From Agromyces salentinus (lineage in GTDB: Bacteria; Actinomycetota; Actinomycetes; Actinomycetales; Microbacteriaceae): a stretch of 64,000 bases of DNA. The notes under the pieces were generated by a model. The model had not been told where the DNA came from and ran no database searches. It saw only the letters and a list, made by a program, of their open reading frames with translations. Position numbers and translations under genes: made by a program. The stretch is from NCBI RefSeq assembly GCF_009749395.1, contig NZ_WBIR01000019.1, positions 1 through 64,000 on the forward strand, in the 5' to 3' direction. Within the stretch, counting starts at the first letter, position 1, and every line of letters begins with the position of its first letter. Below, piece after piece: positions 1-64,000 of the stretch.

Positions 1-1
1 G

Positions 2-1387
2 GCCCAGCCGCAGCCCGGCCAGGTGCCGCCCGCCTTCGGCGGCCCGCGGCCCGACGCGCAGCCCACCCAGCCCGTCGCGGGCGTTCCCCCGTACCAGCCC
101 GGCGCGACCGGCCCGGCCGTCGCCGGCCAGGAGAAGCCGCGCCGGCGCGTCGGCTTCGGCGTCGCCGCGGCCCTCGTGGCAGCTGCGCTCATCGGCGGGG
201 CCTCCGGCGCCGGCATCTACGCGCTCGTCGACGGCAACGACCAGGGCACCACGGCGGGCAACACGGCCGACGCCCAGAACATCGTCGTCAACGACACCGA
301 CTCGGTGAACCAGATCACCGCGGTCGCCGCGAAGGCGAGCCCCAGCGTGGTCACGATCGCGGTCTCGGGCAGCAACGGCGCCGGCACCGGCTCCGGCATC
401 ATCCTCTCCGACGACGGCTACGTGCTCACGAACACGCACGTGGTGACGCTCGACGGCGAGATCGCCGAGCCGAGCATCCAGGTCAAGACGGCCGACGGCC
501 ACCTGTACGCGGCGACCGTGGTCGGAACCGACCCGCTGTCCGACCTCGCGGTCATCAAGCTGGAGGACGCCTCCGGCCTGACCCCGCTCGAGTTCGCGGA
601 CTCCGACGAGCTCAACGTCGGCGACACGGCCATCGCGATCGGCGCGCCGCTCGGGCTCTCCGGCACGGTCACCAACGGCATCGTGAGCGCCCTCAACCGG
701 TCGATCGACGTCGCATCCTCGGCTGCGCCGAGCACGCCCGACGACTCGACCGAGGGCGAGCAGGACGGCGAGGGCGAGCAGGGCGACGGCGGCGAGGGCG
801 GCTCCGAGAGCCCGTTCGACTTCTTCTTCGACCTCCCCGAGGGTGAGGGCGGCGAGGCGCCGCAGCAGCAGGCTCCCACGAGCCAGGTGTCGCTGCCCGT
901 CATCCAGACGGATGCCGCGATCAACCCGGGCAACTCCGGCGGCGCGCTCGTCGACTCCGAGGGCAAGCTCATCGGCGTCAACGTCGCGATCCTCTCGACC
1001 GGGTCCTCGGCGGAGTCGGGCAACATCGGCGTCGGCTTCGCGGTTCCCTCGAACCTCGCCAAGCGCATCGCCGAGGAGATCATCGACAGCGGCGCCGCGA
1101 CCCACGGGCTCCTCGGCGCATCGGTGACGTCGGCCGAGGCCGCGCAGGGCAGCGACATGGTCGGCGCCCTCATCGCGGAAGCCCCCGCCGAGGGCGGCGC
1201 CGCGGCGAACGCCGGGCTGCAGCAGGGCGACGTGATCACCGAGTTCAACGGCGTCCCGATCACCGACCAGACCGACCTCACCGCACAGGTTCGGGCACTG
1301 CCCGGCGGTTCGAAGGCCACCCTCACGTTCACGCGTGACGGCGAGTCGCAGACGACGGAGGTCACGCTCGGCACCTTCGAGGGCTGA
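2..1387 (+). CDS. HtrA/DegP-like membrane serine protease with PDZ domain (5' partial)
   Basis: Trypsin-like envelope protease that cleaves misfolded or signalling proteins outside the membrane. Counting from the GTG at 23, a Pro-rich cytoplasmic segment leads to one membrane helix (about 44-67), then the protease domain with the triad His139 (TNTHVV), Asp174 (DPLSDLAVIKL) and Ser305 (GNSGGALVD), then a PDZ domain from about 365. The open frame continues Pro/Gln-rich to base 2, so the true start is left of the window. Odd: about 60 residues of acidic Gly/Glu-rich sequence (about 232-295) interrupt the domain just before the strand carrying the active Ser. Family assignment is sure; substrate unknown. 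Confidence 0.93.
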   Translation, partial: AQPQPGQVPPAFGGPRPDAQPTQPVAGVPPYQPGATGPAVAGQEKPRRRVGFGVAAALVAAALIGGASGAGIYALVDGNDQGTTAGNTADAQNIVVNDTDSVNQITAVAAKASPSVVTIAVSGSNGAGTGSGIILSDDGYVLTNTHVVTLDGEIAEPSIQVKTADGHLYAATVVGTDPLSDLAVIKLEDASGLTPLEFADSDELNVGDTAIAIGAPLGLSGTVTNGIVSALNRSIDVASSAAPSTPDDSTEGEQDGEGEQGDGGEGGSESPFDFFFDLPEGEGGEAPQQQAPTSQVSLPVIQTDAAINPGNSGGALVDSEGKLIGVNVAILSTGSSAESGNIGVGFAVPSNLAKRIAEEIIDSGAATHGLLGASVTSAEAAQGSDMVGALIAEAPAEGGAAANAGLQQGDVITEFNGVPITDQTDLTAQVRALPGGSKATLTFTRDGESQTTEVTLGTFEG

Positions 1388-1491
1388 GCCCGGCTGATCC
1401 GACCAGACGGCGGTGTCCGGCCCACTGGGCCGGGCACCGCCGTCGGCGTTCCCGCTCCCGGCGCCGCCGCGGGTTCGCAGGTGCCGGCTGC

Positions 1492-1497
1492 TAGGCT
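1492..1497 (+). promoter_or_regulatory. -10 hexamer TAGGCT for the glycan cluster
   Basis: TAGGCT lies 27 bases before the ATG of the first glycosyltransferase, giving a short leader of about 20 bases. The same hexamer precedes ftsE, prfB and the tyrosine phosphatase in this window. No clear -35 is visible. Confidence 0.45.
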
Positions 1498-1524
1498 CGA
1501 TCGACCCGATCACGAGTGAGGAAC

Positions 1525-2580
1525 ATGCCCGACCAGCACCACGAGGCGACCACGTCGCCGCTCGTCGGCGTTTCGTACGTGATGCCCGTGCTCAACGATG
1601 CCTCGCACGTGCGCGAGGCGGTCGAGTCGATCCTCGCGCAGGACTACGAGGGGCCCGTCGAGGTCCTGATCGCCCTCGGTCCGTCGATCGACGGCACCTC
1701 CGAACTCGTCGCCGACCTCGCCACGCGCGACGCCCGCGTGCGGGTGCTCGAGAACGCCGTCGGCTCGACTCCGGCCGGGCTGAACATCGGCATCCTGGCC
1801 GCGGTGTACCCCGTGATCGTGCGCGTGGACTCGCATTCGATGCTGCCGCCCGACTACGCACGCGTCGCCGTCGAGGTGCTCGAGCGCACGGGTGCCGACA
1901 ACGTCGGCGGCATCATGGACGCGCAGGGCATCACGCCGTTCCAGCAGGCGGTCGCGCTGGCGTACACGACGAAGGTCGGCCTCGGCGGCGGCTCGTTCCA
2001 CGTCGGAGGCGAGGAGGGGCCGGCGGACACCGTTTACCTCGGCGTCTTCCGCCGCGAGGCGCTGCTCCGGGTCGGGCTCTTCGACGAGCGCATCAAGCGT
2101 GGGCAGGACTGGGAGCTGAACCGCCGCATCCGCGCCGACGGCGGCACCGTCTGGTTCACGCCGGCGCTCGCGGTCACCTACCGTCCGCGCGCCACGCTCG
2201 AACGCCTCGCGAGGCAGATGTTCTCGACGGGCCTCTGGCGCGGAGAGCTCGCGCGTCGATTCCCGGGTGCCAGCGGCATCCGCTACTTCGTACCGCCCGT
2301 CATGGTCGTCGGCGTGTTCCTCGGGCTCGTGCTGGGCGTCATCGGCATCGTGCAGGCTGCGCTCGGGGAGACCCCGTGGTTGCTCCTCGGCTTCGCGATC
2401 CCAGCGGTCTACGTGCTCTTCGTGGTTCTCGCGACCCTGCTCTACGCCCGCGGACACGGTGTGCGCACCGCGCTCTGGTTTCTCGTAGTCTTGCCATGCA
2501 TTCACGTCTTCTGGGGAGCCGGCTTCGTGCCCGGCTATCTCTCGCTGACGAGCAACATCGCCGAGCACACGGGAAGGTGA
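1525..2580 (+). CDS. Family 2 glycosyltransferase with C-terminal membrane helices
   Basis: Inverting GT-A glycosyltransferase, probably adding sugar to a lipid-linked wall polymer at the inner membrane face. The N-terminus has the GT2 nucleotide-binding start (VSYVMPVLNDASHVREAVES), a donor-binding acidic pocket (IVRVDSHS, about 100) and the acceptor/catalytic region with GQDWELNRRIR (about 195). Three hydrophobic helices follow from about 260. ATG 1525 is preferred over GTG 1516, which has no ribosome site; a GAGGA sits close to the ATG. First gene of a tightly packed set with the CDP-alcohol transferase and a second GT2. Substrate cannot be read from sequence. Confidence 0.88.
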   Translation: MPDQHHEATTSPLVGVSYVMPVLNDASHVREAVESILAQDYEGPVEVLIALGPSIDGTSELVADLATRDARVRVLENAVGSTPAGLNIGILAAVYPVIVRVDSHSMLPPDYARVAVEVLERTGADNVGGIMDAQGITPFQQAVALAYTTKVGLGGGSFHVGGEEGPADTVYLGVFRREALLRVGLFDERIKRGQDWELNRRIRADGGTVWFTPALAVTYRPRATLERLARQMFSTGLWRGELARRFPGASGIRYFVPPVMVVGVFLGLVLGVIGIVQAALGETPWLLLGFAIPAVYVLFVVLATLLYARGHGVRTALWFLVVLPCIHVFWGAGFVPGYLSLTSNIAEHTGR

Positions 2581-2585
2581 CACGG

Positions 2586-3395
2586 ATGTCGCGCATCGAC
2601 CCGCACGCGAGGCCGGCGAGCATCGCCGAGCTCCGCGCCGTCACGCAGCCGCCCGAGGTCCGTGGTCGGCGCAACGCCGAGCACTGGAGCGCCTCGCTGT
2701 ACCTGCGCCGGTTCTCGCCCTACCTCACGTGGTGGCTGCTGAAGACCCCGATCTCCGCCAACGGCGTCACCGGCCTCATGATCCTGGCCGGCTGGTCGAC
2801 GGCGGCGGCACTGCTCATCCCGGGCATCTGGGGTCCGCTGCTCGCGGTCGTGCTCGGGCAGCTGCAGATGCTCATCGACTGCTGCGACGGCGAGGTCGCA
2901 CGGTGGCGCCGCAAGTCCTCGCCCGCGGGCGTGTTCCTCGACAAGGTCGGCCACTACACGACCGAGGCCCTCATCCCGCTCGCCCTCGGCGTCCGTGCGG
3001 CGGCGTACCCCCTCGAGTTCCCGGCGGACTTCCTCTGGACCACCATCGCCGCGCTCCTCGCGCTCGTCATCGTGCTGAACAAGGCGCTGAACGACATGGT
3101 GCACGTGGCCCGCGCCAACGCCGGCCTCACCAAGCTCGCCGACACGCACGGCGAGAGCGCCCCGCGCGGCGGGCTCGTGGCCAAGCTCCGCAGGGCGGCG
3201 AGGTTCCTGCCGTTCCACCGCCTCTACCACTCGGTCGAACTCACGCTCATCGCGTTCGCCGCGGCGCTCGTCGGGCTCGTCTTCGGGCAACCGCTCGTCG
3301 ACCGCGTCGTGCTCGCGGCGCTGCTGCCGCTCGCGATCCTCGCCGTGATCGGGCACTTCGTGGCGATCATGGCCTCCCGCCGTGTCCGGTCCTGA
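2586..3395 (+). CDS. CDP-alcohol phosphatidyltransferase family protein
   Basis: Integral membrane enzyme expected to transfer a phospho-alcohol from a CDP-alcohol to an acceptor hydroxyl. The family motif D-x2-DG-x2-AR-x8-G-x3-D-x3-D is seen as DCCDGEVAR (D98, D101, G102, A105, R106), G115 and D119, but the last position is His123 rather than Asp. The gene lies between two GT2 genes, with ATG 2586 eight bases after GGAAGG and six bases after the upstream stop; it overlaps the next start. Hydrophobic helices fill the rest. The setting suggests assembly of a phosphate-containing glycopolymer or glycolipid rather than housekeeping phospholipid synthesis. Whether the His variant is active is unknown. 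Confidence 0.87.
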   Translation: MSRIDPHARPASIAELRAVTQPPEVRGRRNAEHWSASLYLRRFSPYLTWWLLKTPISANGVTGLMILAGWSTAAALLIPGIWGPLLAVVLGQLQMLIDCCDGEVARWRRKSSPAGVFLDKVGHYTTEALIPLALGVRAAAYPLEFPADFLWTTIAALLALVIVLNKALNDMVHVARANAGLTKLADTHGESAPRGGLVAKLRRAARFLPFHRLYHSVELTLIAFAAALVGLVFGQPLVDRVVLAALLPLAILAVIGHFVAIMASRRVRS

Positions 3396-4323
3396 GGCAG
3401 GGCCGCCGGCCGCCGACTCCGAGGAGCCCCGCCCGAGGGGCGGCGTCCCGCCCCGGGTCGGGGTCGTGGTGCTCACCATGGGCACGCGTCCCGACGACCT
3501 CGCTCGCGGCATCCGGAGCGTCCTCGACCAGCGCGGCGTCGAGGTCGACGTGGTCTGCGTCGGCAACGGATGGGATCCGGCGACCGCCGAGCCGCCGTTG
3601 CCCGCAGGCGTGAAGACGCTCCACCTGCCCGAGAACCTGGGCATCCCGGCGGGTCGCAATCGCGGCGTGCCCGAGGTCGCGGGCGACGTGCTCTTCTTCC
3701 TCGACGACGACGCCTTCCTGCCGAGCACGGGCTTCCTGGGCGACGGATGCCGCATGCTGGCCGAACGGCCCGAGCTCGGCCTCATCCAGCCCCGCGTGGT
3801 CGACCCGACCGGGCTCGTCTCGCCGCGACGGTGGATCCCGCGGATCCGCAAGGGCGATCCCGCGCACTCGAGCCCGGTGTTCTCCTGCTGGGAGGGTGCC
3901 GTGCTCCTGCCGCGTCGCGTCTTCGACGCCGCGGGCGGCTGGGCCGACCCGTTCTTCTACGCCCACGAGGGCATCGAGCTCGCCTGGCGGGTCTGGAACA
4001 CGGGCCACATCGCCTGGTACGCGGGGGACCTCGAGGCGGCGCATCCGGTCATCGACCCGGCCAGGCACGCGTACTACTACCGGCTCAACGCCCGCAACCG
4101 CGTCTGGCTCGCGCGGCGCAACCTGCCGTACGCACTGGTGCCGTTCTACGTGGGCTCGTGGACCGCCATCCAGGTGCTGCGCTGGGCACGGCAGCCGGCC
4201 GCGCTGCGCGCGTGGTTCGGCGGGTGGCGTGCCGGATGGCGCGAGGATCCCGGCACTCGTCGGGCGATGAGCTGGCGCACGGTCTGGCGGATGACCCGCG
4301 CCGGGCGCCCCCCGATCGTCTGA
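3382..4323 (+). CDS. Family 2 glycosyltransferase (rhamnosyl/galactosyltransferase-like)
   Basis: Second GT2 of the cluster. It has the GT-A start (VGVVVLTMGTRPDDLARGIR, about 26-45), NLGIPAGRNRG (about 92), the metal-binding FLDDDAF (about 109) and a catalytic-side HEGIELAWRVWNTG (about 195), a pattern common to actinobacterial glycan glycosyltransferases. It lacks clear membrane helices, so it probably acts at the membrane from the cytoplasm. GTG 3382 overlaps the upstream stop by 14 bases, implying translational coupling. Donor and acceptor are not identifiable. Confidence 0.87.
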   Translation: MSGPEAGPPAADSEEPRPRGGVPPRVGVVVLTMGTRPDDLARGIRSVLDQRGVEVDVVCVGNGWDPATAEPPLPAGVKTLHLPENLGIPAGRNRGVPEVAGDVLFFLDDDAFLPSTGFLGDGCRMLAERPELGLIQPRVVDPTGLVSPRRWIPRIRKGDPAHSSPVFSCWEGAVLLPRRVFDAAGGWADPFFYAHEGIELAWRVWNTGHIAWYAGDLEAAHPVIDPARHAYYYRLNARNRVWLARRNLPYALVPFYVGSWTAIQVLRWARQPAALRAWFGGWRAGWREDPGTRRAMSWRTVWRMTRAGRPPIV

Positions 4324-4411
4324 CGCGGCGGCCGGTAACGATCGCCTCTCGGTCGCCGCGGGGCGGCGGGTGCCGGGCTCGCGCCCAGTCGGCCCTCGCT
4401 ACCCTTGGTGG

Positions 4412-5707
4412 GTGGGATTGAGAAGAGACGCACGCCGGGCCGTCAAGCTGGCCAAGGAGATCATGTGGTCGCGGCGCGCGCAGCGGTCGCTCGTCGACAA
4501 GCTGGCCGACCAGGCGGTCCTCGAACCGCATCGCTTCCGGGTCGGCGTGTACTTCGCCGACGGGCAGGTCAACCTGTACCAGCTGCGCCAGTGGTACGCG
4601 CCGCTCGCGACGCTCGCCGAGCGGCATCCGGTGCTCATCCTCAGCCGCGCCTCCGGTGCGGCCCTGAAGCTGCTCGACGAATCGCCCCTGCCGGTCGCGT
4701 ACGTGCGCCGCGTCGCGGACCTCGAGCGCGTGGTCCACGAGCAGGACCTGCACGTGATCTTCTACGTGAACCAGAACGCGAAGAACTTCCAGATGATGCG
4801 CTACGGACGACGCTGGCACGTGTTCATCAACCACGGCGAATCCGACAAGATGTACATGACGACCAACCAGTTCAAGGCCTACGACTACGCGCTCATCGCC
4901 GGCGACGCCGCGCGCTCCCGCCTCGAGAAGGTGCTCTGGGACTACGACTTCGACAAGCGTGCCATCCCCATCGGCCGCCCGCAGGCCGATCACTACCTCG
5001 ACGGCACGACGCTGCCCTACACGCCGGATGAACGCGAGGTCGTGCTCTACGCCCCCACCTGGGAGGGCGACCGCGCGGCGGCCGCCTACGGGTCGATCGC
5101 CTCGCACGGCGTCGACCTCGTGAAGGGCCTGCTCGCCACCGGCCGGCACCGGGTCATCTACCGTCCGCATCCGCGCTCGGGGGTCGTCGACCCCGACTAC
5201 GCCGCTGCCAACCGTGCCATCATCTCCGCCATCGCGGCGGCCAACGCGGCGGACCCGTCCGCCCAGCACGTCTACGACGACGGGGCCCTGCTCGGCTGGC
5301 AGCTCGCCGCGGCGGACGTCGCCGTCGTCGACATCTCCGCCATGGTCTACGACCGGCTCGCCGCCGGCAAGCCGTTGCTCATCACGCGCCCGGTCAACCC
5401 GGCCGCGCAGATCGACACGGCCGGATACCTGCAGGCGTGCGAGTGGCTCGAGGCGAGCGATCCCGCGGGCGCCGTCGCCCGTGTCGACGAGGTCGCGCAC
5501 GACGAGGCTGCCCTCGCCCGCCTCGGACACTGGGTCACGCGCTACTTCGGGGACACGACCCCCGGGGCGACGACCGCCAGGTTCCACGCGGCGGTCGACC
5601 ACCTCATGGCGGAATGGGAGCGGTTCGCCGCGCTGCACGCCGACGACGGCGAGATCGACGAGCACGACGTCGAGGCCGACGAGGACGAGGTCGAACCGCT
5701 CAGCTGA
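4412..5707 (+). CDS. CDP-glycerol glycerophosphotransferase-like (TagB/TagF family) protein
   Basis: Member of the family that moves polyol-phosphate from CDP-polyol onto a growing teichoic-acid chain. The C-terminal half has the family signatures: FINHGESDKMYM (about 142), DYALIAGDAARSRL, the VLYAPTWEGDR strand (about 212) and YRPHPRSG (about 251), followed by DISAMVYDRLAAGKPLL. The last 25 residues are strongly acidic. GTG 4412 is chosen because TACCCT (4400-4405) ends six bases before it, fitting a leaderless transcript. Together with the CDP-alcohol transferase it points to a phosphate-linked wall polymer, though the repeating unit is unknown. Confidence 0.85.
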   Translation: MGLRRDARRAVKLAKEIMWSRRAQRSLVDKLADQAVLEPHRFRVGVYFADGQVNLYQLRQWYAPLATLAERHPVLILSRASGAALKLLDESPLPVAYVRRVADLERVVHEQDLHVIFYVNQNAKNFQMMRYGRRWHVFINHGESDKMYMTTNQFKAYDYALIAGDAARSRLEKVLWDYDFDKRAIPIGRPQADHYLDGTTLPYTPDEREVVLYAPTWEGDRAAAAYGSIASHGVDLVKGLLATGRHRVIYRPHPRSGVVDPDYAAANRAIISAIAAANAADPSAQHVYDDGALLGWQLAAADVAVVDISAMVYDRLAAGKPLLITRPVNPAAQIDTAGYLQACEWLEASDPAGAVARVDEVAHDEAALARLGHWVTRYFGDTTPGATTARFHAAVDHLMAEWERFAALHADDGEIDEHDVEADEDEVEPLS

Positions 5708-6731
5708 CGGGCGTCGCCCCGGGCCTTCCGGGGCCGTCGACGTCCGCCTCGTCGGCGGCATCCGCCGTCGCCTCGAGCGCGGGGTCGTCATCCCCGCGGC
5801 GTTTGCGCCGGAGCGCCCTCGCGGTGACCTCGCGCAGCCCGCGACTCGTCGAGACGGCGACCGAACCCACGGCGGCACCGGCGCGGGTGAGCCCGGCGGT
5901 CGCCGCATGGACGAGCGTCGGAGCGTCCCCGGGCTCGAGCACCGGCGGCAGCACCGCGGGCGCCTGCCCGAACGCCAGCCGCGACTGCTGCAGCACCTTG
6001 CGCCCGAGGAGGTGGTTGCCGGTTCCGCCGATCGCGGCGCCGATGCCGAACGGGAGGGCCTTGCCGATGATGCCCGCACCGCCGCGGACGGCGAACTGCC
6101 GGATGAACGAGGTGCGGAGACGGTCGGCGACGGGCCCGACGAGCGCGCGGGGGAGTCCGTTGGTGATGACCTCGCCCCAGTACGCGTCGCGCGCGACGCC
6201 GCGCCCGCCCGCCTGCCCGGCGAACTGGCGCACGAGGTCGACGCCCTCGCGTCCGAGCATGAGCGTCATGACGAGCGCCCTGGCCCGCTCGGGGTTCTCG
6301 ACCGGGATGCCGTGCACCTCGGCGACGGATTGGGCGAACAGCGCCGTCGCCTCGAGGAAGCCGGCGGTCTCCGCGCCCGACAGGGCGAGGGTCACTCCCG
6401 TGCCGATGCCCGGGATCACGGCCGTGGCGCCCACGGCCGCGCCGCCCGTCGTCACGGCGGCGAGGTAGCGGCGCTCGAGGACGCGCACCAGGTGCTCGGG
6501 CGAGGCATCCGGAACCCGCCGACGGATGCTGCGGATGTGGGCGAGGACGACCGGGCGCTGGATCGACAGCACGGTGTCGATCCCGCGGTCGAGGCCAGAA
6601 CCGCGCGGCGCGTCGGCGCGAGCGCCATCGGGCTGGGATGCGTCGGACGGCGACGACGCGTCGGGCGGCGACGACGCGTCGGAGGGCGCGGACCCGCCCA
6701 TGGAGGTGATCTTGTGCACGCGCTCGGGCAT
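5700..6731 (-). CDS. Conserved actinobacterial protein of unknown function, Gly/Ala-rich membrane-associated
   Basis: About 343 residues with no catalytic motif that I recognise. A Ser/Asp/Pro-rich N-terminus (10-45) precedes a region with long hydrophobic Gly-rich stretches (GGAAVGATAVIPGIGTGVTL, about 90; RGGAGIIGKALPFGIGAAIG, about 210), suggesting membrane insertion or a glycine-zipper core, and a basic then acidic C-terminus. The ATG at 6731 follows TATCAT (6743-6738) by six bases, consistent with a leaderless transcript. It runs convergently with the glycerophosphotransferase gene and overlaps it by eight bases. An EcsC-like fold is possible but not shown. Confidence 0.72.
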   Translation of the reverse strand: MPERVHKITSMGGSAPSDASSPPDASSPSDASQPDGARADAPRGSGLDRGIDTVLSIQRPVVLAHIRSIRRRVPDASPEHLVRVLERRYLAAVTTGGAAVGATAVIPGIGTGVTLALSGAETAGFLEATALFAQSVAEVHGIPVENPERARALVMTLMLGREGVDLVRQFAGQAGGRGVARDAYWGEVITNGLPRALVGPVADRLRTSFIRQFAVRGGAGIIGKALPFGIGAAIGGTGNHLLGRKVLQQSRLAFGQAPAVLPPVLEPGDAPTLVHAATAGLTRAGAAVGSVAVSTSRGLREVTARALRRKRRGDDDPALEATADAADEADVDGPGRPGATPVS

Positions 6732-6817
6732 GCGGCGATGATACGTGACGGTGCTGGAGCGGTGCGGCCAGCGACGGGCCCGTGGACAGGGCCGTGGAGA
6801 CGTGCTAACGACGCCGA

Positions 6818-7561
6818 TCAGGCTGTGCCGTGGTCGGAGTTGTAGCGGTCGAGCACCTCGTCGATCGGGCCGTCGAACTGGACGACGCCCTTGTCCAGGT
6901 AGAGCCCGCGAGTGCAGAAGCGGCGCAGGTCGCGCTCGTTGTGCGAGACGAAGAACATGGTGCGGCCGCCCGCGAGCAGCTCCTCGATGCGGGCGTAGCA
7001 CTTCTCGCGGAACGCCTTGTCGCCGACCGCGAGCACCTCGTCGACGAGGAGGATGGGCTCCTCGAGCTGCGAGATGACTGCGAACGCGATGCGCACCTTC
7101 ATGCCGCTGGAGAGGTGCTTGTACGGGGTGTCGAGGAACGCCCCGACGCCCGAGAACTCGAGGATCTCCTCGAACTTCGCATCGATCTGCGGGCGGGTCA
7201 TGCCGTGCAGGCCGGCCGTGAGGTAGACGTTATCGCGCACGGTCAGGTCGTCGACGAAGCCGCCGGTGATCTCGATGAGCGGGGCGACGCCGCCGGTCAC
7301 CTCGACCGTGCCCTCATCGGCGATCATCACGCCCGCGACGAGCTTCAACAGCGTGGACTTGCCCTGGCCGTTGCGCCCGACGACGCCGATCGCCTCGCCG
7401 GGGCGCACCGTGATCGACACGTCGCGGAGCGCCCAGAACTCGTCTGGGCGCGTGCGCCGGCGCCGGCCGGAGAGGAGGTCCTTGAACGAGCGTCGTCCGC
7501 GCCGGTTGCGCCGGAACCGGACCCCGAGGCCCTCGGCGCGGATCGCATAGGTCTCGGCCAT
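6818..7561 (-). CDS. ABC transporter ATPase for polysaccharide/teichoic acid export (Wzt/TagH-like)
   Basis: Nucleotide-binding subunit driving export of a lipid-linked polymer. It has Walker A GRNGQGKST (about 61), the divergent signature LSSGMKVRIAFA (about 157), Walker B ILLVDEVLAVGD (about 176) and the switch His in FVSHN (about 212), all typical of the Wzt/TagH/RfbE subgroup. At 247 residues it lacks the C-terminal sugar-binding domain of O-antigen Wzt proteins. Its ATG overlaps the stop of the permease gene (TGATG), so the two are one operon. Export of the polymer made by the neighbouring glycosyltransferases is the natural inference. Confidence 0.92.
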   Translation of the reverse strand: MAETYAIRAEGLGVRFRRNRRGRRSFKDLLSGRRRRTRPDEFWALRDVSITVRPGEAIGVVGRNGQGKSTLLKLVAGVMIADEGTVEVTGGVAPLIEITGGFVDDLTVRDNVYLTAGLHGMTRPQIDAKFEEILEFSGVGAFLDTPYKHLSSGMKVRIAFAVISQLEEPILLVDEVLAVGDKAFREKCYARIEELLAGGRTMFFVSHNERDLRRFCTRGLYLDKGVVQFDGPIDEVLDRYNSDHGTA

Positions 7562-8373
7562 CAGATCTCCTTCAGCACCTGGCGCACGCTGCCGCGGAAC
7601 ACGAGCAGCCCGACGACGAGGAATGCGGCCGACATGACCGCGCTCATGGCGACCTCGAACCAGATCAGCTGGTCGGGGAAGAACCCGGCGCGGTAGAGGC
7701 CGAAGATGCCCGTGAGCGGATTGAAGGCCGCCCAGAACTGCAGCCCCTCGGGAAGGTCCGTCGCGCCGTAGATGATCGGCGAGGCGTAGAAGAGGAAGCG
7801 CAGCACGAGCTTGACCGCGCGCTCGAGGTCGCGGAAGAACACGACGAGCGGAGCCACGATGAGCGCCACGCCGGCGGTCAGCACGGCCTGGATCACGATC
7901 GCGAGTGGGAAGTAGACGAGCTGCCACGACACCTGGGCCTGCGCGAGGATCGCGAACAGTGCGAGCACGGGAATCGCGAGGACGAACTCGATGCCCTTCG
8001 AGAGCACGAGGCGGTTCACCCAGATCGTGCGCGGGATCATCGTGGACCGCACGAGTTTCGCGTCCTTCAGGAATGCGCGAGTGGAGTCCGAGACCGCACC
8101 GTTGAACCACATCCACGGCAGGAGCGCCGACAGGAGGAACACGATGTAGGGCTCGGTGCCGACGGGCTTCTGGAACACCTGCGTGAACACGAACCAGTAG
8201 ATGCCGGCCATCACGAGCGGATCGAGGACCGACCACACGTAGCCGAGCGCGGACGTCGAGTAGCGCACCTTCAGGTCGCGGGTGGTGAGGAGCCAGAGCG
8301 CGTGCCGATAGCGCGACCACCGGGTGCGCTGCAACGGGTGGGCGTCGCCGTACGCGACCGAGGTGGTGCTCAT
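7561..8373 (-). CDS. ABC-2 type polysaccharide export permease (Wzm/TagG-like)
   Basis: Membrane subunit of the exporter whose ATPase is encoded immediately downstream. A cytoplasmic amphipathic N-terminus leads into RYRHALWLLTTRDLKVRYST, the characteristic start of this permease family, followed by six hydrophobic helices. ATG 8373 is taken because it gives the family-typical 270 residues; a longer frame reaching 8493 would only add unrelated sequence. A TACGAT hexamer nine bases upstream could be its -10 box. Confidence 0.92.
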   Translation of the reverse strand: MSTTSVAYGDAHPLQRTRWSRYRHALWLLTTRDLKVRYSTSALGYVWSVLDPLVMAGIYWFVFTQVFQKPVGTEPYIVFLLSALLPWMWFNGAVSDSTRAFLKDAKLVRSTMIPRTIWVNRLVLSKGIEFVLAIPVLALFAILAQAQVSWQLVYFPLAIVIQAVLTAGVALIVAPLVVFFRDLERAVKLVLRFLFYASPIIYGATDLPEGLQFWAAFNPLTGIFGLYRAGFFPDQLIWFEVAMSAVMSAAFLVVGLLVFRGSVRQVLKEI

Positions 8374-8449
8374 CACGATCTCATCGTAGATGCCGTGCGA
8401 CGGTAGATTTGTAGGGGTGCCGCCCGCGGCGCCACCTGAGAGGAGCGTC

Positions 8450-8998
8450 GTGCGGCGTACAACCACCCGTGTCCTGCTGAGCTGTGCGGCCATCGGCGTC
8501 GGCGGCGGACTCGTCGCCGGGGCATCCGGCTACCTCGCCGCGGCCTTCGCGGCCTTCGGCCCCCTCTTCTACGGCGTGACGGTGGGCGCCCACTTCCTGC
8601 CGAGCATCGTGGCGCTCGCCCTGCTGAAGCGGCCGGGCACCGCCGTCCTCGCCGGCGTCATCGCCGGGCTCGTCGGCGCGATCTTCGCCCCCTGGTGGAT
8701 CGGCCGCTTCGTCGGCACGGGGCTGCTCGTCGGCGCCCTCATCGAACTCCCGTTCCTCATCACCGCCTACCGCAGGTGGCAGCCGTGGATGTTCTACATC
8801 GCCGCCGTCTTCTCGGGCGTCGTGCTCGCCGTCGGCGTGTTCTTCGCGCTCGGGGCCGAGCACTACGCCGTGTGGGCGTGGGCGATCGCGCTGCCCCTGT
8901 GGGTGGCGAGCCCCGTGCTGTTCACCTGGATCGGCCGGCTGATCGCGGCAAGGCTCGCGCGCGCGGGCGTCGCGCAGGCCGGTGCGAGCGCGCCCTGA
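8450..8998 (+). CDS. Membrane protein, probable ECF transporter S component (YkoE-like)
   Basis: About 182 residues with five or six membrane helices and almost no soluble part. The pattern of Gly-rich helices, FGPLFYGVTVGAHFLPSIVA in the middle and the polar ALIELPFLITAYRRWQPW turn resembles substrate-binding S components of energy-coupling-factor transporters of the YkoE (thiamine precursor) group. No ECF ATPase or T subunit is adjacent; a pair lies far away at 60.7-62.0 kb. GTG 8450 is chosen for the AGGAG five bases before it. The substrate and even the S-component assignment are moderate guesses. Confidence 0.6.
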   Translation: MRRTTTRVLLSCAAIGVGGGLVAGASGYLAAAFAAFGPLFYGVTVGAHFLPSIVALALLKRPGTAVLAGVIAGLVGAIFAPWWIGRFVGTGLLVGALIELPFLITAYRRWQPWMFYIAAVFSGVVLAVGVFFALGAEHYAVWAWAIALPLWVASPVLFTWIGRLIAARLARAGVAQAGASAP

Positions 8999-9003
8999 CA
9001 TGC

Positions 9004-9035
9004 GAAGAGCGGATGCCGCCCGGCATCCGCTCTTC
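9004..9035. terminator. Hairpin between convergent genes, built from the GGATGCC/GGCATCC word
   Basis: A 14-15 bp nearly perfect stem with a four-base loop lies between the convergent ends at 8998 and 9071. Each arm holds one copy of the over-used word (9011-9017 and 9022-9028). No T-run follows, as is common in high-GC actinobacteria. Confidence 0.65.
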
Positions 9036-9070
9036 ACTGCTGTGGTGCTGCGATGCAGCGCCCATCGTGA

Positions 9071-9763
9071 TCACACGAAGTGGTTGGCCCGCTCCAGGTC
9101 TTCGGCGAAGTCGATCTCGACCGCGTAGAGGTCGGAGATGTCCATGGGCTCGATGAGCAGGCCGTTCTTCTCGATGGCGAGCTCGAGCCCGCGCTCGAAG
9201 TAGTCCTGGTCGTCGACGCGGCGCAGGTGGGCGAGGAACGCAGCCTTGTCGCGCGAGGAGATGTAGTTGATGCCGACGGCCTCGCCGAGGCCGCCCTTCA
9301 CGGTCTTCGAGAGCTCCTTGACGTAGCCCTCGGCGCTGATCGTGTACTTGACCTCTTCGTCGGAGACCTTCGCGTGGTTCACCGTGACGAACGACTGGTC
9401 GCGGGCGATGTAGGGCAGTGCGCGGTCGAGGATGCGCGGGTCGAACACGACGTCGCCGTTCATCCACAGCACGCCGCCGGCCTGCGAGGCCTGCAGCGCA
9501 CGCATGAGCGACTTCGAGGTGTTCGTCTGGTCGTACTCTTCGTTGTAGACGAAGGACGCCTGCGGGAACGCCTCGATGATGTGCTCGAGCTTGTAGCCGA
9601 CGACGATCGTGACGGTGGCGTTGGCGCCGAACGCGTGCTCGACGTTGTCGAACTGCTGGCGCATGATCGTGCGGCCGTCGCTGAGTTCGGTGAGCGGCTT
9701 GGGGAGGGATCGTCCGAGCCGGCTCCCCATGCCGGCTGCCAGAATCACGATCTGGGTGGTCAT
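9071..9763 (-). CDS. Nucleotidyltransferase of the sugar/choline-phosphate type (LicC-like)
   Basis: Cytoplasmic enzyme that makes an activated NDP-sugar or CDP-alcohol from NTP. It starts with the signature VILAAGMGSRLGRSLPKPL (5-23) of the NTP_transferase fold, has the metal-binding WMNGDVVFD (about 100) and a second acidic site near AVEIDFAEDLERA at the end. Its 230 residues and single-domain form resemble LicC and small glucose-1-phosphate uridylyltransferase relatives. Lying beside the polymer exporter, it may supply the CDP-alcohol used by the CDP-alcohol transferase or the TagF-like enzyme. Substrate not provable here. Confidence 0.83.
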   Translation of the reverse strand: MTTQIVILAAGMGSRLGRSLPKPLTELSDGRTIMRQQFDNVEHAFGANATVTIVVGYKLEHIIEAFPQASFVYNEEYDQTNTSKSLMRALQASQAGGVLWMNGDVVFDPRILDRALPYIARDQSFVTVNHAKVSDEEVKYTISAEGYVKELSKTVKGGLGEAVGINYISSRDKAAFLAHLRRVDDQDYFERGLELAIEKNGLLIEPMDISDLYAVEIDFAEDLERANHFV

Positions 9764-10005
9764 TACTGCTCCTTCGATGGTTCGGATGCCGCGAGCCCTC
9801 GTGTCGAGAATTTACATGCGGTTCATCCGGAAGATCTGTTGAAGACACACCGTTATGCCGTTCACCAGCGTAGCGGGCGGGGGTTACATCCGCCTGAACG
9901 GGTCGTCGGTCGTAGTCGGATCGTGATCCGGCGTACAGGGAATCCCCAGCCGGCCTCCGCCTCGAGGGGACGCGCTGGGGTGACGGAGGTTGGTAGGTTG
10001 TCTTG

Positions 10006-12063
10006 GTGACTTCCGTTTCGCGCTCCGAACACGACGACGAGACTCCCGAAGGCACGGGCACGGGGGTGTCTGCCGAGGGGGCCGCGCCAGTCGCGCGCCC
10101 CGGCACGGCAGCAGGCGGCACGTCGGCCAAGCAGCCTGCGGCGAAGCGGCCGGCCGCGAAGGCCTCCGGCACCAGGACGGGGACGCCCAAGACGGCCGCC
10201 GCCGCGCCGGCCGCGGACTCTCCGACTGGGGCCGAGCCGGTCGACGAGACGTCCGCCCAGGCGGGCACCGCGGCAGGAGCGAAGCGCGTGTCGGCGTCGG
10301 CCGGATCGAAATCCGCCGCGACGAAGACCGCCACGGCGAAGTCGGCCGCCTCGAAGCCGGCCGCGTCGAAGACTTCCGCCCCGAAGACCGGCGCGGCGAA
10401 GCCGGCGACTCCGCGATCCCGGTCGAAGGCCGAGACGGGCGCAGCCGAGGCGACCGGGGCCGCCACGGGTGCCGAGCCCGCAGCAGCTCCCGCCTCCAAG
10501 CGCACGCCGGCCTCGCGCGAGGCCTCGGCGGGCGCCGCATCGGCGCGCAGCACCGCGGCCAAGAGCGCACGTGCCACGCGCACCACGGCCAAGGCCGATG
10601 CGCCGAGCGCACGCAGCCGCGCGGCATCCGACGCCGCGAAGAAGCGCCAGACGCAGCGCGTCGCGGCCTCCATGACCACCGACACCACGGCCGCCGAGCG
10701 CGCTCCGCGCAAGCCGTCGGCGGCGCCCTCCCCGAGCAGCGCCCCGATCGACGAGGCCGTGACCGCGGCACCGGCGGTCGACGACGCGGTCGACGAGACG
10801 ACGACCGAGCGCGTTCCGGCCCGCCAGTCCACCTCGCGGGGCACGTCTCGCATCACGAAGGGCGCGGCAGCCGCCGGGGCTGCGGCTGCCGCGTCCGGCG
10901 CTCCTGCAGCCGGCGCTGCCGGTGCCGTGACGCCGCCCGCCGGGCCGGCAGCACGGCCGGCCGGCGCCGAGTCATCGGTGACGGCGTCCGAGCCGCTCGT
11001 CGTCCCGACGCCCGAGCCGATCCCGGCACCTGCTCCCGAGCCCCAGCCGACGCCCGAGCCGGACGTCGTCCCCGCCCCCGAGCCGGTCGTCGTCCCGGAG
11101 CCGGCGCCCGAGCCCGAGCCGGTCGTCGCGGCGGCCGTTGCGGCGGCCCCGGTCGTTGCGGCGGCGTCCACGACGGCGTCGCCCAAGGTCGATCCCGCGG
11201 GCTCTCACGACGTCGCCGTCTCCGTGATCGCCGCTCCGCAGAAGTCGTCGCCGCGCAAGAAGCGCACCCTGCGGGTCGCCCGAGCGGCGCCGCCCGCCGA
11301 CGCGCCGCGCGTGCTCACGATCGACGGGCTCGTCAAGCAGTTCGGCGGCAACACCGCGGTCGACCACATCTCGCTCGACGTGCGAGCCGGCTCCTTCTAC
11401 GGCATCGTGGGCCCCAATGGAGCGGGCAAGACCACGACCCTGTCGATGGTGACCGGGCTCCTGCGTCCCGACGCCGGCACCGTGCGCATCAACGACATCG
11501 ACGCGTGGGCCGATCCGCTCGCCGCGAAGCGTGCGACCGGCGTGCTGCCCGACCGCCTGCGTCTCTTCGACCGGCTCACCGGCGCGCAGTTGCTCTCCTA
11601 CTCCGGCACGCTGCGCGGGCTCGACAACCGCACGGTGCGCGAGCGCAGCGCAGACCTCATCGCGGCCTTCGGCCTGGACGACGCGGTCGACCGACTCGTC
11701 GCCGACTACTCCGCCGGCATGACGAAGAAGATCGCACTGGCCTGCGCCATGATCCACGCGCCGCGCCTGCTCGTGCTCGACGAACCGTTCGAATCCGTCG
11801 ACCCCGTGTCGGCCGCGAACCTCACCGACATCCTCGAACGTTACGTCGCGGGCGGGGGAACGGTCGTGCTCTCCAGTCACGGCATGGACCTCATCGAACG
11901 GGTCTGCGATTCGGCGGCGATCATCGTCGGCGGTCGCGTCCTCGCATCCGGCACCCTCGATGAGGTGCGCGCCGGGCAGACGCTCGAAGACCGATTCGTC
12001 GAACTCGCCGGCGGGCGCAAGGCAGCGGAAGGCATGGAATGGTTGCACAGTTTCTCCGACTGA
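10006..12063 (+). CDS. ABC transporter ATPase with a ~430-residue disordered Ala/Lys/Pro-rich N-terminal extension
   Basis: The last 250 residues are a normal ABC ATPase: Walker A GPNGAGKTT (about 469), signature YSAGMTKKIALA (about 568), Walker B LLVLDEPF (about 588) and switch His in LSSHG. Before it lie some 430 residues rich in Ala, Lys, Thr and Pro with histone-H1-like AAKPAA patterns, then Pro-Glu repeats. Such a tail is not part of the family. GTG 10006 is preferred because TAGGTT (9994-9999) ends six bases upstream. The next gene, a membrane permease, overlaps by 25 bases, so both form one exporter of unknown cargo. Confidence 0.88.
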   Translation: MTSVSRSEHDDETPEGTGTGVSAEGAAPVARPGTAAGGTSAKQPAAKRPAAKASGTRTGTPKTAAAAPAADSPTGAEPVDETSAQAGTAAGAKRVSASAGSKSAATKTATAKSAASKPAASKTSAPKTGAAKPATPRSRSKAETGAAEATGAATGAEPAAAPASKRTPASREASAGAASARSTAAKSARATRTTAKADAPSARSRAASDAAKKRQTQRVAASMTTDTTAAERAPRKPSAAPSPSSAPIDEAVTAAPAVDDAVDETTTERVPARQSTSRGTSRITKGAAAAGAAAAASGAPAAGAAGAVTPPAGPAARPAGAESSVTASEPLVVPTPEPIPAPAPEPQPTPEPDVVPAPEPVVVPEPAPEPEPVVAAAVAAAPVVAAASTTASPKVDPAGSHDVAVSVIAAPQKSSPRKKRTLRVARAAPPADAPRVLTIDGLVKQFGGNTAVDHISLDVRAGSFYGIVGPNGAGKTTTLSMVTGLLRPDAGTVRINDIDAWADPLAAKRATGVLPDRLRLFDRLTGAQLLSYSGTLRGLDNRTVRERSADLIAAFGLDDAVDRLVADYSAGMTKKIALACAMIHAPRLLVLDEPFESVDPVSAANLTDILERYVAGGGTVVLSSHGMDLIERVCDSAAIIVGGRVLASGTLDEVRAGQTLEDRFVELAGGRKAAEGMEWLHSFSD

Positions 12064-13613
12064 AACTGCGCCTGCTCGGCAACATCTTCCAGCGCAGCCC
12101 ATGGCAGGTCGTGGGCCTCGCACTCGGACTCCTCTACGGGTTCGGCGTCGCGGTGCTGCTGTTCCTCGGGCTGGTCGGTCTCCGCACGGTCGACGACGTC
12201 GCCCTCATCCGCGACGGCCTCGTCGTGGCGGGCAGCCTCACGATGCTCGGGTTCATCGTCCTCCCGCTGCTGTTCGGGGTCGACGACACGATGGATCCGC
12301 GACGGTTCGCGCTGTTCGGCCTGCCGGAACGGACCCTCGCCCTCGGCCTCTCGTTCGCGGCCGCCATCGGCATCCCGGCCGCCGTCCTGGGCATCGTGCT
12401 GCTCGGCACGGTCGTCACGTGGTCGAGGGGAGTGGGGGAGACGCTCCTCGCGATCCTCGGCGCGGCCCTCGCCTTCGCGACGTGCCTCCTCCTCGCACGG
12501 GTCACCACGTCGATCGCGTCGCTGCTGCTCGCGACGCGGCGGGCGAAGGAGATCGGCGGCGTGCTCGGCATCGTGGCGATCGTGCTCGCCTCGCCCGTGA
12601 TCGTCGTGCTGGTGAGCCTCGACTGGGCGACGAGCGGCCTCCTCGTGCTCGAGGGCATCGCCGGCGTGCTCGGCTGGACCCCGCTCGGCGCCGCATTCGC
12701 GGTGCCCGGCGACGCGGCCGCCGGCGCCTGGGGCGCCGCCATCCTGAAGCTGCTCATCGCCGCGGCATCGCTCTGGCTGGTGTGGCTGGCCTGGCGCGCG
12801 CTGGTCGCCCGCATGCTGGTGACGCCCGGGCGCGAGGCGTCGGCGAAGCAGTACCGCGGGCTCGGCTGGTTCGATCGCCTGCCGCACACCCCGGCGGGTG
12901 CGATCGCGGCCCGCAGCTTCACCTACTGGGGCCGGGATGCGCGTTACTGGGTGTCGCTCGTGATGCTGCCGCTCGTGCCCGTGCTCGTGCTCGTGCCGCT
13001 CACCCTCGCCGGTTTCCCGCTCGGCGTGACCGCGCTGATCCCGGTGCCGCTCGTGTGCCTGCTGCTCGGCTGGACCCTCCACAACGACACGGCGTACGAC
13101 AGCACCGCGGTCTGGCTCCACGTCGTGTCGGGCGTGCGCGGCTCGGCCGACCGTCTCGGCCGACTCGTGCCGGTGATCCTCGGCGGCCTGCTCGTGATCG
13201 CCGTCGGGACCGCGCTCACCCTGCTGGCGCTCGACGACGACACGGTGCTCCCCTCGCTCATCGGCGTGAGTACGGCGCTGCTCCTCGGCGGCCTCGGCAT
13301 CGGATCGATCAGTTCCGCATGGCTGCCGTACCCGGCCGTGAAGCCCGGGGACTCCCCGTTCCAGCAGCCGCAGTCGACGGGAACGGTCTCGGCGCTCGTG
13401 CAGTCGTTCACGATGCTCGGTTCCACGCTGGTCGCCGCGCCCGCGGTCTGGTTCGCCTACCTCGGCCTCACCGATGACGTGCGCTGGCACGTCCTGTCGT
13501 TCGTCGCGGGCACCGCCGCCGGCATCATCGTGCTCGTCGTCGGCATCCTGGCCGGCGGCCGGATCTTCGACCGGCGCGGACCCGAGATCCTGGGCGCGGC
13601 GCTGCGCGCCTGA
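12039..13613 (+). CDS. ABC exporter permease, large membrane protein
   Basis: About 524 residues with roughly ten to twelve hydrophobic helices and short loops. It starts inside the end of the ABC ATPase gene and is surely its partner. Helices cluster in two halves, joined by a basic cytoplasmic stretch (about 255-300, including REASAKQYRGLGWFDRLPH). It resembles the actinobacterial ABC-2-like permeases that pair with single ATPases; no substrate-specific motif is seen. Confidence 0.85.
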   Translation: MVAQFLRLKLRLLGNIFQRSPWQVVGLALGLLYGFGVAVLLFLGLVGLRTVDDVALIRDGLVVAGSLTMLGFIVLPLLFGVDDTMDPRRFALFGLPERTLALGLSFAAAIGIPAAVLGIVLLGTVVTWSRGVGETLLAILGAALAFATCLLLARVTTSIASLLLATRRAKEIGGVLGIVAIVLASPVIVVLVSLDWATSGLLVLEGIAGVLGWTPLGAAFAVPGDAAAGAWGAAILKLLIAAASLWLVWLAWRALVARMLVTPGREASAKQYRGLGWFDRLPHTPAGAIAARSFTYWGRDARYWVSLVMLPLVPVLVLVPLTLAGFPLGVTALIPVPLVCLLLGWTLHNDTAYDSTAVWLHVVSGVRGSADRLGRLVPVILGGLLVIAVGTALTLLALDDDTVLPSLIGVSTALLLGGLGIGSISSAWLPYPAVKPGDSPFQQPQSTGTVSALVQSFTMLGSTLVAAPAVWFAYLGLTDDVRWHVLSFVAGTAAGIIVLVVGILAGGRIFDRRGPEILGAALRA

Positions 13614-13655
13614 CTGAACGGCCACGCCGCTCCCGCCAGCACGTAGAATCGGTCC

Positions 13656-13943
13656 ATGATCGTGCCCGTCTACGCCAGCATCGCCGACCCCGACGCCCCG
13701 GGCGGCGGAACCTCGGTCCTCGACCGGGAGCTCGAGAAGCTCCTGCAGGACGAGGCCATCGAGCCGGGCGACCACGAGCGCTTCTCGCACTACGTGAAGA
13801 AGGACAAGATCCTCGAGTCGGCGATGACCGGCAAGCCCGTCAAGGCGCTGTGCGGCAAGAAGTGGACTCCTGGCCGGGACCCCGAGAAGTTCCCGGTGTG
13901 CCCGACGTGCAAGGAGATCTACGAGCGCATGAAGCAGGGCTGA
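13656..13943 (+). CDS. DUF3039 domain protein (small zinc-ribbon-like)
   Basis: A 95-residue protein typical of Actinobacteria, function unknown. The conserved core runs from LEKLLQDEAIEPGDHERFSH to the C-terminus and contains paired cysteines, ALCGKKW and CPTCKEIYE, likely a zinc site. TAGAAT (13644-13649) ends six bases before the ATG, so the transcript is probably leaderless. Family assignment is by overall pattern. Confidence 0.85.
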   Translation: MIVPVYASIADPDAPGGGTSVLDRELEKLLQDEAIEPGDHERFSHYVKKDKILESAMTGKPVKALCGKKWTPGRDPEKFPVCPTCKEIYERMKQG

Positions 13944-13977
13944 GGCGCCGGACCGGCACCCGCCCCATGACTCCCGC

Positions 13978-15297
13978 TCAGCGGTAGGTCGTCGGGATCG
14001 CCGCTTCGCCGCGCCCGAGCCGGAACGCCTCGATCGGCAGCTCCTGCATCGCCTCGGCGCGGTGGGCGCGTGCCGCCGCGGTGCCCGCAGCGCCGAGGTA
14101 CGCGGCATCCGCGACGCCCCCGGTCACGAGCGGAACCATGAGCGGGCGCAGGTGCGAACCCGGCTCGAACTCGGCATCGCCGCCGGGTCCGTCGCCGATG
14201 AACACGAGCTCCTCGCGGGCGGTGCGCGTGGAGTCGAGACGGCGTGCCGCGTTCTTGCGGCCGCCGACGCTCGCCTTCGATGTCGAGGCCTTGGCGACGG
14301 AGATCCACTCGCCGGCATCGTCGCGGCGTGCGACGAGTTTGTAGACCATGCCCGCGGCTGGAGCCCCCGACCCCGTGACGACGGACGTGCCCACGCCGTA
14401 CGAGTCGACGGGCGCGCCCGACAGGCCCGCTATGGTGAATTCGTCGAGGTCGCTCGTCACCGTGATCCTGGTGCCCACGGCACCGAGTTCGTCGAGCTGC
14501 TCGCGCACCGACGCCACGACCGTCGGCAGGTCGCCGGAGTCGATGCGCACGGCGCCGAGCCCCTGCCCGGCCACGCGCACCGCGAGCTCGACGCCCCGGC
14601 GGATGTCGTACGTGTCGACGAGCAACGTGGTCTCGGTGCCGAAGGCGCGGACCTGGGCGCGGAACGCGTCCTCCTCGGAGTCGTGCAGCAGCGTGAACGC
14701 GTGCGCGGCCGTGCCCATGGTCGGGATGTCCCAAGTCCGGCCGGCCTCGAGGTTGGACGTCGCGTCGAAGCCCGCGATGTACGCGGCGCGGGCGGCGGCG
14801 ACCGCGGAGCGCTCGTTGGTGCGCCGCGAGCCCATCTCGGCGATCGGGCGCCCCAGCGCGACGGAGACCATGCGGGCGGCCGCGCTGGCCACCGACGAAT
14901 CGAAGTTCAGCGTGGAGAGCACCACGGTCTCGAGCAGGACGGCCTCGGCGAACGTCGCCTGGATCGTGAGGAGCGGTGAGCCGGGGAAGTAGACCTCGCC
15001 CTCGCGGTAGCCCCAGATGTCGCCGCGGAAGCGGTAGTCGGCGAGCCAGTCGAGGGACTCGGGTCGCACGACCCGGTTCTCTCGCAGCCACTCGAGCTCG
15101 GCGTCCTCGAAGCGGAAGCGGTCGATGAGCTCGAGCAGGCGCCCGGTGCCGGCGACGACGCCGTAGCGGCGGCCGTCGGGAAGCCGGCGCGCGAACGCCT
15201 CGAAGAGGCTCTCACGGTGGGCGGTTCCGTCCTGCAGGGCGGCATCCACCATCGTGAGCTCGTATCGGTCGGTGAACAATGCTGCGGACCCGGTCAC
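13978..15297 (-). CDS. pncB: Nicotinate phosphoribosyltransferase
   Basis: NAD salvage enzyme that joins nicotinate and PRPP to nicotinate mononucleotide with ATP use. The N-terminus [19 protein letters not shown] is characteristic, [12 protein letters not shown] (about 155) lies in the substrate site, and the His in [10 protein letters not shown] (about 199) matches the phosphorylated catalytic His. [19 protein letters not shown] (about 265) forms the phosphate-binding part. At 439 residues it is the standard single-domain length. It is convergent with DUF3039 and divergent from murI. Confidence 0.95.
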
Positions 15298-15357
15298 CCG
15301 GTCAGCCTACTGGCCCCATGGCGGCGGCCTCCGCGGGCTCGCCTAAGCTGGACTGTT

Positions 15358-16203
15358 GTGACGGATGCACCGATCGGGATCTTCGACTCCGGAGTTGGCG
15401 GCCTCACGGTCGCACGCGCCGTGAAGGACCAGCTGCCGAACGAGTCGATCCTCTACATCGGCGACCTCGAGCACTCGCCCTACGGCCCGAAGCGCATCGC
15501 CGACGTCCGCGGCTACGCGCTCGCGGTGCTCGACGACCTCGTGGCCCAGGGCGTGAAGATGCTCGTCATCGCCTGCAACACGGCCTCGTCCGCGATGCTG
15601 CGCGACGCGCGCGAACGGTACGACGTGCCCGTGGTCGAGGTGATCCAGCCCGCCGTCCGGCGCGCGGTCGCCACGACGCGCAACGGTCGCGTCGGGGTCA
15701 TCGGCACGGCCGGCACGATCTCCTCCCGCGCATATGACGACGCATTCGCCGCCGCCCCGCACCTCGACCTGTACTCGGTCGCCTGCCCGCGCTTCGTCGA
15801 GTTCGTCGAGGCGGGCGTCACGAGCGGTGACGAGCTCCTCGCCGTCGCCGAGGAGTACCTCGCGCCGCTCCGGGCCGCCGACGTCGACACGCTCGTCCTC
15901 GGCTGCACGCACTACCCGTTCCTGAAGGGCGCGATCTCGTACGTCATGGGCGACCAGGTCTCGCTGGTCTCCAGCGACGCCGAGACCGCGAACGACGTGT
16001 ACCGCGTGCTCGTCGGACGCGGCATGGAACGGCGCTCGGCGCTGCCGCCGAGCTACCGCTACGAGGCGACGGGCGGCTCCACGAGCGCCTTCCTCGACCT
16101 CGCGCACCGGCTCATCGCCCCCGAGATCCCGAGCGTCGAGCTCGTGGAGACGGGTGCGGTCACGATTCCCGACCACGTACGACTTCGACAGGAGAACGCA
16201 TGA
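15358..16203 (+). CDS. murI: Glutamate racemase
   Basis: Makes D-glutamate for peptidoglycan. Both catalytic cysteines are present in their usual settings, VIACNTASS (about 75) and [10 protein letters not shown] (about 184), and the N-terminus [16 protein letters not shown] is diagnostic. GTG 15358 is selected because TAAGCT (15344-15349) ends eight bases upstream; there is no ribosome site. Its stop overlaps the rph start (ATGA), so murI-rph-rdgB form one operon, an order common in actinobacteria. Confidence 0.96.
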
Positions 16204-16961
16204 CCGAGGCATCCGCCCCCATCGTCCGCGCCGACGGCCGCGCACCCGACGACCTCCGCGAGGTGCGCATCGAGCGCGGCTGGAGCGAGCACGCCGAGGG
16301 CAGCGCGCTGATCTCCTTCGGGCGCACGAAGGTGCTCTGCACGGCGAGCTTCACGAACGGCGTCCCGCGGTGGATGCAGGGCACCGGCAAGGGCTGGGTG
16401 ACCGCCGAGTACGCCATGCTCCCGCGGGCGACCAACACCCGCAACGACCGAGAGGCCGTCAAGGGCCGCGTCGGCGGACGCACGCACGAGATCAGCCGCC
16501 TCATCGGGCGGAGCCTGCGTGCCGTGGTCGACATGAAGGCGCTCGGCGAGAACACCATCCAGATCGACTGCGACGTGCTCCAGGCCGACGGCGGGACGCG
16601 CACGGCGGCGATCACGGGTGCCTACGTGGCGCTGGCGGACGCGGTCGAATGGGCTCGCGGCCGCAAGTTCATCGGCCAGAAGGCCACGCCGCTCATCGAC
16701 ACCGTGTCGGCCGTGTCGGTCGGCATCATCGACGGCAGCCCGATGCTCGACCTCGCCTACGTCGAGGACGTGCGCGCCGAGACCGACATGAACGTCGTCG
16801 CCACGGGACGGGGCCTGTTCGTCGAGGTGCAGGGCACGGCCGAGGGCGCCCCGTTCGACCGTCGCGAGCTCGACGCGCTCCTCGACCTCGCGCTCGCCGG
16901 CACGGCCTCGCTGACCGACATCCAGAAGGCCGTGCTCGCCGAGGCCCGGGCGAACGCGTGA
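16200..16961 (+). CDS. rph: Ribonuclease PH
   Basis: Phosphorolytic 3'-5' exoribonuclease that trims tRNA 3' ends. Family motifs include [17 protein letters not shown] (about 34), [13 protein letters not shown] (about 77), [13 protein letters not shown] (about 100) with the phosphate-binding Arg pair, and the [19 protein letters not shown] strand (about 120). Length 253 is normal. It overlaps murI upstream and rdgB downstream by four bases each. Confidence 0.97.
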
Positions 16962-17587
16962 GCCTCGAATTCGTCCTCGCGACCCACAACGCGCACAAGG
17001 TCGGCGAGTTTCAGCGCATCATCGGCCAGCGGATGCCGCAGGCCGTCGTCGTCCCGTACGACGGCCCCGAACCCGTCGAGGACGGCGTGACCTTCGCCGC
17101 CAACGCGCTGATCAAGGCCCGCGCCGCCGCGGCGCACACGGGCCGCATCGCGTTGGCCGATGATTCGGGCATCGTCGTCGACGTGCTGGGCGAGGCGCCC
17201 GGCATCCTCTCGGCGCGGTGGGCCGGTCACGGCGCCGGCGATGAGGCGAACCGCCGCCTGCTCCTCGACCAGCTCTCGGACATCGCCCGGCCGAACCGTG
17301 GAGCGGAGTTCCGCTGCACCATCGCGCTCGTGGTGCCGGAGTCACTCCTGCCCGGCGGATCGGAGTTCGTCGCCGAGGGTCGCTGGCGGGGCACCGTCGC
17401 GTACGAGCCGCGGGGGTCGCACGGCTTCGGCTACGACCCGATCTTCGAGCCCGACGGGCTCGAGATCACCGCGGCCGAGCTGCTCCCGGAGCAGAAGAAC
17501 GCGCAGAGTCACCGGGCCCTGGCGTTCGTCGAGCTCCTGCCCGAGCTCGAGCGCATCGCCGAGCTGGTCGGACCCGCGAGCGCCTGA
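16958..17587 (+). CDS. rdgB: XTP/dITP diphosphatase (HAM1 family)
   Basis: Removes deaminated purine nucleotides such as XTP and dITP to their monophosphates, protecting DNA and RNA. The start [17 protein letters not shown], the catalytic [19 protein letters not shown] (about 65) and [12 protein letters not shown] (about 148) are all diagnostic. GTG 16958 overlaps the rph stop. After the stop comes a run of ten C (17605-17614). Confidence 0.95.
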
Positions 17588-17712
17588 ACCCGGGTCAGGG
17601 GTCGCCCCCCCCCCGAGCCGGATTCGAGCGGCCCGAACCGACCACTCGGCCTGAGAACGCGACTCATTCCCATCACGCCCGGTCCCGGCGTTCGGCGCCT
17701 ACGCTGGAGGTG

Positions 17713-18642
17713 ATGGGACACTCGCACAATCACTCGCACGCGCACGGGGCGGCGAATCGCACCAGGCTCTGGATCGCGATCGCCATCATCGGCGTGTTCC
17801 TGCTCGTGCAGGTGGTCGGCGCGGTGCTCACGGGATCGCTCGCGCTGCTCGCCGATGCCGGGCACATGTCGAGCGACCTCATCGGCCTGGTGGTGGCCCT
17901 CATCGCCGCGGTCGTCGCCGCGCGCCCCGCGACCGACCGCCAGACGTACGGGTATCGGCGAGCCGAGGTGCTCGGTGCCCTGGTGAACGGCGTGATCCTC
18001 ACCGTGGTGGCCGTCACGGTCGCCGTCTCGGCGGTCTCGCGCCTCATCGAGGGCGGTGCCGGCGAGGCGCACGAGGTCGCCGGCGGGGGCATGCTCCTCG
18101 TCGGCGTGGCGGGCCTCGTCGCCAATGTCGCGGCGATGCTCGTGCTGCGCGGGGGAGCGAAGGACTCGATCAACCTCCGCGGCGCATACCTTGAGGTGCT
18201 CGGCGACCTCATCGGCTCGGTGCTCGTGATCGCCGCCGCCATCGTGATCGTGCTCACGGGCTTCGACGCCGCTGACCCCATCGCCTCCCTCGGCATCGCC
18301 CTGCTCATCGTGCCCCGCGCCATCTCGCTGCTGCGCGACGTCGTCCACGTGCTCTTCGAGTCGGCTCCGGCCGACACGGATGTCGCGGAGATCCGAGAGC
18401 ACCTGCTCGGCGCGCCCGGCGTGGTGGCCGTGCACGACGTCCACGTCTGGCAGATCACCTCGGGTCAGCCGGTGTTCTCGGCGCACATCGAGGTCGAGCC
18501 CGAGGTGTTCGCGGCGGGTCGTGCCGGAGCCCTCCTCGACGAGCTGGGCGGATGCCTCGCCGCGCACTTCGACGTCGAGCACTCGACGTTCCAGCTCGAA
18601 CCCGCCGGCCGCGCCGGACAGGAGCAGGGCTCGCACCGCTGA
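17713..18642 (+). CDS. Cation diffusion facilitator (CzcD-like metal exporter)
   Basis: Proton-driven exporter of Zn2+ or a similar divalent ion. A His-rich N-terminus (GHSHNHSHAHG) is followed by six helices; the second contains LLADAGHMSSDL, with the His/Asp metal site of CDF proteins, and the fifth has GAYLEVLGDLIGSV with the matching acidic site. A cytoplasmic C-terminal domain with HDVHVWQITSGQPVFSAHIEV closes the protein. ATG 17713 lies seven bases after TACGCT, whereas GTG 17710 would be too close. No metal sensor gene is adjacent. Confidence 0.93.
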   Translation: MGHSHNHSHAHGAANRTRLWIAIAIIGVFLLVQVVGAVLTGSLALLADAGHMSSDLIGLVVALIAAVVAARPATDRQTYGYRRAEVLGALVNGVILTVVAVTVAVSAVSRLIEGGAGEAHEVAGGGMLLVGVAGLVANVAAMLVLRGGAKDSINLRGAYLEVLGDLIGSVLVIAAAIVIVLTGFDAADPIASLGIALLIVPRAISLLRDVVHVLFESAPADTDVAEIREHLLGAPGVVAVHDVHVWQITSGQPVFSAHIEVEPEVFAAGRAGALLDELGGCLAAHFDVEHSTFQLEPAGRAGQEQGSHR

Positions 18643-18693
18643 GCCGCGGCATCCGGAGCGCTGCTCGGCTGGAAGCGCCGTCTCGCGTTGCCG

Positions 18694-19446
18694 TCAGCGT
18701 GCGTGCGGGTCCTCGGGGCCGCGCTCGAAGACCTCGGGGTCGAGCACGAGCTGCTCGGCCTCGTCCTCGTCGGTGACGACGTCTTCGCCGGCGGCGGCGG
18801 CCTTCTTCGCCTTCGAGCGCTCCCGGAAGTAGTGCCACAGCGTGATGAGCGCCGTGCCGCCGACCGCCGCGAGCAGGATGAGGTCGATGTACTCCTTGAC
18901 GAAGTCGGCGACCGGCGGGATGTAGCCGATGAGGAAGCCGAAGTACGTCAGCCCGGCGCCCCAGATGAGGGCGCCGATGAGGTTGTACAGCGTGTACTTC
19001 TTGTAGTTCATGTGCCCCACGCCGGCCGCGACGGGCGTGAACGTGCGCACGATCGGCACGAAGCGGGCGAGGATCACGGCGAGGCCGCCGAATCGCTCGA
19101 AGAAGGCGTTCGTGCGTTCGACGTTCTTGACGCTGAACAGGCCGGATTCCTTGCGTTCGAAGATCGCCGGACCCGCCTTGTGGCCGATGAGGTAGCCGAC
19201 CTCACCGCCGAGGAACGCGGCGAATCCGATCGCGAGGCACACCCACCAGATGTCCACGCCGAACACGAGCGAGGTGTGGGTGAGCAGCCCGGCGATGACG
19301 AGGAGGGTGTCGCCCGGCAGCAGGAACCCGACGAGCAGGCCCGTCTCGGCGAACACGATCGCGCACACGACGAGGAGCGCCCACGGGCCCGCGCCGCCGA
19401 TGATCGTTTCGGGGTCGAGCCACGGAATGAGTGCGGTGTTGATCAC
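18694..19446 (-). CDS. DedA family membrane protein
   Basis: Member of the DedA/VTT group, thought to move lipids such as undecaprenyl phosphate between leaflets. The family features are ETGLLVGFLLPGDTLL (about 34), GGEVGYLIGHKAGPAIF (about 80), and FGGLAVILARFVPIVRTFTP (about 118) with the conserved Arg residues of the re-entrant loop. A charged tail of about 45 residues with KAKKAAAAGEDVVTDEDEAE ends the protein. GTG 19446 has AGGAG nine bases upstream. Confidence 0.94.
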   Translation of the reverse strand: MINTALIPWLDPETIIGGAGPWALLVVCAIVFAETGLLVGFLLPGDTLLVIAGLLTHTSLVFGVDIWWVCLAIGFAAFLGGEVGYLIGHKAGPAIFERKESGLFSVKNVERTNAFFERFGGLAVILARFVPIVRTFTPVAAGVGHMNYKKYTLYNLIGALIWGAGLTYFGFLIGYIPPVADFVKEYIDLILLAAVGGTALITLWHYFRERSKAKKAAAAGEDVVTDEDEAEQLVLDPEVFERGPEDPHAR

Positions 19447-19581
19447 GGGATCGTGCTCCTGTCGTCGGACACGGCGGATGCCGGGTCGCAGGCGGCGTGG
19501 TGTCGTCGAAGTCTACCGAGCAGACGCCCCTGCCGACTGGGTGGGAACCCTGAAATCATCCCCGGGTATGACCTCGGCGCC

Positions 19582-19611
19582 GTGGCATCCACCTGGAGGA
19601 GTGGATGCCAC
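19582..19611 (-). terminator. Hairpin downstream of the heme oxygenase gene
   Basis: An 11-bp perfect stem with an eight-base loop, again made of one GGCATCC and one GGATGCC copy facing each other. It lies 27 bases after the end of the heme oxygenase gene and before dedA on the same strand. Confidence 0.65.
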
Positions 19612-19637
19612 CACGCCGTCGTGGTCCGAGCCGCGGT

Positions 19638-20291
19638 TCAGGCCGCGAGAGCCTCGAAGATCGCGCCGTTGAGCCGGAAGGAGGCCTTGGCCTCCTCGAT
19701 CAGCACGTCGACCTGTCCGGGGCGCAGGGCGAGCGCGTTCATCGCCTCGCGATAGCGCCGCTTGTAGCGCACCGGGCCCTCGGCTCCGAGGTCGAAGTCG
19801 TAGAAGGAGAGCTGCTCCGGCGTCGCGCCGTAGTGGCGACCGACGAGCGCCGCGATGGCCTGACCTCCCGAGAGGTCGCCGAGGTACCGGGTGTAGTGGT
19901 GTGCCAGATAGCGCATGTCGTCGTCGGAGATCGAGCGGAGATGCGCGGCGTAGGCGGCGGTCGCGGGCAGGGCCGGATGCGTCTCGCGCCAGTCGGCCGC
20001 GCCGAGCGCCGCGAGGTCGGCCTCGATCGCGGGCAGGCGGGCGAGCTTGGGATCGAAGACGTCGGGGTCGCCGGCGCGGGCGCCGCGCTCCTCGAGCGCC
20101 TCGTAGACCCAGCCGAACTGCGCGAGGTAGCGCGTGTAGTCCTCGAGGGTGAGCTCGCCGCCCATCAGCCGGGTGATGAACCCGCGGCTCTCGGCGTTGC
20201 GGTGGTCCTCGGCGGTCGCGGCGCGGACGAGGGCGGCGACGTCGACGGGCTCGGTCGCGGGCGCGGCCCCGGCGGGGGGAGCGATGGTCAT
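19638..20291 (-). CDS. Biliverdin-producing heme oxygenase
   Basis: Opens heme to biliverdin, CO and free iron, giving iron from host or environmental heme. The proximal ligand His is in RAATAEDHRNAES (about 31), and the distal helix carries YTRYLGDLSGGQ (about 140) with the conserved Gly pair. At 217 residues it matches bacterial HmuO. A DtxR/IdeR-type box lies 27 bases before the start, so iron repression is expected. It stands alone with no heme uptake genes beside it. Confidence 0.94.
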   Translation of the reverse strand: MTIAPPAGAAPATEPVDVAALVRAATAEDHRNAESRGFITRLMGGELTLEDYTRYLAQFGWVYEALEERGARAGDPDVFDPKLARLPAIEADLAALGAADWRETHPALPATAAYAAHLRSISDDDMRYLAHHYTRYLGDLSGGQAIAALVGRHYGATPEQLSFYDFDLGAEGPVRYKRRYREAMNALALRPGQVDVLIEEAKASFRLNGAIFEALAA

Positions 20292-20317
20292 CGGTCGCGT
20301 CCTTCGTTCGATGCAGG

Positions 20318-20336
20318 ATAAGTTAGCCTCACCTTA
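20318..20336 (-). promoter_or_regulatory. DtxR/IdeR-type iron box
   Basis: These 19 bases agree with the DtxR consensus (TTAGGTTAGCCTAACCTAA) at 15 positions, including the whole GTTAGCCT core and ACCT. The site is 27 bases upstream of the heme oxygenase start and would also sit near the promoter of the divergent LLM oxidoreductase. Confidence 0.75.
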
Positions 20337-20396
20337 CTACCCGCTTCCGAACGGTGATCGTCGACACTGTCGGTGGGCGAGGGTAGCGTGCGCCGC

Positions 20397-21257
20397 ATGG
20401 AATACGGGTTCATCTACACCGGCAGCGATCCCGAGGTCGCGGTCGAGCTGTCGAAGCTCGCCGAGGCGCACGGGTGGCACGGCTTCTTCGTCTGGGAGGG
20501 CATCTGGGCCACCGATCCGTGGGCGACGCTCGCCGCAGCGGCGGTGAGCACCTCGACGATCCGGCTCGGCACGATGCTCACGCCCGTCCCGAGGCGTCGG
20601 CCGTGGGAGCTCGCCGGCCAGACCATGACGGTCGACCGGCTCTCGCACGGTCGGGTCATCCTCTCCGCGGGGCTCGGGGTGCCCGAGGCCGTCGAGACGC
20701 GATTCTGGATCTTCGAGTCCGACCCCGGTCGGCGGGAGCGGGCCGAACGGCTCGACGAGTCGCTCGAGATGCTCGAGCATCTCTGGCGCGCCGAGCCCTT
20801 CACGTTCGACGGAGCGCACTACCGAGCGGCGAGGACCGACCAGATGCTGCCGCTGCCCTCCGTCCAGCAGCCGCGCATCCCGACGTGGGTCGTCGGCGTG
20901 TGGCCGCGGCCGAAGTCGATGCGCAGGGCCGCGCTCGCCGACGGGTGGATTCCCAACTTCGCCCCTCCCGGCACCGAGATCACGCCCGAGGCGCCCGGCT
21001 ACTCGCCCGCGATCGCGCGCGAGGCGATCGACTGGATCCGCCGCGAGCGCGAGGCCGCAGGCCTGGGCGACCGGCCGTACGCGATCACCCAGGAGGGCAC
21101 CACGAGCGCGACGGACGCCGTGGCGGCCGCATCCGTCGTCACGCCCTGGGCCGATGCCGGCGTGACGTGGTGGCTGGAGTCGGACTGGAGCGTTCCAGCC
21201 GACGAGGTCGAGGCGAAGGCGCGGGTGCGCATCGAGGCCGGGCCGCCGGCGGCCTGA
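20397..21257 (+). CDS. LLM-class flavin or F420-dependent oxidoreductase
   Basis: Luciferase-like TIM-barrel monooxygenase or reductase. Family features include the first strand MEYGFIYTGSDPEVAVELSK, ATDPWATLAAAAVSTSTIRLGT (about 39) and HGRVILSAGLGVPE (about 82) at the flavin phosphate, and the IPTWVVGVWPRP strand. TAGCGT (20384-20389) ends seven bases before the ATG. Substrate and cofactor are not settled by sequence. Confidence 0.85.
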   Translation: MEYGFIYTGSDPEVAVELSKLAEAHGWHGFFVWEGIWATDPWATLAAAAVSTSTIRLGTMLTPVPRRRPWELAGQTMTVDRLSHGRVILSAGLGVPEAVETRFWIFESDPGRRERAERLDESLEMLEHLWRAEPFTFDGAHYRAARTDQMLPLPSVQQPRIPTWVVGVWPRPKSMRRAALADGWIPNFAPPGTEITPEAPGYSPAIAREAIDWIRREREAAGLGDRPYAITQEGTTSATDAVAAASVVTPWADAGVTWWLESDWSVPADEVEAKARVRIEAGPPAA

Positions 21258-21268
21258 CGCTCCGACCG

Positions 21269-21490
21269 TCACTCCTGTACGAGGACCGCCCCGCAGCGCC
21301 AACACGGAGCGGCGCCGACGCCCTCGACCAAGGCTCCGCAGGCGTCGCACACGCGGGCGAGCCAGCAGACGGCTTCGCCGGCATCCGACGGGCCGGCGTC
21401 GAACGCATCGGTGTCGACGGCGTCGGTGTCGAAGGCAGCGGTGTCGCAGACGTCGTCGCCGGCCGGCGCGTTCGAGGCTGGATTCCCCAT
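21269..21490 (-). CDS. Small zinc-ribbon-like protein
   Basis: A 73-residue frame with an Asp-rich first half (repeats of AFDTDAVDTDAFD) and a C-terminal pair CDACG and CWRCG, 15 residues apart, that would bind one zinc. ATG 21490 is one of several possible starts. No function can be assigned. It is convergent with the LLM gene with only 11 bases between. Confidence 0.5.
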   Translation of the reverse strand: MGNPASNAPAGDDVCDTAAFDTDAVDTDAFDAGPSDAGEAVCWLARVCDACGALVEGVGAAPCWRCGAVLVQE

Positions 21491-21651
21491 GACCCATGGT
21501 CTCAGCGGGCGAGCATCGAGCGCCATGACGTCGTTCGATCGCCGTGCGGGCATCGGCAGCCTCACGGACGTGGTCGCCATGGCGGCCAGCGTGTCGCCTT
21601 CCGCCCCGTCCCAGTGCGCGTTCCCGTTTCGTCTGGTCTTGTCTTGTCTCG

Positions 21652-21733
21652 TGCGGAAGAAGGGACTTGAACCCTCACGCCCGAAGGCACAGGAACCTAA
21701 ATCCTGCGTGTCTGCCGATTTCACCACTCCCGC
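21652..21733 (-). tRNA. tRNA-Leu (anticodon UAG)
   Basis: 82-base class II tRNA with a perfect seven-pair acceptor stem (one G-U), a long variable arm closed by a UUCG loop, GGTTCAAGTCC T-arm and the anticodon loop TTTAGGT giving UAG. CCA is not encoded. Confidence 0.93.
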
Positions 21734-21784
21734 GAGTGCCCTTCAGTCTAGGCGTGCTCCACCGGCCCACCCGAGACGCTGCTC

Positions 21785-21827
21785 GACGCGGCATCCGTCG
21801 GTCCTTGTGGTGGACGGATGCCGCGTC
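21785..21827 (-). terminator. 15-bp hairpin downstream of the EEP hydrolase gene
   Basis: Perfect 15-bp stem (21785-21799 with 21813-21827) and a 13-base loop. The arms again carry GGCATCC and GGATGCC. It follows the leftward EEP gene that ends at 21863. Confidence 0.65.
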
Positions 21828-21862
21828 GGGACCGGTTGCGGGTCGGCGCTACGCGTCGGACC

Positions 21863-22717
21863 TCAGGCGGTGCGGAGGCCCGGCATGAGTCGCACGTCGG
21901 CCACGACCGGGAAGTGGTCGGACGGGTACTGTCCGTCGACGGGCTCGGCGACCGTGAACGCCGCCTCGACCGAGACCTCGGCGCCGTGGTTCACGAGGAT
22001 GTGGTCGATGCGCCGGTCGATCTCCTTCGTCGCCTCGAGCGGGGCGAACGGCACCGCCGAGCTGAGGGTGACGGCGTGCGCGTCGCCGTGGCCGAGCTCC
22101 CACGAGTCGTGCGCGACGGCCGCGAGCGGAGCGAACTCGGGTTGGCTCGCGTCGCAGTTCAGGTCGGCGAGGAGAAAGGTCGTGATCGCGGCCGACGCAG
22201 CGGGGTCGTGTCGGGCGTCGGATCCGGACTCGGCGGGACGCCCCGCTTCGGCCCCCGCGATCACGCGGGCGAGGGCGCTGGTCTGTGCGACGTGATCGTC
22301 GGCGTACTCGGGCTCCCACTCGGTCGCCGCGACGATCACGCGGAGCGGGGCATCCGGATGCCGCAGCTCGGCTTCGAGCGCGACCGGCGCGACCTGGCGA
22401 TGGCTGATGGGCAGCTCGTGGCGTCGTACCGAGGAGATGGGCCAGCGGCTGACCAGGCCGACGCCCATGCGCACGCCCGCCTGGTCGGGATGTTCGGGTG
22501 GTTCGGGAACCGGGGGCAGCGACGGGCCTGCGAACGCCGCATGCAGTCCGAGCCGTTCGGCGATGAGGTCGGCCTGCGAGGCGTCACCGACCGACCAGCA
22601 CTCCTGCAGGCCGAGCACGTCGGGCTCCAGCCGGTCGAGCGTCGCCAGGATGCCGCGCTCCCGGTCCCGCCAGTCGGGATCGAAGCGCCAGAGCACGTTC
22701 CAGGTCATGAGCCGCAC
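21863..22717 (-). CDS. Endonuclease/exonuclease/phosphatase (EEP) family hydrolase
   Basis: Metal-dependent phosphodiesterase or phosphatase. It begins RLMTWNVLWRF, with LGLQEC (about 37) carrying the metal-binding Glu, FLLADLNCDAS (about 176) with the catalytic Asp/Asn pair, IDRRIDHILVNHG (about 235) and QYPSDHFPVVADV with the final Asp-His. All active-site residues are present. GTG 22717 lies seven bases after TACCCT. The substrate (nucleic acid, phosphoinositide or sphingomyelin-like) is open. Confidence 0.88.
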   Translation of the reverse strand: MRLMTWNVLWRFDPDWRDRERGILATLDRLEPDVLGLQECWSVGDASQADLIAERLGLHAAFAGPSLPPVPEPPEHPDQAGVRMGVGLVSRWPISSVRRHELPISHRQVAPVALEAELRHPDAPLRVIVAATEWEPEYADDHVAQTSALARVIAGAEAGRPAESGSDARHDPAASAAITTFLLADLNCDASQPEFAPLAAVAHDSWELGHGDAHAVTLSSAVPFAPLEATKEIDRRIDHILVNHGAEVSVEAAFTVAEPVDGQYPSDHFPVVADVRLMPGLRTA

Positions 22718-22810
22718 ATGCCGCAGGGTAGGCAGGCTCGCAGGATTCCCGAAACCCCTTGACGTCGTGGCGTCACGGCCGCGTCGCCCGAGCCTGCTGT
22801 GGGGAAGGGT

Positions 22811-22853
22811 CGCACCCCTCCAGCCCGGCGGACGATCGGGCTGGAGGGGTGCG
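22811..22853 (-). terminator. 17-bp hairpin after the pectate lyase gene
   Basis: Perfect 17-bp G+C-rich stem with a nine-base loop, starting 17 bases after the pectate lyase stop. It has no T-run. It is the most stable simple hairpin in the window. Confidence 0.8.
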
Positions 22854-22869
22854 AGTCAGGAGGCCGGGA

Positions 22870-24435
22870 TCAGCCGGCGTAGGTCTCGAACTCGGCGACG
22901 CGCGGGGTCGCGCGCGAGGCCGTGATCTCGAAGTTGACCTTCGTGAGGGAGGTGGGTGCGAACGTGATCGTGCCGGCACCCGTGCCGGTGGCCAGCACCG
23001 CACCGGTGTCGTTGTTGGTGACACGCCACGCGGTGATGTTGCCGACCGCTCCGGATGCCTCGCGGATGACCACCGACGAGACCGTCTTGGCCGAGCCCCA
23101 CTTGACCGAGATCCTGCCGGTCGCGCTCGTCGGCGACCAGTAGGTGCTCGTGGAGCCGTCGATCACGTTGCCGAAGCCGGTGCCGCTCGCCTTGCTCGAT
23201 CCGTCTGCCCCCGCGCCGAGGCTGAGGTTCGTGCCGGTGGGCGGCGTCGTCGGCGGAGTGGTCGGCGGAGTCGTGGGCGGGGTCGTCGGCGGCGTGGTGG
23301 GCGGCGTGGTCGGGTCGGGGTTCTGAGGCGTGCACGAACCATCCGACACCTTGAGGCCCTTGTTCGCGCCGGCGGTCGCGGCGACGACTCCGGGCACGCA
23401 GGAGGCGGAATCGAGGCTGAACGCGTACGGGATCGACACGGTCGTCGTCGAGACCGGGTTCGGTCCGGCGGGGTTGTTGTCCCCGCTGCGCGCCGACCAC
23501 GTGACGTTGTCGAAGATGTTCCCGCTGACCTGCCACGTGCCCGCGGCGTCGGTGTAGAAGGTGCCGAGCACGTCCTTCGAGTCCTCGAAGTAGTTGTTGT
23601 CGACCTTCGCCTTCGCCCCGGCGCGCGAGTTGATGCCCGACTCGTTGAGGCTCACGTAGTGGTTGTTGTAGATGTGGGCGATTCCACCGCGCAGCAGGGG
23701 CGCGCGGGAGTCGATGTTCTCGTACAGGTTGTGGTGGAACGTCACGAACCCGTTCGACACGTCGCTCTCGCTGGAGCCGATCAGGCCACCGCGACCGGAG
23801 TTCTTCAGGACGCTGTACGAGAGCGTCACGTACTTCGTGTCCGCCTTCATGTCGAACAGGCCGTCGTAGCCTTCGCTCTCGCCGCCAGACGCCTCGAGGG
23901 TCGAGTGGTCGACCCAGACGTTGCGGACGCTCGACTCCATGCTGATCGCGTCGCCGCCGTTCGAGATCGGCGATCCCGACTTCTTGACGTTCTTGACGTG
24001 CACGTTCTGGATGATCACGTTGCTCGCCTCGCGGATGTGGATGCCCACCTGGTCGAACGTCGCGCCGGCGCCCACGCCGACGAGCGTGACGTTGCTGATC
24101 TGCTTCAGCTCGATCACGCCGTCGGCGGTGTTGCAGCTCGCGCCCGACACCTTCGCCGTGTTCGCGACCGTGATGGTGCCCTCGACCTGGATCGTGATCG
24201 GGGTCGAGGCGCTCGCGCGGCCGCACAGCGCGGCGTGGATCTGGGTGCCGGTCGTGGCCTTCACCGTGGCACCCCCGGCGCCGCCGGTGGTGCCGCCGTT
24301 CTGGGTGGCGAACCCGGTGGCGCTGCCGGTCGCGGCATTCGCGGCCGGGAGCGCGACCCCCAGCACCCCCGCCGCCGCGACGATGGCGCCCGCTGATGCG
24401 GTCGCGATGATTCTGCGGACGTTGTTGCGTTTCAT
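22870..24435 (-). CDS. Secreted pectate lyase (PL1) with Thr-Pro linker and F5/8-type C-terminal domain
   Basis: Extracellular enzyme that cleaves polygalacturonate by beta-elimination. A signal peptide (1-34, ending ALPAANA) leads into a right-handed beta-helix with the PL1 marks WVDHSTLEA (about 173), SNGFVTFHHNLYENIDSRAP (about 230, with the catalytic Arg) and AHIYNNHYV. A TTPP-repeat linker (about 378-400) joins a C-terminal domain of about 130 residues resembling discoidin/F5-8C sugar-binding modules (NVIDGSTSTYWSP, WGSAKTVSSVVIREAS). ATG 24435 has GAAGGAA upstream. A LacI-type palindrome 111 bases upstream suggests induction by sugars. Confidence 0.92.
   Translation of the reverse strand: MKRNNVRRIIATASAGAIVAAAGVLGVALPAANAATGSATGFATQNGGTTGGAGGATVKATTGTQIHAALCGRASASTPITIQVEGTITVANTAKVSGASCNTADGVIELKQISNVTLVGVGAGATFDQVGIHIREASNVIIQNVHVKNVKKSGSPISNGGDAISMESSVRNVWVDHSTLEASGGESEGYDGLFDMKADTKYVTLSYSVLKNSGRGGLIGSSESDVSNGFVTFHHNLYENIDSRAPLLRGGIAHIYNNHYVSLNESGINSRAGAKAKVDNNYFEDSKDVLGTFYTDAAGTWQVSGNIFDNVTWSARSGDNNPAGPNPVSTTTVSIPYAFSLDSASCVPGVVAATAGANKGLKVSDGSCTPQNPDPTTPPTTPPTTPPTTPPTTPPTTPPTGTNLSLGAGADGSSKASGTGFGNVIDGSTSTYWSPTSATGRISVKWGSAKTVSSVVIREASGAVGNITAWRVTNNDTGAVLATGTGAGTITFAPTSLTKVNFEITASRATPRVAEFETYAG
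23237..23312 (-). repeat. 12-bp tandem repeat encoding the TTPP linker
   Basis: Six imperfect copies of a 12-base unit encode the Thr-Thr-Pro-Pro linker between catalytic and carbohydrate-binding domains of the pectate lyase. Copy number is likely to vary between strains. Confidence 0.85.
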
Positions 24436-24545
24436 GCGTTCGTTCCTTCTCATCGTTGAGTGGAGCACTCGTACATCGAGCCCGGGCGTGCAAGAGCTCG
24501 CCCTTCGTGGTCGGTTCCGACCGAAAGCCCCGCTCGGCGTCCGCT

Positions 24546-24565
24546 CCGAGAAAGCGCTTTCTCGG
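24546..24565. promoter_or_regulatory. 20-bp perfect palindrome, LacI-family-type operator
   Basis: CCGAGAAAGCGCTTTCTCGG is an exact palindrome with the central AAAGCGCTTT typical of LacI/GalR operators. It lies between the pectate lyase gene (start 111 bases away) and the divergent tadA (start 116 bases away). The lyase is the likelier target. No LacI gene is in the window. Confidence 0.65.
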
Positions 24566-24680
24566 GCATCTTATGGTGAACGGACGCCTCGACTCAAGGC
24601 CTTCCTCGTATTCGCCTCGGTGGGAGCGGCGTGTGGATAACTTCACGCCCCTCGATCGCGGTCACCCCAAGATGGGGGAC

Positions 24681-25916
24681 ATGACCGACGCCGTGCGCAC
24701 CATCACCGACCGGGTGCGCACCCGTGTCCTTCGGGAGGGCGTCGACCTGTCACGCGACTCGGGCGCCGCGGCGCGCTTCACGCGCGAGGAGGTTCGTCGC
24801 TACAGCGAGCGGGCCCTCGCCGGGGCGCATGCCCAGCTCATCGACGAGCTCGCCACGGTGCGCGACGTCGAGGCGGCGATCACCGGGTACGGGCCGCTGC
24901 AGCCCTTCTTCGACGACCCGGAGGTCGAGGAGATCTGGATTAACGGTCCGACGCGGGTGTTCGTCGCGCGCGACGGCGTCGCCGAACTGACGACCGTGGT
25001 GCTGAGCGACCGCGAGGTCCGAGAACTCGTCGAGCGGATGCTGCAGCACAGCGGTCGCCGCGTGGACCTGAGCTCCCCGTTCGTCGACGCCTCGCTGCCG
25101 GACGGGTCGCGCCTGCACGTGGCGATCCCCGACGTGTCCCGGACGCATTGGGCCGTGAACATCCGCAAGTTCCAGCGCCGCATCCGCACCCTCGACGCCC
25201 TCGTCGGGCTCGGCTCGCTGACCTCCCACGCGGCCGCCTTCCTGAGTGCCGCGGTCACGGCAGGCTCGAACATCCTCGTCTCCGGAGCCACGCACACCGG
25301 CAAGACGACCATGCTGAACGCCCTCATGTCGTCGGCTCGCATCGGCGAGCGCGTGATCACGATCGAGGAGACGTTCGAACTCGACCTCGACGTCCGTGAC
25401 CTGGTGTCGCTCCAATGTCGTCAGCCCAGCCTCGAGGGCACCGGTGAGATCTCGTTGCGACGCCTGATCAAGGAGTCGCTGCGCATGAGGCCCGATCGAC
25501 TCATCGTCGGGGAGGTGCGCGAGGCCGAGAGCCTCGACCTCCTGATCGCCCTCAATTCCGGGCTCCCGGGGATGTGCACGATCCACGCGAACTCGGCGCG
25601 CGACGCCCTGGTGAAGCTCTGCACGCTGCCCCTGCTCGCGGGGCGCAACATCGACGCCGCATTCGTGGTGCCGACGGTCGCCGCGTGCATCGATCTCGTG
25701 GTGCACCTCGGGATCGACGCGGCAGGGCGCCGCAGCGTCATCGAGATCTCGGCGCCGACCGGGGACATCCACCGGGGTGCGGTCGAGGCGGAGTCGATCT
25801 TCGCGACGGTCGACGGCGCCCTTCAGGCCACCGGTGGCCGCCCTCGGCGCGTCGAGAAGTTCACTGGGGCCGGAATCTCGCTGGATCAGCTCCTCGGCGG
25901 GGTGAGCATCGCATGA
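24681..25916 (+). CDS. tadA: Tad/Flp pilus secretion ATPase (TadA/CpaF)
   Basis: Hexameric ATPase powering assembly of a Flp-type pilus at the cytoplasmic membrane. The N-terminal domain (GYGPLQPFFDDPEVEEIWIN, about 74) is typical of CpaF; the catalytic domain has Walker A GATHTGKTTM (about 205), the Asp-box TIEETFELDLDVRDL and Walker B LRMRPDRLIVGEVRE (about 268), then MCTIHANSARDAL. Two in-frame ATGs (24672 and 24681) are possible; the second was taken because GGGGGA lies just before it. It starts the pilus operon, overlapping tadB by four bases. Confidence 0.92.
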   Translation: MTDAVRTITDRVRTRVLREGVDLSRDSGAAARFTREEVRRYSERALAGAHAQLIDELATVRDVEAAITGYGPLQPFFDDPEVEEIWINGPTRVFVARDGVAELTTVVLSDREVRELVERMLQHSGRRVDLSSPFVDASLPDGSRLHVAIPDVSRTHWAVNIRKFQRRIRTLDALVGLGSLTSHAAAFLSAAVTAGSNILVSGATHTGKTTMLNALMSSARIGERVITIEETFELDLDVRDLVSLQCRQPSLEGTGEISLRRLIKESLRMRPDRLIVGEVREAESLDLLIALNSGLPGMCTIHANSARDALVKLCTLPLLAGRNIDAAFVVPTVAACIDLVVHLGIDAAGRRSVIEISAPTGDIHRGAVEAESIFATVDGALQATGGRPRRVEKFTGAGISLDQLLGGVSIA

Positions 25917-26779
25917 GCCTCGTCCTCGGCGCACTTCTCGGGGTGGGCGTCCTCCTCCTGCTCGCGCCCCTGCTCTGGCCGGCGAATCCAGGCATGCGGG
26001 CCTCGAAGGCGTCATCGGTCGGTCGTCGCCTGCACGACGACCTCGCCCTCGCAGGGCTCGGCGACGTGCCCATTCCCGTCGTCGCCATCGTGTGCGGGGT
26101 GGTCTCGATCGCACTCGGAGCGATCGCGCACGCCATCATGCAGGTGCCCACGATCACCGTCGTCGCGGCCCTGCTCGGCGCCGCGGCCGTCCCGCTCGCC
26201 ATCCGCTCGCGCGCCGACCGCCGCCGGGCGTCGAACCGGTCGGTCTGGCCCGACGTGGTCGACCACCTGGTCGCGTCGGTGCGCTCCGGGATGCCGTTGC
26301 CTGAGAGCGTCGGAGCCCTCGGGGTCCTCGGTCCCGCCTCGACCAGGGCTGCGTTCGCGCGATTCGACGCCCAGTACCAGCGCAGCGGCAACTTCGGCCT
26401 CGACCTCGACGAACTGAAGGCGGCGCTCGCGGATCCCGTGGCCGATCGCATCCTCGAGACCTTGCGCATGGCACGAGAGGTCGGCGGCACCGAATTGACC
26501 GCCGTCCTCCGCAGTCTCGCCGGCTACCTCCGGGAGGACGCCGCGCTTCGTGCCGAGGTCGTGTCCCGTCAATCGTGGATCCGCAATGCGGCACGGCTCG
26601 GCGTCGCCGCGCCCTGGGTGCTCCTCGTGGTGCTCTCGTCTCGCCCGGAGACCCTCGCGGCCTACGGTTCGCCGGCGGGTGCGGTGCTGATCGTCGTCGG
26701 CGTCATCGTCACGGTGGCGGCCTACCAGGCGATGACCGCGCTCGGGCGGCTCCCCGAGGAGCGACGATGGTTCCGCTGA
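25913..26779 (+). CDS. tadB: Tad pilus inner-membrane platform protein (TadB-like)
   Basis: Type II secretion F-domain protein forming half of the pilus membrane platform. Hydrophobic helices at about 2-22, 48-65 and 70-88 precede the cytoplasmic F domain (VWPDVVDHLVASVRSGMPLP, about 105; ETLRMAREVGGTELTAVLRS, about 182), followed by two more helices. ATG 25913 overlaps the tadA stop; the stop overlaps tadC by 13 bases. Confidence 0.88.
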   Translation: MSLVLGALLGVGVLLLLAPLLWPANPGMRASKASSVGRRLHDDLALAGLGDVPIPVVAIVCGVVSIALGAIAHAIMQVPTITVVAALLGAAAVPLAIRSRADRRRASNRSVWPDVVDHLVASVRSGMPLPESVGALGVLGPASTRAAFARFDAQYQRSGNFGLDLDELKAALADPVADRILETLRMAREVGGTELTAVLRSLAGYLREDAALRAEVVSRQSWIRNAARLGVAAPWVLLVVLSSRPETLAAYGSPAGAVLIVVGVIVTVAAYQAMTALGRLPEERRWFR

Positions 26780-27714
26780 ACGCGACGGTGGCCCTCTCCA
26801 TGCTGAGCGGAGTCTTGCTGGGGTTGGGTGCCTGGTTCGTCGTGAGCGCGATTCCCCGGATCGGCCGTCCGCGCCTCGCCGAGCGGGTCGCACCGTACGT
26901 GGCCGACTTCTCGGGCGAGGCTCGCGAGGTGCTCGCCCGGCGCCCCGCCGATCCGGCTCCGGTGTTCGGCGTCGTCATGGGACCCGTCCTGCGACGGTTT
27001 CGAGGGCTGCTGACGACCTGGTTCGGCGGTGGCGAGGAGGTCTCGCGACGCCTTCGTCAGGCCGGCGCCGCGCTCAGCGTCGAACGGTTCCGTGGTGAGC
27101 AGTTGGCATGGGGAGGCGTCGCATTCGCCATCGCCACGGCGCTCGCCGTCTGGGCGCCCGGTTTCGCGACGGTACCCCTTCCCGTTCGGGTGGCGGTGCC
27201 GGCGCTCGCTGCAGCGGGCGGGGTCGTGGCGCGCGACTGGATGCTGCAGCGCAGTGTTCGGCAGCGCAAGGCTCGCATCTCGGACGAACTGCCGACCGTG
27301 CTCGAGTTCCTGACGCTCAGCCTCACCGCCGGTGAGAGCATGCTCGACGCCGTCCGACGTGTCGCCCGAACCGGGTCGGGCGAACTCTCCGGCGAATTCT
27401 CCGTCGTCGTCTCCGCCGTGGGCGCGGGCGTGCCGCTCTCCGTCGCGATCAGGCGCCTTCGCGACGACCTGGATCACGCGGCGCTGTCCCGTGCCCTCGA
27501 TCAGGTGCTCGGCGCCCTCGATCGGGGTGCGCCCCTTTCGGCGGTCCTCGCCTCGCAGGCCGGTGACGCCAGGGAGCAGGCCAAGCGCACGATCATCGAG
27601 CTCGCCGGGCGCAAGGAGATCGCGATGCTCGTGCCGCTCGTGTTCCTCATCCTCCCGATCACGATCGCCTTCGCGCTCCTGCCCGGGTACCTCGTCCTCC
27701 AGGCCGGCTTCTGA
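26767..27714 (+). CDS. tadC: Tad pilus inner-membrane platform protein (TadC-like)
   Basis: Second F-domain platform protein. It has an N-terminal helix (8-30), a soluble stretch, two helices near 120-160, and the F domain with ELPTVLEFLTLSLTAGESML (about 174) and LDQVLGALDRGAPLSAVLAS (about 245), ending in one long helix (PLVFLILPITIAFALLPGYL). Sixty bases separate it from the next, broken, gene. Confidence 0.88.
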   Translation: MVPLNATVALSMLSGVLLGLGAWFVVSAIPRIGRPRLAERVAPYVADFSGEAREVLARRPADPAPVFGVVMGPVLRRFRGLLTTWFGGGEEVSRRLRQAGAALSVERFRGEQLAWGGVAFAIATALAVWAPGFATVPLPVRVAVPALAAAGGVVARDWMLQRSVRQRKARISDELPTVLEFLTLSLTAGESMLDAVRRVARTGSGELSGEFSVVVSAVGAGVPLSVAIRRLRDDLDHAALSRALDQVLGALDRGAPLSAVLASQAGDAREQAKRTIIELAGRKEIAMLVPLVFLILPITIAFALLPGYLVLQAGF

Positions 27715-27774
27715 TGCACCCGCACCCGCTCCCAACCCACCTGCGCGCCACCCGCGCTCACGAAAGGAACACCC

Positions 27775-27885
27775 ATGCGCAAGCTGTTCTCGAGGCCCGA
27801 CCTGATCGGCGACGAACGGGGGGACGTGCCCGGATGGGTGCTCATCACATTGATGACCGCCGGCCTGCCCGTCGTAGCGCTCTAG
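27775..27885 (+). pseudogene. 5' part of a small Tad-operon membrane protein, cut by the integrative element
   Basis: ATG 27775 follows AAAGGAAC by eight bases. The frame reads MRKLFSRPDLIGDERGDVPG then a hydrophobic start (WVLITLMTAG) and should continue past base 27867, but the element joins here and the frame ends at TAG 27883. Joined to 35416-35497 it gives an uninterrupted 57-residue protein with one membrane helix, placed between tadC and the tadE-like gene where Flp pilins or small pilus proteins usually lie. Now it would make a 36-residue product. Confidence 0.85.
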
Positions 27886-27892
27886 GGGTAAT
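27840..27892. other. attL of the integrative element
   Basis: Host sequence up to the crossover CT at 27865-27866, then the right phage arm (27868-27892). This arm is a reverse-complement match at 21 of 25 positions to the left arm at attR (35388-35412), both one base from the core. Confidence 0.88.
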
Positions 27893-27952
27893 CGCCCCTG
27901 CTTCCGAGGTAAATCGGGGCCCGTAGATGGTCAGATCGCTGCCCGCGCGGGG

Positions 27953-29221
27953 CTATGCCTTGGTCGGAATGGCAAGGTCCTTTTCCTCCGGACTCGCCCA
28001 GCGCAGGTAGTACGCGAAGTACGGATCAACGAGGTCGAGGCGGGAGTACTCGATGCTGTACTCCAGCACCGGCTCCCCTTCGATCTTCGTCTTTGCGATG
28101 TCCGTCATCTGATCGAGCACGTTCGTGATCTCGTTGCTCTGAGGCATGCCTGACGCCAGAAGGTCTCGAAGGGACGCTCGAATCTCGTCGTAGCTGAGCG
28201 TCGTTCGAGGCCCGGTGTTTGCGATCGCCGCCAATACGGCGCCATAGATGTCGGTTACGACACCAGATTTGAGCGTTCGCGGCAGCCGGTCCCTTCTCGT
28301 TCGCGGGCCGTTCTTGAGCAGGTCGAAAGCCGACTTCGACGTCGCGGACGCCTGCTTCTCGAAGAAGCTCGGCCAGTCAGGCTCGATGAAGGCTGCTCGG
28401 AGCACACCGCCTTCTCGATTCACCTTGCAGAGGTTCAGGCAGTGCATCTGCATGAGGTGGGGGCTACCGAAACTCTCATTCGCCAGCTTGAGGCTGATGG
28501 CGTCATCCACCGTTACTCCGAGCGCTGCGAAGCCCTGCGAAGCGATCAGCTGAAGGTCCTCTACGCTCCACTGAGCTACCGGGAACGGGGTGACGCGACC
28601 GGTCATCTCCTTCTCGACGCGAACCACGTCGTACGCGCGGTGCGGGACAGCAGCGACAACGACGCCGAGGCCATCGAAGATCAGATCCTTCAACCCGCGA
28701 ATGATCGGCAACTGCTGGTCCGGGGGAATGTAGTGGAAGTCGTCGATGTAGATCACGCGCTTCGTCTTGCGAAGCGCAGCGCGAGCGGCGCTTCGAGAAC
28801 TCGCCGTACGCGATCGCGTCACTCCGCGGCCAGTCGAACGGTCGTTCTGGGTGCTCGCTGCGCCTTGGACGAACCCGGCGCTGGCACCGCCCGTCATTCC
28901 GAATCCGTCAGTATCCTCTGTCGACAAAGACAGCGAGTGGTCGGTGAAGACTTCGAGTTCTTCGCAGACCGATTCCCAGAAATCTTCGGCAGTTTCGATT
29001 GCGCCCCCCGACAGCAGGATGGGATCGGGGACCAAGCGGCGAATCAGGACAGTCTTGCCCGATTTCGTCGGTCCGGACACGGCCAGGAGCGGCTTCTGGC
29101 GGCCCTCCAGCCAATCGGCCAGCGCCTCTTCAAGGTTCAGGTGATCGCGTGAAACGTAGGTCTCGATGGGAAGTCCACCTGGGATGAACACATCGTCGGG
29201 GCGTGGCGGCATAGTGCCCAT
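27953..29221 (-). CDS. AAA/P-loop ATPase of unknown function, cargo of the element
   Basis: A 422-residue protein with Walker A GPTKSGKT (about 50), Walker B VIYIDDFHYI (about 155) and a sensor-like stretch GVVVAAVPHRAYDVVRVEKE (about 185). The C-terminal 200 residues (LAAIANTGPRTTLSYDEIRA, DLVDPYFAYYLRWA) look like the winged-helix tail of STAND/ORC-type ATPases: a DPYFAYYLRW ending is common there. No nuclease or protease domain is visible. It is clearly more AT-rich than the host genes and sits at the element end opposite the integrase, a usual place for cargo such as defence genes. ATG 29221 or 29212; a distant GTG was rejected. Confidence 0.65.
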   Translation of the reverse strand: MGTMPPRPDDVFIPGGLPIETYVSRDHLNLEEALADWLEGRQKPLLAVSGPTKSGKTVLIRRLVPDPILLSGGAIETAEDFWESVCEELEVFTDHSLSLSTEDTDGFGMTGGASAGFVQGAASTQNDRSTGRGVTRSRTASSRSAARAALRKTKRVIYIDDFHYIPPDQQLPIIRGLKDLIFDGLGVVVAAVPHRAYDVVRVEKEMTGRVTPFPVAQWSVEDLQLIASQGFAALGVTVDDAISLKLANESFGSPHLMQMHCLNLCKVNREGGVLRAAFIEPDWPSFFEKQASATSKSAFDLLKNGPRTRRDRLPRTLKSGVVTDIYGAVLAAIANTGPRTTLSYDEIRASLRDLLASGMPQSNEITNVLDQMTDIAKTKIEGEPVLEYSIEYSRLDLVDPYFAYYLRWASPEEKDLAIPTKA

Positions 29222-29324
29222 ACTGATGGTTCGCGGCGCGTCGCTCCAACATCGGCGCGCCGCGCACCCGGAGATCAGCGTCATAGAGGCCGTGGACGGG
29301 GTCAGTCGGCAAGTGCATCGATAG

Positions 29325-29582
29325 TTACGACCAGTGCTGCCGATAGCGCTCGGGATGCTCGGCGAACTCCACGAGGACGGCCACGCGGTCCTCGTGGTCG
29401 GTGTGCAGTTCGAGACTCATCGGCTTGCCCGTTCTCGGGTGCGGCGCAATGGCCTCGAAGAACGGCAGGCGAGCGCCGGTGAGATGCTTCTGCTCGATCC
29501 AGCCGAGCCGCCGCCCGTCGTGCCAGACCTCCCAGCGGGCGATGACGCCGCGAGGGGCGGTGACGGGTCGAAGGTCGGGCAC
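29325..29582 (-). CDS. Small hypothetical protein of the element
   Basis: Frame of 85 residues, GTG 29582, with a compact pattern (ARWEVWHDGRRLGWIEQKHL, then HPRTGKPMSLELHTDHEDRV) that looks like a folded beta-rich domain. No family recognised. It follows the zinc-cysteine protein gene by 32 bases on the same strand. Confidence 0.6.
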   Translation of the reverse strand: MPDLRPVTAPRGVIARWEVWHDGRRLGWIEQKHLTGARLPFFEAIAPHPRTGKPMSLELHTDHEDRVAVLVEFAEHPERYRQHWS

Positions 29583-29614
29583 GATGCCAGCGTGGCGCCG
29601 ACCACCGACACTGG

Positions 29615-30730
29615 TCAGGCGTGCGGCGGGACCGGGAGCAGCGCTCGGAGTTCGGCGGCGGCGGACTCGGAGAGGTGCGAGGCGAGGGCGTCGAGAGCCT
29701 TCCTTGCGGCGTCCGGGTCCGGCGGCAGCGGTTGGCCGAGTAGTGCCGCCGTCGAGGCGTCGGAAGCGACGAGGTGCGCCCACGGGGTCGGGTTCGGTTT
29801 CCGGCGGCCGGCCACGGCCCACGCGCGCAGCCTGTCGAGTTCGAGGCCACGGCTGCCTCTCGTGCCGTCCGGATCGAAGTGGGCGAACACCGAGCGTTCG
29901 AGCAGCGTCGGGCCGACCGACCCCACGGCCTCGTAGACGGCGGAGTCCGCTGGGCAGAGGTGGCCCTCGATGTGGTTCGGTCCTCGGCCACCGAGCGCGA
30001 TGATCGATGCGCGGAACGAGGACCATGTGCCGCCAGCCTCGGCGTCGGCGACGCCGCAGAGCACGCAGCCCGAGCCGTCTGGGCAGGAGACTCGGCCGCG
30101 TGGCCGGGGGATCGAGGCGCGGCGCTTGGCGAGTAGCGCAGCCCGCCACGCCCGATGCGAGGTGACGGCGTTCTCGTGCGCCTCGGGGAGCAGGTGCGCC
30201 CATGGCCTCGACGCGCACGTGCTCGGGTCCCCGCCTCGGTGAACGGGGGAGTAGATCTCGGACCAGTCGGCGATGCCGCCGAGCCCGAGCCGGTTCGTCA
30301 GCGTTGCCACGTCGTCATCGTCCATGACCGGATCGGTGAGCGGATCCCCGAGGGCGTCGAGGCGGAACAGGGCGACTCGGATGCGATCAGCGAGGATGCC
30401 GCCGACCCGAGCGGCGACGGCCGGGTGCGCGGCGTACAGCGTGGCGGCGCGGTCGAGTGTGGCCGCGCAGGTCGAGCAGGTCGCGAACTCGATCATGCGG
30501 GGCGGATCGGCTCGGCCGGGTTCGCCGGGGCGTGGCGGTCCGCCCCAAGCGTCGGCGCGCGCATGGGCCTCGGCGACGGTGCGCTTCCATGCCTCGGCCT
30601 CGGCGATCTGGGGGCGGTAGCCGTGCGAGGGCATCGCTTCGATGCGTGCAGCGTCGGCAGGGTGAACGGCTCGGCCGCAGTAGCGGCAGGCGAGGGCGTC
30701 GGCGGGCAGTGGGCGCAGGTAGGTCGTCAT
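29615..30730 (-). CDS. Cysteine-rich hypothetical protein of the element
   Basis: 371 residues with three CxxC units: CRYCG (about 15), CSTC (about 85) and CVLCG (about 222), which suggests two zinc sites. The middle holds RIRVALFRLDALGDPLTDPV and the end is helical. Such proteins recur in actinobacterial phages and integrative elements without known role. ATG 30730; the gene starts 14 bases after the next upstream small gene ends. Confidence 0.7.
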   Translation of the reverse strand: MTTYLRPLPADALACRYCGRAVHPADAARIEAMPSHGYRPQIAEAEAWKRTVAEAHARADAWGGPPRPGEPGRADPPRMIEFATCSTCAATLDRAATLYAAHPAVAARVGGILADRIRVALFRLDALGDPLTDPVMDDDDVATLTNRLGLGGIADWSEIYSPVHRGGDPSTCASRPWAHLLPEAHENAVTSHRAWRAALLAKRRASIPRPRGRVSCPDGSGCVLCGVADAEAGGTWSSFRASIIALGGRGPNHIEGHLCPADSAVYEAVGSVGPTLLERSVFAHFDPDGTRGSRGLELDRLRAWAVAGRRKPNPTPWAHLVASDASTAALLGQPLPPDPDAARKALDALASHLSESAAAELRALLPVPPHA

Positions 30731-30744
30731 CGTGGCTCCGGTCG

Positions 30745-30978
30745 TCAGAATCGGTTGAGGGCGTCGGCGTCGAGATCCTGCCAGTGCTTCCGGCTGGGAT
30801 CGCGTAGTGGCGGGCTCGGATCCGTGGTGGTCGCCGCGACCGGCTTCGGGCGGGGCTTCGGAGGCGGTGTTCGCGCGGCGCGGGCGGCCTCGGCCTCGAC
30901 TCGTTCGCGCTCGGCTTGCTCGGCGAGCGAGCGGGCCAGGAGGTGGCTCGCCGACTGCGCTGGACGGGCTCGGATCAT
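30745..30978 (-). CDS. Small charged protein of the element
   Basis: 77 residues, Ala/Arg/Glu-rich helix (LARSLAEQAERERVEAEAAR) then a Pro-Lys stretch and RKHWQDLDADALNRF. Its ATG overlaps the upstream stop (ATGA). No known family; a coiled-coil or DNA-binding helper is possible. Confidence 0.6.
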   Translation of the reverse strand: MIRARPAQSASHLLARSLAEQAERERVEAEAARAARTPPPKPRPKPVAATTTDPSPPLRDPSRKHWQDLDADALNRF

Positions 30979-31364
30979 GGTGTGTCCTTCCATGCCTCGG
31001 GGTCGATGAACCACCGATGCTCGGTCCCGGTGAATCTCGTGATGCAGTGCCGGTCGTGGTCGAGCCTGATCGTGACCGGCAGCCGCCACCAAGCCACCGG
31101 TGTGACCTCGGGGTCGAGGCTGATCTCGGCGACCTGATCGCAGAACCGACAGGTGCCGGTGAAGCCGCTCTCGATGCGCAGCCAGTACCGGGCGAGCACG
31201 TCGGCCGGTGCGTCGCGGCGGAGCGTCGGCAGATGCACCCATGCGTCGCCGTGATGCCAGAGCGTCCAGCCGGGGCGGACGGTGCTGGCGCTCACCTCGG
31301 CCGGGGTGATCCCGGTGGCGGCGTCGAGCGCGGCGACAGCGGCGGCTCGGTCATCGGCGCTCAC
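30975..31364 (-). CDS. Hypothetical protein of the element with CxxC
   Basis: 129 residues, GTCRFCDQVAEI (about 90) with one CxxC and a His-rich tail (LDHDRHCITRFTGTEHRW) that could complete a metal site. Four-base overlaps on both sides place it in a translationally coupled string. No function assigned. Confidence 0.62.
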   Translation of the reverse strand: MSADDRAAAVAALDAATGITPAEVSASTVRPGWTLWHHGDAWVHLPTLRRDAPADVLARYWLRIESGFTGTCRFCDQVAEISLDPEVTPVAWWRLPVTIRLDHDRHCITRFTGTEHRWFIDPEAWKDTP

Positions 31365-31642
31365 AATGCCTCCACGTCGTAGGCGCTCGGGTGCTCGTCG
31401 GCAGCGGCGAAGTAGTCGGCGGCGAGGCGCTGCTGCTCGCGCTCGATGTCGCGCCCGTGGGCATCCCGGTAGGCCTCGATGCGTCGTTCGCGCCGGATGC
31501 GGTCGGCAGCCTCGGCGAGCGGATCGTTGAACGCGATACGCGGAACTTCCATGGGGTCAGGAAGCTCCATGGACCCCGCTGGCCGAATCGCGTTTCGAAG
31601 TCGTCCATGGGATCGGGGTCGTCCATGGGATCGAGCGCTCAT
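31361..31642 (-). CDS. Small helical protein of the element
   Basis: 93 residues when started at ATG 31642, which overlaps the upstream stop like its neighbours. The conserved-looking part is PLAEAADRIRRERRIEAYRD to AYDVEAL; the first 35 residues are encoded by a repeated stretch (15-base direct repeat at 31601-31615 and 31619-31633) and may be variable. A shorter start at ATG 31552 is possible. Confidence 0.55.
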   Translation of the reverse strand: MSARSHGRPRSHGRLRNAIRPAGSMELPDPMEVPRIAFNDPLAEAADRIRRERRIEAYRDAHGRDIEREQQRLAADYFAAADEHPSAYDVEAL

Positions 31643-32169
31643 CGCATCGTCCAATCGTCGTCAGGGTCGAGGTCGAACAGGGCGGGCTCGACCGGGGGAG
31701 AGATCGGGGCTGGCGCTCGCCGAGATCGAGCGCGCAGAGCGTCGTAGGACCGATGGCAGGACGAGCAGAGCGGGCGGTAGTCCCGGAGGTCGGTCGAGAA
31801 TGTCACCGCCCTCCCGGACGCGTTCCTGCCCTCGACCGGAGCCCGGCAGGGGTAGCACGCCCACGCGGTCGCCGGGCGCTCGTTGCAGATGATGCATCGG
31901 TGCCGGGAGGCCGAGCCGCGCTCGCGGTGGAGGCGGCTATGGATCGCCGTGTAGGTGGTCGAGGCGTAGCAGGTGGCGAGGCCGACGATCTCGGCCGACC
32001 CGAACCGAGGTTCGAGTCTCGACGCTAGGAGGCCCGTAGGAGCGTCGAAGACACGTCTGCCCCCAACTACACTGGGGCGGGCTCGTTCGGCCGGGAGCGG
32101 GCCGCCTACGGCCGGAGAGACTGGGGTCTGGGTGACGGTGTGCATCGATGGATCACGGTTCCGTCTCAT
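31639..32169 (-). CDS. HNH/zinc-finger-like protein of the element
   Basis: 176 residues with RCIICNERPATAWACYPCRAP (two CxxC-type pairs) followed by DYRPLCSSCHRSYDALRARS, the arrangement seen in HNH-type endonuclease or recombination-associated zinc proteins. The catalytic HNH His is not certain (CSSCHRSYD). ATG 32169 overlaps the upstream gene by 17 bases; ATG 32145 is the alternative. Confidence 0.6.
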   Translation of the reverse strand: MRRNRDPSMHTVTQTPVSPAVGGPLPAERARPSVVGGRRVFDAPTGLLASRLEPRFGSAEIVGLATCYASTTYTAIHSRLHRERGSASRHRCIICNERPATAWACYPCRAPVEGRNASGRAVTFSTDLRDYRPLCSSCHRSYDALRARSRRAPAPISPPVEPALFDLDPDDDWTMR

Positions 32170-32374
32170 CGCACTCGCAGCCCTCGGCGTCCGGCGCTGG
32201 TTCGCGGTCGATCACGTAGCCTGCGGCACGACCTGCCGCGATGGCGATCGCAGCCACCTCGTCGTAGCCACGAGCGCCCCAGCGGTCGAGGTACGCCGAG
32301 AGCATGGAGCCCATCTCGATGGTGTCGACCAGGGCCTCGTGATCATCCAGCAACCACGCTTCATGGCTCTGCAT
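32153..32374 (-). CDS. Small acidic protein of the element
   Basis: 73 residues: an amphipathic helical part (DDHEALVDTIEMGSMLSAYL) and an acidic C-terminus with CECD. It overlaps the initiator-like gene by 14 bases. No family recognised. Confidence 0.55.
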   Translation of the reverse strand: MQSHEAWLLDDHEALVDTIEMGSMLSAYLDRWGARGYDEVAAIAIAAGRAAGYVIDREPAPDAEGCECDETEP

Positions 32375-33431
32375 GAGACGCCTCCCGCAGGGTCGAGTTC
32401 GGCAGTGGGTCTCGCGCCCCTCGCATGTCGGCCGCGCAGCCGGAGCAGTAGCCGGAGGGTTCGATCTTCGAGTGTGAGCACGACGAGCGACGCTTCCAAG
32501 CCCGAGCAGCGGAGAGGACTTCCGCGAGCGCATCGAAGTCCCCGTCGCTGGTGTCGTTCCTCGCCAGCGCGGACATGCGTCGAAGTTCGGTATGGAAGTA
32601 GTCGCCAGCGTCGTAGGTCAGCGCATCGGCGTCGATGAACTCGATGATCAGCGCAGCGTCGTCTTGAGTGAACTCGACGTCATCGCCACTGGGGCGAAGG
32701 TCGAGGATCACCTCATCAGGCTTCGCTTCCGACCGGTCTGCCAGTCTGAGCAGCATCTCCGAGATCGCCGCACGGCGATCCTTCCTGAGGTCGTAGGACG
32801 CCGGGGGAGCGTCCTCAATCGCGACAAGGCCGTCTGGTGTGCGGCGGTCGCCGTATGGGGCGCGCTTCGGCACTTCGGGAGCATCGATCTCGGCGGGCGC
32901 ATCACCCTCATCGCGAAGCGCATCGCGATTCGCGGAGGGGGGTTGATCTTGATCTTCCTCCTGATGTTCCTCCTTAGAACCTCCTTGGGTCCCCAATGCG
33001 TGGGGACCATTCTCCGAATCAGTGGGGACCATTCCCGAATCAGTGGGGACCTTTCCCGAATGAGTGGGGACCTTCTTCTCAGCGCGTTTGGTCCCCACTG
33101 GTTCGGGGGCTTCCAGTCCCGGCCGCAGCGGCTCGCCGTGTTCATCGCGGAGGGCATACACAGCCGCCCCCGAAGCGTTGCCACCACCGATCTGGTCGAT
33201 CACGCCCGCCTTCGAAAGCACCCCGGTGGCGTACTCGACGGCCTTGATCCCAGCCGCGTTCTCCTGCTTGCCAAGCGCGCGGGTTCGTTGAGCCATCGTC
33301 AGCACCGCCCACGGCTCGGGGTCGTCATCGAGGGCTCTCAGCGCCATGCGGGCGTATAGGCGCATCGGGACGGCGGCGAGCCCGATCCGTGCACCGACCT
33401 CGTATGCGGAGAGGGTGAGCCCTGCGCCCAT
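32361..33431 (-). CDS. Replication-initiator-like winged-helix protein with internal repeats
   Basis: 356 residues. The first 100 (YEVGARIGLAAVPMRLYARM, VEYATGVLSKAGVIDQIGGG) look like a winged-helix DNA-binding domain of the type in plasmid and phage initiator or primosome proteins. A low-complexity middle (about 112-150) is encoded by 21-bp direct repeats that read VPTDSGM-like units. The C-terminus has CSHSKIEPSGYCSGC, a probable zinc ribbon. It overlaps genes on both sides. Alternative: a transcription regulator. Confidence 0.6.
   Translation of the reverse strand: MGAGLTLSAYEVGARIGLAAVPMRLYARMALRALDDDPEPWAVLTMAQRTRALGKQENAAGIKAVEYATGVLSKAGVIDQIGGGNASGAAVYALRDEHGEPLRPGLEAPEPVGTKRAEKKVPTHSGKVPTDSGMVPTDSENGPHALGTQGGSKEEHQEEDQDQPPSANRDALRDEGDAPAEIDAPEVPKRAPYGDRRTPDGLVAIEDAPPASYDLRKDRRAAISEMLLRLADRSEAKPDEVILDLRPSGDDVEFTQDDAALIIEFIDADALTYDAGDYFHTELRRMSALARNDTSDGDFDALAEVLSAARAWKRRSSCSHSKIEPSGYCSGCAADMRGARDPLPNSTLREASHAEP
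32988..33107. repeat. Iteron-like direct and inverted repeats inside the initiator-like gene
   Basis: Four direct copies of a 21-bp unit with GTGGGGACC as the invariant core (near 32999-33019, 33020-33040, 33041-33061 and 33062-33082), plus inverted copies at 32988-32995 (paired with 33001-33008 across five bases) and 33090-33107. The period of 21 bp keeps reading frame and puts copies two helix turns apart. Confidence 0.7.
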
Positions 33432-33562
33432 CAGATGTACCGCCCGAGGATCGCGGCGATGCGCTCGGCCCGCTCGTCCGTGATCGGGGGAGCCTCGGCA
33501 AGGGCGCGTGCGACGAAGGCGGCGCGTTCCTCGGCGACGGTGGTGTCGAGGTTGGCGCTCAT
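33431..33562 (-). CDS. 43-residue hypothetical protein of the element
   Basis: Not long, but bounded by coupled overlaps on both sides (ATGA with the upstream gene, TGATG with the downstream one). Sequence is helical and charged (AEERAAFVARALAEAP, DERAERIAAILGRYI). No family. Confidence 0.5.
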   Translation of the reverse strand: MSANLDTTVAEERAAFVARALAEAPPITDERAERIAAILGRYI

Positions 33563-33774
33563 CGCGGCTTCACCGCAGCGGCGAGGTCACTGGCTCGGAC
33601 GCGCAGATCGCGGGGCCCGAGTCGGACGGCGAGAAGGTGGCCGTCTCGGATCCACCGCTTGATGGTCTCGGGGTGCTTGCCGGTGCGGGCTGCGACCTCG
33701 CGGACGGTCAGGAGTTCGAGCGGATCGTTGCCGAGTCGGACAGTGGGGAGGTTGGGGGTGTGGGTTCTGGGCAA
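33559..33774 (-). CDS. Excisionase/MerR-like HTH DNA-binding protein
   Basis: 71 residues matching the helix_turn_helix_17 pattern: LLTVREVAARTGKHPETIKRWIRDGHLLAVRLGPRDLRV. Such proteins serve as recombination directionality factors or repressors in actinobacterial elements. First gene of the leftward operon, separated from the integrase by 126 bases that would hold its promoter and controls. Confidence 0.85.
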   Translation of the reverse strand: MPRTHTPNLPTVRLGNDPLELLTVREVAARTGKHPETIKRWIRDGHLLAVRLGPRDLRVRASDLAAAVKPR

Positions 33775-33900
33775 GGCGTCTCCGAAGAGCGGGACCGGGG
33801 TCCGGGTCCCTCACGGCTTGCCTTTCAACTGCTGCTAACTGTACCCGATATGTCGCCGCATAAATAGCCTCTGATCGGGGTATTAGTCACTTGAACAACG

Positions 33901-35379
33901 TTAGGCGACGGTGGCAGTCCCTGCTTCGAGTTCAGCGTCGCCGTCGAGCCAGCTGAACTTGATGCGGCCGAGGTCGGGGATCGGCTGGCCGTTCTTGTCG
34001 TGTGGGCGGCGGCCGGGGCGGCCCTTGCCAACCGTGACGATGAGGCCAAGCTCCTCGATCACGCGGCGCTGCTCCAGCAGGGGCATCCGGTTCCATGCGC
34101 GCTCGACCGAGCGGGCGAGCACGAGGTCGGTCAGCGGGCTCTCGCGCCGCATCGCACCGAGGCGGGCGGCGAGGGCATCGATCCGCTCCGACAAGCCGGT
34201 GACCTGGGCTCGGGCTCGGCGGCGATCGAGAAGGCCGTCAGCGAGCAGGTCGGTGACATCGGCGCGGCGCTTGCGGAGGTCGGCAAGCTCCTTCTCGACC
34301 GGCTCGGTATCCGGGGTCTTCCGGAGGCTCCTGAGCACCTTCTTGTCCGAGAGGTGCGCCACGATGAACTCGTTCACGGCGGGCTCGATGTCCCGAGTGA
34401 GGATCGAGACGCACCAGCCGGTCGTGCAGGTGTAGGTGAGCCGCATGTGCGCAGCCCGGTCGGCACCCCGGCGATGGGTCTCGGGTCGAGCGAGCATCCG
34501 CGATCCGCAGACACCGCAGCGGAGCAGGCCGCTCAGGAGGTGCTTCGTCTTGGTGCTCCATGAGCCTGCTCGGGCTCGGCCTTCGCGCGTCTCGATGTAG
34601 TCGCTCCACGTTCGCGCATCGATCAGCGGCTCCCACTGCGGGGCCACGTTGATCGGCTGGCCCTTGTACGAGACGATGCCCGCGTAGTGCTCGTTGCGGA
34701 GCAGTTGCTGCACTCGGGCCATCGACCACGGCCCGCCGAAGGTCGGCACGCCGCGCTCGTTCCAGTCATTCGCGATGGCGTAGTAGGAGTCGCCCTCGAT
34801 GTACCTGCGGTAGCCTTCGCGGACGATCGCCGCCTCGGACTCCACAACGGTGACCTCGGTCTGGCCCTTCTCGCGGAGGTACCCGTACGGCCGGTTGCTG
34901 AAGTGCCAGTGCCCGCTCTCGGCGCGCTGGATGTTCGAAGCCTTCTGCCGGAGCGCCTTCTGCTCGCCCTCGTATTGGCTCCATGCCGCGACCGTGCGGG
35001 CGACGGCGCGGCCGGCCGGGGTCGAGAGGTCGAGGCTGCCAGCGGTGACCATGAAGACCGGCACCTCCTGTGCGATGACCTTCTCCAGATCGCTTGTGAG
35101 GCGCAGGAGGCGGTCTTGGTGCCACGCGACGATCGCCTCGGGGCGGTCGCGAAGCATCGCCTCGAATGCAGGCCGGGCCTTGCCGTTGGTCGCCGAGATG
35201 TCGTTGTCGATGTAGACCTTCGTCACGGTCAGGCCTTGGCGTGCAGCGAGTTCGCGGCAGTCCTTCCGCTGGCGCTCGACGCCGAGTTGCTGACCGGTGC
35301 GGTCCTGCGAGATGCGCAGGTAGATGACGCAGGTCTCGGGACCGATGGCGTCGAGGCTGGGGTGGGAGTAGCGAGTCAC
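33901..35379 (-). CDS. Large serine integrase (site-specific recombinase)
   Basis: Catalyses attP x attB integration through a 5'-phosphoserine link. The resolvase domain has the catalytic Ser24 in CVIYLRISQDRTGQQLGVER, followed by AWHQDRLLRLTSDLEKVI and SQYEGEQKALRQKAS; the recombinase domain has PYGYLREKG and WNERGVPTFGGPWSMARVQQ (about 230); the zinc ribbon has LLRCGVCGSRM (about 305) and TCTTGWC, then a long coiled coil (about 375-440). GTG 35379 lies only 34 bases from the attR core, as is usual. It reads leftward, away from attR. Confidence 0.95.
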   Translation of the reverse strand: MTRYSHPSLDAIGPETCVIYLRISQDRTGQQLGVERQRKDCRELAARQGLTVTKVYIDNDISATNGKARPAFEAMLRDRPEAIVAWHQDRLLRLTSDLEKVIAQEVPVFMVTAGSLDLSTPAGRAVARTVAAWSQYEGEQKALRQKASNIQRAESGHWHFSNRPYGYLREKGQTEVTVVESEAAIVREGYRRYIEGDSYYAIANDWNERGVPTFGGPWSMARVQQLLRNEHYAGIVSYKGQPINVAPQWEPLIDARTWSDYIETREGRARAGSWSTKTKHLLSGLLRCGVCGSRMLARPETHRRGADRAAHMRLTYTCTTGWCVSILTRDIEPAVNEFIVAHLSDKKVLRSLRKTPDTEPVEKELADLRKRRADVTDLLADGLLDRRRARAQVTGLSERIDALAARLGAMRRESPLTDLVLARSVERAWNRMPLLEQRRVIEELGLIVTVGKGRPGRRPHDKNGQPIPDLGRIKFSWLDGDAELEAGTATVA

Positions 35380-35387
35380 TTCCAGAT

Positions 35388-35440
35388 AATACCCCCAGAG
35401 CGATAGGACGGGGCTGGTCATCGTGATCTGGGGGCTCGCC
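35388..35440. other. attR of the integrative element
   Basis: Left phage arm at 35388-35412, crossover CT at 35414-35415, then host sequence that resumes the broken gene in frame (LVIVIWGLAGPALEG). Confidence 0.88.
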
Positions 35441-35497
35441 GGCCCGGCCCTCGAGGGCGTGTTCGAGCAGGCGATCGATCGGGTCACCGGATTCTGA
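35414..35497 (+). pseudogene. 3' part of the small Tad-operon membrane protein
   Basis: Reads LVIVIWGLAGPALEGVFEQA and on to IDRVTGF, then TGA 35495-35497. This is the second half of the helix and the short C-terminus of the gene cut at 27867. It has no start codon of its own. Confidence 0.85.
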
Positions 35498-35562
35498 CGG
35501 GCTCGTCGTTCGCGCGCCTCCACCGTGTCGGGAGGCGCCTCCAGGAGGAGCGAGGCTCGGCG

Positions 35563-35916
35563 GTGGCGGAGTTCACGCTCGTCGGCGTGCTGCTCGTCCT
35601 GCTCGCGCTCGCCGTCGTGCAGTTGGCGCTCTCGCTCCACGTCCGCAACACGCTGCTCGACGCCGCGGCGGAGGGTGCCAGGTTCGCCTCGCTCGCCGGT
35701 GCATCGTCCGCCGAGGGCGTGCAGCGCACCCGGGACCTCATCGATGCGGCGATCGCGTCTTCGTACGCCGAGGACGCGACCGCTGCCACGGTCTCGATCT
35801 CGGGCGTGCCGGCCATCGAGATCAGGGTTCGGGCGACGCTCCCGGTCATCGGCCTCCTCGGCCTCGCGAACGGACTGGAGGTCGCCGGGCATGCGCCGAT
35901 CGAAGCGGTGGAGTGA
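35563..35916 (+). CDS. TadE-like pilus assembly protein
   Basis: Pseudopilin-type membrane protein: hydrophobic helix (FTLVGVLLVLLALAVVQLAL) right at the start, then an alpha region (NTLLDAAAEGARFASLAGAS) typical of TadE. GTG 35563 is the only canonical start, but codons upstream stay open and read ERGSAVAEF, a prepilin-peptidase-like G-x4-E site that would be lost from this start. Translation may begin at CTG 35494 or ATT 35491, coupled to the upstream stop. Its end overlaps the next gene. Confidence 0.78.
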   Translation: MAEFTLVGVLLVLLALAVVQLALSLHVRNTLLDAAAEGARFASLAGASSAEGVQRTRDLIDAAIASSYAEDATAATVSISGVPAIEIRVRATLPVIGLLGLANGLEVAGHAPIEAVE

Positions 35917-36373
35917 GCGACACCCCGAGGGCGGTGCGAACCCGCTGGCCGAGGAATCCGGCTCGGCATCGCTGGAGTTCCTGACGGTCGGCCTCCTCCT
36001 GCTCGTCCCCATCGTCTACCTGGTGCTCAGCGTCGCCGCCATCCAGGCCGGAGCCTTCGCCGTCGAAGGCGCGGCTCGCCACGCCGCGCGCATCGTCGCC
36101 GACGGCGGCGGCTCAGGCGACGATGCGGCTGCAGTCGATCGCGCGGTCCGCATGATCCTCGACGACTACGGCGTCGACGATGCCGCGGCGAGGGTGGCCA
36201 TTCTCTGCGAGACGCCGGCCTGCGACCGGGCCGGCGAACGCGTCGAGGTCACGGTGAGTGCACGGATACCGCTTCCGCTCGTGCCCGATGTATTCGGCTC
36301 CCAGCCGGTGGCGAGCGTTCCGGTCGATGCGATGGTGACCCAGACGGTGTCGCGGTTCGCGGGCGCGAGATGA
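35891..36373 (+). CDS. TadE-like pseudopilin protein
   Basis: 160 residues with a charged leader ending EESGSASLEFLTVG, where Glu at +5 after Gly fits the prepilin-peptidase site, then a helix (LLLLVPIVYLVLSVAAIQAG) and a soluble domain with two cysteines (ILCETPACDRAG). ATG 35891 overlaps the preceding gene by 26 bases; its stop overlaps the next start. Confidence 0.82.
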   Translation: MRRSKRWSERHPEGGANPLAEESGSASLEFLTVGLLLLVPIVYLVLSVAAIQAGAFAVEGAARHAARIVADGGGSGDDAAAVDRAVRMILDDYGVDDAAARVAILCETPACDRAGERVEVTVSARIPLPLVPDVFGSQPVASVPVDAMVTQTVSRFAGAR

Positions 36374-36822
36374 CCACGGCACGTCGTCTCGATCGCCGCA
36401 TTCGCGATGACGGCGGCTCGACGCTGCTCATCACGATCTTCCTCTCCATGCTCGCGATCATGATCGTCTTCGTCGTGGTTGCCGCCTCCTCGCTCTACCT
36501 CGAGCGGAAGCGGCTCTTCACCCTTGCCGACGGCGCGGCGCTCTCGGGCGCCGAGGCCTGGAGCCTCGACCAGGTGAGCCTCGATGGCGATGCACTCGAT
36601 CTCGAGCTCGATTCGCAGGCGGTGCACCGAGCTGTCGCGTCGTACCTTTCCGACGCCGGTGCGCCTGCCGCAACGGTCGAGCTCGTGGAGGCCGCCTCGC
36701 GCGACGGTCGAAGTGCGACGGTCACGCTCCGAACCGAGTGGCATGCGCCGATCTCGACCGACCTCCTCCCGATCGCCGTACCGATCGAGGTCACGACGAC
36801 CGCCCGCTCGGTGTTCCATTGA
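36370..36822 (+). CDS. TadG/Flp-type membrane protein
   Basis: 150 residues with DDGGSTLLITIFLSMLAIMI (about 13) as membrane anchor, then ERKRLFTLADGAALSGAEAW, a pattern of putative Flp-pilus-assembly TadE/G-like proteins. It is the last gene of the interrupted operon. Confidence 0.82.
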   Translation: MTTARRLDRRIRDDGGSTLLITIFLSMLAIMIVFVVVAASSLYLERKRLFTLADGAALSGAEAWSLDQVSLDGDALDLELDSQAVHRAVASYLSDAGAPAATVELVEAASRDGRSATVTLRTEWHAPISTDLLPIAVPIEVTTTARSVFH

Positions 36823-36847
36823 GGAGGAGCGGCGCGACGGGCCGCGC

Positions 36848-38242
36848 TCAGTCGCCTCGGGCCTCTTCGGCCGGCAACGGCCGCTCGTCGGTGCCTCGCG
36901 CGCCCCGACCTCGAGAACGAGCCCCCGAGTGCGGCACGTACCTCGGCACGTAGCGCCACAGGATGGCGGCGCCGACGAAGCCGAGGACGCCCATGGCGGC
37001 GCTCGCCGCCATGATCGAGAACGCCGACGTGATCGCGGCGATCGCCAGGGGGGCGCCGGCCTGACCGGCATCCGCGATCGTGCGGAACGCGCCGAGGAAC
37101 GGGGCCGGGTTCGCCTTCGGCGCGAGGTCCGCGCCGAGCGTGAGGATCACGCCGCTCGAGAGCCCGTTCGCCACGCCGAACAGCACGGCGATCGCCGTGA
37201 ACCAGCCCGCGGCATCCGGGGCATCATGCGTGAAGGCGAGCACGAGGTGCCCGACGCCGAGCCCGAGCAGCCCCGGGATCGCGCTCCACAGCCGGCCGAA
37301 CCGGTCCATGACCTGCCCGCTCACGTAGAACAGGGCGAAGTCGATCGTCGCCGAGACGCCGATGACGATCGCGGCCGCCTCCGGCGCCATGCCGATCGAC
37401 ACGGCCCAGAGGGGCAGGATCACCATGCGACTCGCGCGAAGGGCGGCGAGCAGCCCGACGCCGGTGCCGATGCGGGCGAGCACCGCGCGATGCGTGACGA
37501 TCGCCCGGAACACGCCGTGCGACGCGGCATCCGCTTCGCTCCGGCCCGCCGAGTCCTGAGAGTCGGGTGACCCCGCGTCGGATCCGCCGCCCGCAGTGGC
37601 GGGCCGCGCGGACGTCGCCGAGTCCGCCGAGGCCGCCGCGCGGGCGTGCCGCACCGCCCCGAACACGCGTTCGGGGTCGGGCAGCACGAGCAGCACGAGC
37701 ACGACGACGGCGCACGCGATGACCAGCACCCAGAACACGGCCTCGCTCGAGCCGGTGGTGGCCAGCAGGAGGGCGGCGATGAACGGGCCGATGGCCCAGC
37801 CGCCGCGGAACACTCCCGCCAGGGTCGACAGCGCGCGGGCGCGCACCCGCTCGGGCACGTAGCTCGTCAGGAACGCGTGCCTGGCCAGCCCGAACACGGC
37901 GGTCGAGAGGCCGACGAGGAGCACCCCGATGCCGAGCGCCGGGAGCGTGGGCCAGGCGAGCGCGATGAGCACCCCGACCACGGTGAGTGCCGAGGCGCCG
38001 ATCATCGCGGCGCGTTCGCCGATGCGGGCCACGAGCCAGCCGGCGGGCAGGTCGCCGATGAGCTCGCCCACCATGATCATCGCGGCGATGAGGCCGGCGA
38101 GGGCGATCGAGGCGCCGCGCTCGGTGGCGACCACGGGGATGACGGGGATGATCGCGCCCTCGCCGATCGAGAAGAGGAGCGTCGGCAGGTAGGCCGGGAG
38201 GATGATCGAGCGCCAGGTGAACGAGGGCGTGGTGAGGGTCAT
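36848..38242 (-). CDS. MFS transporter
   Basis: Twelve-helix proton-linked transporter. Motif A lies in loop 2-3 as GDLPAGWLVARIGERAAMIG (about 62) and again in the second half as QVMDRFGRLWSAIP. A Ser/Ala/Asp-rich central loop of some 50 residues joins the halves. TAGCGT ends eight bases before ATG 38242, so leaderless. Substrate unknown; drug-like efflux is a common role. Confidence 0.88.
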   Translation of the reverse strand: MTLTTPSFTWRSIILPAYLPTLLFSIGEGAIIPVIPVVATERGASIALAGLIAAMIMVGELIGDLPAGWLVARIGERAAMIGASALTVVGVLIALAWPTLPALGIGVLLVGLSTAVFGLARHAFLTSYVPERVRARALSTLAGVFRGGWAIGPFIAALLLATTGSSEAVFWVLVIACAVVVLVLLVLPDPERVFGAVRHARAAASADSATSARPATAGGGSDAGSPDSQDSAGRSEADAASHGVFRAIVTHRAVLARIGTGVGLLAALRASRMVILPLWAVSIGMAPEAAAIVIGVSATIDFALFYVSGQVMDRFGRLWSAIPGLLGLGVGHLVLAFTHDAPDAAGWFTAIAVLFGVANGLSSGVILTLGADLAPKANPAPFLGAFRTIADAGQAGAPLAIAAITSAFSIMAASAAMGVLGFVGAAILWRYVPRYVPHSGARSRGRGARGTDERPLPAEEARGD

Positions 38243-38314
38243 CGCCTTCGACGCTACACCTGCCCCGAACCGCGGGCGGCGGGCCGACGCCCGCCCGACT
38301 AGGCTGGGGGAGCC

Positions 38315-39424
38315 ATGTTGGATCTTGACCTCACGCAGGAGATCGCCGCGCTGCGCTCCACCTTCCGCGACATCAGCGCCGTCGTCGACGTCGAAGCCCT
38401 CGAGGCCGACATCGCCCGACTCTCCGAGGAGGCGGGCAAGCCCGACCTCTGGGATGACACCGCGAACGCGCAGAAGGTGACGAGCGCGCTCAGCCACCGC
38501 CAGTCCGAGCTCGCACGCGTCAGGAGCATCGACTCGCGCCTCGACGACCTCGAGGTGCTCATCGAACTCGCGAACGAGATGGGCGACGAGGATTCGGCCG
38601 CCGAGGCGCGCACCGAGCTCATCGCGCTGCAGAAGACCATCGGCGACCTCGAGGTGCAGACCCTGCTCGACGGCGAGTGGGACGACCGCCCGGCCGTCAT
38701 CACCATCCGTGCCGGCGCGGGCGGCGTCGACGCGGCCGACTTCGCCGAGATGCTCATGCGCATGTACCTGCGGTGGGCCGAGCAGCACAAGTACACCGCG
38801 ACCGTCATGGACACGAGCTACGCCGAGGAGGCCGGCATCAAGTCGGCGACCTTCGAGATCGATGCGCCCTACGCGTTCGGCACGCTGAGCGTCGAGGCCG
38901 GCACGCACCGGCTCGTGCGCATGAGCCCCTTCGGTGCCGCGGGCAAGCGCCAGACGAGCTTCGCCGCTGTCGAGGTCATCCCGCTCATGGAAGAGGCGCA
39001 GGCGGTCGAGATCCCCGAGAACGACATTCGCGTCGACGTGTTCCGCTCGTCGGGCCCCGGCGGCCAATCCGTCAACACGACCGACTCCGCCGTTCGCCTG
39101 ACGCACCTCCCGACGGGCCTCGTCGTGTCGATGCAGAACGAGAAGTCGCAGATCCAGAACCGTGCCGCCGCCATGCGCGTGCTGCAGTCGCGCCTGCTGC
39201 TGCTCCAGAAGGAGCAGGAGGCGGCGCAGAAGAAGGAACTGGCCGGCAACATCACCGCGAGCTGGGGCGACCAGATGCGCTCCTACGTGCTCGCGCCGTA
39301 CCAGATGGTGAAGGACCTCCGCACCGACTACGAGGAGGGCAACCCCTCCAAGGTGTTCGACGGTGATCTCGACGGCTTCATCGCCGCCGGCATCAAGTGG
39401 CGCAAGCGCAAGATCGAGGACTAG
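38315..39424 (+). CDS. prfB: Peptide chain release factor 2
   Basis: Stops translation at UGA and UAA. It has the anticodon-like SPF tripeptide ([14 protein letters not shown], about 207) and the catalytic GGQ ([16 protein letters not shown], about 248). Full length 369 residues with no internal stop, so the +1 programmed frameshift of E. coli prfB is absent, as in other actinobacteria. ATG 38315 follows GGGGG and a TAGGCT at 38300-38305. Confidence 0.97.
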
Positions 39425-39430
39425 CCGGGC

Positions 39431-39475
39431 GGCGGCGGGCCCGCCGAACGACCCTGAATGCCCGCCGCCCTTTCT
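39431..39475 (+). terminator. Intrinsic terminator after prfB
   Basis: 10-bp G+C stem (39431-39440 with 39460-39469) and TTTCTTC immediately after. It separates prfB from ftsE, which has its own TAGGCT box. Confidence 0.7.
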
Positions 39476-39651
39476 TCCCGGGCGCCGGCGCACGCGTGCC
39501 TTCCGATCTCGTCGATCGTTTCCGCGCCGTCTCCGACGGGCACTGACGCGAACGGCGGCGGGCCGATTCGCCGTCCCGATCCGTGGGCGGCGATGCCGAT
39601 TTCCGGTGTCGCTGCCCACTTTTGGGGATCGGCTGCCTAGGCTCGAACGCG

Positions 39652-40878
39652 ATGATCCGCTTCGACTCCGTCACCAAGACCTATTCAGGGCAGGCGAAGC
39701 CCGCACTGAACGACATCGGCGTGGAGATCCTCCGCGGCGAGTTCGTGTTCCTCGTCGGCGCCTCCGGCTCCGGCAAGTCCAGCTTCCTCCGACTGATCCT
39801 GAAGGAGGAGAAGCCCTCGAAGGGCACGATCCACGTGCTCGGGCAGAACCTCGGACAGATCTCCAGCCGCAAGGTGCCGTACTTCCGGCGCGACCTCGGG
39901 GTCGTGTTCCAGGACTTCCGGTTGCTGAACGACAAGTCGGTGTACGAGAACGTCGCGTTCACGCTCCGGGTGATCGGCAAGTCCCGCGGATACATCCACT
40001 CGGCGGTGCCCGAGACGCTGAAGCTCGTCGGGCTCGACGGCAAGGGCAAGCGCATGCCGCACGAGCTGTCGGGCGGTGAGCAGCAGCGCGTCGCGATCGC
40101 GCGCGCCATCGTCAACAAGCCGCAGATCCTCCTCGCCGACGAGCCGACGGGCAACCTCGACCCCGTCACGAGCGCGGGCATCATGACCCTGCTCGAGCGC
40201 ATCAACGCGGGTGGCACGACCGTCGTCATGGCGACGCATGAGGCCGGCATCGTCGACGAGATGCGCAAGCGCGTCATCGAGCTCTCCGCGGGCGACATCG
40301 TGCGCGACGAGCGGGCGGCCGGTTACGGCACGGTCACCGGCACCCTGCCGGAGGACGAGGATGCCGTGGCAGCCGCCGAGGCCGAGGCCGCGGCCGGAGC
40401 CGAGCCGACCGAGGGCGGGGGACACGTCCAGTCCGACGCGACGGGCGCGACGGCAGCGGCCACCGCCACGGCGGCGGCCGCCTCCGCCGGGAAACCCAAG
40501 CGCGAGCCCAAGGCCAAGCAGAAGGCGCGCCGCGGCGAGGGCGAGGCCATCACGGCCGCGGCACCCAAGGTCACGCCCGAGATGATGCAGCACAGCCAGC
40601 CCCTCTACGTCGAGCCCGAGGCATCCGACGAGGTGACGGATGCCGCCGCCGAGATCACGGCCGCGGCCACGGCGTCGATCGAGGTCCAAAGCGGCACCGA
40701 CGGCGATGATGCCGGGGGTGACGCCGACGACGACGCGACGGCGACCGCCGCCGAGACGCCGAAGGGGGCGGCCGCAGACGCCAAGGCGCACCTCACGCTC
40801 GCGGAGCGACTGGGGCTGCGCGCCCCCGGCGGTCCGCGCGAGGGCGACGACGACCAGGAAGTGGGCCCGACGCGATGA
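39652..40878 (+). CDS. ftsE: Cell division ATP-binding protein FtsE with long C-terminal extension
   Basis: ATPase of the FtsEX complex, which activates peptidoglycan hydrolases at the septum. Walker [10 protein letters not shown] (about 37), Q-loop VVFQDFRLL (about 86), signature [15 protein letters not shown] (about 142) and Walker [13 protein letters not shown] (about 162) are all standard. The usual length is about 225 residues, but here another 180 residues follow, Ala/Asp/Glu-rich with a Lys-Arg patch ([16 protein letters not shown]), ending in [26 protein letters not shown] ends eight bases before the ATG. Confidence 0.95.
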
Positions 40879-41786
40879 GGTTCGGACTCGTGCTCGCCGA
40901 GGCGGGCAACGGCCTGCGACGCAACATCACGATGGTCATCTCCGTCGTGCTCGTGACGTTCATCTCGCTGACGTTCGTCGGCACCGCCGCGCTCCTGCAG
41001 CTGCAGATCGCCCAGATGAAGAACTACTGGTACGACCGCGCCCAGGTCGCGGTCTACCTCTGCACCTCCGTCTCGACGGCGCCCGGCTGCCTCGACGGCG
41101 AGGCGACGCCCGAGCAGAAGGCCGCGATCGAGGCGCAACTGACCTCCGACACGCTCTCGCCGTTCATCGACGAGTTCTACTTCGAGGACCACCAGCAGGC
41201 CTACGAGAACTTCCAGACGCAGTTCGAGGGCACGCCGGCGGCCGACTACGTGACGCCCGAAGTGCTCAACGAGACGTTCTGGGTGAACCTCGTCGACCCG
41301 TCGCGCTCGGACGTGCTCGTCGAATCGCTGCAGGGCCTCGCGGGCGTCGAGCAGGTGCAGGACCAGCGCCGCTACCTCGACCAGATCTTCGACGTGTTGA
41401 ACGCCGCGAGCTACACGGCGATCGCGGTCGCCGCGATCATGCTCGTGGCTGCCGCGCTGCTGATCGCCACGACGATCCGGCTGTCGGCGTTCTCGCGCCG
41501 GCGCGAGCTGGGCATCATGCGTCTCGTCGGGGCATCCAACCGGTTCATCCAGACCCCGTTCGTGCTCGAGGGGGTGTTCGCCGGGCTCATCGGGTCGATC
41601 CTGGCGGGCGGGGCGGTGGTCGGCATCGTGCACTTCTTCGTGCAGGGCTACCTCTCCGAGCGGCTCTCCTTCACGTTCGTCGACGTCGGCGACGCCCTGC
41701 TGGTCGTGCCGTTGCTCATCGTGGTGGGCGTGCTGCTCGCCGCGGTCTCGGCCGGCATCGCGATCACGAGGTACCTGCGCGTCTGA
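40875..41786 (+). CDS. ftsX: Cell division protein FtsX
   Basis: Membrane partner of FtsE. One N-terminal helix, a large extracellular domain (about 50-165) that binds hydrolase partners, then three helices with the FtsX pattern [20 protein letters not shown] (about 208). It carries three extracellular cysteines-region residues at [17 protein letters not shown] overlaps the ftsE stop by four bases. Confidence 0.96.
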
Positions 41787-41923
41787 GCCGATCCGCGACG
41801 CTCGTTCGCCGTGACGTCGGGTCTGGAGCGGCTCGGCGTGCACTAGAGTGAAAGGCTGCTCCGGATGCCCCGGGGCGAGCGAGGCCGGAACGAGTCCGGT
41901 CGTCCGACGAGAAGGAGTGCGCC

Positions 41924-42400
41924 GTGCCGAGGGAACGCGGTCAGAAGGTGGTGGCGACCAACCGCAAGGCCCGCCACGACTACACGATCGAGGACACCTA
42001 CGAGGCCGGCATCGTGCTCACGGGCACCGAGGTGAAGTCCCTGCGCGAGGGGCGCGCGTCGCTCGTCGACGGGTACGCCTTCATCGACGGCGGCGAGATG
42101 TGGCTCGACGCGGTGCACATCCCCGAGTACACCGAGGGCACCTGGAACAACCACGCGCCGCGGCGCAAGCGCAAGCTCCTGCTGCACAAGCACGAGATCG
42201 TGAAGATCAGCCACCGCACCTCGCAGGGCGGGTACACGCTCGTCCCGCTGCAGATCTACTTCGCCGACGGTCGCGCGAAGGTCGAGATCGCGGTCGCGAA
42301 GGGCAAGCGCGAGTACGACAAGCGTCAGGCGCTCCGCGAGAAGCAGGACCGGCGCGAGGCCGACCGGGCGATCTCGAGCCGGCGCAACCTGGGCGACTAG
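41924..42400 (+). CDS. smpB: SsrA-binding protein
   Basis: Brings tmRNA to stalled ribosomes. Typical motifs: [40 protein letters not shown] (about 33), [20 protein letters not shown] (about 67), and the basic C-terminal helix with [11 protein letters not shown] 41924 is preceded by AGAAGGAG at good spacing. The tmRNA itself lies 5.5 kb downstream. Confidence 0.97.
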
Positions 42401-42507
42401 GGCTCGCATCGGCGCGAACGCCCTGGGGATTCGTGGCCGCCCGGGACCCGGAACTTCGAGGCGCGCTCCCAGCCGTCGCCTCGCGGGCCCGAGGTAGGCT
42501 CGACGCG

Positions 42508-43245
42508 ATGGAGACCTCGACGCGCATTCCGGTTCCCGGCACCTTCAACTTCCGCGATGTCGGCGGACTTCCGGCGAAGACCGGTACCGTGCGCGACGGC
42601 GTGCTGTATCGTTCCGACGGCCTCTACCGCATCGGTGCCGAAGGCCGCTCGATGCTGCAGGACCTCGGCGTCGGCATCGTCATCGACCTGCGCGACGAGC
42701 AGGAGGCCGAGCGCATGCCCGACGACCTCGACGGGCTGGAGCTCGAGGTGCTGCGGCTGCCGGTCTTCGAGGGCTCGGGTGCCTCGCAGGGCGCGGCCGG
42801 GATCTCGCTCGAAGCGCTCTACGACCGCATCGTCACGATGCACGCGGCGGTCGTCGTCAGCGCGCTCCGCGAGATCGCGAGCGCCGGCGACCGTGCCGTG
42901 CTCGTGCACTGCACGGCGGGCAAGGACCGCACCGGGGTCGTCGTCGCGTTGGCGCTGCTCGCCGTCGGCGTCGATCGCGACGCCGTGATCGAGGACTACG
43001 CCCGCACCGAGGCGAACCTCGCGGGCGAGTGGCTCGAGGAGATGATCGGGCTCATCGGCCGCTACGGCGTGGCCGACACCCCTGAGCTGCGCACCCTCAT
43101 GGGCGGCAGCCCGCGTGAGGCGATCGAGGGCGTCATCGAGACGGTCGAGCGTGCGCACGGGTCGACGAGGGAGTACCTGCTCGCGTCGGGGCTGAGCCTC
43201 GGCGAGCTCGCCGCCCTCGAGACGCTGCTCATCCGGGCGGACTGA
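42508..43245 (+). CDS. Tyrosine/serine protein phosphatase (DSP-like, Y_phosphatase3 family)
   Basis: Cys-based phosphatase. The P-loop is HCTAGKDRTGVVVALAL (about 133), with catalytic Cys and Arg, and the substrate-side N-terminus PGTFNFRDVGGLPAK is diagnostic of this family. Start at ATG 42508, seven bases after TAGGCT (42495-42500). Possible roles include dephosphorylating phospholipids or proteins, as for relatives such as mycobacterial PtpB. Confidence 0.92.
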   Translation: METSTRIPVPGTFNFRDVGGLPAKTGTVRDGVLYRSDGLYRIGAEGRSMLQDLGVGIVIDLRDEQEAERMPDDLDGLELEVLRLPVFEGSGASQGAAGISLEALYDRIVTMHAAVVVSALREIASAGDRAVLVHCTAGKDRTGVVVALALLAVGVDRDAVIEDYARTEANLAGEWLEEMIGLIGRYGVADTPELRTLMGGSPREAIEGVIETVERAHGSTREYLLASGLSLGELAALETLLIRAD

Positions 43246-43314
43246 CGCCGCACGGCGAACCGTCGTCGGCCACGAGTGGTGGTCGGTCCGCCGACGTCGA
43301 GCCGCAGCGCGACC

Positions 43315-43965
43315 TCAGCGGGCCTCCGCTTCGAAGCGGGCGTCGACGGATGCCGAGATGACGAGCTCCTGCGGCGCGAACTCGGTCGGCTGCCCCCCGC
43401 CGTCGGAGGCCATGGCCTTGAACGCGCGCATGGCCACCGGCGTCGCGGGCGGCATGCCGCGGTCGGAGAGCTCGACGATCACCGGCGCCCCGAGGCCGAG
43501 CGCCGAGGCGTACACCGCCGCCCGGTCGAGGGCGTCCGCGACCGCCGCACGCTGCGCCGACTCGCGGGCCGATGCCCTCGACGCGTCGGACAGCCGCCAG
43601 TCGACGCCGCCGATCGTGAGCTCCTCGCTCGCGGCGGCTTCGCCGAGCCATTCGCCGACGCGCGCGAGGTCGCGGAACACGACCTCGACGTCGGCGCTCG
43701 CCTGGTGCACGATCGTCGCGGACTCGCCCTCGGCGCTCCACGGGCGATACGACCACGCGCGGAGCTGATCGCTCGTCCAGCGCTCGAGCGCACCGGATGC
43801 CTCGAGTTCGCGGACGCCGGCGAGCAGGCGTGCGTGCGCGGCTGCCGTGCGGGCGGCGACGTCCTCGCGATCGGGCCCGGAGGCGCCGACCGACAGGGCG
43901 ACGGCCGCGAGTTCGGGGGCGACCCGGTGCTCGGCCTCGCCGTGGACGGAGATCGTGGTCGGCAT
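43315..43965 (-). CDS. SIMPL (DUF541) domain protein
   Basis: 216 residues with the SIMPL/oxidative-stress-defence pattern: TTISVHGEAEHRVAPELAAV, ATIVHQASADVEVVFRDLAR and DAARAVAVADALDRAAVYAS-like helix. No signal peptide from ATG 43965, unlike many relatives, so probably cytoplasmic. Role unknown. Confidence 0.8.
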   Translation of the reverse strand: MPTTISVHGEAEHRVAPELAAVALSVGASGPDREDVAARTAAAHARLLAGVRELEASGALERWTSDQLRAWSYRPWSAEGESATIVHQASADVEVVFRDLARVGEWLGEAAASEELTIGGVDWRLSDASRASARESAQRAAVADALDRAAVYASALGLGAPVIVELSDRGMPPATPVAMRAFKAMASDGGGQPTEFAPQELVISASVDARFEAEAR

Positions 43966-44068
43966 GTCTGGCCTCTCGACGACGGTGACGGGCGCGCGCC
44001 CGTGCCGCGCTGGCACGCGGTCGCGCCAAGCCTATGCGCGTCGGCCGACAACCGGTCCGAGGCGTGCC

Positions 44069-45358
44069 TCAGGCCGGCATCCGCACCGGGAGCACCCCCG
44101 CCCCGTCGAAGAGCCGCTCGAACACGATGCGCCGGTCGAACTGCATGGCATAGGACCGGGCGGCGGCCGCGCGCTGCATCCGCTCGGCCGGAGGCAGGGC
44201 CATGGCGGCATCGATCGCGACCGCGATGGCGTCGGGGTCCTCGACCGGCACGATGGTCGCATGCTCGCCCACCGCCTCGATGATGCCGCCCGTGTCGGTC
44301 GTGATGACGGCGCCGCCGCCCGCCAGCATCTGCTCGGCGAGCGCGATGCCGAAGGTCTCCACGAACTCGGGCCTGGGCTTGCTCGGCAGGACGTAGGCCG
44401 CGCAGCCCGCCATGAGGTAGGGCTTCTCGGCATCGTCGACGTCGTCGAGGAACACGATGCGGTCGGCGAGCGGCGATTGCGCCGCGCGTTCCCGCAGGGC
44501 GCCCTCCTCCGGTCCGCGCCCGACGATCACGAGCCGGGCCGCGTGGCGCGCTGCCGATCGCTCATACCCGGCGATGAGGTCGTCGACCCCCTTCGCCTTG
44601 GTCAGGCGCGACAGGAAGAGCACGTACCCGTCGCGCTCGAGGCCGCGCACGGCGAGCGTCGCCTCGGTCACGGCCGGGTCGAGCCCGACGTAGGCCGAGG
44701 TGTCGATCGCCGGGTAGGAGATGGCGATGCGGGCGCGGCACTGCTCGGCGAACCGGGTGCCGTGCACCGCGTCGATCTCGGCCGCCGACGAGATGATGAG
44801 CTCGCGCGTGTACTCCGAGACGGCGACGCAGTGGTCCTGCGAGAGGTAGCTCGAGAGCACGTGCGCGGCGGCGCCGAACCGGCCCTCCTCGACGCAGGAG
44901 CGCACGACGTTCGTGACATCCGACCCCACCGCCTCGGCGATGGTCGTCACGTTCACGGGAAGGCCCGTGTTCCATGCGGCCCGCACCGCGTCGGCGACCG
45001 CGATCGTGTGCGGGCTGAGGTAGAGCGAGAGGCAGACGGTGGGGACCCCGTCGGTGAAGAGCTCGATGAGTCGCCCGGTGATGCCCGCGAGGTAGCGGCC
45101 GTCGGGCACCTTGTAGTCGCCGACCGGATCGGGGCGCTCGACGAAGATCCCGTCGCTGTAGGGCAGCATCGTGTCGAGGGGCTTCAGGGGGAGCCCGGTC
45201 TCCTCGAGTCGTTCGATCGGCCACGTGATGATGCGCACCTCGTCGAAGCCGCGCAGGCGCGCCGCCTCGGCGAGGTTGCGACCCTCGACCGAGTGGCCGC
45301 AGATCACGGGATCCGCGCGATTGACGATCACGAGCCGGTTGCGCGGGATCCTGGTCAT
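44069..45358 (-). CDS. Family 4 glycosyltransferase
   Basis: GT-B retaining glycosyltransferase. C-terminal domain has YVLFLSRLTKAKGVDDLIAG (about 248), LVIVGRGPEEG (about 280) and the donor-binding EX7E stretch EFVETFGIALAEQMLAGG (about 335). The N-terminal half contains the acceptor part. ATG 45358 has GAGGAGG at the right distance. It lies next to a GH92 gene, on the same strand and after it; both may deal with mannose-containing glycans. Confidence 0.9.
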   Translation of the reverse strand: MTRIPRNRLVIVNRADPVICGHSVEGRNLAEAARLRGFDEVRIITWPIERLEETGLPLKPLDTMLPYSDGIFVERPDPVGDYKVPDGRYLAGITGRLIELFTDGVPTVCLSLYLSPHTIAVADAVRAAWNTGLPVNVTTIAEAVGSDVTNVVRSCVEEGRFGAAAHVLSSYLSQDHCVAVSEYTRELIISSAAEIDAVHGTRFAEQCRARIAISYPAIDTSAYVGLDPAVTEATLAVRGLERDGYVLFLSRLTKAKGVDDLIAGYERSAARHAARLVIVGRGPEEGALRERAAQSPLADRIVFLDDVDDAEKPYLMAGCAAYVLPSKPRPEFVETFGIALAEQMLAGGGAVITTDTGGIIEAVGEHATIVPVEDPDAIAVAIDAAMALPPAERMQRAAAARSYAMQFDRRIVFERLFDGAGVLPVRMPA

Positions 45359-45414
45359 GATGCCTCCTCGTTCGAGTGATGGTGATGGTGTCGGTGTCCT
45401 GCGGGGTGATGCGG

Positions 45415-47619
45415 TCAATGCGCCGGCACGGGTGCCGAGGACGGCGGCCGGTCGTGGGTTCCCCACTCGCCGGGCTCCGGCCCGAGCTCGAGGAGCAGGC
45501 GGCCGCCGCGGTGCAGTTCGCCCCCGCGCAGCCAGGTGCGATCGAGCCGGTCGCCGTTGAGCGAGGCCGACTGCACGTACTGCGGCGGGCCGCCAGGGCG
45601 GGGCTCCGTGAATCCGGTCGTCGCGATCGTGAGTTCCCCGTCGCCCATGCGCAGCTCGCTCTCGGCGAAGGCGGGCGCGTTCACCAGGAACAGGTTCTGG
45701 CCCGCAACGGGGAAGAGGCCCAGCGAGGCCCAGACGTACCAGGAGCTGAGCCCGCCGGAGTCGTCGTTGCCCGGCAGTCCGCCCCGCCCGACGCCGAACT
45801 GCTGGTGCACGGCGGCGTGCACCACCTCGGCCGTGCGGTCGGGTCGGCCGGCGTAGTGGTACGACCAGGGCGCCTCCATGTCGGGCTCGTTGTTCAGGCC
45901 CTCGAAGCGGCCGAGTGCGTAGCCGGCGGCGAGCTCCTCGAGGCCGGGCCGGATGCCGGGCTGGCGCACCGGCTCCGCGCCGTACCCGAAGAACGCGTCG
46001 AGCTTCTCGACGAAGCGCTCGTCACCGCCCGCGAGGTCGATGCGCCCCCGCATGTCGTGCAGGATCCGGAAGGAGTAGTTGTAGCGGCTGCCCTCGTAGA
46101 ACGTCGAGTCGTGCAGGAGGCCCGTCGTGTCGTCGAACGCATTGCGCCACCGCGCGGCGAGTTCGGCGAACTGCGCCACGAGCGCCCGGTCGCCGACCCG
46201 TTCGGCGACCTTCGCCGTGCACCAGTAGCCGTACGCGAGGTCGAGGGTGTGACTGATCGGGTGCGCGACGCCGCGGAGGAGGAAGTCCTCGCCGTAGGTG
46301 CGCCTGAGGTCCGCGTGCATGTTCACGAGCGCCCAGTCCCAGTCGATGCCCGGCAGCTCGAGCTGGCAGAGATCGGCGAGGAAGGTCTGCGCGAGCGCGC
46401 TGCCCTGTCGCGAGAACCGGTCGCTGCCACGCGCCATCCGATATCCGATCGGGAAGTTGCCCTCCTCCTCGCAGATGGTGAGCAGGGCCGATCCGAGCTC
46501 GACGGCCCGGTCGGGCATGAGCGCCGTGATGAGCGGGAGCTGGGTGCGATAGATGTCCCACATCGTCGACAGGTCGAACGCGAACGCGCCGTCGGACGGC
46601 CAGAACGGGCTCTCATCGGGGGCGAGGCAGGGCTTGATGAGCGAGTGGTAGAGCGCGGTGGAGAAGATCGTCTCGCGATCGGTGCTCGGCGTGTCGACCG
46701 CGATGGACTTGAGCTGCCGGCGCCAGGCCTTGCGGGTGCGATCCCGGCGCGGCGAGAACTTCGCCGGGCCGTCGCCGCAGTCGGCCCGCAGGTTGGCCCT
46801 GGCCTGTTCGACGCCGCGAAGCGAGAACCCGATGCGGACCTCGACGGTCTCGCCCGGCTCGCTCGGCCCGGCCCACATGAGTCCGAAGGGCCGCAGCGTC
46901 GTCGGGCGGATGTGGTCGAACGCGAGCCTGGTGCCGCCGGGCATGAGCCGGCGGTCGTACCAGAGCATCTGCCGCCACGACCTGGCGTCGCACTCGATGT
47001 AGACGGCGAGCGGGGTTCCTTCGACCACGATCTCGCCCTGGGCGATGCCGGGCCCGATCGACTCGAGCCTCGCGCGGAGGGGGATGGTCTCGCCGTACGG
47101 GATGCCGAGCCCGCCGAGCGAGAAGTCGATCACGATGCGCGCGCTGCGGTGACGGGGGAACGTGTACCGGTGCACCGCGCTCTTGGGGCCGACCGTGAGC
47201 TCGGCGCGGATGCCGTTCTCGAGCGTCGCGCCGTAGTAGCCGGGCTCCGCGGTCTCCTCGCCGATCTCCCACAGCCGTCCCAGCTCGTCGAGCGGTTCGA
47301 TCATCGGCGTCACCCGGAAGTAGTTGTAGTACTTGCGGATCGCCCCCGTGCCCGACTGCTGGAAGTGCGTGAACCCGGATGCCACGGGCCGATCGTGGAT
47401 GCTCGTGGGAACGCCCTCGGTGCTGAGGTCGTACCGGCCGTAGCCCGTGGGATAGGCGCCCGAGTAGGCGCAGGCCGAGACCATGCCGAGCGGGAACGTC
47501 GCGCCCGGGTGGGTGTTGCCCACCTGCGGCTTCGGCCACCACCACGTGGCCGCGAGCCCGGTGGGCGGCGGCAGGTCGGTGACCTCCGTGCCGATGAACG
47601 GATCGACGCGGCTGATCAC
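45415..47619 (-). CDS. GH92 family alpha-mannosidase
   Basis: Calcium-dependent inverting exo-alpha-mannosidase family. It has the GH92 start RVDPFIGTEVTDLP, then GNTHPGATFPLGMVSA (about 35), SGFTHFQQSGTGA (about 83) and, near the end, GLPGNDDSGGLSSWYVWASL (about 610) with the conserved acidic pair, and GLFPVAGQNLFLVNAPAF. 734 residues, no signal peptide from GTG 47619, so probably cytoplasmic. It precedes the GT4 gene by 56 bases. Confidence 0.92.
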   Translation of the reverse strand: MISRVDPFIGTEVTDLPPPTGLAATWWWPKPQVGNTHPGATFPLGMVSACAYSGAYPTGYGRYDLSTEGVPTSIHDRPVASGFTHFQQSGTGAIRKYYNYFRVTPMIEPLDELGRLWEIGEETAEPGYYGATLENGIRAELTVGPKSAVHRYTFPRHRSARIVIDFSLGGLGIPYGETIPLRARLESIGPGIAQGEIVVEGTPLAVYIECDARSWRQMLWYDRRLMPGGTRLAFDHIRPTTLRPFGLMWAGPSEPGETVEVRIGFSLRGVEQARANLRADCGDGPAKFSPRRDRTRKAWRRQLKSIAVDTPSTDRETIFSTALYHSLIKPCLAPDESPFWPSDGAFAFDLSTMWDIYRTQLPLITALMPDRAVELGSALLTICEEEGNFPIGYRMARGSDRFSRQGSALAQTFLADLCQLELPGIDWDWALVNMHADLRRTYGEDFLLRGVAHPISHTLDLAYGYWCTAKVAERVGDRALVAQFAELAARWRNAFDDTTGLLHDSTFYEGSRYNYSFRILHDMRGRIDLAGGDERFVEKLDAFFGYGAEPVRQPGIRPGLEELAAGYALGRFEGLNNEPDMEAPWSYHYAGRPDRTAEVVHAAVHQQFGVGRGGLPGNDDSGGLSSWYVWASLGLFPVAGQNLFLVNAPAFAESELRMGDGELTIATTGFTEPRPGGPPQYVQSASLNGDRLDRTWLRGGELHRGGRLLLELGPEPGEWGTHDRPPSSAPVPAH

Positions 47620-47932
47620 CGGGCGGGCTCCCGCCTGATCCCGGCGCCCGCTCGGGGCGCCGATCGGCCGGTCACGGGCATCGTGCTCATGTGGGGACGC
47701 TACGGGGTGGGCGCGCGCCGTGGGTTACGGTCGGATGAACGATGGCGGGCGCGCGGGCTCGGCTCGTGGCATCCGCTCGGGGAGTGAGGTGCCGGATCGC
47801 GATCGGGAATGACAGCGCCGCCACGGTGTTGTACTCTGTAAGGCCGCGCGTTCCTCGTGTTCGTGCGGAATTGGGAACTCAACAGCGTGTGACAACGGCT
47901 CGCCGAACCGGTACGACCGGGCGGTGCGACAT
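47620..47932. promoter_or_regulatory. Intergenic region with tmRNA promoter
   Basis: No protein gene is credible here. TGACAG (47810-47815) and TACTCT (47832-47837), 16 bases apart, form a good sigma-A-type promoter for tmRNA, giving a precursor leader of about 90 bases before the mature 5' end. One GGCATCC word lies near 47770. Confidence 0.6.
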
Positions 47933-48302
47933 GGGGATGATCGGTTTCGACATCGTCTGTGTACCCACGAGAAGCGGGCCGAGGATCCAGGGTTATCTCG
48001 TAAACGATCTCTGGAAAACAATAACTGCCAATAAGACGCAGTCTGACTTCGCCCTCGCTGCTTAAGCGAGCTCGATAGTCCGTCAGCCCGGGTGTGTTCC
48101 CGTCCCGGTCGCTGGCGTCATCTAGGGAACTCGCTGTACGTCGTCGCCTGAGCGCCGTACGGGACTTTACTCAGGCTGGGCCTGTCGACTTGGGTGCCTG
48201 TGGCAAAGGTCGGGGCCGAGCAGAACGCTTGCACAGGATGCGCCCGGAGAAGGCGTGGAAACTCAGCGATGGACGGGGGTTCAATTCCCCCCATCTCCAC
48301 CA
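47933..48302 (+). ncRNA. ssrA: tmRNA (SsrA)
   Basis: 370 bases. The seven-pair acceptor stem joins GGGGAUG at the 5' end to CAUCUCC at 48292-48298, followed by A and encoded CCA. The T-arm GGTTCAATTCC lies just before it. The tag frame starts at GCC 48027 and reads ANKTQSDFALAA, then TAA 48063-48065. It rescues stalled ribosomes with SmpB, encoded at 41.9 kb. Confidence 0.97.
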
Positions 48303-48334
48303 TCAGTCGTTGTCGCACGTTGTGGGAACTCACG

Positions 48335-48364
48335 CGAGAGGCCGTCCTTCGGGGCGGCCTCTCG
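48335..48364 (+). terminator. Terminator after tmRNA
   Basis: Ten-bp perfect stem (48335-48344 with 48355-48364) and a ten-base loop 33 bases after the tmRNA 3' end. Confidence 0.75.
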
Positions 48365-48410
48365 TCGTCTCCGAACTCGCGCGCGGGTGCCGCGTCACCC
48401 TCGCGAGGTC

Positions 48411-48471
48411 TTGACATGCGACCGACGACAGGGAATCGTGAGGATCGCTCTCAACGATGAGAGCGCTCTCA
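48411..48471 (+). promoter_or_regulatory. Promoter with CelR-like operator before the GH6 cellulase
   Basis: TTGACA at 48411-48416 is a perfect -35 box; a weak -10 (AATCGT) lies 17 bases on. At 48458-48471 is the exact 14-bp palindrome TGAGAGCGCTCTCA, differing at two positions from the Thermobifida CelR site TGGGAGCGCTCCCA. A second half-site (48446-48453) faces it across four bases. A LacI-family repressor responding to cello-oligosaccharides is expected. Confidence 0.75.
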
Positions 48472-48536
48472 CGAGGTGGGAGTAGCCGTTCCCCGTCCGT
48501 TCGCGCGGACGGTGGTCGATGAAGATCAGGTGGAGC

Positions 48537-50150
48537 ATGACGATGAAGACCAGTGCCAGGCGGCATCGGACATGGGCTGCGGTCGCAGCCGCAGGCCTCG
48601 CGGCCGCGACCATGACGGCGGTGGCCGCACCCGCCGCGGCGGACGAACCGGGAGGACTCGCCGGATCGGCGCTGTACGTCGATCCGTTCAGCACGACCCT
48701 CGAAGCGGCCCAGGAGCTGGACGGGCAGGCGCGGGCGGACGCGCAGCTGCTCGGCAGCATCCCCTCCGGGTCGTGGATCACGAAGGGGACCCCGACCGAG
48801 GCACAGGTCGCCGTCGACCGCATCGTCGACCGCGCGACGGCCCTCGGCGAGATGCCCGTGATCGTGGTCTACAACCTGCCGTTCCGCGACTGCGCCCAGT
48901 ACTCGGCCGGCGGTGCGGCCGACACGGCCGCGTACCTGGCCTGGGTGGACGGCGTCGTCGCCGGCATCGGCGGCAGGCCGGCGAGCGTGATCCTCGAGCC
49001 CGACGGCGTCGGCATCATCCCGCACTACACGACGCTCGACGGCGTGCAGGAGTGGTGCCAGCCGGCCGAGCTCGACCCGGCCACCGCCGCGTCCGACCGC
49101 TACGCCCAGCTGAACGGCGCCGTCGACCGGTTGAAGGCGGGCGCCGCGACATCCGTGTACCTCGATGGCACCGGTGCGAGCTGGCTGAACGTCGGCGAGG
49201 TCTCCGACCGCCTGATCAAGGCCGGGGTCGAGCGGGCGGACGGGTTCTTCCTCAACGCCTCGAACTACCAGTTCACGGCGAACTCGACCGCGTTCGGCAC
49301 CTGGGTCTCCTCGTGCATCGAGTACGTGACGAACGTGGCCGCGGCACCCGGGGCGTTCGGCGAGTGCGGCAACCAGTACTGGAACGGCGGCCCCGCCACC
49401 GGGTGGCAGGGCGTCGCGATGACGCAGTACGCGGAATGGAGCGCCGACGCCGCCGACCCGGCTGCGAACACCTCGGGCGTGGACTCCCGGTACGACCTGA
49501 TCCTGGGCGGCGCCGAGCCGTCCACGCATTTCGTGATCGACACGAGCCGCAACGGCCTGGGGCCCTGGCAGTACCCGGCCGACACGTACCCGACGCACGA
49601 GGACTGGTGCAACCCGCCCGACCGCGGGCTGGGCGCTCGCCCCACCACCGAGACCGGGGTTCCGCTCGTGGACGCCTTCCTCTGGATCAAGGTGCCGGGC
49701 GAGTCCGACGGCAAGTGCTATCGGGGAACGAGCGGCCCGCTCGACCCCGCGCGCGGCATCGAGGATCCGGCGGCCGGACAGTGGTTCGTCGAGCAGGCCC
49801 GCGAGCTCATCGCACTCGCGGCGCCCTCGATCGCCCCGCTCACCTGCCATGTCGACCTGACGGCCACCCGCCTCGGCAAGGGCTTCGGGGCGGTCCTGGT
49901 CATCCGGAACACCGGCACGGAGGCCATCGATCCCTGGCGGCTCGCGTGGACCTTCGACGGCACGCAGCGGCTCACCCGGGTGATCGGCGGTTCGTTCTCG
50001 CAGCAGGGCGCCGAGGTGGTCGTCGACGCGCCCACCCGGCATTCGAAGCTCGCTCTCGGCCGCAAGACGCTCGTCGTCGTCGCCGGAACGGGCGCCGCGA
50101 GCGAGCCCTGGCAGTTCCGCCTCGACGGGCAGGCGTGCACCTCGAGCTGA
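48537..50150 (+). CDS. Secreted GH6 cellulase with CBM2-like C-terminal domain
   Basis: Inverting beta-1,4-glucanase or cellobiohydrolase. Signal peptide to about residue 36 (VAAPAAADE), then the GH6 barrel with VIVVYNLPFRDC (catalytic-side Asp, about 115), VILEPDGVG (about 149) and SVYLDGTGASWLN (about 202). The last 100 residues resemble CBM2 (CHVDLTATRLGKGFGAVLVI, DPWRLAWTF, disulfide Cys near the end) but miss two of the three planar aromatics. ATG 48537 has AGGTGGAG before it. A CelR-type operator precedes the gene. Confidence 0.93.
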   Translation: MTMKTSARRHRTWAAVAAAGLAAATMTAVAAPAAADEPGGLAGSALYVDPFSTTLEAAQELDGQARADAQLLGSIPSGSWITKGTPTEAQVAVDRIVDRATALGEMPVIVVYNLPFRDCAQYSAGGAADTAAYLAWVDGVVAGIGGRPASVILEPDGVGIIPHYTTLDGVQEWCQPAELDPATAASDRYAQLNGAVDRLKAGAATSVYLDGTGASWLNVGEVSDRLIKAGVERADGFFLNASNYQFTANSTAFGTWVSSCIEYVTNVAAAPGAFGECGNQYWNGGPATGWQGVAMTQYAEWSADAADPAANTSGVDSRYDLILGGAEPSTHFVIDTSRNGLGPWQYPADTYPTHEDWCNPPDRGLGARPTTETGVPLVDAFLWIKVPGESDGKCYRGTSGPLDPARGIEDPAAGQWFVEQARELIALAAPSIAPLTCHVDLTATRLGKGFGAVLVIRNTGTEAIDPWRLAWTFDGTQRLTRVIGGSFSQQGAEVVVDAPTRHSKLALGRKTLVVVAGTGAASEPWQFRLDGQACTSS

Positions 50151-50177
50151 CCGGCGATGCGCGGCATCCGTCCCGGT

Positions 50178-51095
50178 CTAGACGGCCGGTGCGGATGCCG
50201 CGCGAAGGAGTTCCCTCGCCCGCTGCGCGGCCGGGTTGCCGTGCATCGAGCGCTTCGTGCGGAGCATGATGCGGCGCCGGACGGCGGGCGCGGCGAGGGA
50301 CAGCATCACCGTGCCGGGCGGCAACCCGATCGCGCCGAGGCGGGGAAGCACGGTGATGCCGACCCCGTGTGCGACGTAGTCGAACGCACTCGTGTAGTCG
50401 GGTGCCTGGATCCGGAACCGCGGCGCGAACCCGGCCGCCGCGCAGCCCGACATGACGATCTCCCGGCAGGTCCCGCGGCTGTGGTCGTTGTCGATCCACG
50501 GTTCCGCGGCGAGGTCGCCGAGCGTGACGGCACCGCGATCCGCGAGCGGATGCCTCTCGGACACCACGACGACGTAGTCCTCGGTGCGGAGCTCCTCGAG
50601 GTCGTACGCATCGCTCTCGCCCTCCGCGACGGTGGGGTCGCGGTCGCCGCGGATCGATTCGGCGACGTAGACCTCGAGATCGGGGTCGGCGGTGCGATCG
50701 CCGCGGAGTTCGAGGATCGAGAGCTCGAGTCGCAGGTGCGGGAACTCCTCGGTGAGCGCGGCCACGACCCGCGGCAGCCAGGCGCGGTTGGCCGAGGAGA
50801 ACGTGCCGATGCGAAGCGTGCCCGTACGGCCAGTGCGGAGGTCGTCGACGGCGCCGTCGAAGTCGGCCAGGTGGTCGAGCACCCTCGACGCCCGCTCGGC
50901 GACGGCGATGCCGGCCGCCGTCGCGACGATGCCTCGCCCGCGGCGTTCGACGAGGGCGAGGCCCGTCTCGCGCTGGAGCGCACTCACCTGCTGGCTCACG
51001 GCCGAGGCCGTGTAGCCGAGGCGCGCGGCGGCGCGATTGATCGAGCCGGTCTGCACGACCGTGCGGAACACCTGGAGGCGCTGCGGATCCACCAT
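50178..51095 (-). CDS. LysR-type transcriptional regulator
   Basis: 305 residues. N-terminal winged HTH (RLQVFRTVVQTGSINRAAAR, ASAVSQQVSALQRETGLAL) and an effector domain (LRIGTFSSANRAWLPRVVAA, about 95). It is divergent from an EamA exporter gene 81 bases away, the classical arrangement in which the regulator controls its neighbour. Effector unknown. Confidence 0.93.
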   Translation of the reverse strand: MVDPQRLQVFRTVVQTGSINRAAARLGYTASAVSQQVSALQRETGLALVERRGRGIVATAAGIAVAERASRVLDHLADFDGAVDDLRTGRTGTLRIGTFSSANRAWLPRVVAALTEEFPHLRLELSILELRGDRTADPDLEVYVAESIRGDRDPTVAEGESDAYDLEELRTEDYVVVVSERHPLADRGAVTLGDLAAEPWIDNDHSRGTCREIVMSGCAAAGFAPRFRIQAPDYTSAFDYVAHGVGITVLPRLGAIGLPPGTVMLSLAAPAVRRRIMLRTKRSMHGNPAAQRARELLRAASAPAV

Positions 51096-51100
51096 GGTGC

Positions 51101-51135
51101 GATCGTACAGTCATGCTTATGCAATGCCAACGATC
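51101..51135. promoter_or_regulatory. Candidate LysR operator between the divergent genes
   Basis: GATCGT (51101-51106) and ACGATC (51130-51135) form an inverted pair, enclosing ATGCTTATGCAATG, an A+T-rich T-N11-A-like stretch unusual for this region. Confidence 0.45.
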
Positions 51136-51176
51136 GTTCGCTTGTGCTGTCGTGATCGCCACGTCAGGCTGAAGGC

Positions 51177-52124
51177 ATGACCGCCGCTCCGCCCGCCGTG
51201 CCCACCGATGACCCGGACGCAGGACCCGCGACCGACTCCGCCGCACGGGAGGTGGCCGGATGGCGTGTGCTCTCGGCGATGGCCGTCGTGCTCGTGCTCT
51301 GGGCCTCCGCGTTCATCGCGATCCGGTTCGTCGGCGACGCGCTCTCGCCCGGTCCCCTCGCCCTCGGACGGCAGCTGGTCGGGGCGGCGGCGCTCGTCGC
51401 GGTCGCCGTCATCCGCCGCCCGCCCTGGCCGCGCGGCCGCACGCTCGCGCTCATCGCCCTGTACGGCGTGCTCTGGTTCGCGGGCTACACCCTCGTGCTG
51501 AACCTGGCCGAGCGGCACCTCGATGCCGGCACCGCAGCCATGCTCGTCAACATCGCGCCACTCCTCGTCGCGCTCGCGGCGGGCGCGTTCCTCCACGAGG
51601 GCTTCCCGCGCCCGCTCATGATCGGCATGCTGGTCGCATTCGTGGGCGTGGTGATCATCGCGACGGGCGGCATCGGTGCGCACAGCGACCCGCTCGGCAT
51701 CGTCCTCGGCATCCTCGCGGCCGTGCTCTACGCACTCGGGGTGCTCGTGCAGAAGGTCGCCCTGCGCACCTCCGACGCGCTCAGCGCCACGTGGATCGGG
51801 TGCGTGGTCGGCGCCGCAGCCCTGCTGCCGTTCCTCCCGCAGGCGGTCGGCGAGGTCGGCGCCGCGCCCGCGTCCGCGATCCTCGCCATGGTCTACCTCG
51901 GCATCTTCCCGACCGCCGTCGCGTTCCTGCTCTGGGCGTACGTGCTCAAGCGCACTCCCGCCGGCGTCACCGCGTCGGCGACGCTGGCGGTGCCGGCCAT
52001 CGTCGTACTGCTCTCCTGGCTGCTGCTCGGCGAGCTGCCGACGCTCCTCGGCATGGTCGGCGGCGCGCTCTGCCTCATCGGCGTGGCGATCAGCCGCAGG
52101 TCGAGCCGACGCCCGCGATCGTGA
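51177..52124 (+). CDS. EamA/DMT family transporter
   Basis: Ten-helix small-metabolite exporter with two EamA repeats: LWASAFIAIRFVGDALSPGP (about 41) and GIVLGILAAVLYALGVLVQK (about 180), each ending with a helix like MLVNIAPLLVALAAGAFLHE. Amino acid or related efflux is common in the family. Probably regulated by the divergent LysR protein. Confidence 0.9.
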   Translation: MTAAPPAVPTDDPDAGPATDSAAREVAGWRVLSAMAVVLVLWASAFIAIRFVGDALSPGPLALGRQLVGAAALVAVAVIRRPPWPRGRTLALIALYGVLWFAGYTLVLNLAERHLDAGTAAMLVNIAPLLVALAAGAFLHEGFPRPLMIGMLVAFVGVVIIATGGIGAHSDPLGIVLGILAAVLYALGVLVQKVALRTSDALSATWIGCVVGAAALLPFLPQAVGEVGAAPASAILAMVYLGIFPTAVAFLLWAYVLKRTPAGVTASATLAVPAIVVLLSWLLLGELPTLLGMVGGALCLIGVAISRRSSRRPRS

Positions 52125-52163
52125 GCGGATGCCGCGTGCCTGCGTCGCGCGCGGTGCCGGGCA

Positions 52164-52418
52164 TCACTCGGCGTCGATGCGCCTGAACCGCGGCATCCGC
52201 ACGCCATCGACCTCGACCTGCTCGGCGAACATCGCGAGCGGGCGGATCCACACGCCCCGCTCGGCGTAGAGGGCGCGGTACACGACGAACCACTCCTCGG
52301 TCTCGGAGTGGCGCGCCAGTTCGAGCACCTCGTACGGATTGCCCTTGTAGTGCTCGTACCGGCCGGGCGAGACCCCCGTCGCGGGGCCGGCGACCTGAGT
52401 CTCGTGAGCCTCGCTCAT
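52164..52418 (-). CDS. DUF1653 domain protein
   Basis: 84 residues with the whole domain: GRYEHYKGNPYEVLELARHS, TEEWFVVYRALYAERGVWIR and MPRFRRIDAE. Role unknown. It overlaps the LLM gene start by four bases and is the last gene of a three-gene leftward operon. Confidence 0.9.
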   Translation of the reverse strand: MSEAHETQVAGPATGVSPGRYEHYKGNPYEVLELARHSETEEWFVVYRALYAERGVWIRPLAMFAEQVEVDGVRMPRFRRIDAE

Positions 52419-53374
52419 GCGCGACCGCCGAGGTGGGGGAGCACCGCGGTGCCCAGCAGCTCGGCATGCTCCAGGTCGCGCAGGTCGACCGTCTGCAGGT
52501 ACACGCGGTCGGCGCCGAGCTCGCGAAGGCGTTCGATCTTCTCGATCGCGGCGTCGGGCGTGCCGGCGACGTTCACGTCGGCGAACGAGTCGGGGTCGGC
52601 ACCGATCGCGGCGAGGCGTCGCAGGTAGGTCGCGTCATCCGTCGCCACCACCGTGGGCAGGGCCACCGAGAGCTTCAGCGTGGCGGGATCGCGGTCGATC
52701 GCCTCGCACGCACGCCGCACGCCGTCGAACTTCTCGGCGATGACGTCCTCGCCCTGGAAGCCGATGTTGAACTCGGTCGCGAATCGCGCAGCCAGCGCGG
52801 GGGTGCGCCTGGGGCCACCGCCGCCGACGATCACCGGCACCCGGGACTGCACCGGGCGGGGGAGGGCGGGTGCGCCCTCGAGCGAGTAGTGAACACCGTG
52901 GAAGTCGAAGTCCGAGCCGTCGGGCGTCGCCCAGAGTCCCGTGACGATCGCGAGCTGCTCCTCGAGCAGGTCGAACCGCTTCTCGGGGAACGGGATGCCG
53001 TACGCGCGATGCTCCTCGGCGAACCACCCGGTGCCGAGGCCGAGCTCGGCGCGTCCGCCGGACATCGCATCGACCTGGGCGACCTGGATGGCCAGGATGC
53101 CGGGCACGCGGTACGTGACCGAGGACACGAGGGTGCCGAGGCGGATGCGGCGGGTCTCGCGTGCGAGGCCCGCGAGGGTGGTCCAGGCATCCGTCGGTCC
53201 GGGCCCGCGGTCGCCGCCGCCCATGCGCAAGTAGTGGTCGGAGCGGAACCAGCCGTCGAAGCCGAGGCGCTCGGCGGTCGAGGCGTGCGAGAGCTGCTCG
53301 TCGTAGCTCGCGCCCTGCTGGGGCTCCGTGAAGAGGCAGACCTCGAAGGGCCTGCGCGTGGTGATCTCGGTCAT
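52415..53374 (-). CDS. LLM-class F420-dependent oxidoreductase
   Basis: 319 residues. Features: EVCLFTEPQQGASYDEQLSH, WFRSDHYLRMGGGD (about 41), AWTTLAGLARETRRIRLGTL, GGRAELGLGTGWFAEEHRAY (about 105) with the phosphate-binding loop, and IVGGGGPRRTPALAARFA. The actinobacterial F420 subgroup is likely from the GLGTGWFAEEH motif. Middle gene of an operon with hisN-like and DUF1653. Confidence 0.9.
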   Translation of the reverse strand: MTEITTRRPFEVCLFTEPQQGASYDEQLSHASTAERLGFDGWFRSDHYLRMGGGDRGPGPTDAWTTLAGLARETRRIRLGTLVSSVTYRVPGILAIQVAQVDAMSGGRAELGLGTGWFAEEHRAYGIPFPEKRFDLLEEQLAIVTGLWATPDGSDFDFHGVHYSLEGAPALPRPVQSRVPVIVGGGGPRRTPALAARFATEFNIGFQGEDVIAEKFDGVRRACEAIDRDPATLKLSVALPTVVATDDATYLRRLAAIGADPDSFADVNVAGTPDAAIEKIERLRELGADRVYLQTVDLRDLEHAELLGTAVLPHLGGRA

Positions 53375-54294
53375 GCGTCCTCCGGGTCGCGGTCGTCGGA
53401 TGTCGCGGCCGACGCCGCCGCGATCGTGGCCAGCACGGTCTCGTGCAGCAGTCCGTTCGTCGCCAGGGCCGAGCCGTGGGCGTGCCCCGGCGCGCCGTCG
53501 ATCGAGGTGAACCGGCCGCCGGCCTCCTCGACGATCGGGACGAGGGCGGCCAGGTCGTACTCCTTCACGTCGAACTCGCCCACGATGTCGACGAGGCCCT
53601 CCGCGAGGAGCATGTACGACCACAGGTCGCCGTACGCGCGGTCGCGCCAGACCGCCTCGCCGAGGGCGAGTAGCGCGGGGAGTCGTCCGGCCTCGCGCCA
53701 CTGGGCGAGGCTCTGGAAGCTGAGCGAGGCGTCGGCGAGGTCGGCGACGCCCGAGACGCGGATGCGGCGGGCAGGCGTCGCGGCCACCGAGGCGGAGCTC
53801 GCGGCATCCGGCACGTTCGTCCAGGCCCCGTGGCCGCGCGCGGCCCACCAGCGCCGGCCGAACGTCGGCATCGACGCCACGCCGACCACGGGCACGCCGT
53901 CGACCGCCAGCGACACGAGCGCACCCCAGACCGGCACGCCGCGGAGGAAGTTGGACGTGCCGTCGATCGGGTCGATGATCCACTGGCGGGGGCCCCGGTC
54001 CTCGCGGCCGTACTCCTCGCCGAGGATGCCGTCGCCGGGTCGTGCGTCCGCGAGGCGATCGCGCACGGCGCGCTCGACGGCGAGGTCGGCCTCGGTGACG
54101 AACGTGCGGTCGGGCTTGGTCGCGATCTCGAGGTCGCTCGAGCGGAAGCGGTCGAGGGCGATGCGATCGGCGAGGTCCGCGAGCTCGAGGGCGAGGGCGA
54201 GATCGTCGGTCGGCGCGGGACCTGCGAGTTCGGATGACGAAGCGGGGCCGGGGTCGGGGGGCGCGGAATCGCGAGGATCGGGGGCGACGGTCAC
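53371..54294 (-). CDS. Histidinol-phosphatase/inositol monophosphatase family enzyme
   Basis: Mg2+-dependent sugar/histidinol phosphatase. It has GILGEEYG (about 90, metal Glu), WIIDPIDGTSNFLRGVPVWG (about 103, DP(I)DGT motif) and EFDVKEYDLAALVPIVEEAG (about 248) with the final Asp. The last version matches the HisN group more than true IMPases (EFDVKEYD). An extra 30-residue Pro/Ser N-terminus is present. GTG 54294 lies seven bases after TAGCCT. No other his genes are near. Confidence 0.85.
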   Translation of the reverse strand: MTVAPDPRDSAPPDPGPASSSELAGPAPTDDLALALELADLADRIALDRFRSSDLEIATKPDRTFVTEADLAVERAVRDRLADARPGDGILGEEYGREDRGPRQWIIDPIDGTSNFLRGVPVWGALVSLAVDGVPVVGVASMPTFGRRWWAARGHGAWTNVPDAASSASVAATPARRIRVSGVADLADASLSFQSLAQWREAGRLPALLALGEAVWRDRAYGDLWSYMLLAEGLVDIVGEFDVKEYDLAALVPIVEEAGGRFTSIDGAPGHAHGSALATNGLLHETVLATIAAASAATSDDRDPEDA

Positions 54295-54413
54295 GCGCCT
54301 CAGGCTATCGCCCGCGTCCCCGACATGCCGATTCCGACCTCGATTCGCGCAACTCGCCCTCTCCTGCTAACGTTGTCTCTCGGCCCGAGGTGATGAAAAT
54401 CGCCCGGGGCCAC

Positions 54414-54486
<73 letters not shown>

Positions 54487-54492
54487 CGATCA

Positions 54493-54524
54493 GCCCCGAA
54501 CCTCTCGCCAGGTTCGGGGCTTTT
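54493..54524 (+). terminator. Intrinsic terminator after tRNA-Lys
   Basis: Perfect 11-bp stem (54493-54503 with 54510-54520), six-base loop and TTTT directly after. It starts seven bases from the tRNA end. Confidence 0.9.
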
Positions 54525-54548
54525 CTCATGCCGTGACTCGTCCTGAGA

Positions 54549-54962
54549 TCAGGGGCGTGCGTGCCGAAGGTCCTTGCCGTGCACCGTGATCGCGAAGATC
54601 ACCAGCACGTCGACCGCGATCACGATGATCGACCACCACGGCTGTGCCGGGATCAGGAAGAGCTGACCGATCGCGCTCAGCCCGGCGATGATGACCGCGA
54701 CGACCCGCGCCCAGGTCGCGCCGGTGATCAGTGCGACGCCGACCAGCACCAGCAGGGCGCCGATGATGATGCTCCACCATCCCCAGCCGGTGAGGTCGAA
54801 GACGAACAGCGCCCCGCCGGCGACGGCGAAGTAGTAGTCGGAACCCGCCAGGGCGACGATTCCCTGCAGGATGCTGAACACGCCGTTCAGCATGAGGATG
54901 GCGGCCGCGAACGCGACCCACCCGACCCAACCGGACACCTTCACTTCGCTTGCAGCGCTCAT
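54549..54962 (-). CDS. DUF7144 family membrane protein
   Basis: 137 residues, four hydrophobic helices (WVGWVAFAAAILMLNGVFSI first), with the family patterns DLTGWGWWSIIIGALLVLVG and FLIPAQPWWSIIVIAVDVLV. Typical of actinobacteria; function unknown. Stands alone. Confidence 0.85.
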   Translation of the reverse strand: MSAASEVKVSGWVGWVAFAAAILMLNGVFSILQGIVALAGSDYYFAVAGGALFVFDLTGWGWWSIIIGALLVLVGVALITGATWARVVAVIIAGLSAIGQLFLIPAQPWWSIIVIAVDVLVIFAITVHGKDLRHARP

Positions 54963-55032
54963 ACGTCTCTCCGTTCTGTTCGAGTGGCCGACGGACGGTG
55001 TCCGCCGGGGTCCAGGTGCCGCATCGCGGCGC

Positions 55033-56391
55033 TCACCGTCGACCGGCGGCCTCGGCGAGCTCGAGGATGAAGAGCGTCTGCGCCGCGATCATCCGTTCGA
55101 TCTCGCCCGGATCCACCGACTCCTCTGAGGCGTGGATCCGTGACTGCGCGGTGTCCTCCGCTCCCCAGAGCACGATGGCGCCGTCGGGAGCGACCTTCTT
55201 CAGCGAGGCGACGAGGGGGATCGAGGCTCCGCTGCCGATCGACTCGACGGGAGCGCCGTAGGCGGCGCCGAGCGCATCGTTCGCCGCGATGATCGCCGGA
55301 TGGTGCTCGTCGACCGCGAACGGCTGCCCGACCTTCACCTTCTCGGCCTCGACCTCGCAGTTCCAGGGCCGCTGGGCGCGGAGGTGCGCCATGAGCGCCT
55401 CGAGCTGGGCATCGCCGTCCGATCCCGGGATGATGCGCATCGACAGCTTCGCCGTGACCTCGGGCAGGAGGACGTTCGAGGCCTCCGCGGTGTTCGGCAG
55501 ATCCATGCCGAGGACGGTCACGGAGGGCTTCATCCAGATCCGGTCGGAGAGCGAGCCGGTGCCCAGGAACTCGACGCCCGGCAGGATCGACGATCCGTCG
55601 CGGTAGACCTCCTCGTCCATGTCGGCGCCTCCCCAGCTGCCGCTGTCCACGCCCGGGATGACGGTGTCCCCGTGCTCGTCGTGCAGCGAATCGAGGATCC
55701 GGATCATCGCGGTCATCGCGTCGGGGGCCGCGCCGCCGAACATGCCGGAGTGCACCGGGTTCGCGAGTGTGCGCACGGTCACCGTGCAGGCGACGTCGCC
55801 GCGGAGGGCCGTCGTGAGCCCCGGCCGGCCGACGCGCTGCGGGCCGATGTCGGCGATGACGTAGGCGTCGGCGGTGAAGAGCTCCGGGTTGGCCTCGACG
55901 AACGCCTCGAGGTGGGAGATCGTCTCCTCCTCGCCCTCGACGAGGATCTTCACGTGGCAGGGCCGGTCGGGGCCGAGGAGCTTGAGCGTGCCGTAATGGA
56001 TGACGAGCCCGGACTTGTCGTCGGCGGCGCCACGGCCGTAGATGCGACCGTCGTCCTTCGTGACCGGCTCGAACGGCTCGCTCGTCCACCCTTGGCTCTT
56101 CGGCGCAGGCTGCACGTCGTAGTGCGCGTAGAGCAGCACCGTTGGCGATCCCTCGGGCCCGGGGAGGTCCGCGTACACGCACGGATAGCCGTCGGGCACG
56201 TCGAGCAGGCGGACGCCGCTCGCCCCGGCGGCTTCGAACAGCTCGACCACGGCGGCGCCCATCGCGTGGACCGGCTCGGGGTCGAAGCCCGGGAAGGCGA
56301 CCGAGGGGATGCGGACCAGCGCCTCGAGGCGCTCGATCACCTCGGGCATCAGGTCGGCGGCGGCGGACGTGATCTTCGTGGGGTCGGACAT
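55033..56391 (-). CDS. M20 family dipeptidase (PepV/CNDP-like)
   Basis: Zinc-dependent dipeptidase or carboxypeptidase. Metal and catalytic residues are seen in VLLYAHYDVQPAPKSQGW (about 89), GRGAADDKSGLVIHYGT (about 118), LVEGEEETISHLEAFVE (about 149) and IPLVASLKK; the lid (dimer) domain has VHSGMFGGAAPDAM (about 213). 452 residues, normal. 58 bases separate it from the downstream end of the Dcu-type transporter gene on the same strand. Confidence 0.93.
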   Translation of the reverse strand: MSDPTKITSAAADLMPEVIERLEALVRIPSVAFPGFDPEPVHAMGAAVVELFEAAGASGVRLLDVPDGYPCVYADLPGPEGSPTVLLYAHYDVQPAPKSQGWTSEPFEPVTKDDGRIYGRGAADDKSGLVIHYGTLKLLGPDRPCHVKILVEGEEETISHLEAFVEANPELFTADAYVIADIGPQRVGRPGLTTALRGDVACTVTVRTLANPVHSGMFGGAAPDAMTAMIRILDSLHDEHGDTVIPGVDSGSWGGADMDEEVYRDGSSILPGVEFLGTGSLSDRIWMKPSVTVLGMDLPNTAEASNVLLPEVTAKLSMRIIPGSDGDAQLEALMAHLRAQRPWNCEVEAEKVKVGQPFAVDEHHPAIIAANDALGAAYGAPVESIGSGASIPLVASLKKVAPDGAIVLWGAEDTAQSRIHASEESVDPGEIERMIAAQTLFILELAEAAGRR

Positions 56392-56449
56392 TTCGTGCTC
56401 CTCTGCAGCTTGCGAGCCCGCGCGCCGACGCGCGTCGAATGCGGGCGGA

Positions 56450-57913
56450 TCAGACGGGGATGACGAGCTGGATCAGCAGGCCGGCCAGCACGACCGCGAC
56501 CCACGAGACCAGCATCGGGATCGTGAACGAGTGCCAGACGGGCACCTGGGTCAGCTTCGTCGACCCGGTGAGGTCGGTCTCCACGGACGCGATCTGGGAG
56601 CCGTTCGCGGGGAACAGCCAGACGCCGATGAGCGACGGCCACATCGCCGTGATCACGCCCGGGCCGAGACCCGCGGCGAGGGCGATCGGGATCAGCGTGT
56701 TCGTGGTGGCCGACTGGCTCGTGGTGAGGCCGGCGACGAGGAACAGCGCGACCGCGAGGAGCAGCGGGTTGGATTCGATCATCGCGCCCAGCGGTTCGAT
56801 GATCGTCTCCTCGTTCGCGGAGATGAACGTGTCGGCCATCCAGGCGATGCCGAACAGCGCCACGGCCGCGACGAAGCCGGCCTTGAGCAACGGCTGCTCG
56901 ACGACCTTGGCCGGCTTGACCTTGCGCACCAGGATGATCACGAGCGCCACGGTGAACATGATCATCTCGATGACGGTCGACATCCCGATCGGCACGACCT
57001 CGCCCTCGTCGTCGGGGAACGCGGGTCGCAGACCGGGGAACAGCCCGAAGAGGACGATGAGCAGGGTTCCCGAGACGAAGATCCAGGCGGCGGTCGCGCC
57101 ACCCTCGGGGACGGGATGCTGGATGGGCTCGGCGGCGGCCGGGGCTGCCCTGCGGGTGCCGCTGCCATCGACCTCGGTCGTTCCGGCGGTGGTGGTCCCG
57201 CCGGTCGCCGTCGTGCCGCCCGCGACCGCGCCGAAACGCGCGTCGTAGCGTTCGCGGAGGGCGGCGGGTACCTCGACCGTGCCGGCTTCGACCTTCGCCA
57301 GGTAGACCGGGTCGTCGAGCAGGTCCTTCCCGATCCGCTGCTGCACGAAGGAGGTCACGACGCATGCGACGAGGGCCGCCGGCACCGTGATCAGCAGGAT
57401 CTGCGGCAGTCCGAATCCGGTGCCGTCCATGAGGACCAGGTACGCCGCCATCGCGGCGGACACGGGGCTCGCCGTGATCCCCAGGCCGGAGGTCACGGTC
57501 GAGGCGGCCAAGGCCCGTTCGGGACGCTGCCCATTGCGGTAGGAGGTCTCGTAGATGACCGGGATCAGGGCGAAGAAGATGTTCGACGTGCCCGACAGGA
57601 CGGTGAAGACGAAGGCGACGACCGGGGCCACGTAGGTGAGGCGCTTCGGGTTGCGCTGGATGATCCTCGATGCGATCGAGACCAGGTAGTCGATGCCGCC
57701 CGCGGCCTGCATCGCCGAGGACGCCGTGATCACGGCGATGATGATGAAGAAGGCGTCGATGGGGATCGCGCCCGGTGGCAACTGGAAGCCGAACACGAGG
57801 ATCACGGTGCCGACCACGCCCCAGAGCCCCAGCCCCAGGCCGCCGGTGCGAACGCCCATCGCGATCGCACCGATGACGACGGCTCCCTGCAGGACGACCA
57901 ATGCGATGTCCAT
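56450..57913 (-). CDS. Dcu-family C4-dicarboxylate transporter
   Basis: Membrane transporter related to DcuA/DcuB. The start (VLQGAVVIGAIAMGVRTGGL), PIDAFFIIIAVITASSAMQA, RNPKRLTYVAPVVAFVFTVL and GLGITASPVSAAMAA (about 135) follow DcuB helix by helix. Between the two halves is an unusual soluble loop (about 205-250) of Gly/Thr/Ala repeats. In this aerobic-looking genome exchange of aspartate, malate or succinate is likely, perhaps linked to peptide use by the dipeptidase. Confidence 0.85.
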   Translation of the reverse strand: MDIALVVLQGAVVIGAIAMGVRTGGLGLGLWGVVGTVILVFGFQLPPGAIPIDAFFIIIAVITASSAMQAAGGIDYLVSIASRIIQRNPKRLTYVAPVVAFVFTVLSGTSNIFFALIPVIYETSYRNGQRPERALAASTVTSGLGITASPVSAAMAAYLVLMDGTGFGLPQILLITVPAALVACVVTSFVQQRIGKDLLDDPVYLAKVEAGTVEVPAALRERYDARFGAVAGGTTATGGTTTAGTTEVDGSGTRRAAPAAAEPIQHPVPEGGATAAWIFVSGTLLIVLFGLFPGLRPAFPDDEGEVVPIGMSTVIEMIMFTVALVIILVRKVKPAKVVEQPLLKAGFVAAVALFGIAWMADTFISANEETIIEPLGAMIESNPLLLAVALFLVAGLTTSQSATTNTLIPIALAAGLGPGVITAMWPSLIGVWLFPANGSQIASVETDLTGSTKLTQVPVWHSFTIPMLVSWVAVVLAGLLIQLVIPV

Positions 57914-58069
57914 CGCAACCCCCCAGCTACGCGCAGACCCACTCGACCGCCGCCATTGGCGATGGCTGAACTGTACTGCCGCAAGGGATTGACACACAAC
58001 GGCACGCCGGGCTATCACGGCCGGAGCAGCGTGCACGTGGCATCCGCTGCGCGTGAGGAGGGTGACCGG

Positions 58070-58795
58070 GTGATCCGGATCGGCACGTCGGGGTGGAGTT
58101 ACGCCAGCTGGAGAGGTGTGTTCTACCAGCCAGGCCTGCCGCAGGGCCAGTGGCTCGCGCGGTATGCGGAGGAGTTCGACACGGTCGAGTTGAACGCGAG
58201 CTTCTACCGATGGCCCGGCGACGCGGGCTTCCGGCGGTGGCACGATCGCCTGCCGCCGGGCTTCGCCCTGACGGTGAAGGCGCCGAGGGGGCTCACCCAC
58301 GCGAAGCGCCTGGCCGACCCCGAGGCCTGGCTGCAGCGCATCAGCCGCGCCTGGGAACAGCTCGGCGATCGCCACGGCATCCTGTTGCTGCAGCTCCCGC
58401 CCGGCTTCGAGCGCGATGACGATCGCCTGGAGGACTTCCTGCGGCAGCTCCCGCGCGACGTCTCGGCGGCGGTGGAGTTCCGGCATCCCTCATGGCAGGA
58501 CGAGGCCGTGTTCGCGATCCTCGAGGCGCACGGCGCCGCATACTGCGTGATGGACGGCGCCGGCCTGCCGACGATTCCGCGGGCCACCGCCGAGGTCGTC
58601 TACGTGCGGTTCCACGGGCCGGACCCCGACCGCCTGTACGTCGGGTCGTACTCCGATGACGCGCTCGAACGGTGGGCCGGGCAGTTGCGCGAGTGGGAGG
58701 CCGAGGGCCGGCGGGTGTACGCGTACTTCAACAACGACGAGCACGGGTACGCCGTGCTGAACGCGAGGAGGCTGCGCGAGCTCGTCGAATCGTGA
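58070..58795 (+). CDS. DUF72 family protein (YecE-like)
   Basis: TIM-barrel protein of unknown biochemical role. Family marks: IRIGTSGWSYASWRGVFYQP at the start, FDTVELNASFYRWP (about 40), FALTVKAPRGLTHAKRL (about 64), AVEFRHPSWQDEAVFAILEA (about 133) and YVRFHGPDPDRLYVGSYSDD, with YAYFNNDEHGYAVLNA at the end. GTG 58070 is supported by GAGGAGGG upstream. Confidence 0.9.
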   Translation: MIRIGTSGWSYASWRGVFYQPGLPQGQWLARYAEEFDTVELNASFYRWPGDAGFRRWHDRLPPGFALTVKAPRGLTHAKRLADPEAWLQRISRAWEQLGDRHGILLLQLPPGFERDDDRLEDFLRQLPRDVSAAVEFRHPSWQDEAVFAILEAHGAAYCVMDGAGLPTIPRATAEVVYVRFHGPDPDRLYVGSYSDDALERWAGQLREWEAEGRRVYAYFNNDEHGYAVLNARRLRELVES

Positions 58796-58831
58796 GGCTT
58801 CGATGCTCGCACCGCCGCGCGGCGGGCGGCC

Positions 58832-59758
58832 TCAGTCGTTGCCGAGCGCGGCGAGTACGCGCGGCGCCGCGCCGCCGAGGTTCCAGGTCTCCGCGAAGCG
58901 TTCGAACTCGGCACGATGCTCGTCATCGAGCGGCACGATCGACGCGTCGAAGGGGGCGAATTCGAGGTCGCGCACGACCTCGACCACCTTCGGCGCGACG
59001 TCGAGGTAGGCGGCGGCATCGGCGATGCGTGCGCGCATCGTCGCCGAGAGCGGCACGGACGGATCGGCGGCCGCGGCCCGGATGCCGTCGAGGTCGACGA
59101 AGTCGCGCAGCAGGTTCGCGGCGGTCTTCTCGCCGATGCCCTTGACACCGGGGAGGCCGTCGGAGGCGTCGCCGCGGAGCGCGGCGAAGTCGGCGTACTG
59201 CTGGGGCAGCACGCCGTACCTGCCGACGACGGATGCATCGGTGAGCACCTCGAGCTTGCTCATGCCCCTGGCCGTGTAGATCACGCGCACGCCGCGCGCG
59301 TCGTCGACCAGCTGGAACAGGTCGCGGTCGCCGGTCACCACGTCGACGGGCACCGTGGCCTGGGTCGCGAGGCTCCCGATCACGTCGTCGGCCTCGTGCC
59401 GTGCAGCCCCCACGATCGGGATGCCGAGGATGCCCAGGACCTCGCGGATGAGCGGGACCTGGACTACGAGCGGATCGGGCGTCTCCTCGACGTCGGGTCC
59501 GGAGGCGACGACCTCGACGACGCGGTGCGCCTTGTAGCTCGGGATGAGCTCCACGCGCCATTCGGGACGCCAGTCGTCGTCCCAGCAGGCGACGAGCTGC
59601 GTCGGCTCGTAGTCGGTGACCAGGCGCGAGATGATGTCGAGCAGGCCCCGGACGGCGTTCACGGGCGTGCCGTCGGCGGCCTTCAGCGAGTCGGGCACCC
59701 CGTAGAAGGCGCGGAAGTAGAGCGAGGCGGTGTCGAGGAGCATCAGGCGTTCGGTCAC
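58832..59758 (-). CDS. 5'-3' exonuclease (polA-N/FEN-like)
   Basis: Structure-specific 5' nuclease like the N-terminal domain of DNA polymerase I, alone. It has the metal-binding Asp clusters LMLLDTASLYFRAFYG, ARHEADDVIGSLA (about 118), VDVVTGDRDLFQLVDD (about 135) and the HhH part LRGDASDGLPGVKGIGEKTA (about 194). In actinobacteria such a stand-alone protein co-exists with PolA. 308 residues, complete. Confidence 0.93.
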   Translation of the reverse strand: MTERLMLLDTASLYFRAFYGVPDSLKAADGTPVNAVRGLLDIISRLVTDYEPTQLVACWDDDWRPEWRVELIPSYKAHRVVEVVASGPDVEETPDPLVVQVPLIREVLGILGIPIVGAARHEADDVIGSLATQATVPVDVVTGDRDLFQLVDDARGVRVIYTARGMSKLEVLTDASVVGRYGVLPQQYADFAALRGDASDGLPGVKGIGEKTAANLLRDFVDLDGIRAAAADPSVPLSATMRARIADAAAYLDVAPKVVEVVRDLEFAPFDASIVPLDDEHRAEFERFAETWNLGGAAPRVLAALGND

Positions 59759-59807
59759 ACCGCGATCCTGTCACGGACCCACGACCCGCACGAGGGTCGG
59801 GAGCGGC

Positions 59808-60593
59808 TCAGGCGCCGGGGAACAGGTCGAACCCGATCAGGCGGAGGCTCTCGTACGCGAAGTTGGCGAAGCAGTAGAGGCCGAGCACCGCTCCCAGCGC
59901 GGCCTCCCGATGGGAACCGGTGTCCCCGAGCAGCGGCAGCGACACGTGACCGCTCGCCAGCCAGAGCCGGTTCAGCACGGGCGTGTCGCGAAGCCTCTCC
60001 GGCGGCCGCAGCACCTGCGGCCAGAGGACGCCCGGCACGCCGCCGGTGGTGAGGAAGTCGCCGGCGAGGTGCGCGACGAATCCGATCGTGACCGCGAGCG
60101 GGAACCAGGCGACCTGCTCCGGCGCGAAGACGACGATCGCCGCCCCCGCTGCCGCGCCGAGGGCCCAGGCCGCGGGCCATGAGCGCACGAAGTCGCGCGC
60201 CTTCAGGCCGAAGCAGACGAGCACGGCGGTGCCGACGCCGGCCCCCGCCGCGATGCTGCTCGTGTCGTCGATCGCGACGGTGATCAGGGTGAGCGCCCAT
60301 GCGGCCACGGCGACGAGCACCACGGCGATCGCGGAGTGCGCGCCCTGGCGGTGGCCGCCCGACAGGGTGCCGATCGTGCGCGCGACGAGCCGGCCGACCA
60401 GCGGCACGGAGTGCGCGATGGTCGCACTGTGGTGATCGGCATCGGGAAGCAGGGCGGCACCGGCGGCCACGGCCGTACCGGCGAGGACTCCGATGGGGTC
60501 GAGCGGGTAGACGCCCAGGCCGAGCACGGGCATCGTGCTCGTGACGGCGATCCACGCGGCGGCGCCGCTCGTGGCGTGGGTGATGCCCATCAT
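59808..60593 (-). CDS. Metal-dependent hydrolase-like membrane protein (YdjM family)
   Basis: 261 residues, about six helices. HATSGAAAWIAVTS, LLPDADHHSATIAHSVPLVG (about 47) and GHRQGAHSAIAVVLVAVAAW (about 80) form the His/Asp metal motif of the YdjM/LexA-regulated membrane hydrolases; IGFVAHLAGDFLTTGGVPGV (about 170) adds the third site. Substrate unknown. Confidence 0.85.
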   Translation of the reverse strand: MMGITHATSGAAAWIAVTSTMPVLGLGVYPLDPIGVLAGTAVAAGAALLPDADHHSATIAHSVPLVGRLVARTIGTLSGGHRQGAHSAIAVVLVAVAAWALTLITVAIDDTSSIAAGAGVGTAVLVCFGLKARDFVRSWPAAWALGAAAGAAIVVFAPEQVAWFPLAVTIGFVAHLAGDFLTTGGVPGVLWPQVLRPPERLRDTPVLNRLWLASGHVSLPLLGDTGSHREAALGAVLGLYCFANFAYESLRLIGFDLFPGA

Positions 60594-60702
60594 GGTGTCG
60601 CGTACTCCCGGTCGGCGCGGTGCTCGGCCGATCGGCCGTCGACCAGTCTGCCGGGCGCCGCCGACATCGACGAACGCGGGCCGCCGCAGCGGGCGGCGTC
60701 GT

Positions 60703-61296
60703 TCAGTCGTCGAAGCCGCGTGCCGTCAGCGCCTCGCCGAGGTGCTCGGCCGTGCGCAGCGCACGCACGATGACGGGGACGGCGAGGGCGAGGAGCGATC
60801 CCTCGGCACCGCGCGCCTTCCGTGCCTCCATGACCTCGCGCACGAGGTCGGCGAGCAGCGGCACGCACCGGATCGTGAGCGCGAGCGCGAGGCCCACCCG
60901 GTCGGCGTCGATCCAGCGCCGGAACGGGCGGAGCAGCACCTGCATCGCATCGAGCGTCGCGCTGACCGGCGTCGTGAGCGTGTAGAGCGCGGCCAGCGCG
61001 ACGGCGATCAGCAGGCGCACGGCCATCACGGCGGCCGCCTCCCAGCCGCCGAAGAGGACCTGCAGGGGCACGGCGAACGCCAGGACCCAGAGGATCGGCA
61101 CGACCTGCCGGAGCGCCACGCGAACCGGGACCCGCGCTGCGGCGAACAGCAGGACGACGAGGGCGGATGTCGCAGCCAGCCACGCGAGCGAGCCGATGAA
61201 CGCCGTGGCGGTCACGACTACCGCGAGCAACGCGAGCTTCACCAGGGCCGGCGTGCGGTGCACGAGGGAGGTGCCCGGGTGGAGGACGCCGATCAT
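60703..61296 (-). CDS. Energy-coupling factor transporter T component (BioN/EcfT)
   Basis: Membrane T subunit linking ECF ATPases to an S component. Five helices and the two coupling motifs MEARKARGAEGS (about 157) and ALTARGFDD (about 190), each with the conserved Ala-Arg-Gly. It is downstream of the ECF ATPase with ten bases between. The short form (197 residues) is typical of BioN. Confidence 0.88.
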   Translation of the reverse strand: MIGVLHPGTSLVHRTPALVKLALLAVVVTATAFIGSLAWLAATSALVVLLFAAARVPVRVALRQVVPILWVLAFAVPLQVLFGGWEAAAVMAVRLLIAVALAALYTLTTPVSATLDAMQVLLRPFRRWIDADRVGLALALTIRCVPLLADLVREVMEARKARGAEGSLLALAVPVIVRALRTAEHLGEALTARGFDD

Positions 61297-61306
61297 GTGC
61301 GGACCC

Positions 61307-62008
61307 TCACGCGATCAGCGCCCGGTACGCCTCGAGGGCGATACCCGGAACGTCGTCGGCGACGACGCGCCCGCCCTCCATGACGATCACGCGGTCGAAG
61401 TCCTCGAGCAGCTCCAGGTGATGGCTGACCACGATGAGCCGCTCGTCGAGCGCCTCGAAGGTCGCGGCGATGCGCCGGGCGTTCCTGGCGTCGAGGAGGG
61501 TCGTCGGCTCGTCCGCGACGACGATCGCCGGCTCGGCGACGAGCACCGCGGCGATGGCCAGCAGCTGCTTCTGGCCGCCGGAGAGTCGGTGGGCCGGGCG
61601 ATCGGCGAGGTCGGTGAGGCCGAAGCGCTCGAGGACCGCGTCGACGCGGGCCGCGGCATCCGCCTTCTCGAGCCGGTGTCGGCGAAGCGTGAACGCGACG
61701 TCCTCGCGCACCGTGGGCATGACGATCTGGTTGTCGGCGTTCGTGAACACGAAGCCGACTCGGCGTCGCACCTCACGCCCGCGGCGCGACACGTCGAGGC
61801 CGTCGACGACGACGCGCCCGACCGTCGGAGTGACGAGCCCGTTGATCATGCGCGCGAGGGTGGACTTGCCGGAGCCGTTGGCGCCCACGATGCCCACCCG
61901 TCGTTCGCGCAGGACGAGCGACACGTCCTCGAGCACGCGCTCGTCGCCGAAGTCGTGGCTCACGCCCTCGAAGACGATCTCGCCCATCGCCGTGCCGGCC
62001 GCGCTCAT
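61307..62008 (-). CDS. Energy-coupling factor transporter ATPase (BioM-like)
   Basis: 233-residue ABC ATPase with Walker A GANGSGKST (about 41), Q-loop FTNADNQIVMPTVREDVAF (about 86, the DNQI motif is typical of ECF ATPases), signature RLSGGQKQLLAIA (about 140) and Walker B IVVADEPTTLLDA. ATG 62008 overlaps the thiolase stop. A biotin transporter is likely from gene content; BioY, the S component, may lie just right of the window. Confidence 0.88.
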   Translation of the reverse strand: MSAAGTAMGEIVFEGVSHDFGDERVLEDVSLVLRERRVGIVGANGSGKSTLARMINGLVTPTVGRVVVDGLDVSRRGREVRRRVGFVFTNADNQIVMPTVREDVAFTLRRHRLEKADAAARVDAVLERFGLTDLADRPAHRLSGGQKQLLAIAAVLVAEPAIVVADEPTTLLDARNARRIAATFEALDERLIVVSHHLELLEDFDRVIVMEGGRVVADDVPGIALEAYRALIA

Positions 62009-63153
62009 GCGACTCGCTCCACGATGATCGCCACGCCCTGGCCGCCGCCGATCGAGCACGCCGCGAGTCCGGGACGCGGGTCGTCCGAGGCGGTCATGCG
62101 CGCGGCGAGCCTGACGAGCAGCACCGCGCCGGATGCCCCCCACGGATGGCCGAGGGCGATGGCGCCGCCGTCGGCGCTGACGAGGTCCTCGTCGAGTCCG
62201 AGGTCGTCGACGACGGCGAGGACCTGGGCGGCGAAGGCTTCGGTGATCTCGACGAAGCCGAGGTCGCGGGCGGAGAGCCCCGCGCGGGCGAGTGCCGCCC
62301 GTGCCGCGGGTGCCGCGCCGAGGCCCGGGAGTGCGGGATCGGTGCCCGCGAGCGCGGAGGCGCGGACGCGAAGCGCCGGGAGCCCGAGTTCGCGCGCGAT
62401 CCGCCCGGTCGTCACGGCCATGGCCGCTGCGCCGTCGGAGAACCCGCACGAGTTGCCGGCGGTCACGGTCGCATCGTCGCGCGCGGAGAACGCCGGCTCG
62501 AACCGCGCGAGCCGAGCCGCATCCATGCCGGCCCGGGGGCGGTCGTCGCGGTGGACGCCGTCGACGGCCACGATCTCGCCGTCGAATCTGCCCGCATCGC
62601 GAGCGGATGCCGCGAGCCGATGCGAGCGCGCGGCCCAGGCGTCCTGGCGCACCCTCGTGATGCCCGTCACGGCCGCGAGCGCGTCGGCGGCCGGGCCCAT
62701 GTCGGGGTCGGGCAGCCCGGGCGGCGCGAACGGGGCGCGCGCGTACCGCTCACCGGTGCCGGGCCAGAGGCGATGGGGCGCCGTGGAGGCGGACTCGGCG
62801 CCGCCGGCGAGCACCAGCCGGGCATCGCCGGCGCGGACGCGCGATGCCGCCTGCATCACGGCGTCCAGGCCCGATCCGCACTGGCGGTCGACCGTGACAC
62901 CGGGAACCTCCGCGCCGAGGCCGGCCCGGAGCGCGCTCACCCGCGCGACATCCCCGCCCGGACCCATGCAGTTGCCGAGCACCACGTCGTCGATCGCGAC
63001 GCCGGCCGGTGCGACGAGGCGGGCGACGTCGGCCAGGACCGGGGCCGCCAGCGCGTCGACCGTGTGCGCGGCGAAGCCCCTGCCCGCCGTGCCGATCGCC
63101 GTGCGGCGTGCGGCGACGATCACGGGACCCTCATCGTGCGCTGCCTCCGTCAT
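62005..63153 (-). CDS. Thiolase (acetyl-CoA acetyltransferase family)
   Basis: 382 residues. Nucleophile Cys in VTVDRQCGSGLDAVMQ (about 85), His in ALGHPWGASGAVLLVRL (about 335) and the second Cys in ACSIGGGQGVAIIVE (about 365) are present, so the enzyme should be active in thiolysis or condensation of acyl-CoA. Four-base overlaps on both sides. Bacillus subtilis has a similar thiolase and ligase with a bioY gene (yhfUTS, BirA regulon), which suggests a role in fatty-acid/biotin precursor supply. Confidence 0.9.
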   Translation of the reverse strand: MTEAAHDEGPVIVAARRTAIGTAGRGFAAHTVDALAAPVLADVARLVAPAGVAIDDVVLGNCMGPGGDVARVSALRAGLGAEVPGVTVDRQCGSGLDAVMQAASRVRAGDARLVLAGGAESASTAPHRLWPGTGERYARAPFAPPGLPDPDMGPAADALAAVTGITRVRQDAWAARSHRLAASARDAGRFDGEIVAVDGVHRDDRPRAGMDAARLARFEPAFSARDDATVTAGNSCGFSDGAAAMAVTTGRIARELGLPALRVRASALAGTDPALPGLGAAPAARAALARAGLSARDLGFVEITEAFAAQVLAVVDDLGLDEDLVSADGGAIALGHPWGASGAVLLVRLAARMTASDDPRPGLAACSIGGGQGVAIIVERVA

Positions 63154-64000
63154 GCGTCGCCTCCCGAGGCCATGACGCGGGCGGATGCCTCGAGCCGGCC
63201 TTCGTCGACGGCACGCCGCAACTCGCCACGGGCGACCTTGCCCGAGGTCGTCTGCGGCACCGGGGCCACGTACCAGCGCCGGGGGAGCTCGGCCGGCGTG
63301 AGGCGGGACCTCGCGGCTGCGGCGACCTCGTCGACGGAGGTCCCGTCGGCGAGCTCGACGACGGCGGCGACGCGCTCGCCGAGGAGGTCGTGGGGCTCGC
63401 CGACCACGCCCGCGGCGAGGACGCCGGGCAGTTCCAGGATGCGCGCCTCGACCTGCTCGGCGAGCACGGTGGCGCCCGCGGTCGTGATCGCCGCGTCGCC
63501 CCGGCCGAGCACGCGCCATCCGCCGGCGCCCGAGGGCTCGACCAGGTCGCCGACCGTCGCGAAGCCGCGCTCGTCGCGTCGCAGCATCCCACCGCCGACG
63601 ACGCCGAGCGCGAGGTACGGCGACCTCGCCCAGAGCTCGCCGGCGGAATCGCCCGTCGCTGCGCCGGCGCGACGCACGTCGATCTCGACGCCGGGGAACG
63701 GGCGCAGGTCGCCGTCGCGGCCGCCGAGCACGAACGACAACTCGGCGGCACCGTAGTACTCGGTCAGGCGGATGCCGCGGCCTCCGGCACGTTCGCGCAG
63801 CTCGGGGGAGAGCGCCGCACCCGCGACGACGACCGATGGCGGGCAGTCCCGGTTCCCGAGCAGGCGCGCGAGCCTCGTCGGCGTCGCGTGCGCGACGGTG
63901 GCGCCGGAGAGGCCGTCCGTCGCGGTCGCGCCGAGCCGCAGCGCGTGCAGCACCGCGTAGAGGTGCATCGACACGTGCAGCGGACCGGTCGCCGCGACGC
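63150..64000 (-). CDS. AMP-binding acyl-CoA ligase family protein (5' end outside window)
   Basis: C-terminal 280 residues of an adenylate-forming ligase: LTEYYGAAELSFVLGGRDGD (the A5-type motif), LGRGDAAITTAGATVLAEQV (A7/A8 hinge) and VPQTTSGKVARGELRRAVDE with the catalytic Lys. The frame is open to the window edge, reading GPLHVSMHLYAVLHALRLGA, so its start lies to the right. First visible gene of the operon with thiolase and ECF components. Confidence 0.88.
   Translation of the reverse strand, partial: VAATGPLHVSMHLYAVLHALRLGATATDGLSGATVAHATPTRLARLLGNRDCPPSVVVAGAALSPELRERAGGRGIRLTEYYGAAELSFVLGGRDGDLRPFPGVEIDVRRAGAATGDSAGELWARSPYLALGVVGGGMLRRDERGFATVGDLVEPSGAGGWRVLGRGDAAITTAGATVLAEQVEARILELPGVLAAGVVGEPHDLLGERVAAVVELADGTSVDEVAAAARSRLTPAELPRRWYVAPVPQTTSGKVARGELRRAVDEGRLEASARVMASGGDA

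Follow-up and report, generated by a model that had tools for sequence, protein, structure and literature searches.

Why should a mobile element settle inside a small gene of a pilus cluster? The question is raised by a stretch of 64,000 nucleotides from Agromyces salentinus (contig NZ_WBIR01000019.1; hereafter the window), in which a 57-codon gene flanked by tadC and tadE is split by a 7,549-bp element carrying a large serine integrase. The 5′ part of the gene lies at 27775..27867 and the 3′ part at 35417..35497, both on the forward strand, and joining them gives an uninterrupted 57-codon frame; the element occupies 27868..35416, with ends that are ambiguous by a shared CTG. The frame that opens at 27775 now runs into a TAG at 27883-27885 (36 codons). 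The first-pass annotation had described such an element in a small tad-cluster gene, attB and attP sites that could be rebuilt around a 2-bp core and a product cut to 36 residues, all of which stands. It had also named beforehand, as the comparison that could overturn it, genomes lacking the element. In 52 of the 59 other genomes of the genus the gene is whole across the junction, and the remaining seven have no match to it; among those with a match it is split in the window genome only. All 30 empty sites that were fetched are open to a stop, 27 of them at the same length. The insertion is thus precise, and the sites in relatives are whole.

The interrupted cluster runs along the forward strand. 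Upstream of the element are tadA, encoding the pilus ATPase (24456..25916; Pfam T2SSE, E 2.4e-39; ORF start set mechanically), tadB (25916..26779; Pfam T2SSF, E 4.1e-06) and an ORF holding tadC (26575..27714; Pfam T2SSF, E 1.6e-13), whose true start is probably near 26788. Downstream, and now parted from tadA-tadC, are tadE and two further ORFs (35563..36822; TadE 3.3e-09, Tad 1.9e-08), namely a pilin-like ORF called tadF by its place (35915-36373; no Pfam match over the cut-off) and a tadG-like ORF (36370-36822). The 57-residue protein is within the size range of Flp prepilins (50-80 aa) and has, by eye, one hydrophobic stretch. It has neither the Flp processing site G/XXXXE[YF] nor a Pfam match, and is therefore not a canonical Flp major pilin; a pilin with the motif is encoded in a second tad cluster of the same genome. 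Its place in a tad-1-type cluster suggests that the gene belongs to the natural-transformation machinery.

The attP-derived arms at attL (27868..27892) and attR (35388..35412) are inverted copies identical at 21 of 25 positions, as first reported, and the best of 200,000 random 25-mer pairs from the window reached only 19 of 25. When the rebuilt attP was searched for symmetry, the top centre was the same one (22 of 30 positions; runner-up 13 of 30). The only sequence common to attP and attB is CTG, and the likely 2-bp core is CT, at 27865-27866 in attL and 35414..35415 in attR, as placed by arm symmetry and by an alignment by eye of seven insertions in the 57-codon gene, six with CT and one (L003) with TT. 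Near-palindromic arms, a short core and an attB unlike attP beyond the core, by which the sites of large serine integrases are recognised, are all present. In Microbacterium sp. H83, the two arms of a sister element (L002) match at 19 of 25 positions around CT, against 20 of 25 in the window by the same measure; arms are weaker, at 9 to 16 of 25, in five other elements in this gene (L003, L058, L059, L060, L066). Weak arm symmetry (16 of 25) and the TT core occur together at the far junction of L003.

The element's annotated genes are all on the reverse strand. The integrase (33901..35379; 492 aa) has Resolvase (2.8e-21), Recombinase (3.6e-15) and zinc-ribbon (Zn_ribbon_recom, 1e-05) domains, all over the Pfam cut-off, and matches the integrase family phrog_95 (2.6e-99). 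Beside it lies a small HTH protein, a candidate excision factor (33559..33774; HTH_17 1.7e-09, TIGR01764 excise 2.9e-10), which also has a weak terminase-small match (E 0.026). Next are a 356-aa ORF with no family match (32361..33431), possibly a replication protein at a guess from its N-terminal sequence, and a 176-aa ORF with CxxC pairs (31639..32169), which we take by eye to be HNH-like and which matches phrog_4160, a phage family of unknown function (E 1.4e-15), and no Pfam family. A 129-aa ORF (30975..31364) has a single weak relative, in L002 (24% identity), and a 371-aa ORF (29615..30730) has no family match. The last is a cargo gene for a TniB/AAA-like P-loop ATPase (27953..29284; AAA_22 1e-05 and TniB 2.7e-04, both below the Pfam cut-off), which resembles the candidate defence family PDC-S59 (PADLOC, 2.7e-23). 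No fitting virion or packaging family was found among the ten element ORFs scanned against Pfam and PHROG, and the reading as a prophage was rejected on that ground. Other elements in the 57-codon gene do carry phage tail or head genes (L264-L267, which are large, have tail genes), and some related elements carry defence systems. A cargo common to related elements was also rejected, as only two of eight window genes compared were matched, the excisionase-like gene in L059 and the 129-aa ORF in L002.

A PF07508 search of the family found at least 150 serine-integrase places, 148 of which were examined; the other two of those listed lie inside L124 and L126. By script, 31 of the 148 adjoin a truncated gene of the transformation pathway, against 0.39 expected by length, an estimate that assumes random sites, although an integrase depends on a conserved sequence and can use only genes that are dispensable. 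Reading the junctions adds seven, comprising three tadC splits lost to the E-value filter and four insertions in the second tad cluster, the inclusion of which raises the expectation to about 0.5. The targets are the 57-codon gene, tadA, tadC, the canonical Flp pilin of the second tad cluster, comEC, dprA, comM and ssbB. Two places scored dprA by the script (L152, L247) are in fact at the comM 3′ end next to dprA, one scored tadA (L172) is in tadA of the second cluster, and one at the 3′ end of a nearly whole comM (L198) was left out of the count. By phmmer, 9 of 159 compared rows are without an integrase ORF (L123, L125, L127, L185, L192, L226, L230, L236, L250), and in two of these, L230 and L236, the integrase position used in the count was assigned manually. 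When flanks were clustered without reference to gene names, the largest chromosomal clusters were at the Tad locus (10 loci), tadA (8), dprA (7) and comEC (3); this was a stricter clustering used in place of a first tblastx version, in which roughly half the loci fell together, probably because of GC-rich noise. Double insertions occur in three genomes, in the 57-codon gene and tadA (G068), in dprA and comM (G084) and in the 57-codon gene and ssbB (G418).

The targets are concentrated in one pathway. dprA and ssbB both have a role in natural transformation, which is the function common to the tad, dprA, comEC, comM and ssbB targets. An explanation through the pilus only is ruled out, since dprA, comEC, comM and ssbB are also entered and none of them is a pilus gene. 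None of the results shows a piliation switch or excision, and the first-pass proposal that the element may switch piliation off until it excises is unsupported as it was put.

The integrase tree has the same tendency. In the clade of the window integrase, 21 of 23 members sit in the 57-codon gene, tadC, dprA, comEC or ssbB, the exceptions being L005, which adjoins polA, and L009; the group closest to it on the tree is in dprA (SH-aLRT 99). The target labels require 21 changes on the tree, and at least 40 in 1,000 shuffles. These labels predate later junction readings, with L209, L221, L228 and L233 (and L294 in the sister-group tree) labelled as other, and L006, which is the same contig as L064, was omitted from the trees. 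The 57-codon gene has been entered by seven separate integrase clades and tadA by six. Outside the family, 14 of the 25 best relatives are in tadA, tadC, the Flp pilin or comM, one of them (L300) counted as a remnant with 40 residues of tadA left, and 11 are not assigned to the pathway; L304 and L309, of the same family, were excluded from this count.

The element is probably a case of insertional disarming of natural transformation, with its attB in a conserved 57-codon tad gene. The large serine integrase would insert this small integrative element into attB, truncating the 57-codon product and separating tadE-G from tadA-C, so that the cell should fail to build its DNA-uptake pilus. A cell that takes up DNA of uninfected kin can lose an integrated element through recombination, and by settling in a transformation gene the element would therefore shield itself from deletion. 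That related elements of this bacterial order often insert in DNA-uptake genes suggests that they switch off a route to their own deletion. From these patterns we infer that pili and transformation are lost, that the element benefits and that it excises. The window integrase clade appears to have switched target several times, mostly within the transformation pathway, and other serine-integrase lineages to have converged on it.

There are precedents in other bacteria. Transformation of Micrococcus luteus needs ComEC and the two tad clusters, and is abolished by deleting comEC or any ORF of either cluster except tadB, polar effects being possible (Angelov et al., 2015; PMC4322843). By position, the candidate orthologue of the 57-codon gene in that species is Mlut_07530. 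The work is host genetics, and its abstract, opening Results and Discussion do not treat mobile elements. Insertion into com genes has been argued to be self-protection of elements in other phyla, with prophages and islands in comYC, comFA, comK, comM and comEC of Firmicutes and Proteobacteria (Croucher et al., 2016; PMC4774983). As far as the systems are described there, they share with ours site-specific insertion within the reading frames of transformation genes, the use of orthologous sites in more than one species and related integrases that enter different genes. They differ in that ours involve Actinomycetes with Tad/Flp pili and large serine integrases, targets that include both tad clusters, dprA and ssbB, and one clade spread over five pathway genes. 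In Acinetobacter baumannii a transformation gene, comM, is likewise interrupted by AbaR and other elements, which frequently bring defence systems with them, as do some of ours; in that account Tn7-like and other elements enter a single gene, whereas here serine integrases enter many (PMC11472951). A keyword search of open-licence full text found no report, by title, of such insertions in Actinobacteria.

Several other explanations have to be set against disarming. Integrases may simply settle in genes that are widely conserved but dispensable, with no gain from blocking transformation. The sites do fall in conserved codons of conserved genes, 110 of the 148 family integrases are elsewhere or not assigned to the pathway, and, as judged by eye, other flanks also recur: a luciferase-like monooxygenase at four loci (with near-identical integrases), a TauE-like gene at three, and ABC-F-, LytR-type- and oligoribonuclease-like genes in pairs. 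These other genes are, however, few, come from different pathways and account for at most four loci each, whereas at least seven genes of one pathway, at unlinked loci, have been entered by many integrase lineages, and clades switch gene yet remain in the pathway; we regard this explanation as unlikely. Removal of the pilus by a resident element because it is a phage receptor would suit the large elements with tail genes (L264-L267) in the 57-codon gene, but the same or neighbouring integrase clades occupy the non-pilus genes named above, which makes such exclusion of superinfecting phages highly improbable.

A regulatory switch, in which conditional excision restores the gene and turns the pilus or competence on, would fit the frame-perfect insertion and the excisionase-like gene beside the integrase. 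Precise insertion is, however, a general trait of serine integrases, of which that of the Listeria comK prophage is one; the excised form was not seen in the one assembled genome, and the content of the elements varies, as the cargo comparison illustrates. Active lysogeny of the Listeria prophage (PMC4774983) resembles our case in the precise insertion in a competence gene and differs in that here, in one assembled genome, there is no sign of regulated excision and no virion genes were recognised. On this evidence a switch seems quite improbable. The chance of an artefact of assembly or gene prediction is negligible, for although the genome is a draft of 40 contigs, the window lies inside a 95-kb contig, the integrase, the att arms and the two halves of the gene fit together, and there are independent parallels in named genomes.

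For insertional disarming as a wider pattern, the evidence leans towards serine-integrase elements across Actinomycetes, both small and large phage-like ones, evolving attB sites that lie in genes of natural transformation, one clade having moved among the 57-codon tad gene, tadC, dprA, comEC and ssbB, and other lineages having converged on tadA, the Flp pilin, dprA, comEC and comM. Known in other phyla, the conflict of mobile elements with transformation is thereby extended to Actinomycetes with Tad pili, and several integrases with defined target genes are supplied. Across many genomes, the insertions also indicate indirectly that Tad pili take up DNA in hosts other than Micrococcus, and nominate an uncharacterised 57-residue protein as part of the DNA-uptake machine. 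If the pattern is true, the map of insertions would be a read-out of the genes of the transformation machinery in organisms in which that machinery has received little study, and the two tad clusters, together with the 57-codon protein and SsbB, would be predicted to act in the uptake or processing of DNA well outside Micrococcus.

Reading of positions 27000-36200 of the window bore out the first-pass annotation's proposal that a small tad-cluster gene is split by an element at 27868-35416. Joining 27775-27867 to 35417-35497 restores the claimed 57-codon frame of a membrane protein, and the present frame starting at 27775 stops after 36 codons, the shortening that had been predicted. The element is 7,549 bp long. 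Its arms (35388-35412 and 27868-27892) are inverted copies, and the 21 of 25 identical positions described at first were obtained again, exceeding the best of 200,000 random window pairs (maximum 19). Encoded on the minus strand at 33901-35379, the integrase shows all three domains typical of large serine integrases, matches the phage integrase family phrog_95, and is the sole Recombinase-domain match across the window genome at E 0.001. Beside attL, 27953-29284 encodes a P-loop ATPase with similarity to PDC-S59, a candidate defence family (E 2.7e-23).

The gene order at this locus is tadA-tadB-tadC-57-codon gene-tadE, with two further tad-like ORFs. Searches of Pfam and NCBIfam matched no family to the 57-codon product, and a G/XXXXE[YF] site is absent from it. 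A second tad cluster in the window genome (locus L284, G000:C11, around 10156-10935) has a pilin frame with GAATAEY, i.e. a canonical Flp pilin. In M. luteus, transformation was lost in deletion mutants of every ORF of the two tad clusters but tadB, and polar effects may have contributed (PMC4322843). The window cluster is like M. luteus tad-1 in holding a small gene without the canonical site.

The joined 57-codon protein was searched in the 60 genomes of the genus and matched in 53, of which 52 are genomes other than the window's. The comparison with genomes lacking the element, suggested by the first-pass annotation, found the junction uninterrupted in all 52, and the window genome has two separate halves; every one of 30 fetched empty-site loci reads across the site to a stop, 27 of them at equal length. 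The gene had no match in seven of the 60 (G011, G012, G017, G027, G040, G049, G050). In one genome of the genus (G016:C1:2162188-2163275), an integrase relative and an intact 57-codon gene lie ~130 bp apart, resembling tadC-type insertions. Across the family Microbacteriaceae, 279 of 398 genomes match the protein and at least 10 carry the gene split (G000, the window genome, with G068, G136, G295, G333, G288, G356, G417, G418 and G442). The 3' half alone was detected in G442, and the halves lie ~39 kb apart in G356 and ~42 kb apart in G417, with phage tail genes between them.

Relatives of the window integrase were checked for insertion site at eight loci in named genomes, on one viral contig and in 15 of the 398 family genomes (own genome included; E 1e-60 or better). 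The closest, from Microbacterium sp. H83 (locus L002, 65% identity) and Bi121 (L003, 64% identity), are inserted at the same codon pair of the 57-codon gene as the window element. Their integrases adjoin the 5' half of the gene and the window integrase the 3' half, and the core viewed from the integrase side is CT in L002 and AG in the window. The central dinucleotide alone sets orientation in serine integrases, and the opposite orientations with AG versus CT agree with this rule. The far junction of L003 (17384-17530) shows weak arm symmetry and a TT core, in contrast to its sister L002. Further relatives sit at the 57-codon gene (L055, L058, L059, L060, L066), the tadC 3' end (L061-L065, L007, L008; L006 and L064 being one contig), tadA (L068), dprA (L004, L056, L057), comEC (L067) and a second SSB gene (L069); L005 adjoins polA (by eye), and no target gene was recognised at the L009 insertion site. 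Pfam searches of six integrase-adjoining fragments confirm DprA, ComEC (Competence), SSB, ComM (Mg_chelatase) and TadA (T2SSE). The L008 contig (JACEFY010000046.1), deposited under the name Stenotrophomonas maltophilia, has tad genes of actinobacterial type together with a tadC-type element and looks like contamination.

A FastTree phylogeny of 146 integrases placed the window integrase inside a 23-member clade (support 100), 21 of whose members are on pathway targets (57-codon gene 8, tadC 8, dprA 3, comEC 1, ssbB 1), the exceptions being L005 and L009. Target labels require 21 changes on this tree, against at least 40 in 1,000 shuffles, and form separate clades numbering seven for the 57-codon gene, six for tadA, three for comEC, two each for tadC, dprA and comM, and one for ssbB. 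In a second tree (quick IQ-TREE, 65 rows) the window integrase joins L002 and L003 (SH-aLRT 98); the next to join are a dprA group (99) and, after it, a clade of 13 rows that includes comEC and ssbB (96). The target thus shifts between genes of the pathway. Placement is unsure at open forks and for the long rows L264, L268, L211 and L304.

A survey of the 398 family genomes started from PF07508 Recombinase-domain genes, so that the choice was independent of integrase similarity. The domain was found at E 1e-8 or better in 135 genomes, at 150 or more places, and 148 integrase places were examined by comparing their flanks with a panel of 13 genes taken from the window and its genome. A panel gene within 320 bp of the integrase and truncated on the facing side was scored by script for 31 of the 148, against 0.39 expected from length, itself a weak null: dprA 8, tadA 8, the 57-codon gene 6, tadC 3, comEC 3, comM 2 and ssbB 1. 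Among the eight dprA cases, L152 and L247 in fact lie at the comM 3' end, next to dprA; among the eight tadA cases, L172 concerns the tadA of the second tad cluster. The script's E-value filter missed tadC splits at L061-L063, where both tadC halves are present at the element ends, and a later check against the second tad cluster brought in four more cases. The canonical Flp pilin gene of that cluster is interrupted beside a serine integrase at L221, L228 and L233, and at L209 its tadA lies ~800 bp from the integrase. In total, 38 of the 148 places have a transformation-gene target, leaving 110 without such an assignment. L164 and L172, in different genomes, have integrases >90% identical; L164 sits in first-cluster tadA and L172 in second-cluster tadA, with the target at equal distance from the integrase, and one specificity seems to serve two tadA paralogues.

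Target halves were found at both element ends for tadA (L270; L271 with L256), dprA (L272, L273), comEC (L067) and others, and at L206/L279 the far dprA half lies ~9.4 kb past the integrase. Three genomes (G068, G084, G418) have two such insertions each. At L272 (G084:C1:1117000-1136900) two serine-integrase elements are neighbours within the comM-dprA operon, inserted in dprA and at the comM 3' end, respectively. Cargo of the elements that were checked includes PDC-S53 (L064), a ThsA-like SIR2 protein (L270), a restriction-modification pair (L273) and a methyltransferase (L272); five of the 10 proteins in that scan had no match. Helicase or primase genes occur in L058, L061 and L002, a major-head-protein match in L268 and a tape-measure match in L269. 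The L059 and L066 elements span 13-14 kb yet carry tail tape-measure genes, and are perhaps very small phages or satellites.

An integrase relative is present at E 1e-30 or better in 63 of 396 genomes of the order, family members included. Among the best 25 loci outside the family, which are top-scoring relatives rather than a random sample, a pathway gene adjoins the integrase at 14: tadA (L290, L292, L296, L298, L300, L302, L308), tadC (L287, L293, L306, L307, L311), the Flp pilin gene, again of a second-cluster type (L294), and comM (L299). About 40 residues of tadA remain in L300, and the clear cases are therefore 13.

Pilus loss as such cannot explain this choice of targets, as it leaves dprA, comEC, comM and ssbB unaccounted for. 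Both dprA and ssbB function in transformation, and transformation is the function common to these four genes and the tad genes. In a control without chosen genes, frames flanking integrases were clustered on similarity alone, giving 38 clusters, 17 of them with at least three loci, with the top chromosomal-gene clusters falling at the Tad locus (10 loci), tadA (8), dprA (7) and comEC (3). Counting against the pathway reading, further chromosomal genes recur beside integrases. By eye, these include a TauE-like gene at three loci, pairs of loci resembling ABC-F, LytR-type and oligoribonuclease genes, and a luciferase-like monooxygenase gene beside the >90% identical integrases L173, L178, L180 and L196, a recurrent target outside transformation. 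The majority of other clusters look element-borne by eye (ArdA-like, IS3-like, phage-like). A search of an open-licence library turned up the host genetics and the conflict theory, and no title among its listings reported the pattern in Actinobacteria.

Insertional disarming of transformation is the probable reading. At the window locus, the integrase would have recombined attP at CT with an attB inside the 57-codon gene. In the present product five residues encoded by the element replace the C-terminal 26, and tadE-G are separated from tadA-C; the pilus and DNA uptake would presumably be lost. An element that blocks transformation should gain from doing so, since transformation can swap an occupied site for an empty one. 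This self-protection argument is made for comYC, comFA, comK and comM elements (PMC4774983) and for comM of Acinetobacter (PMC11472951).
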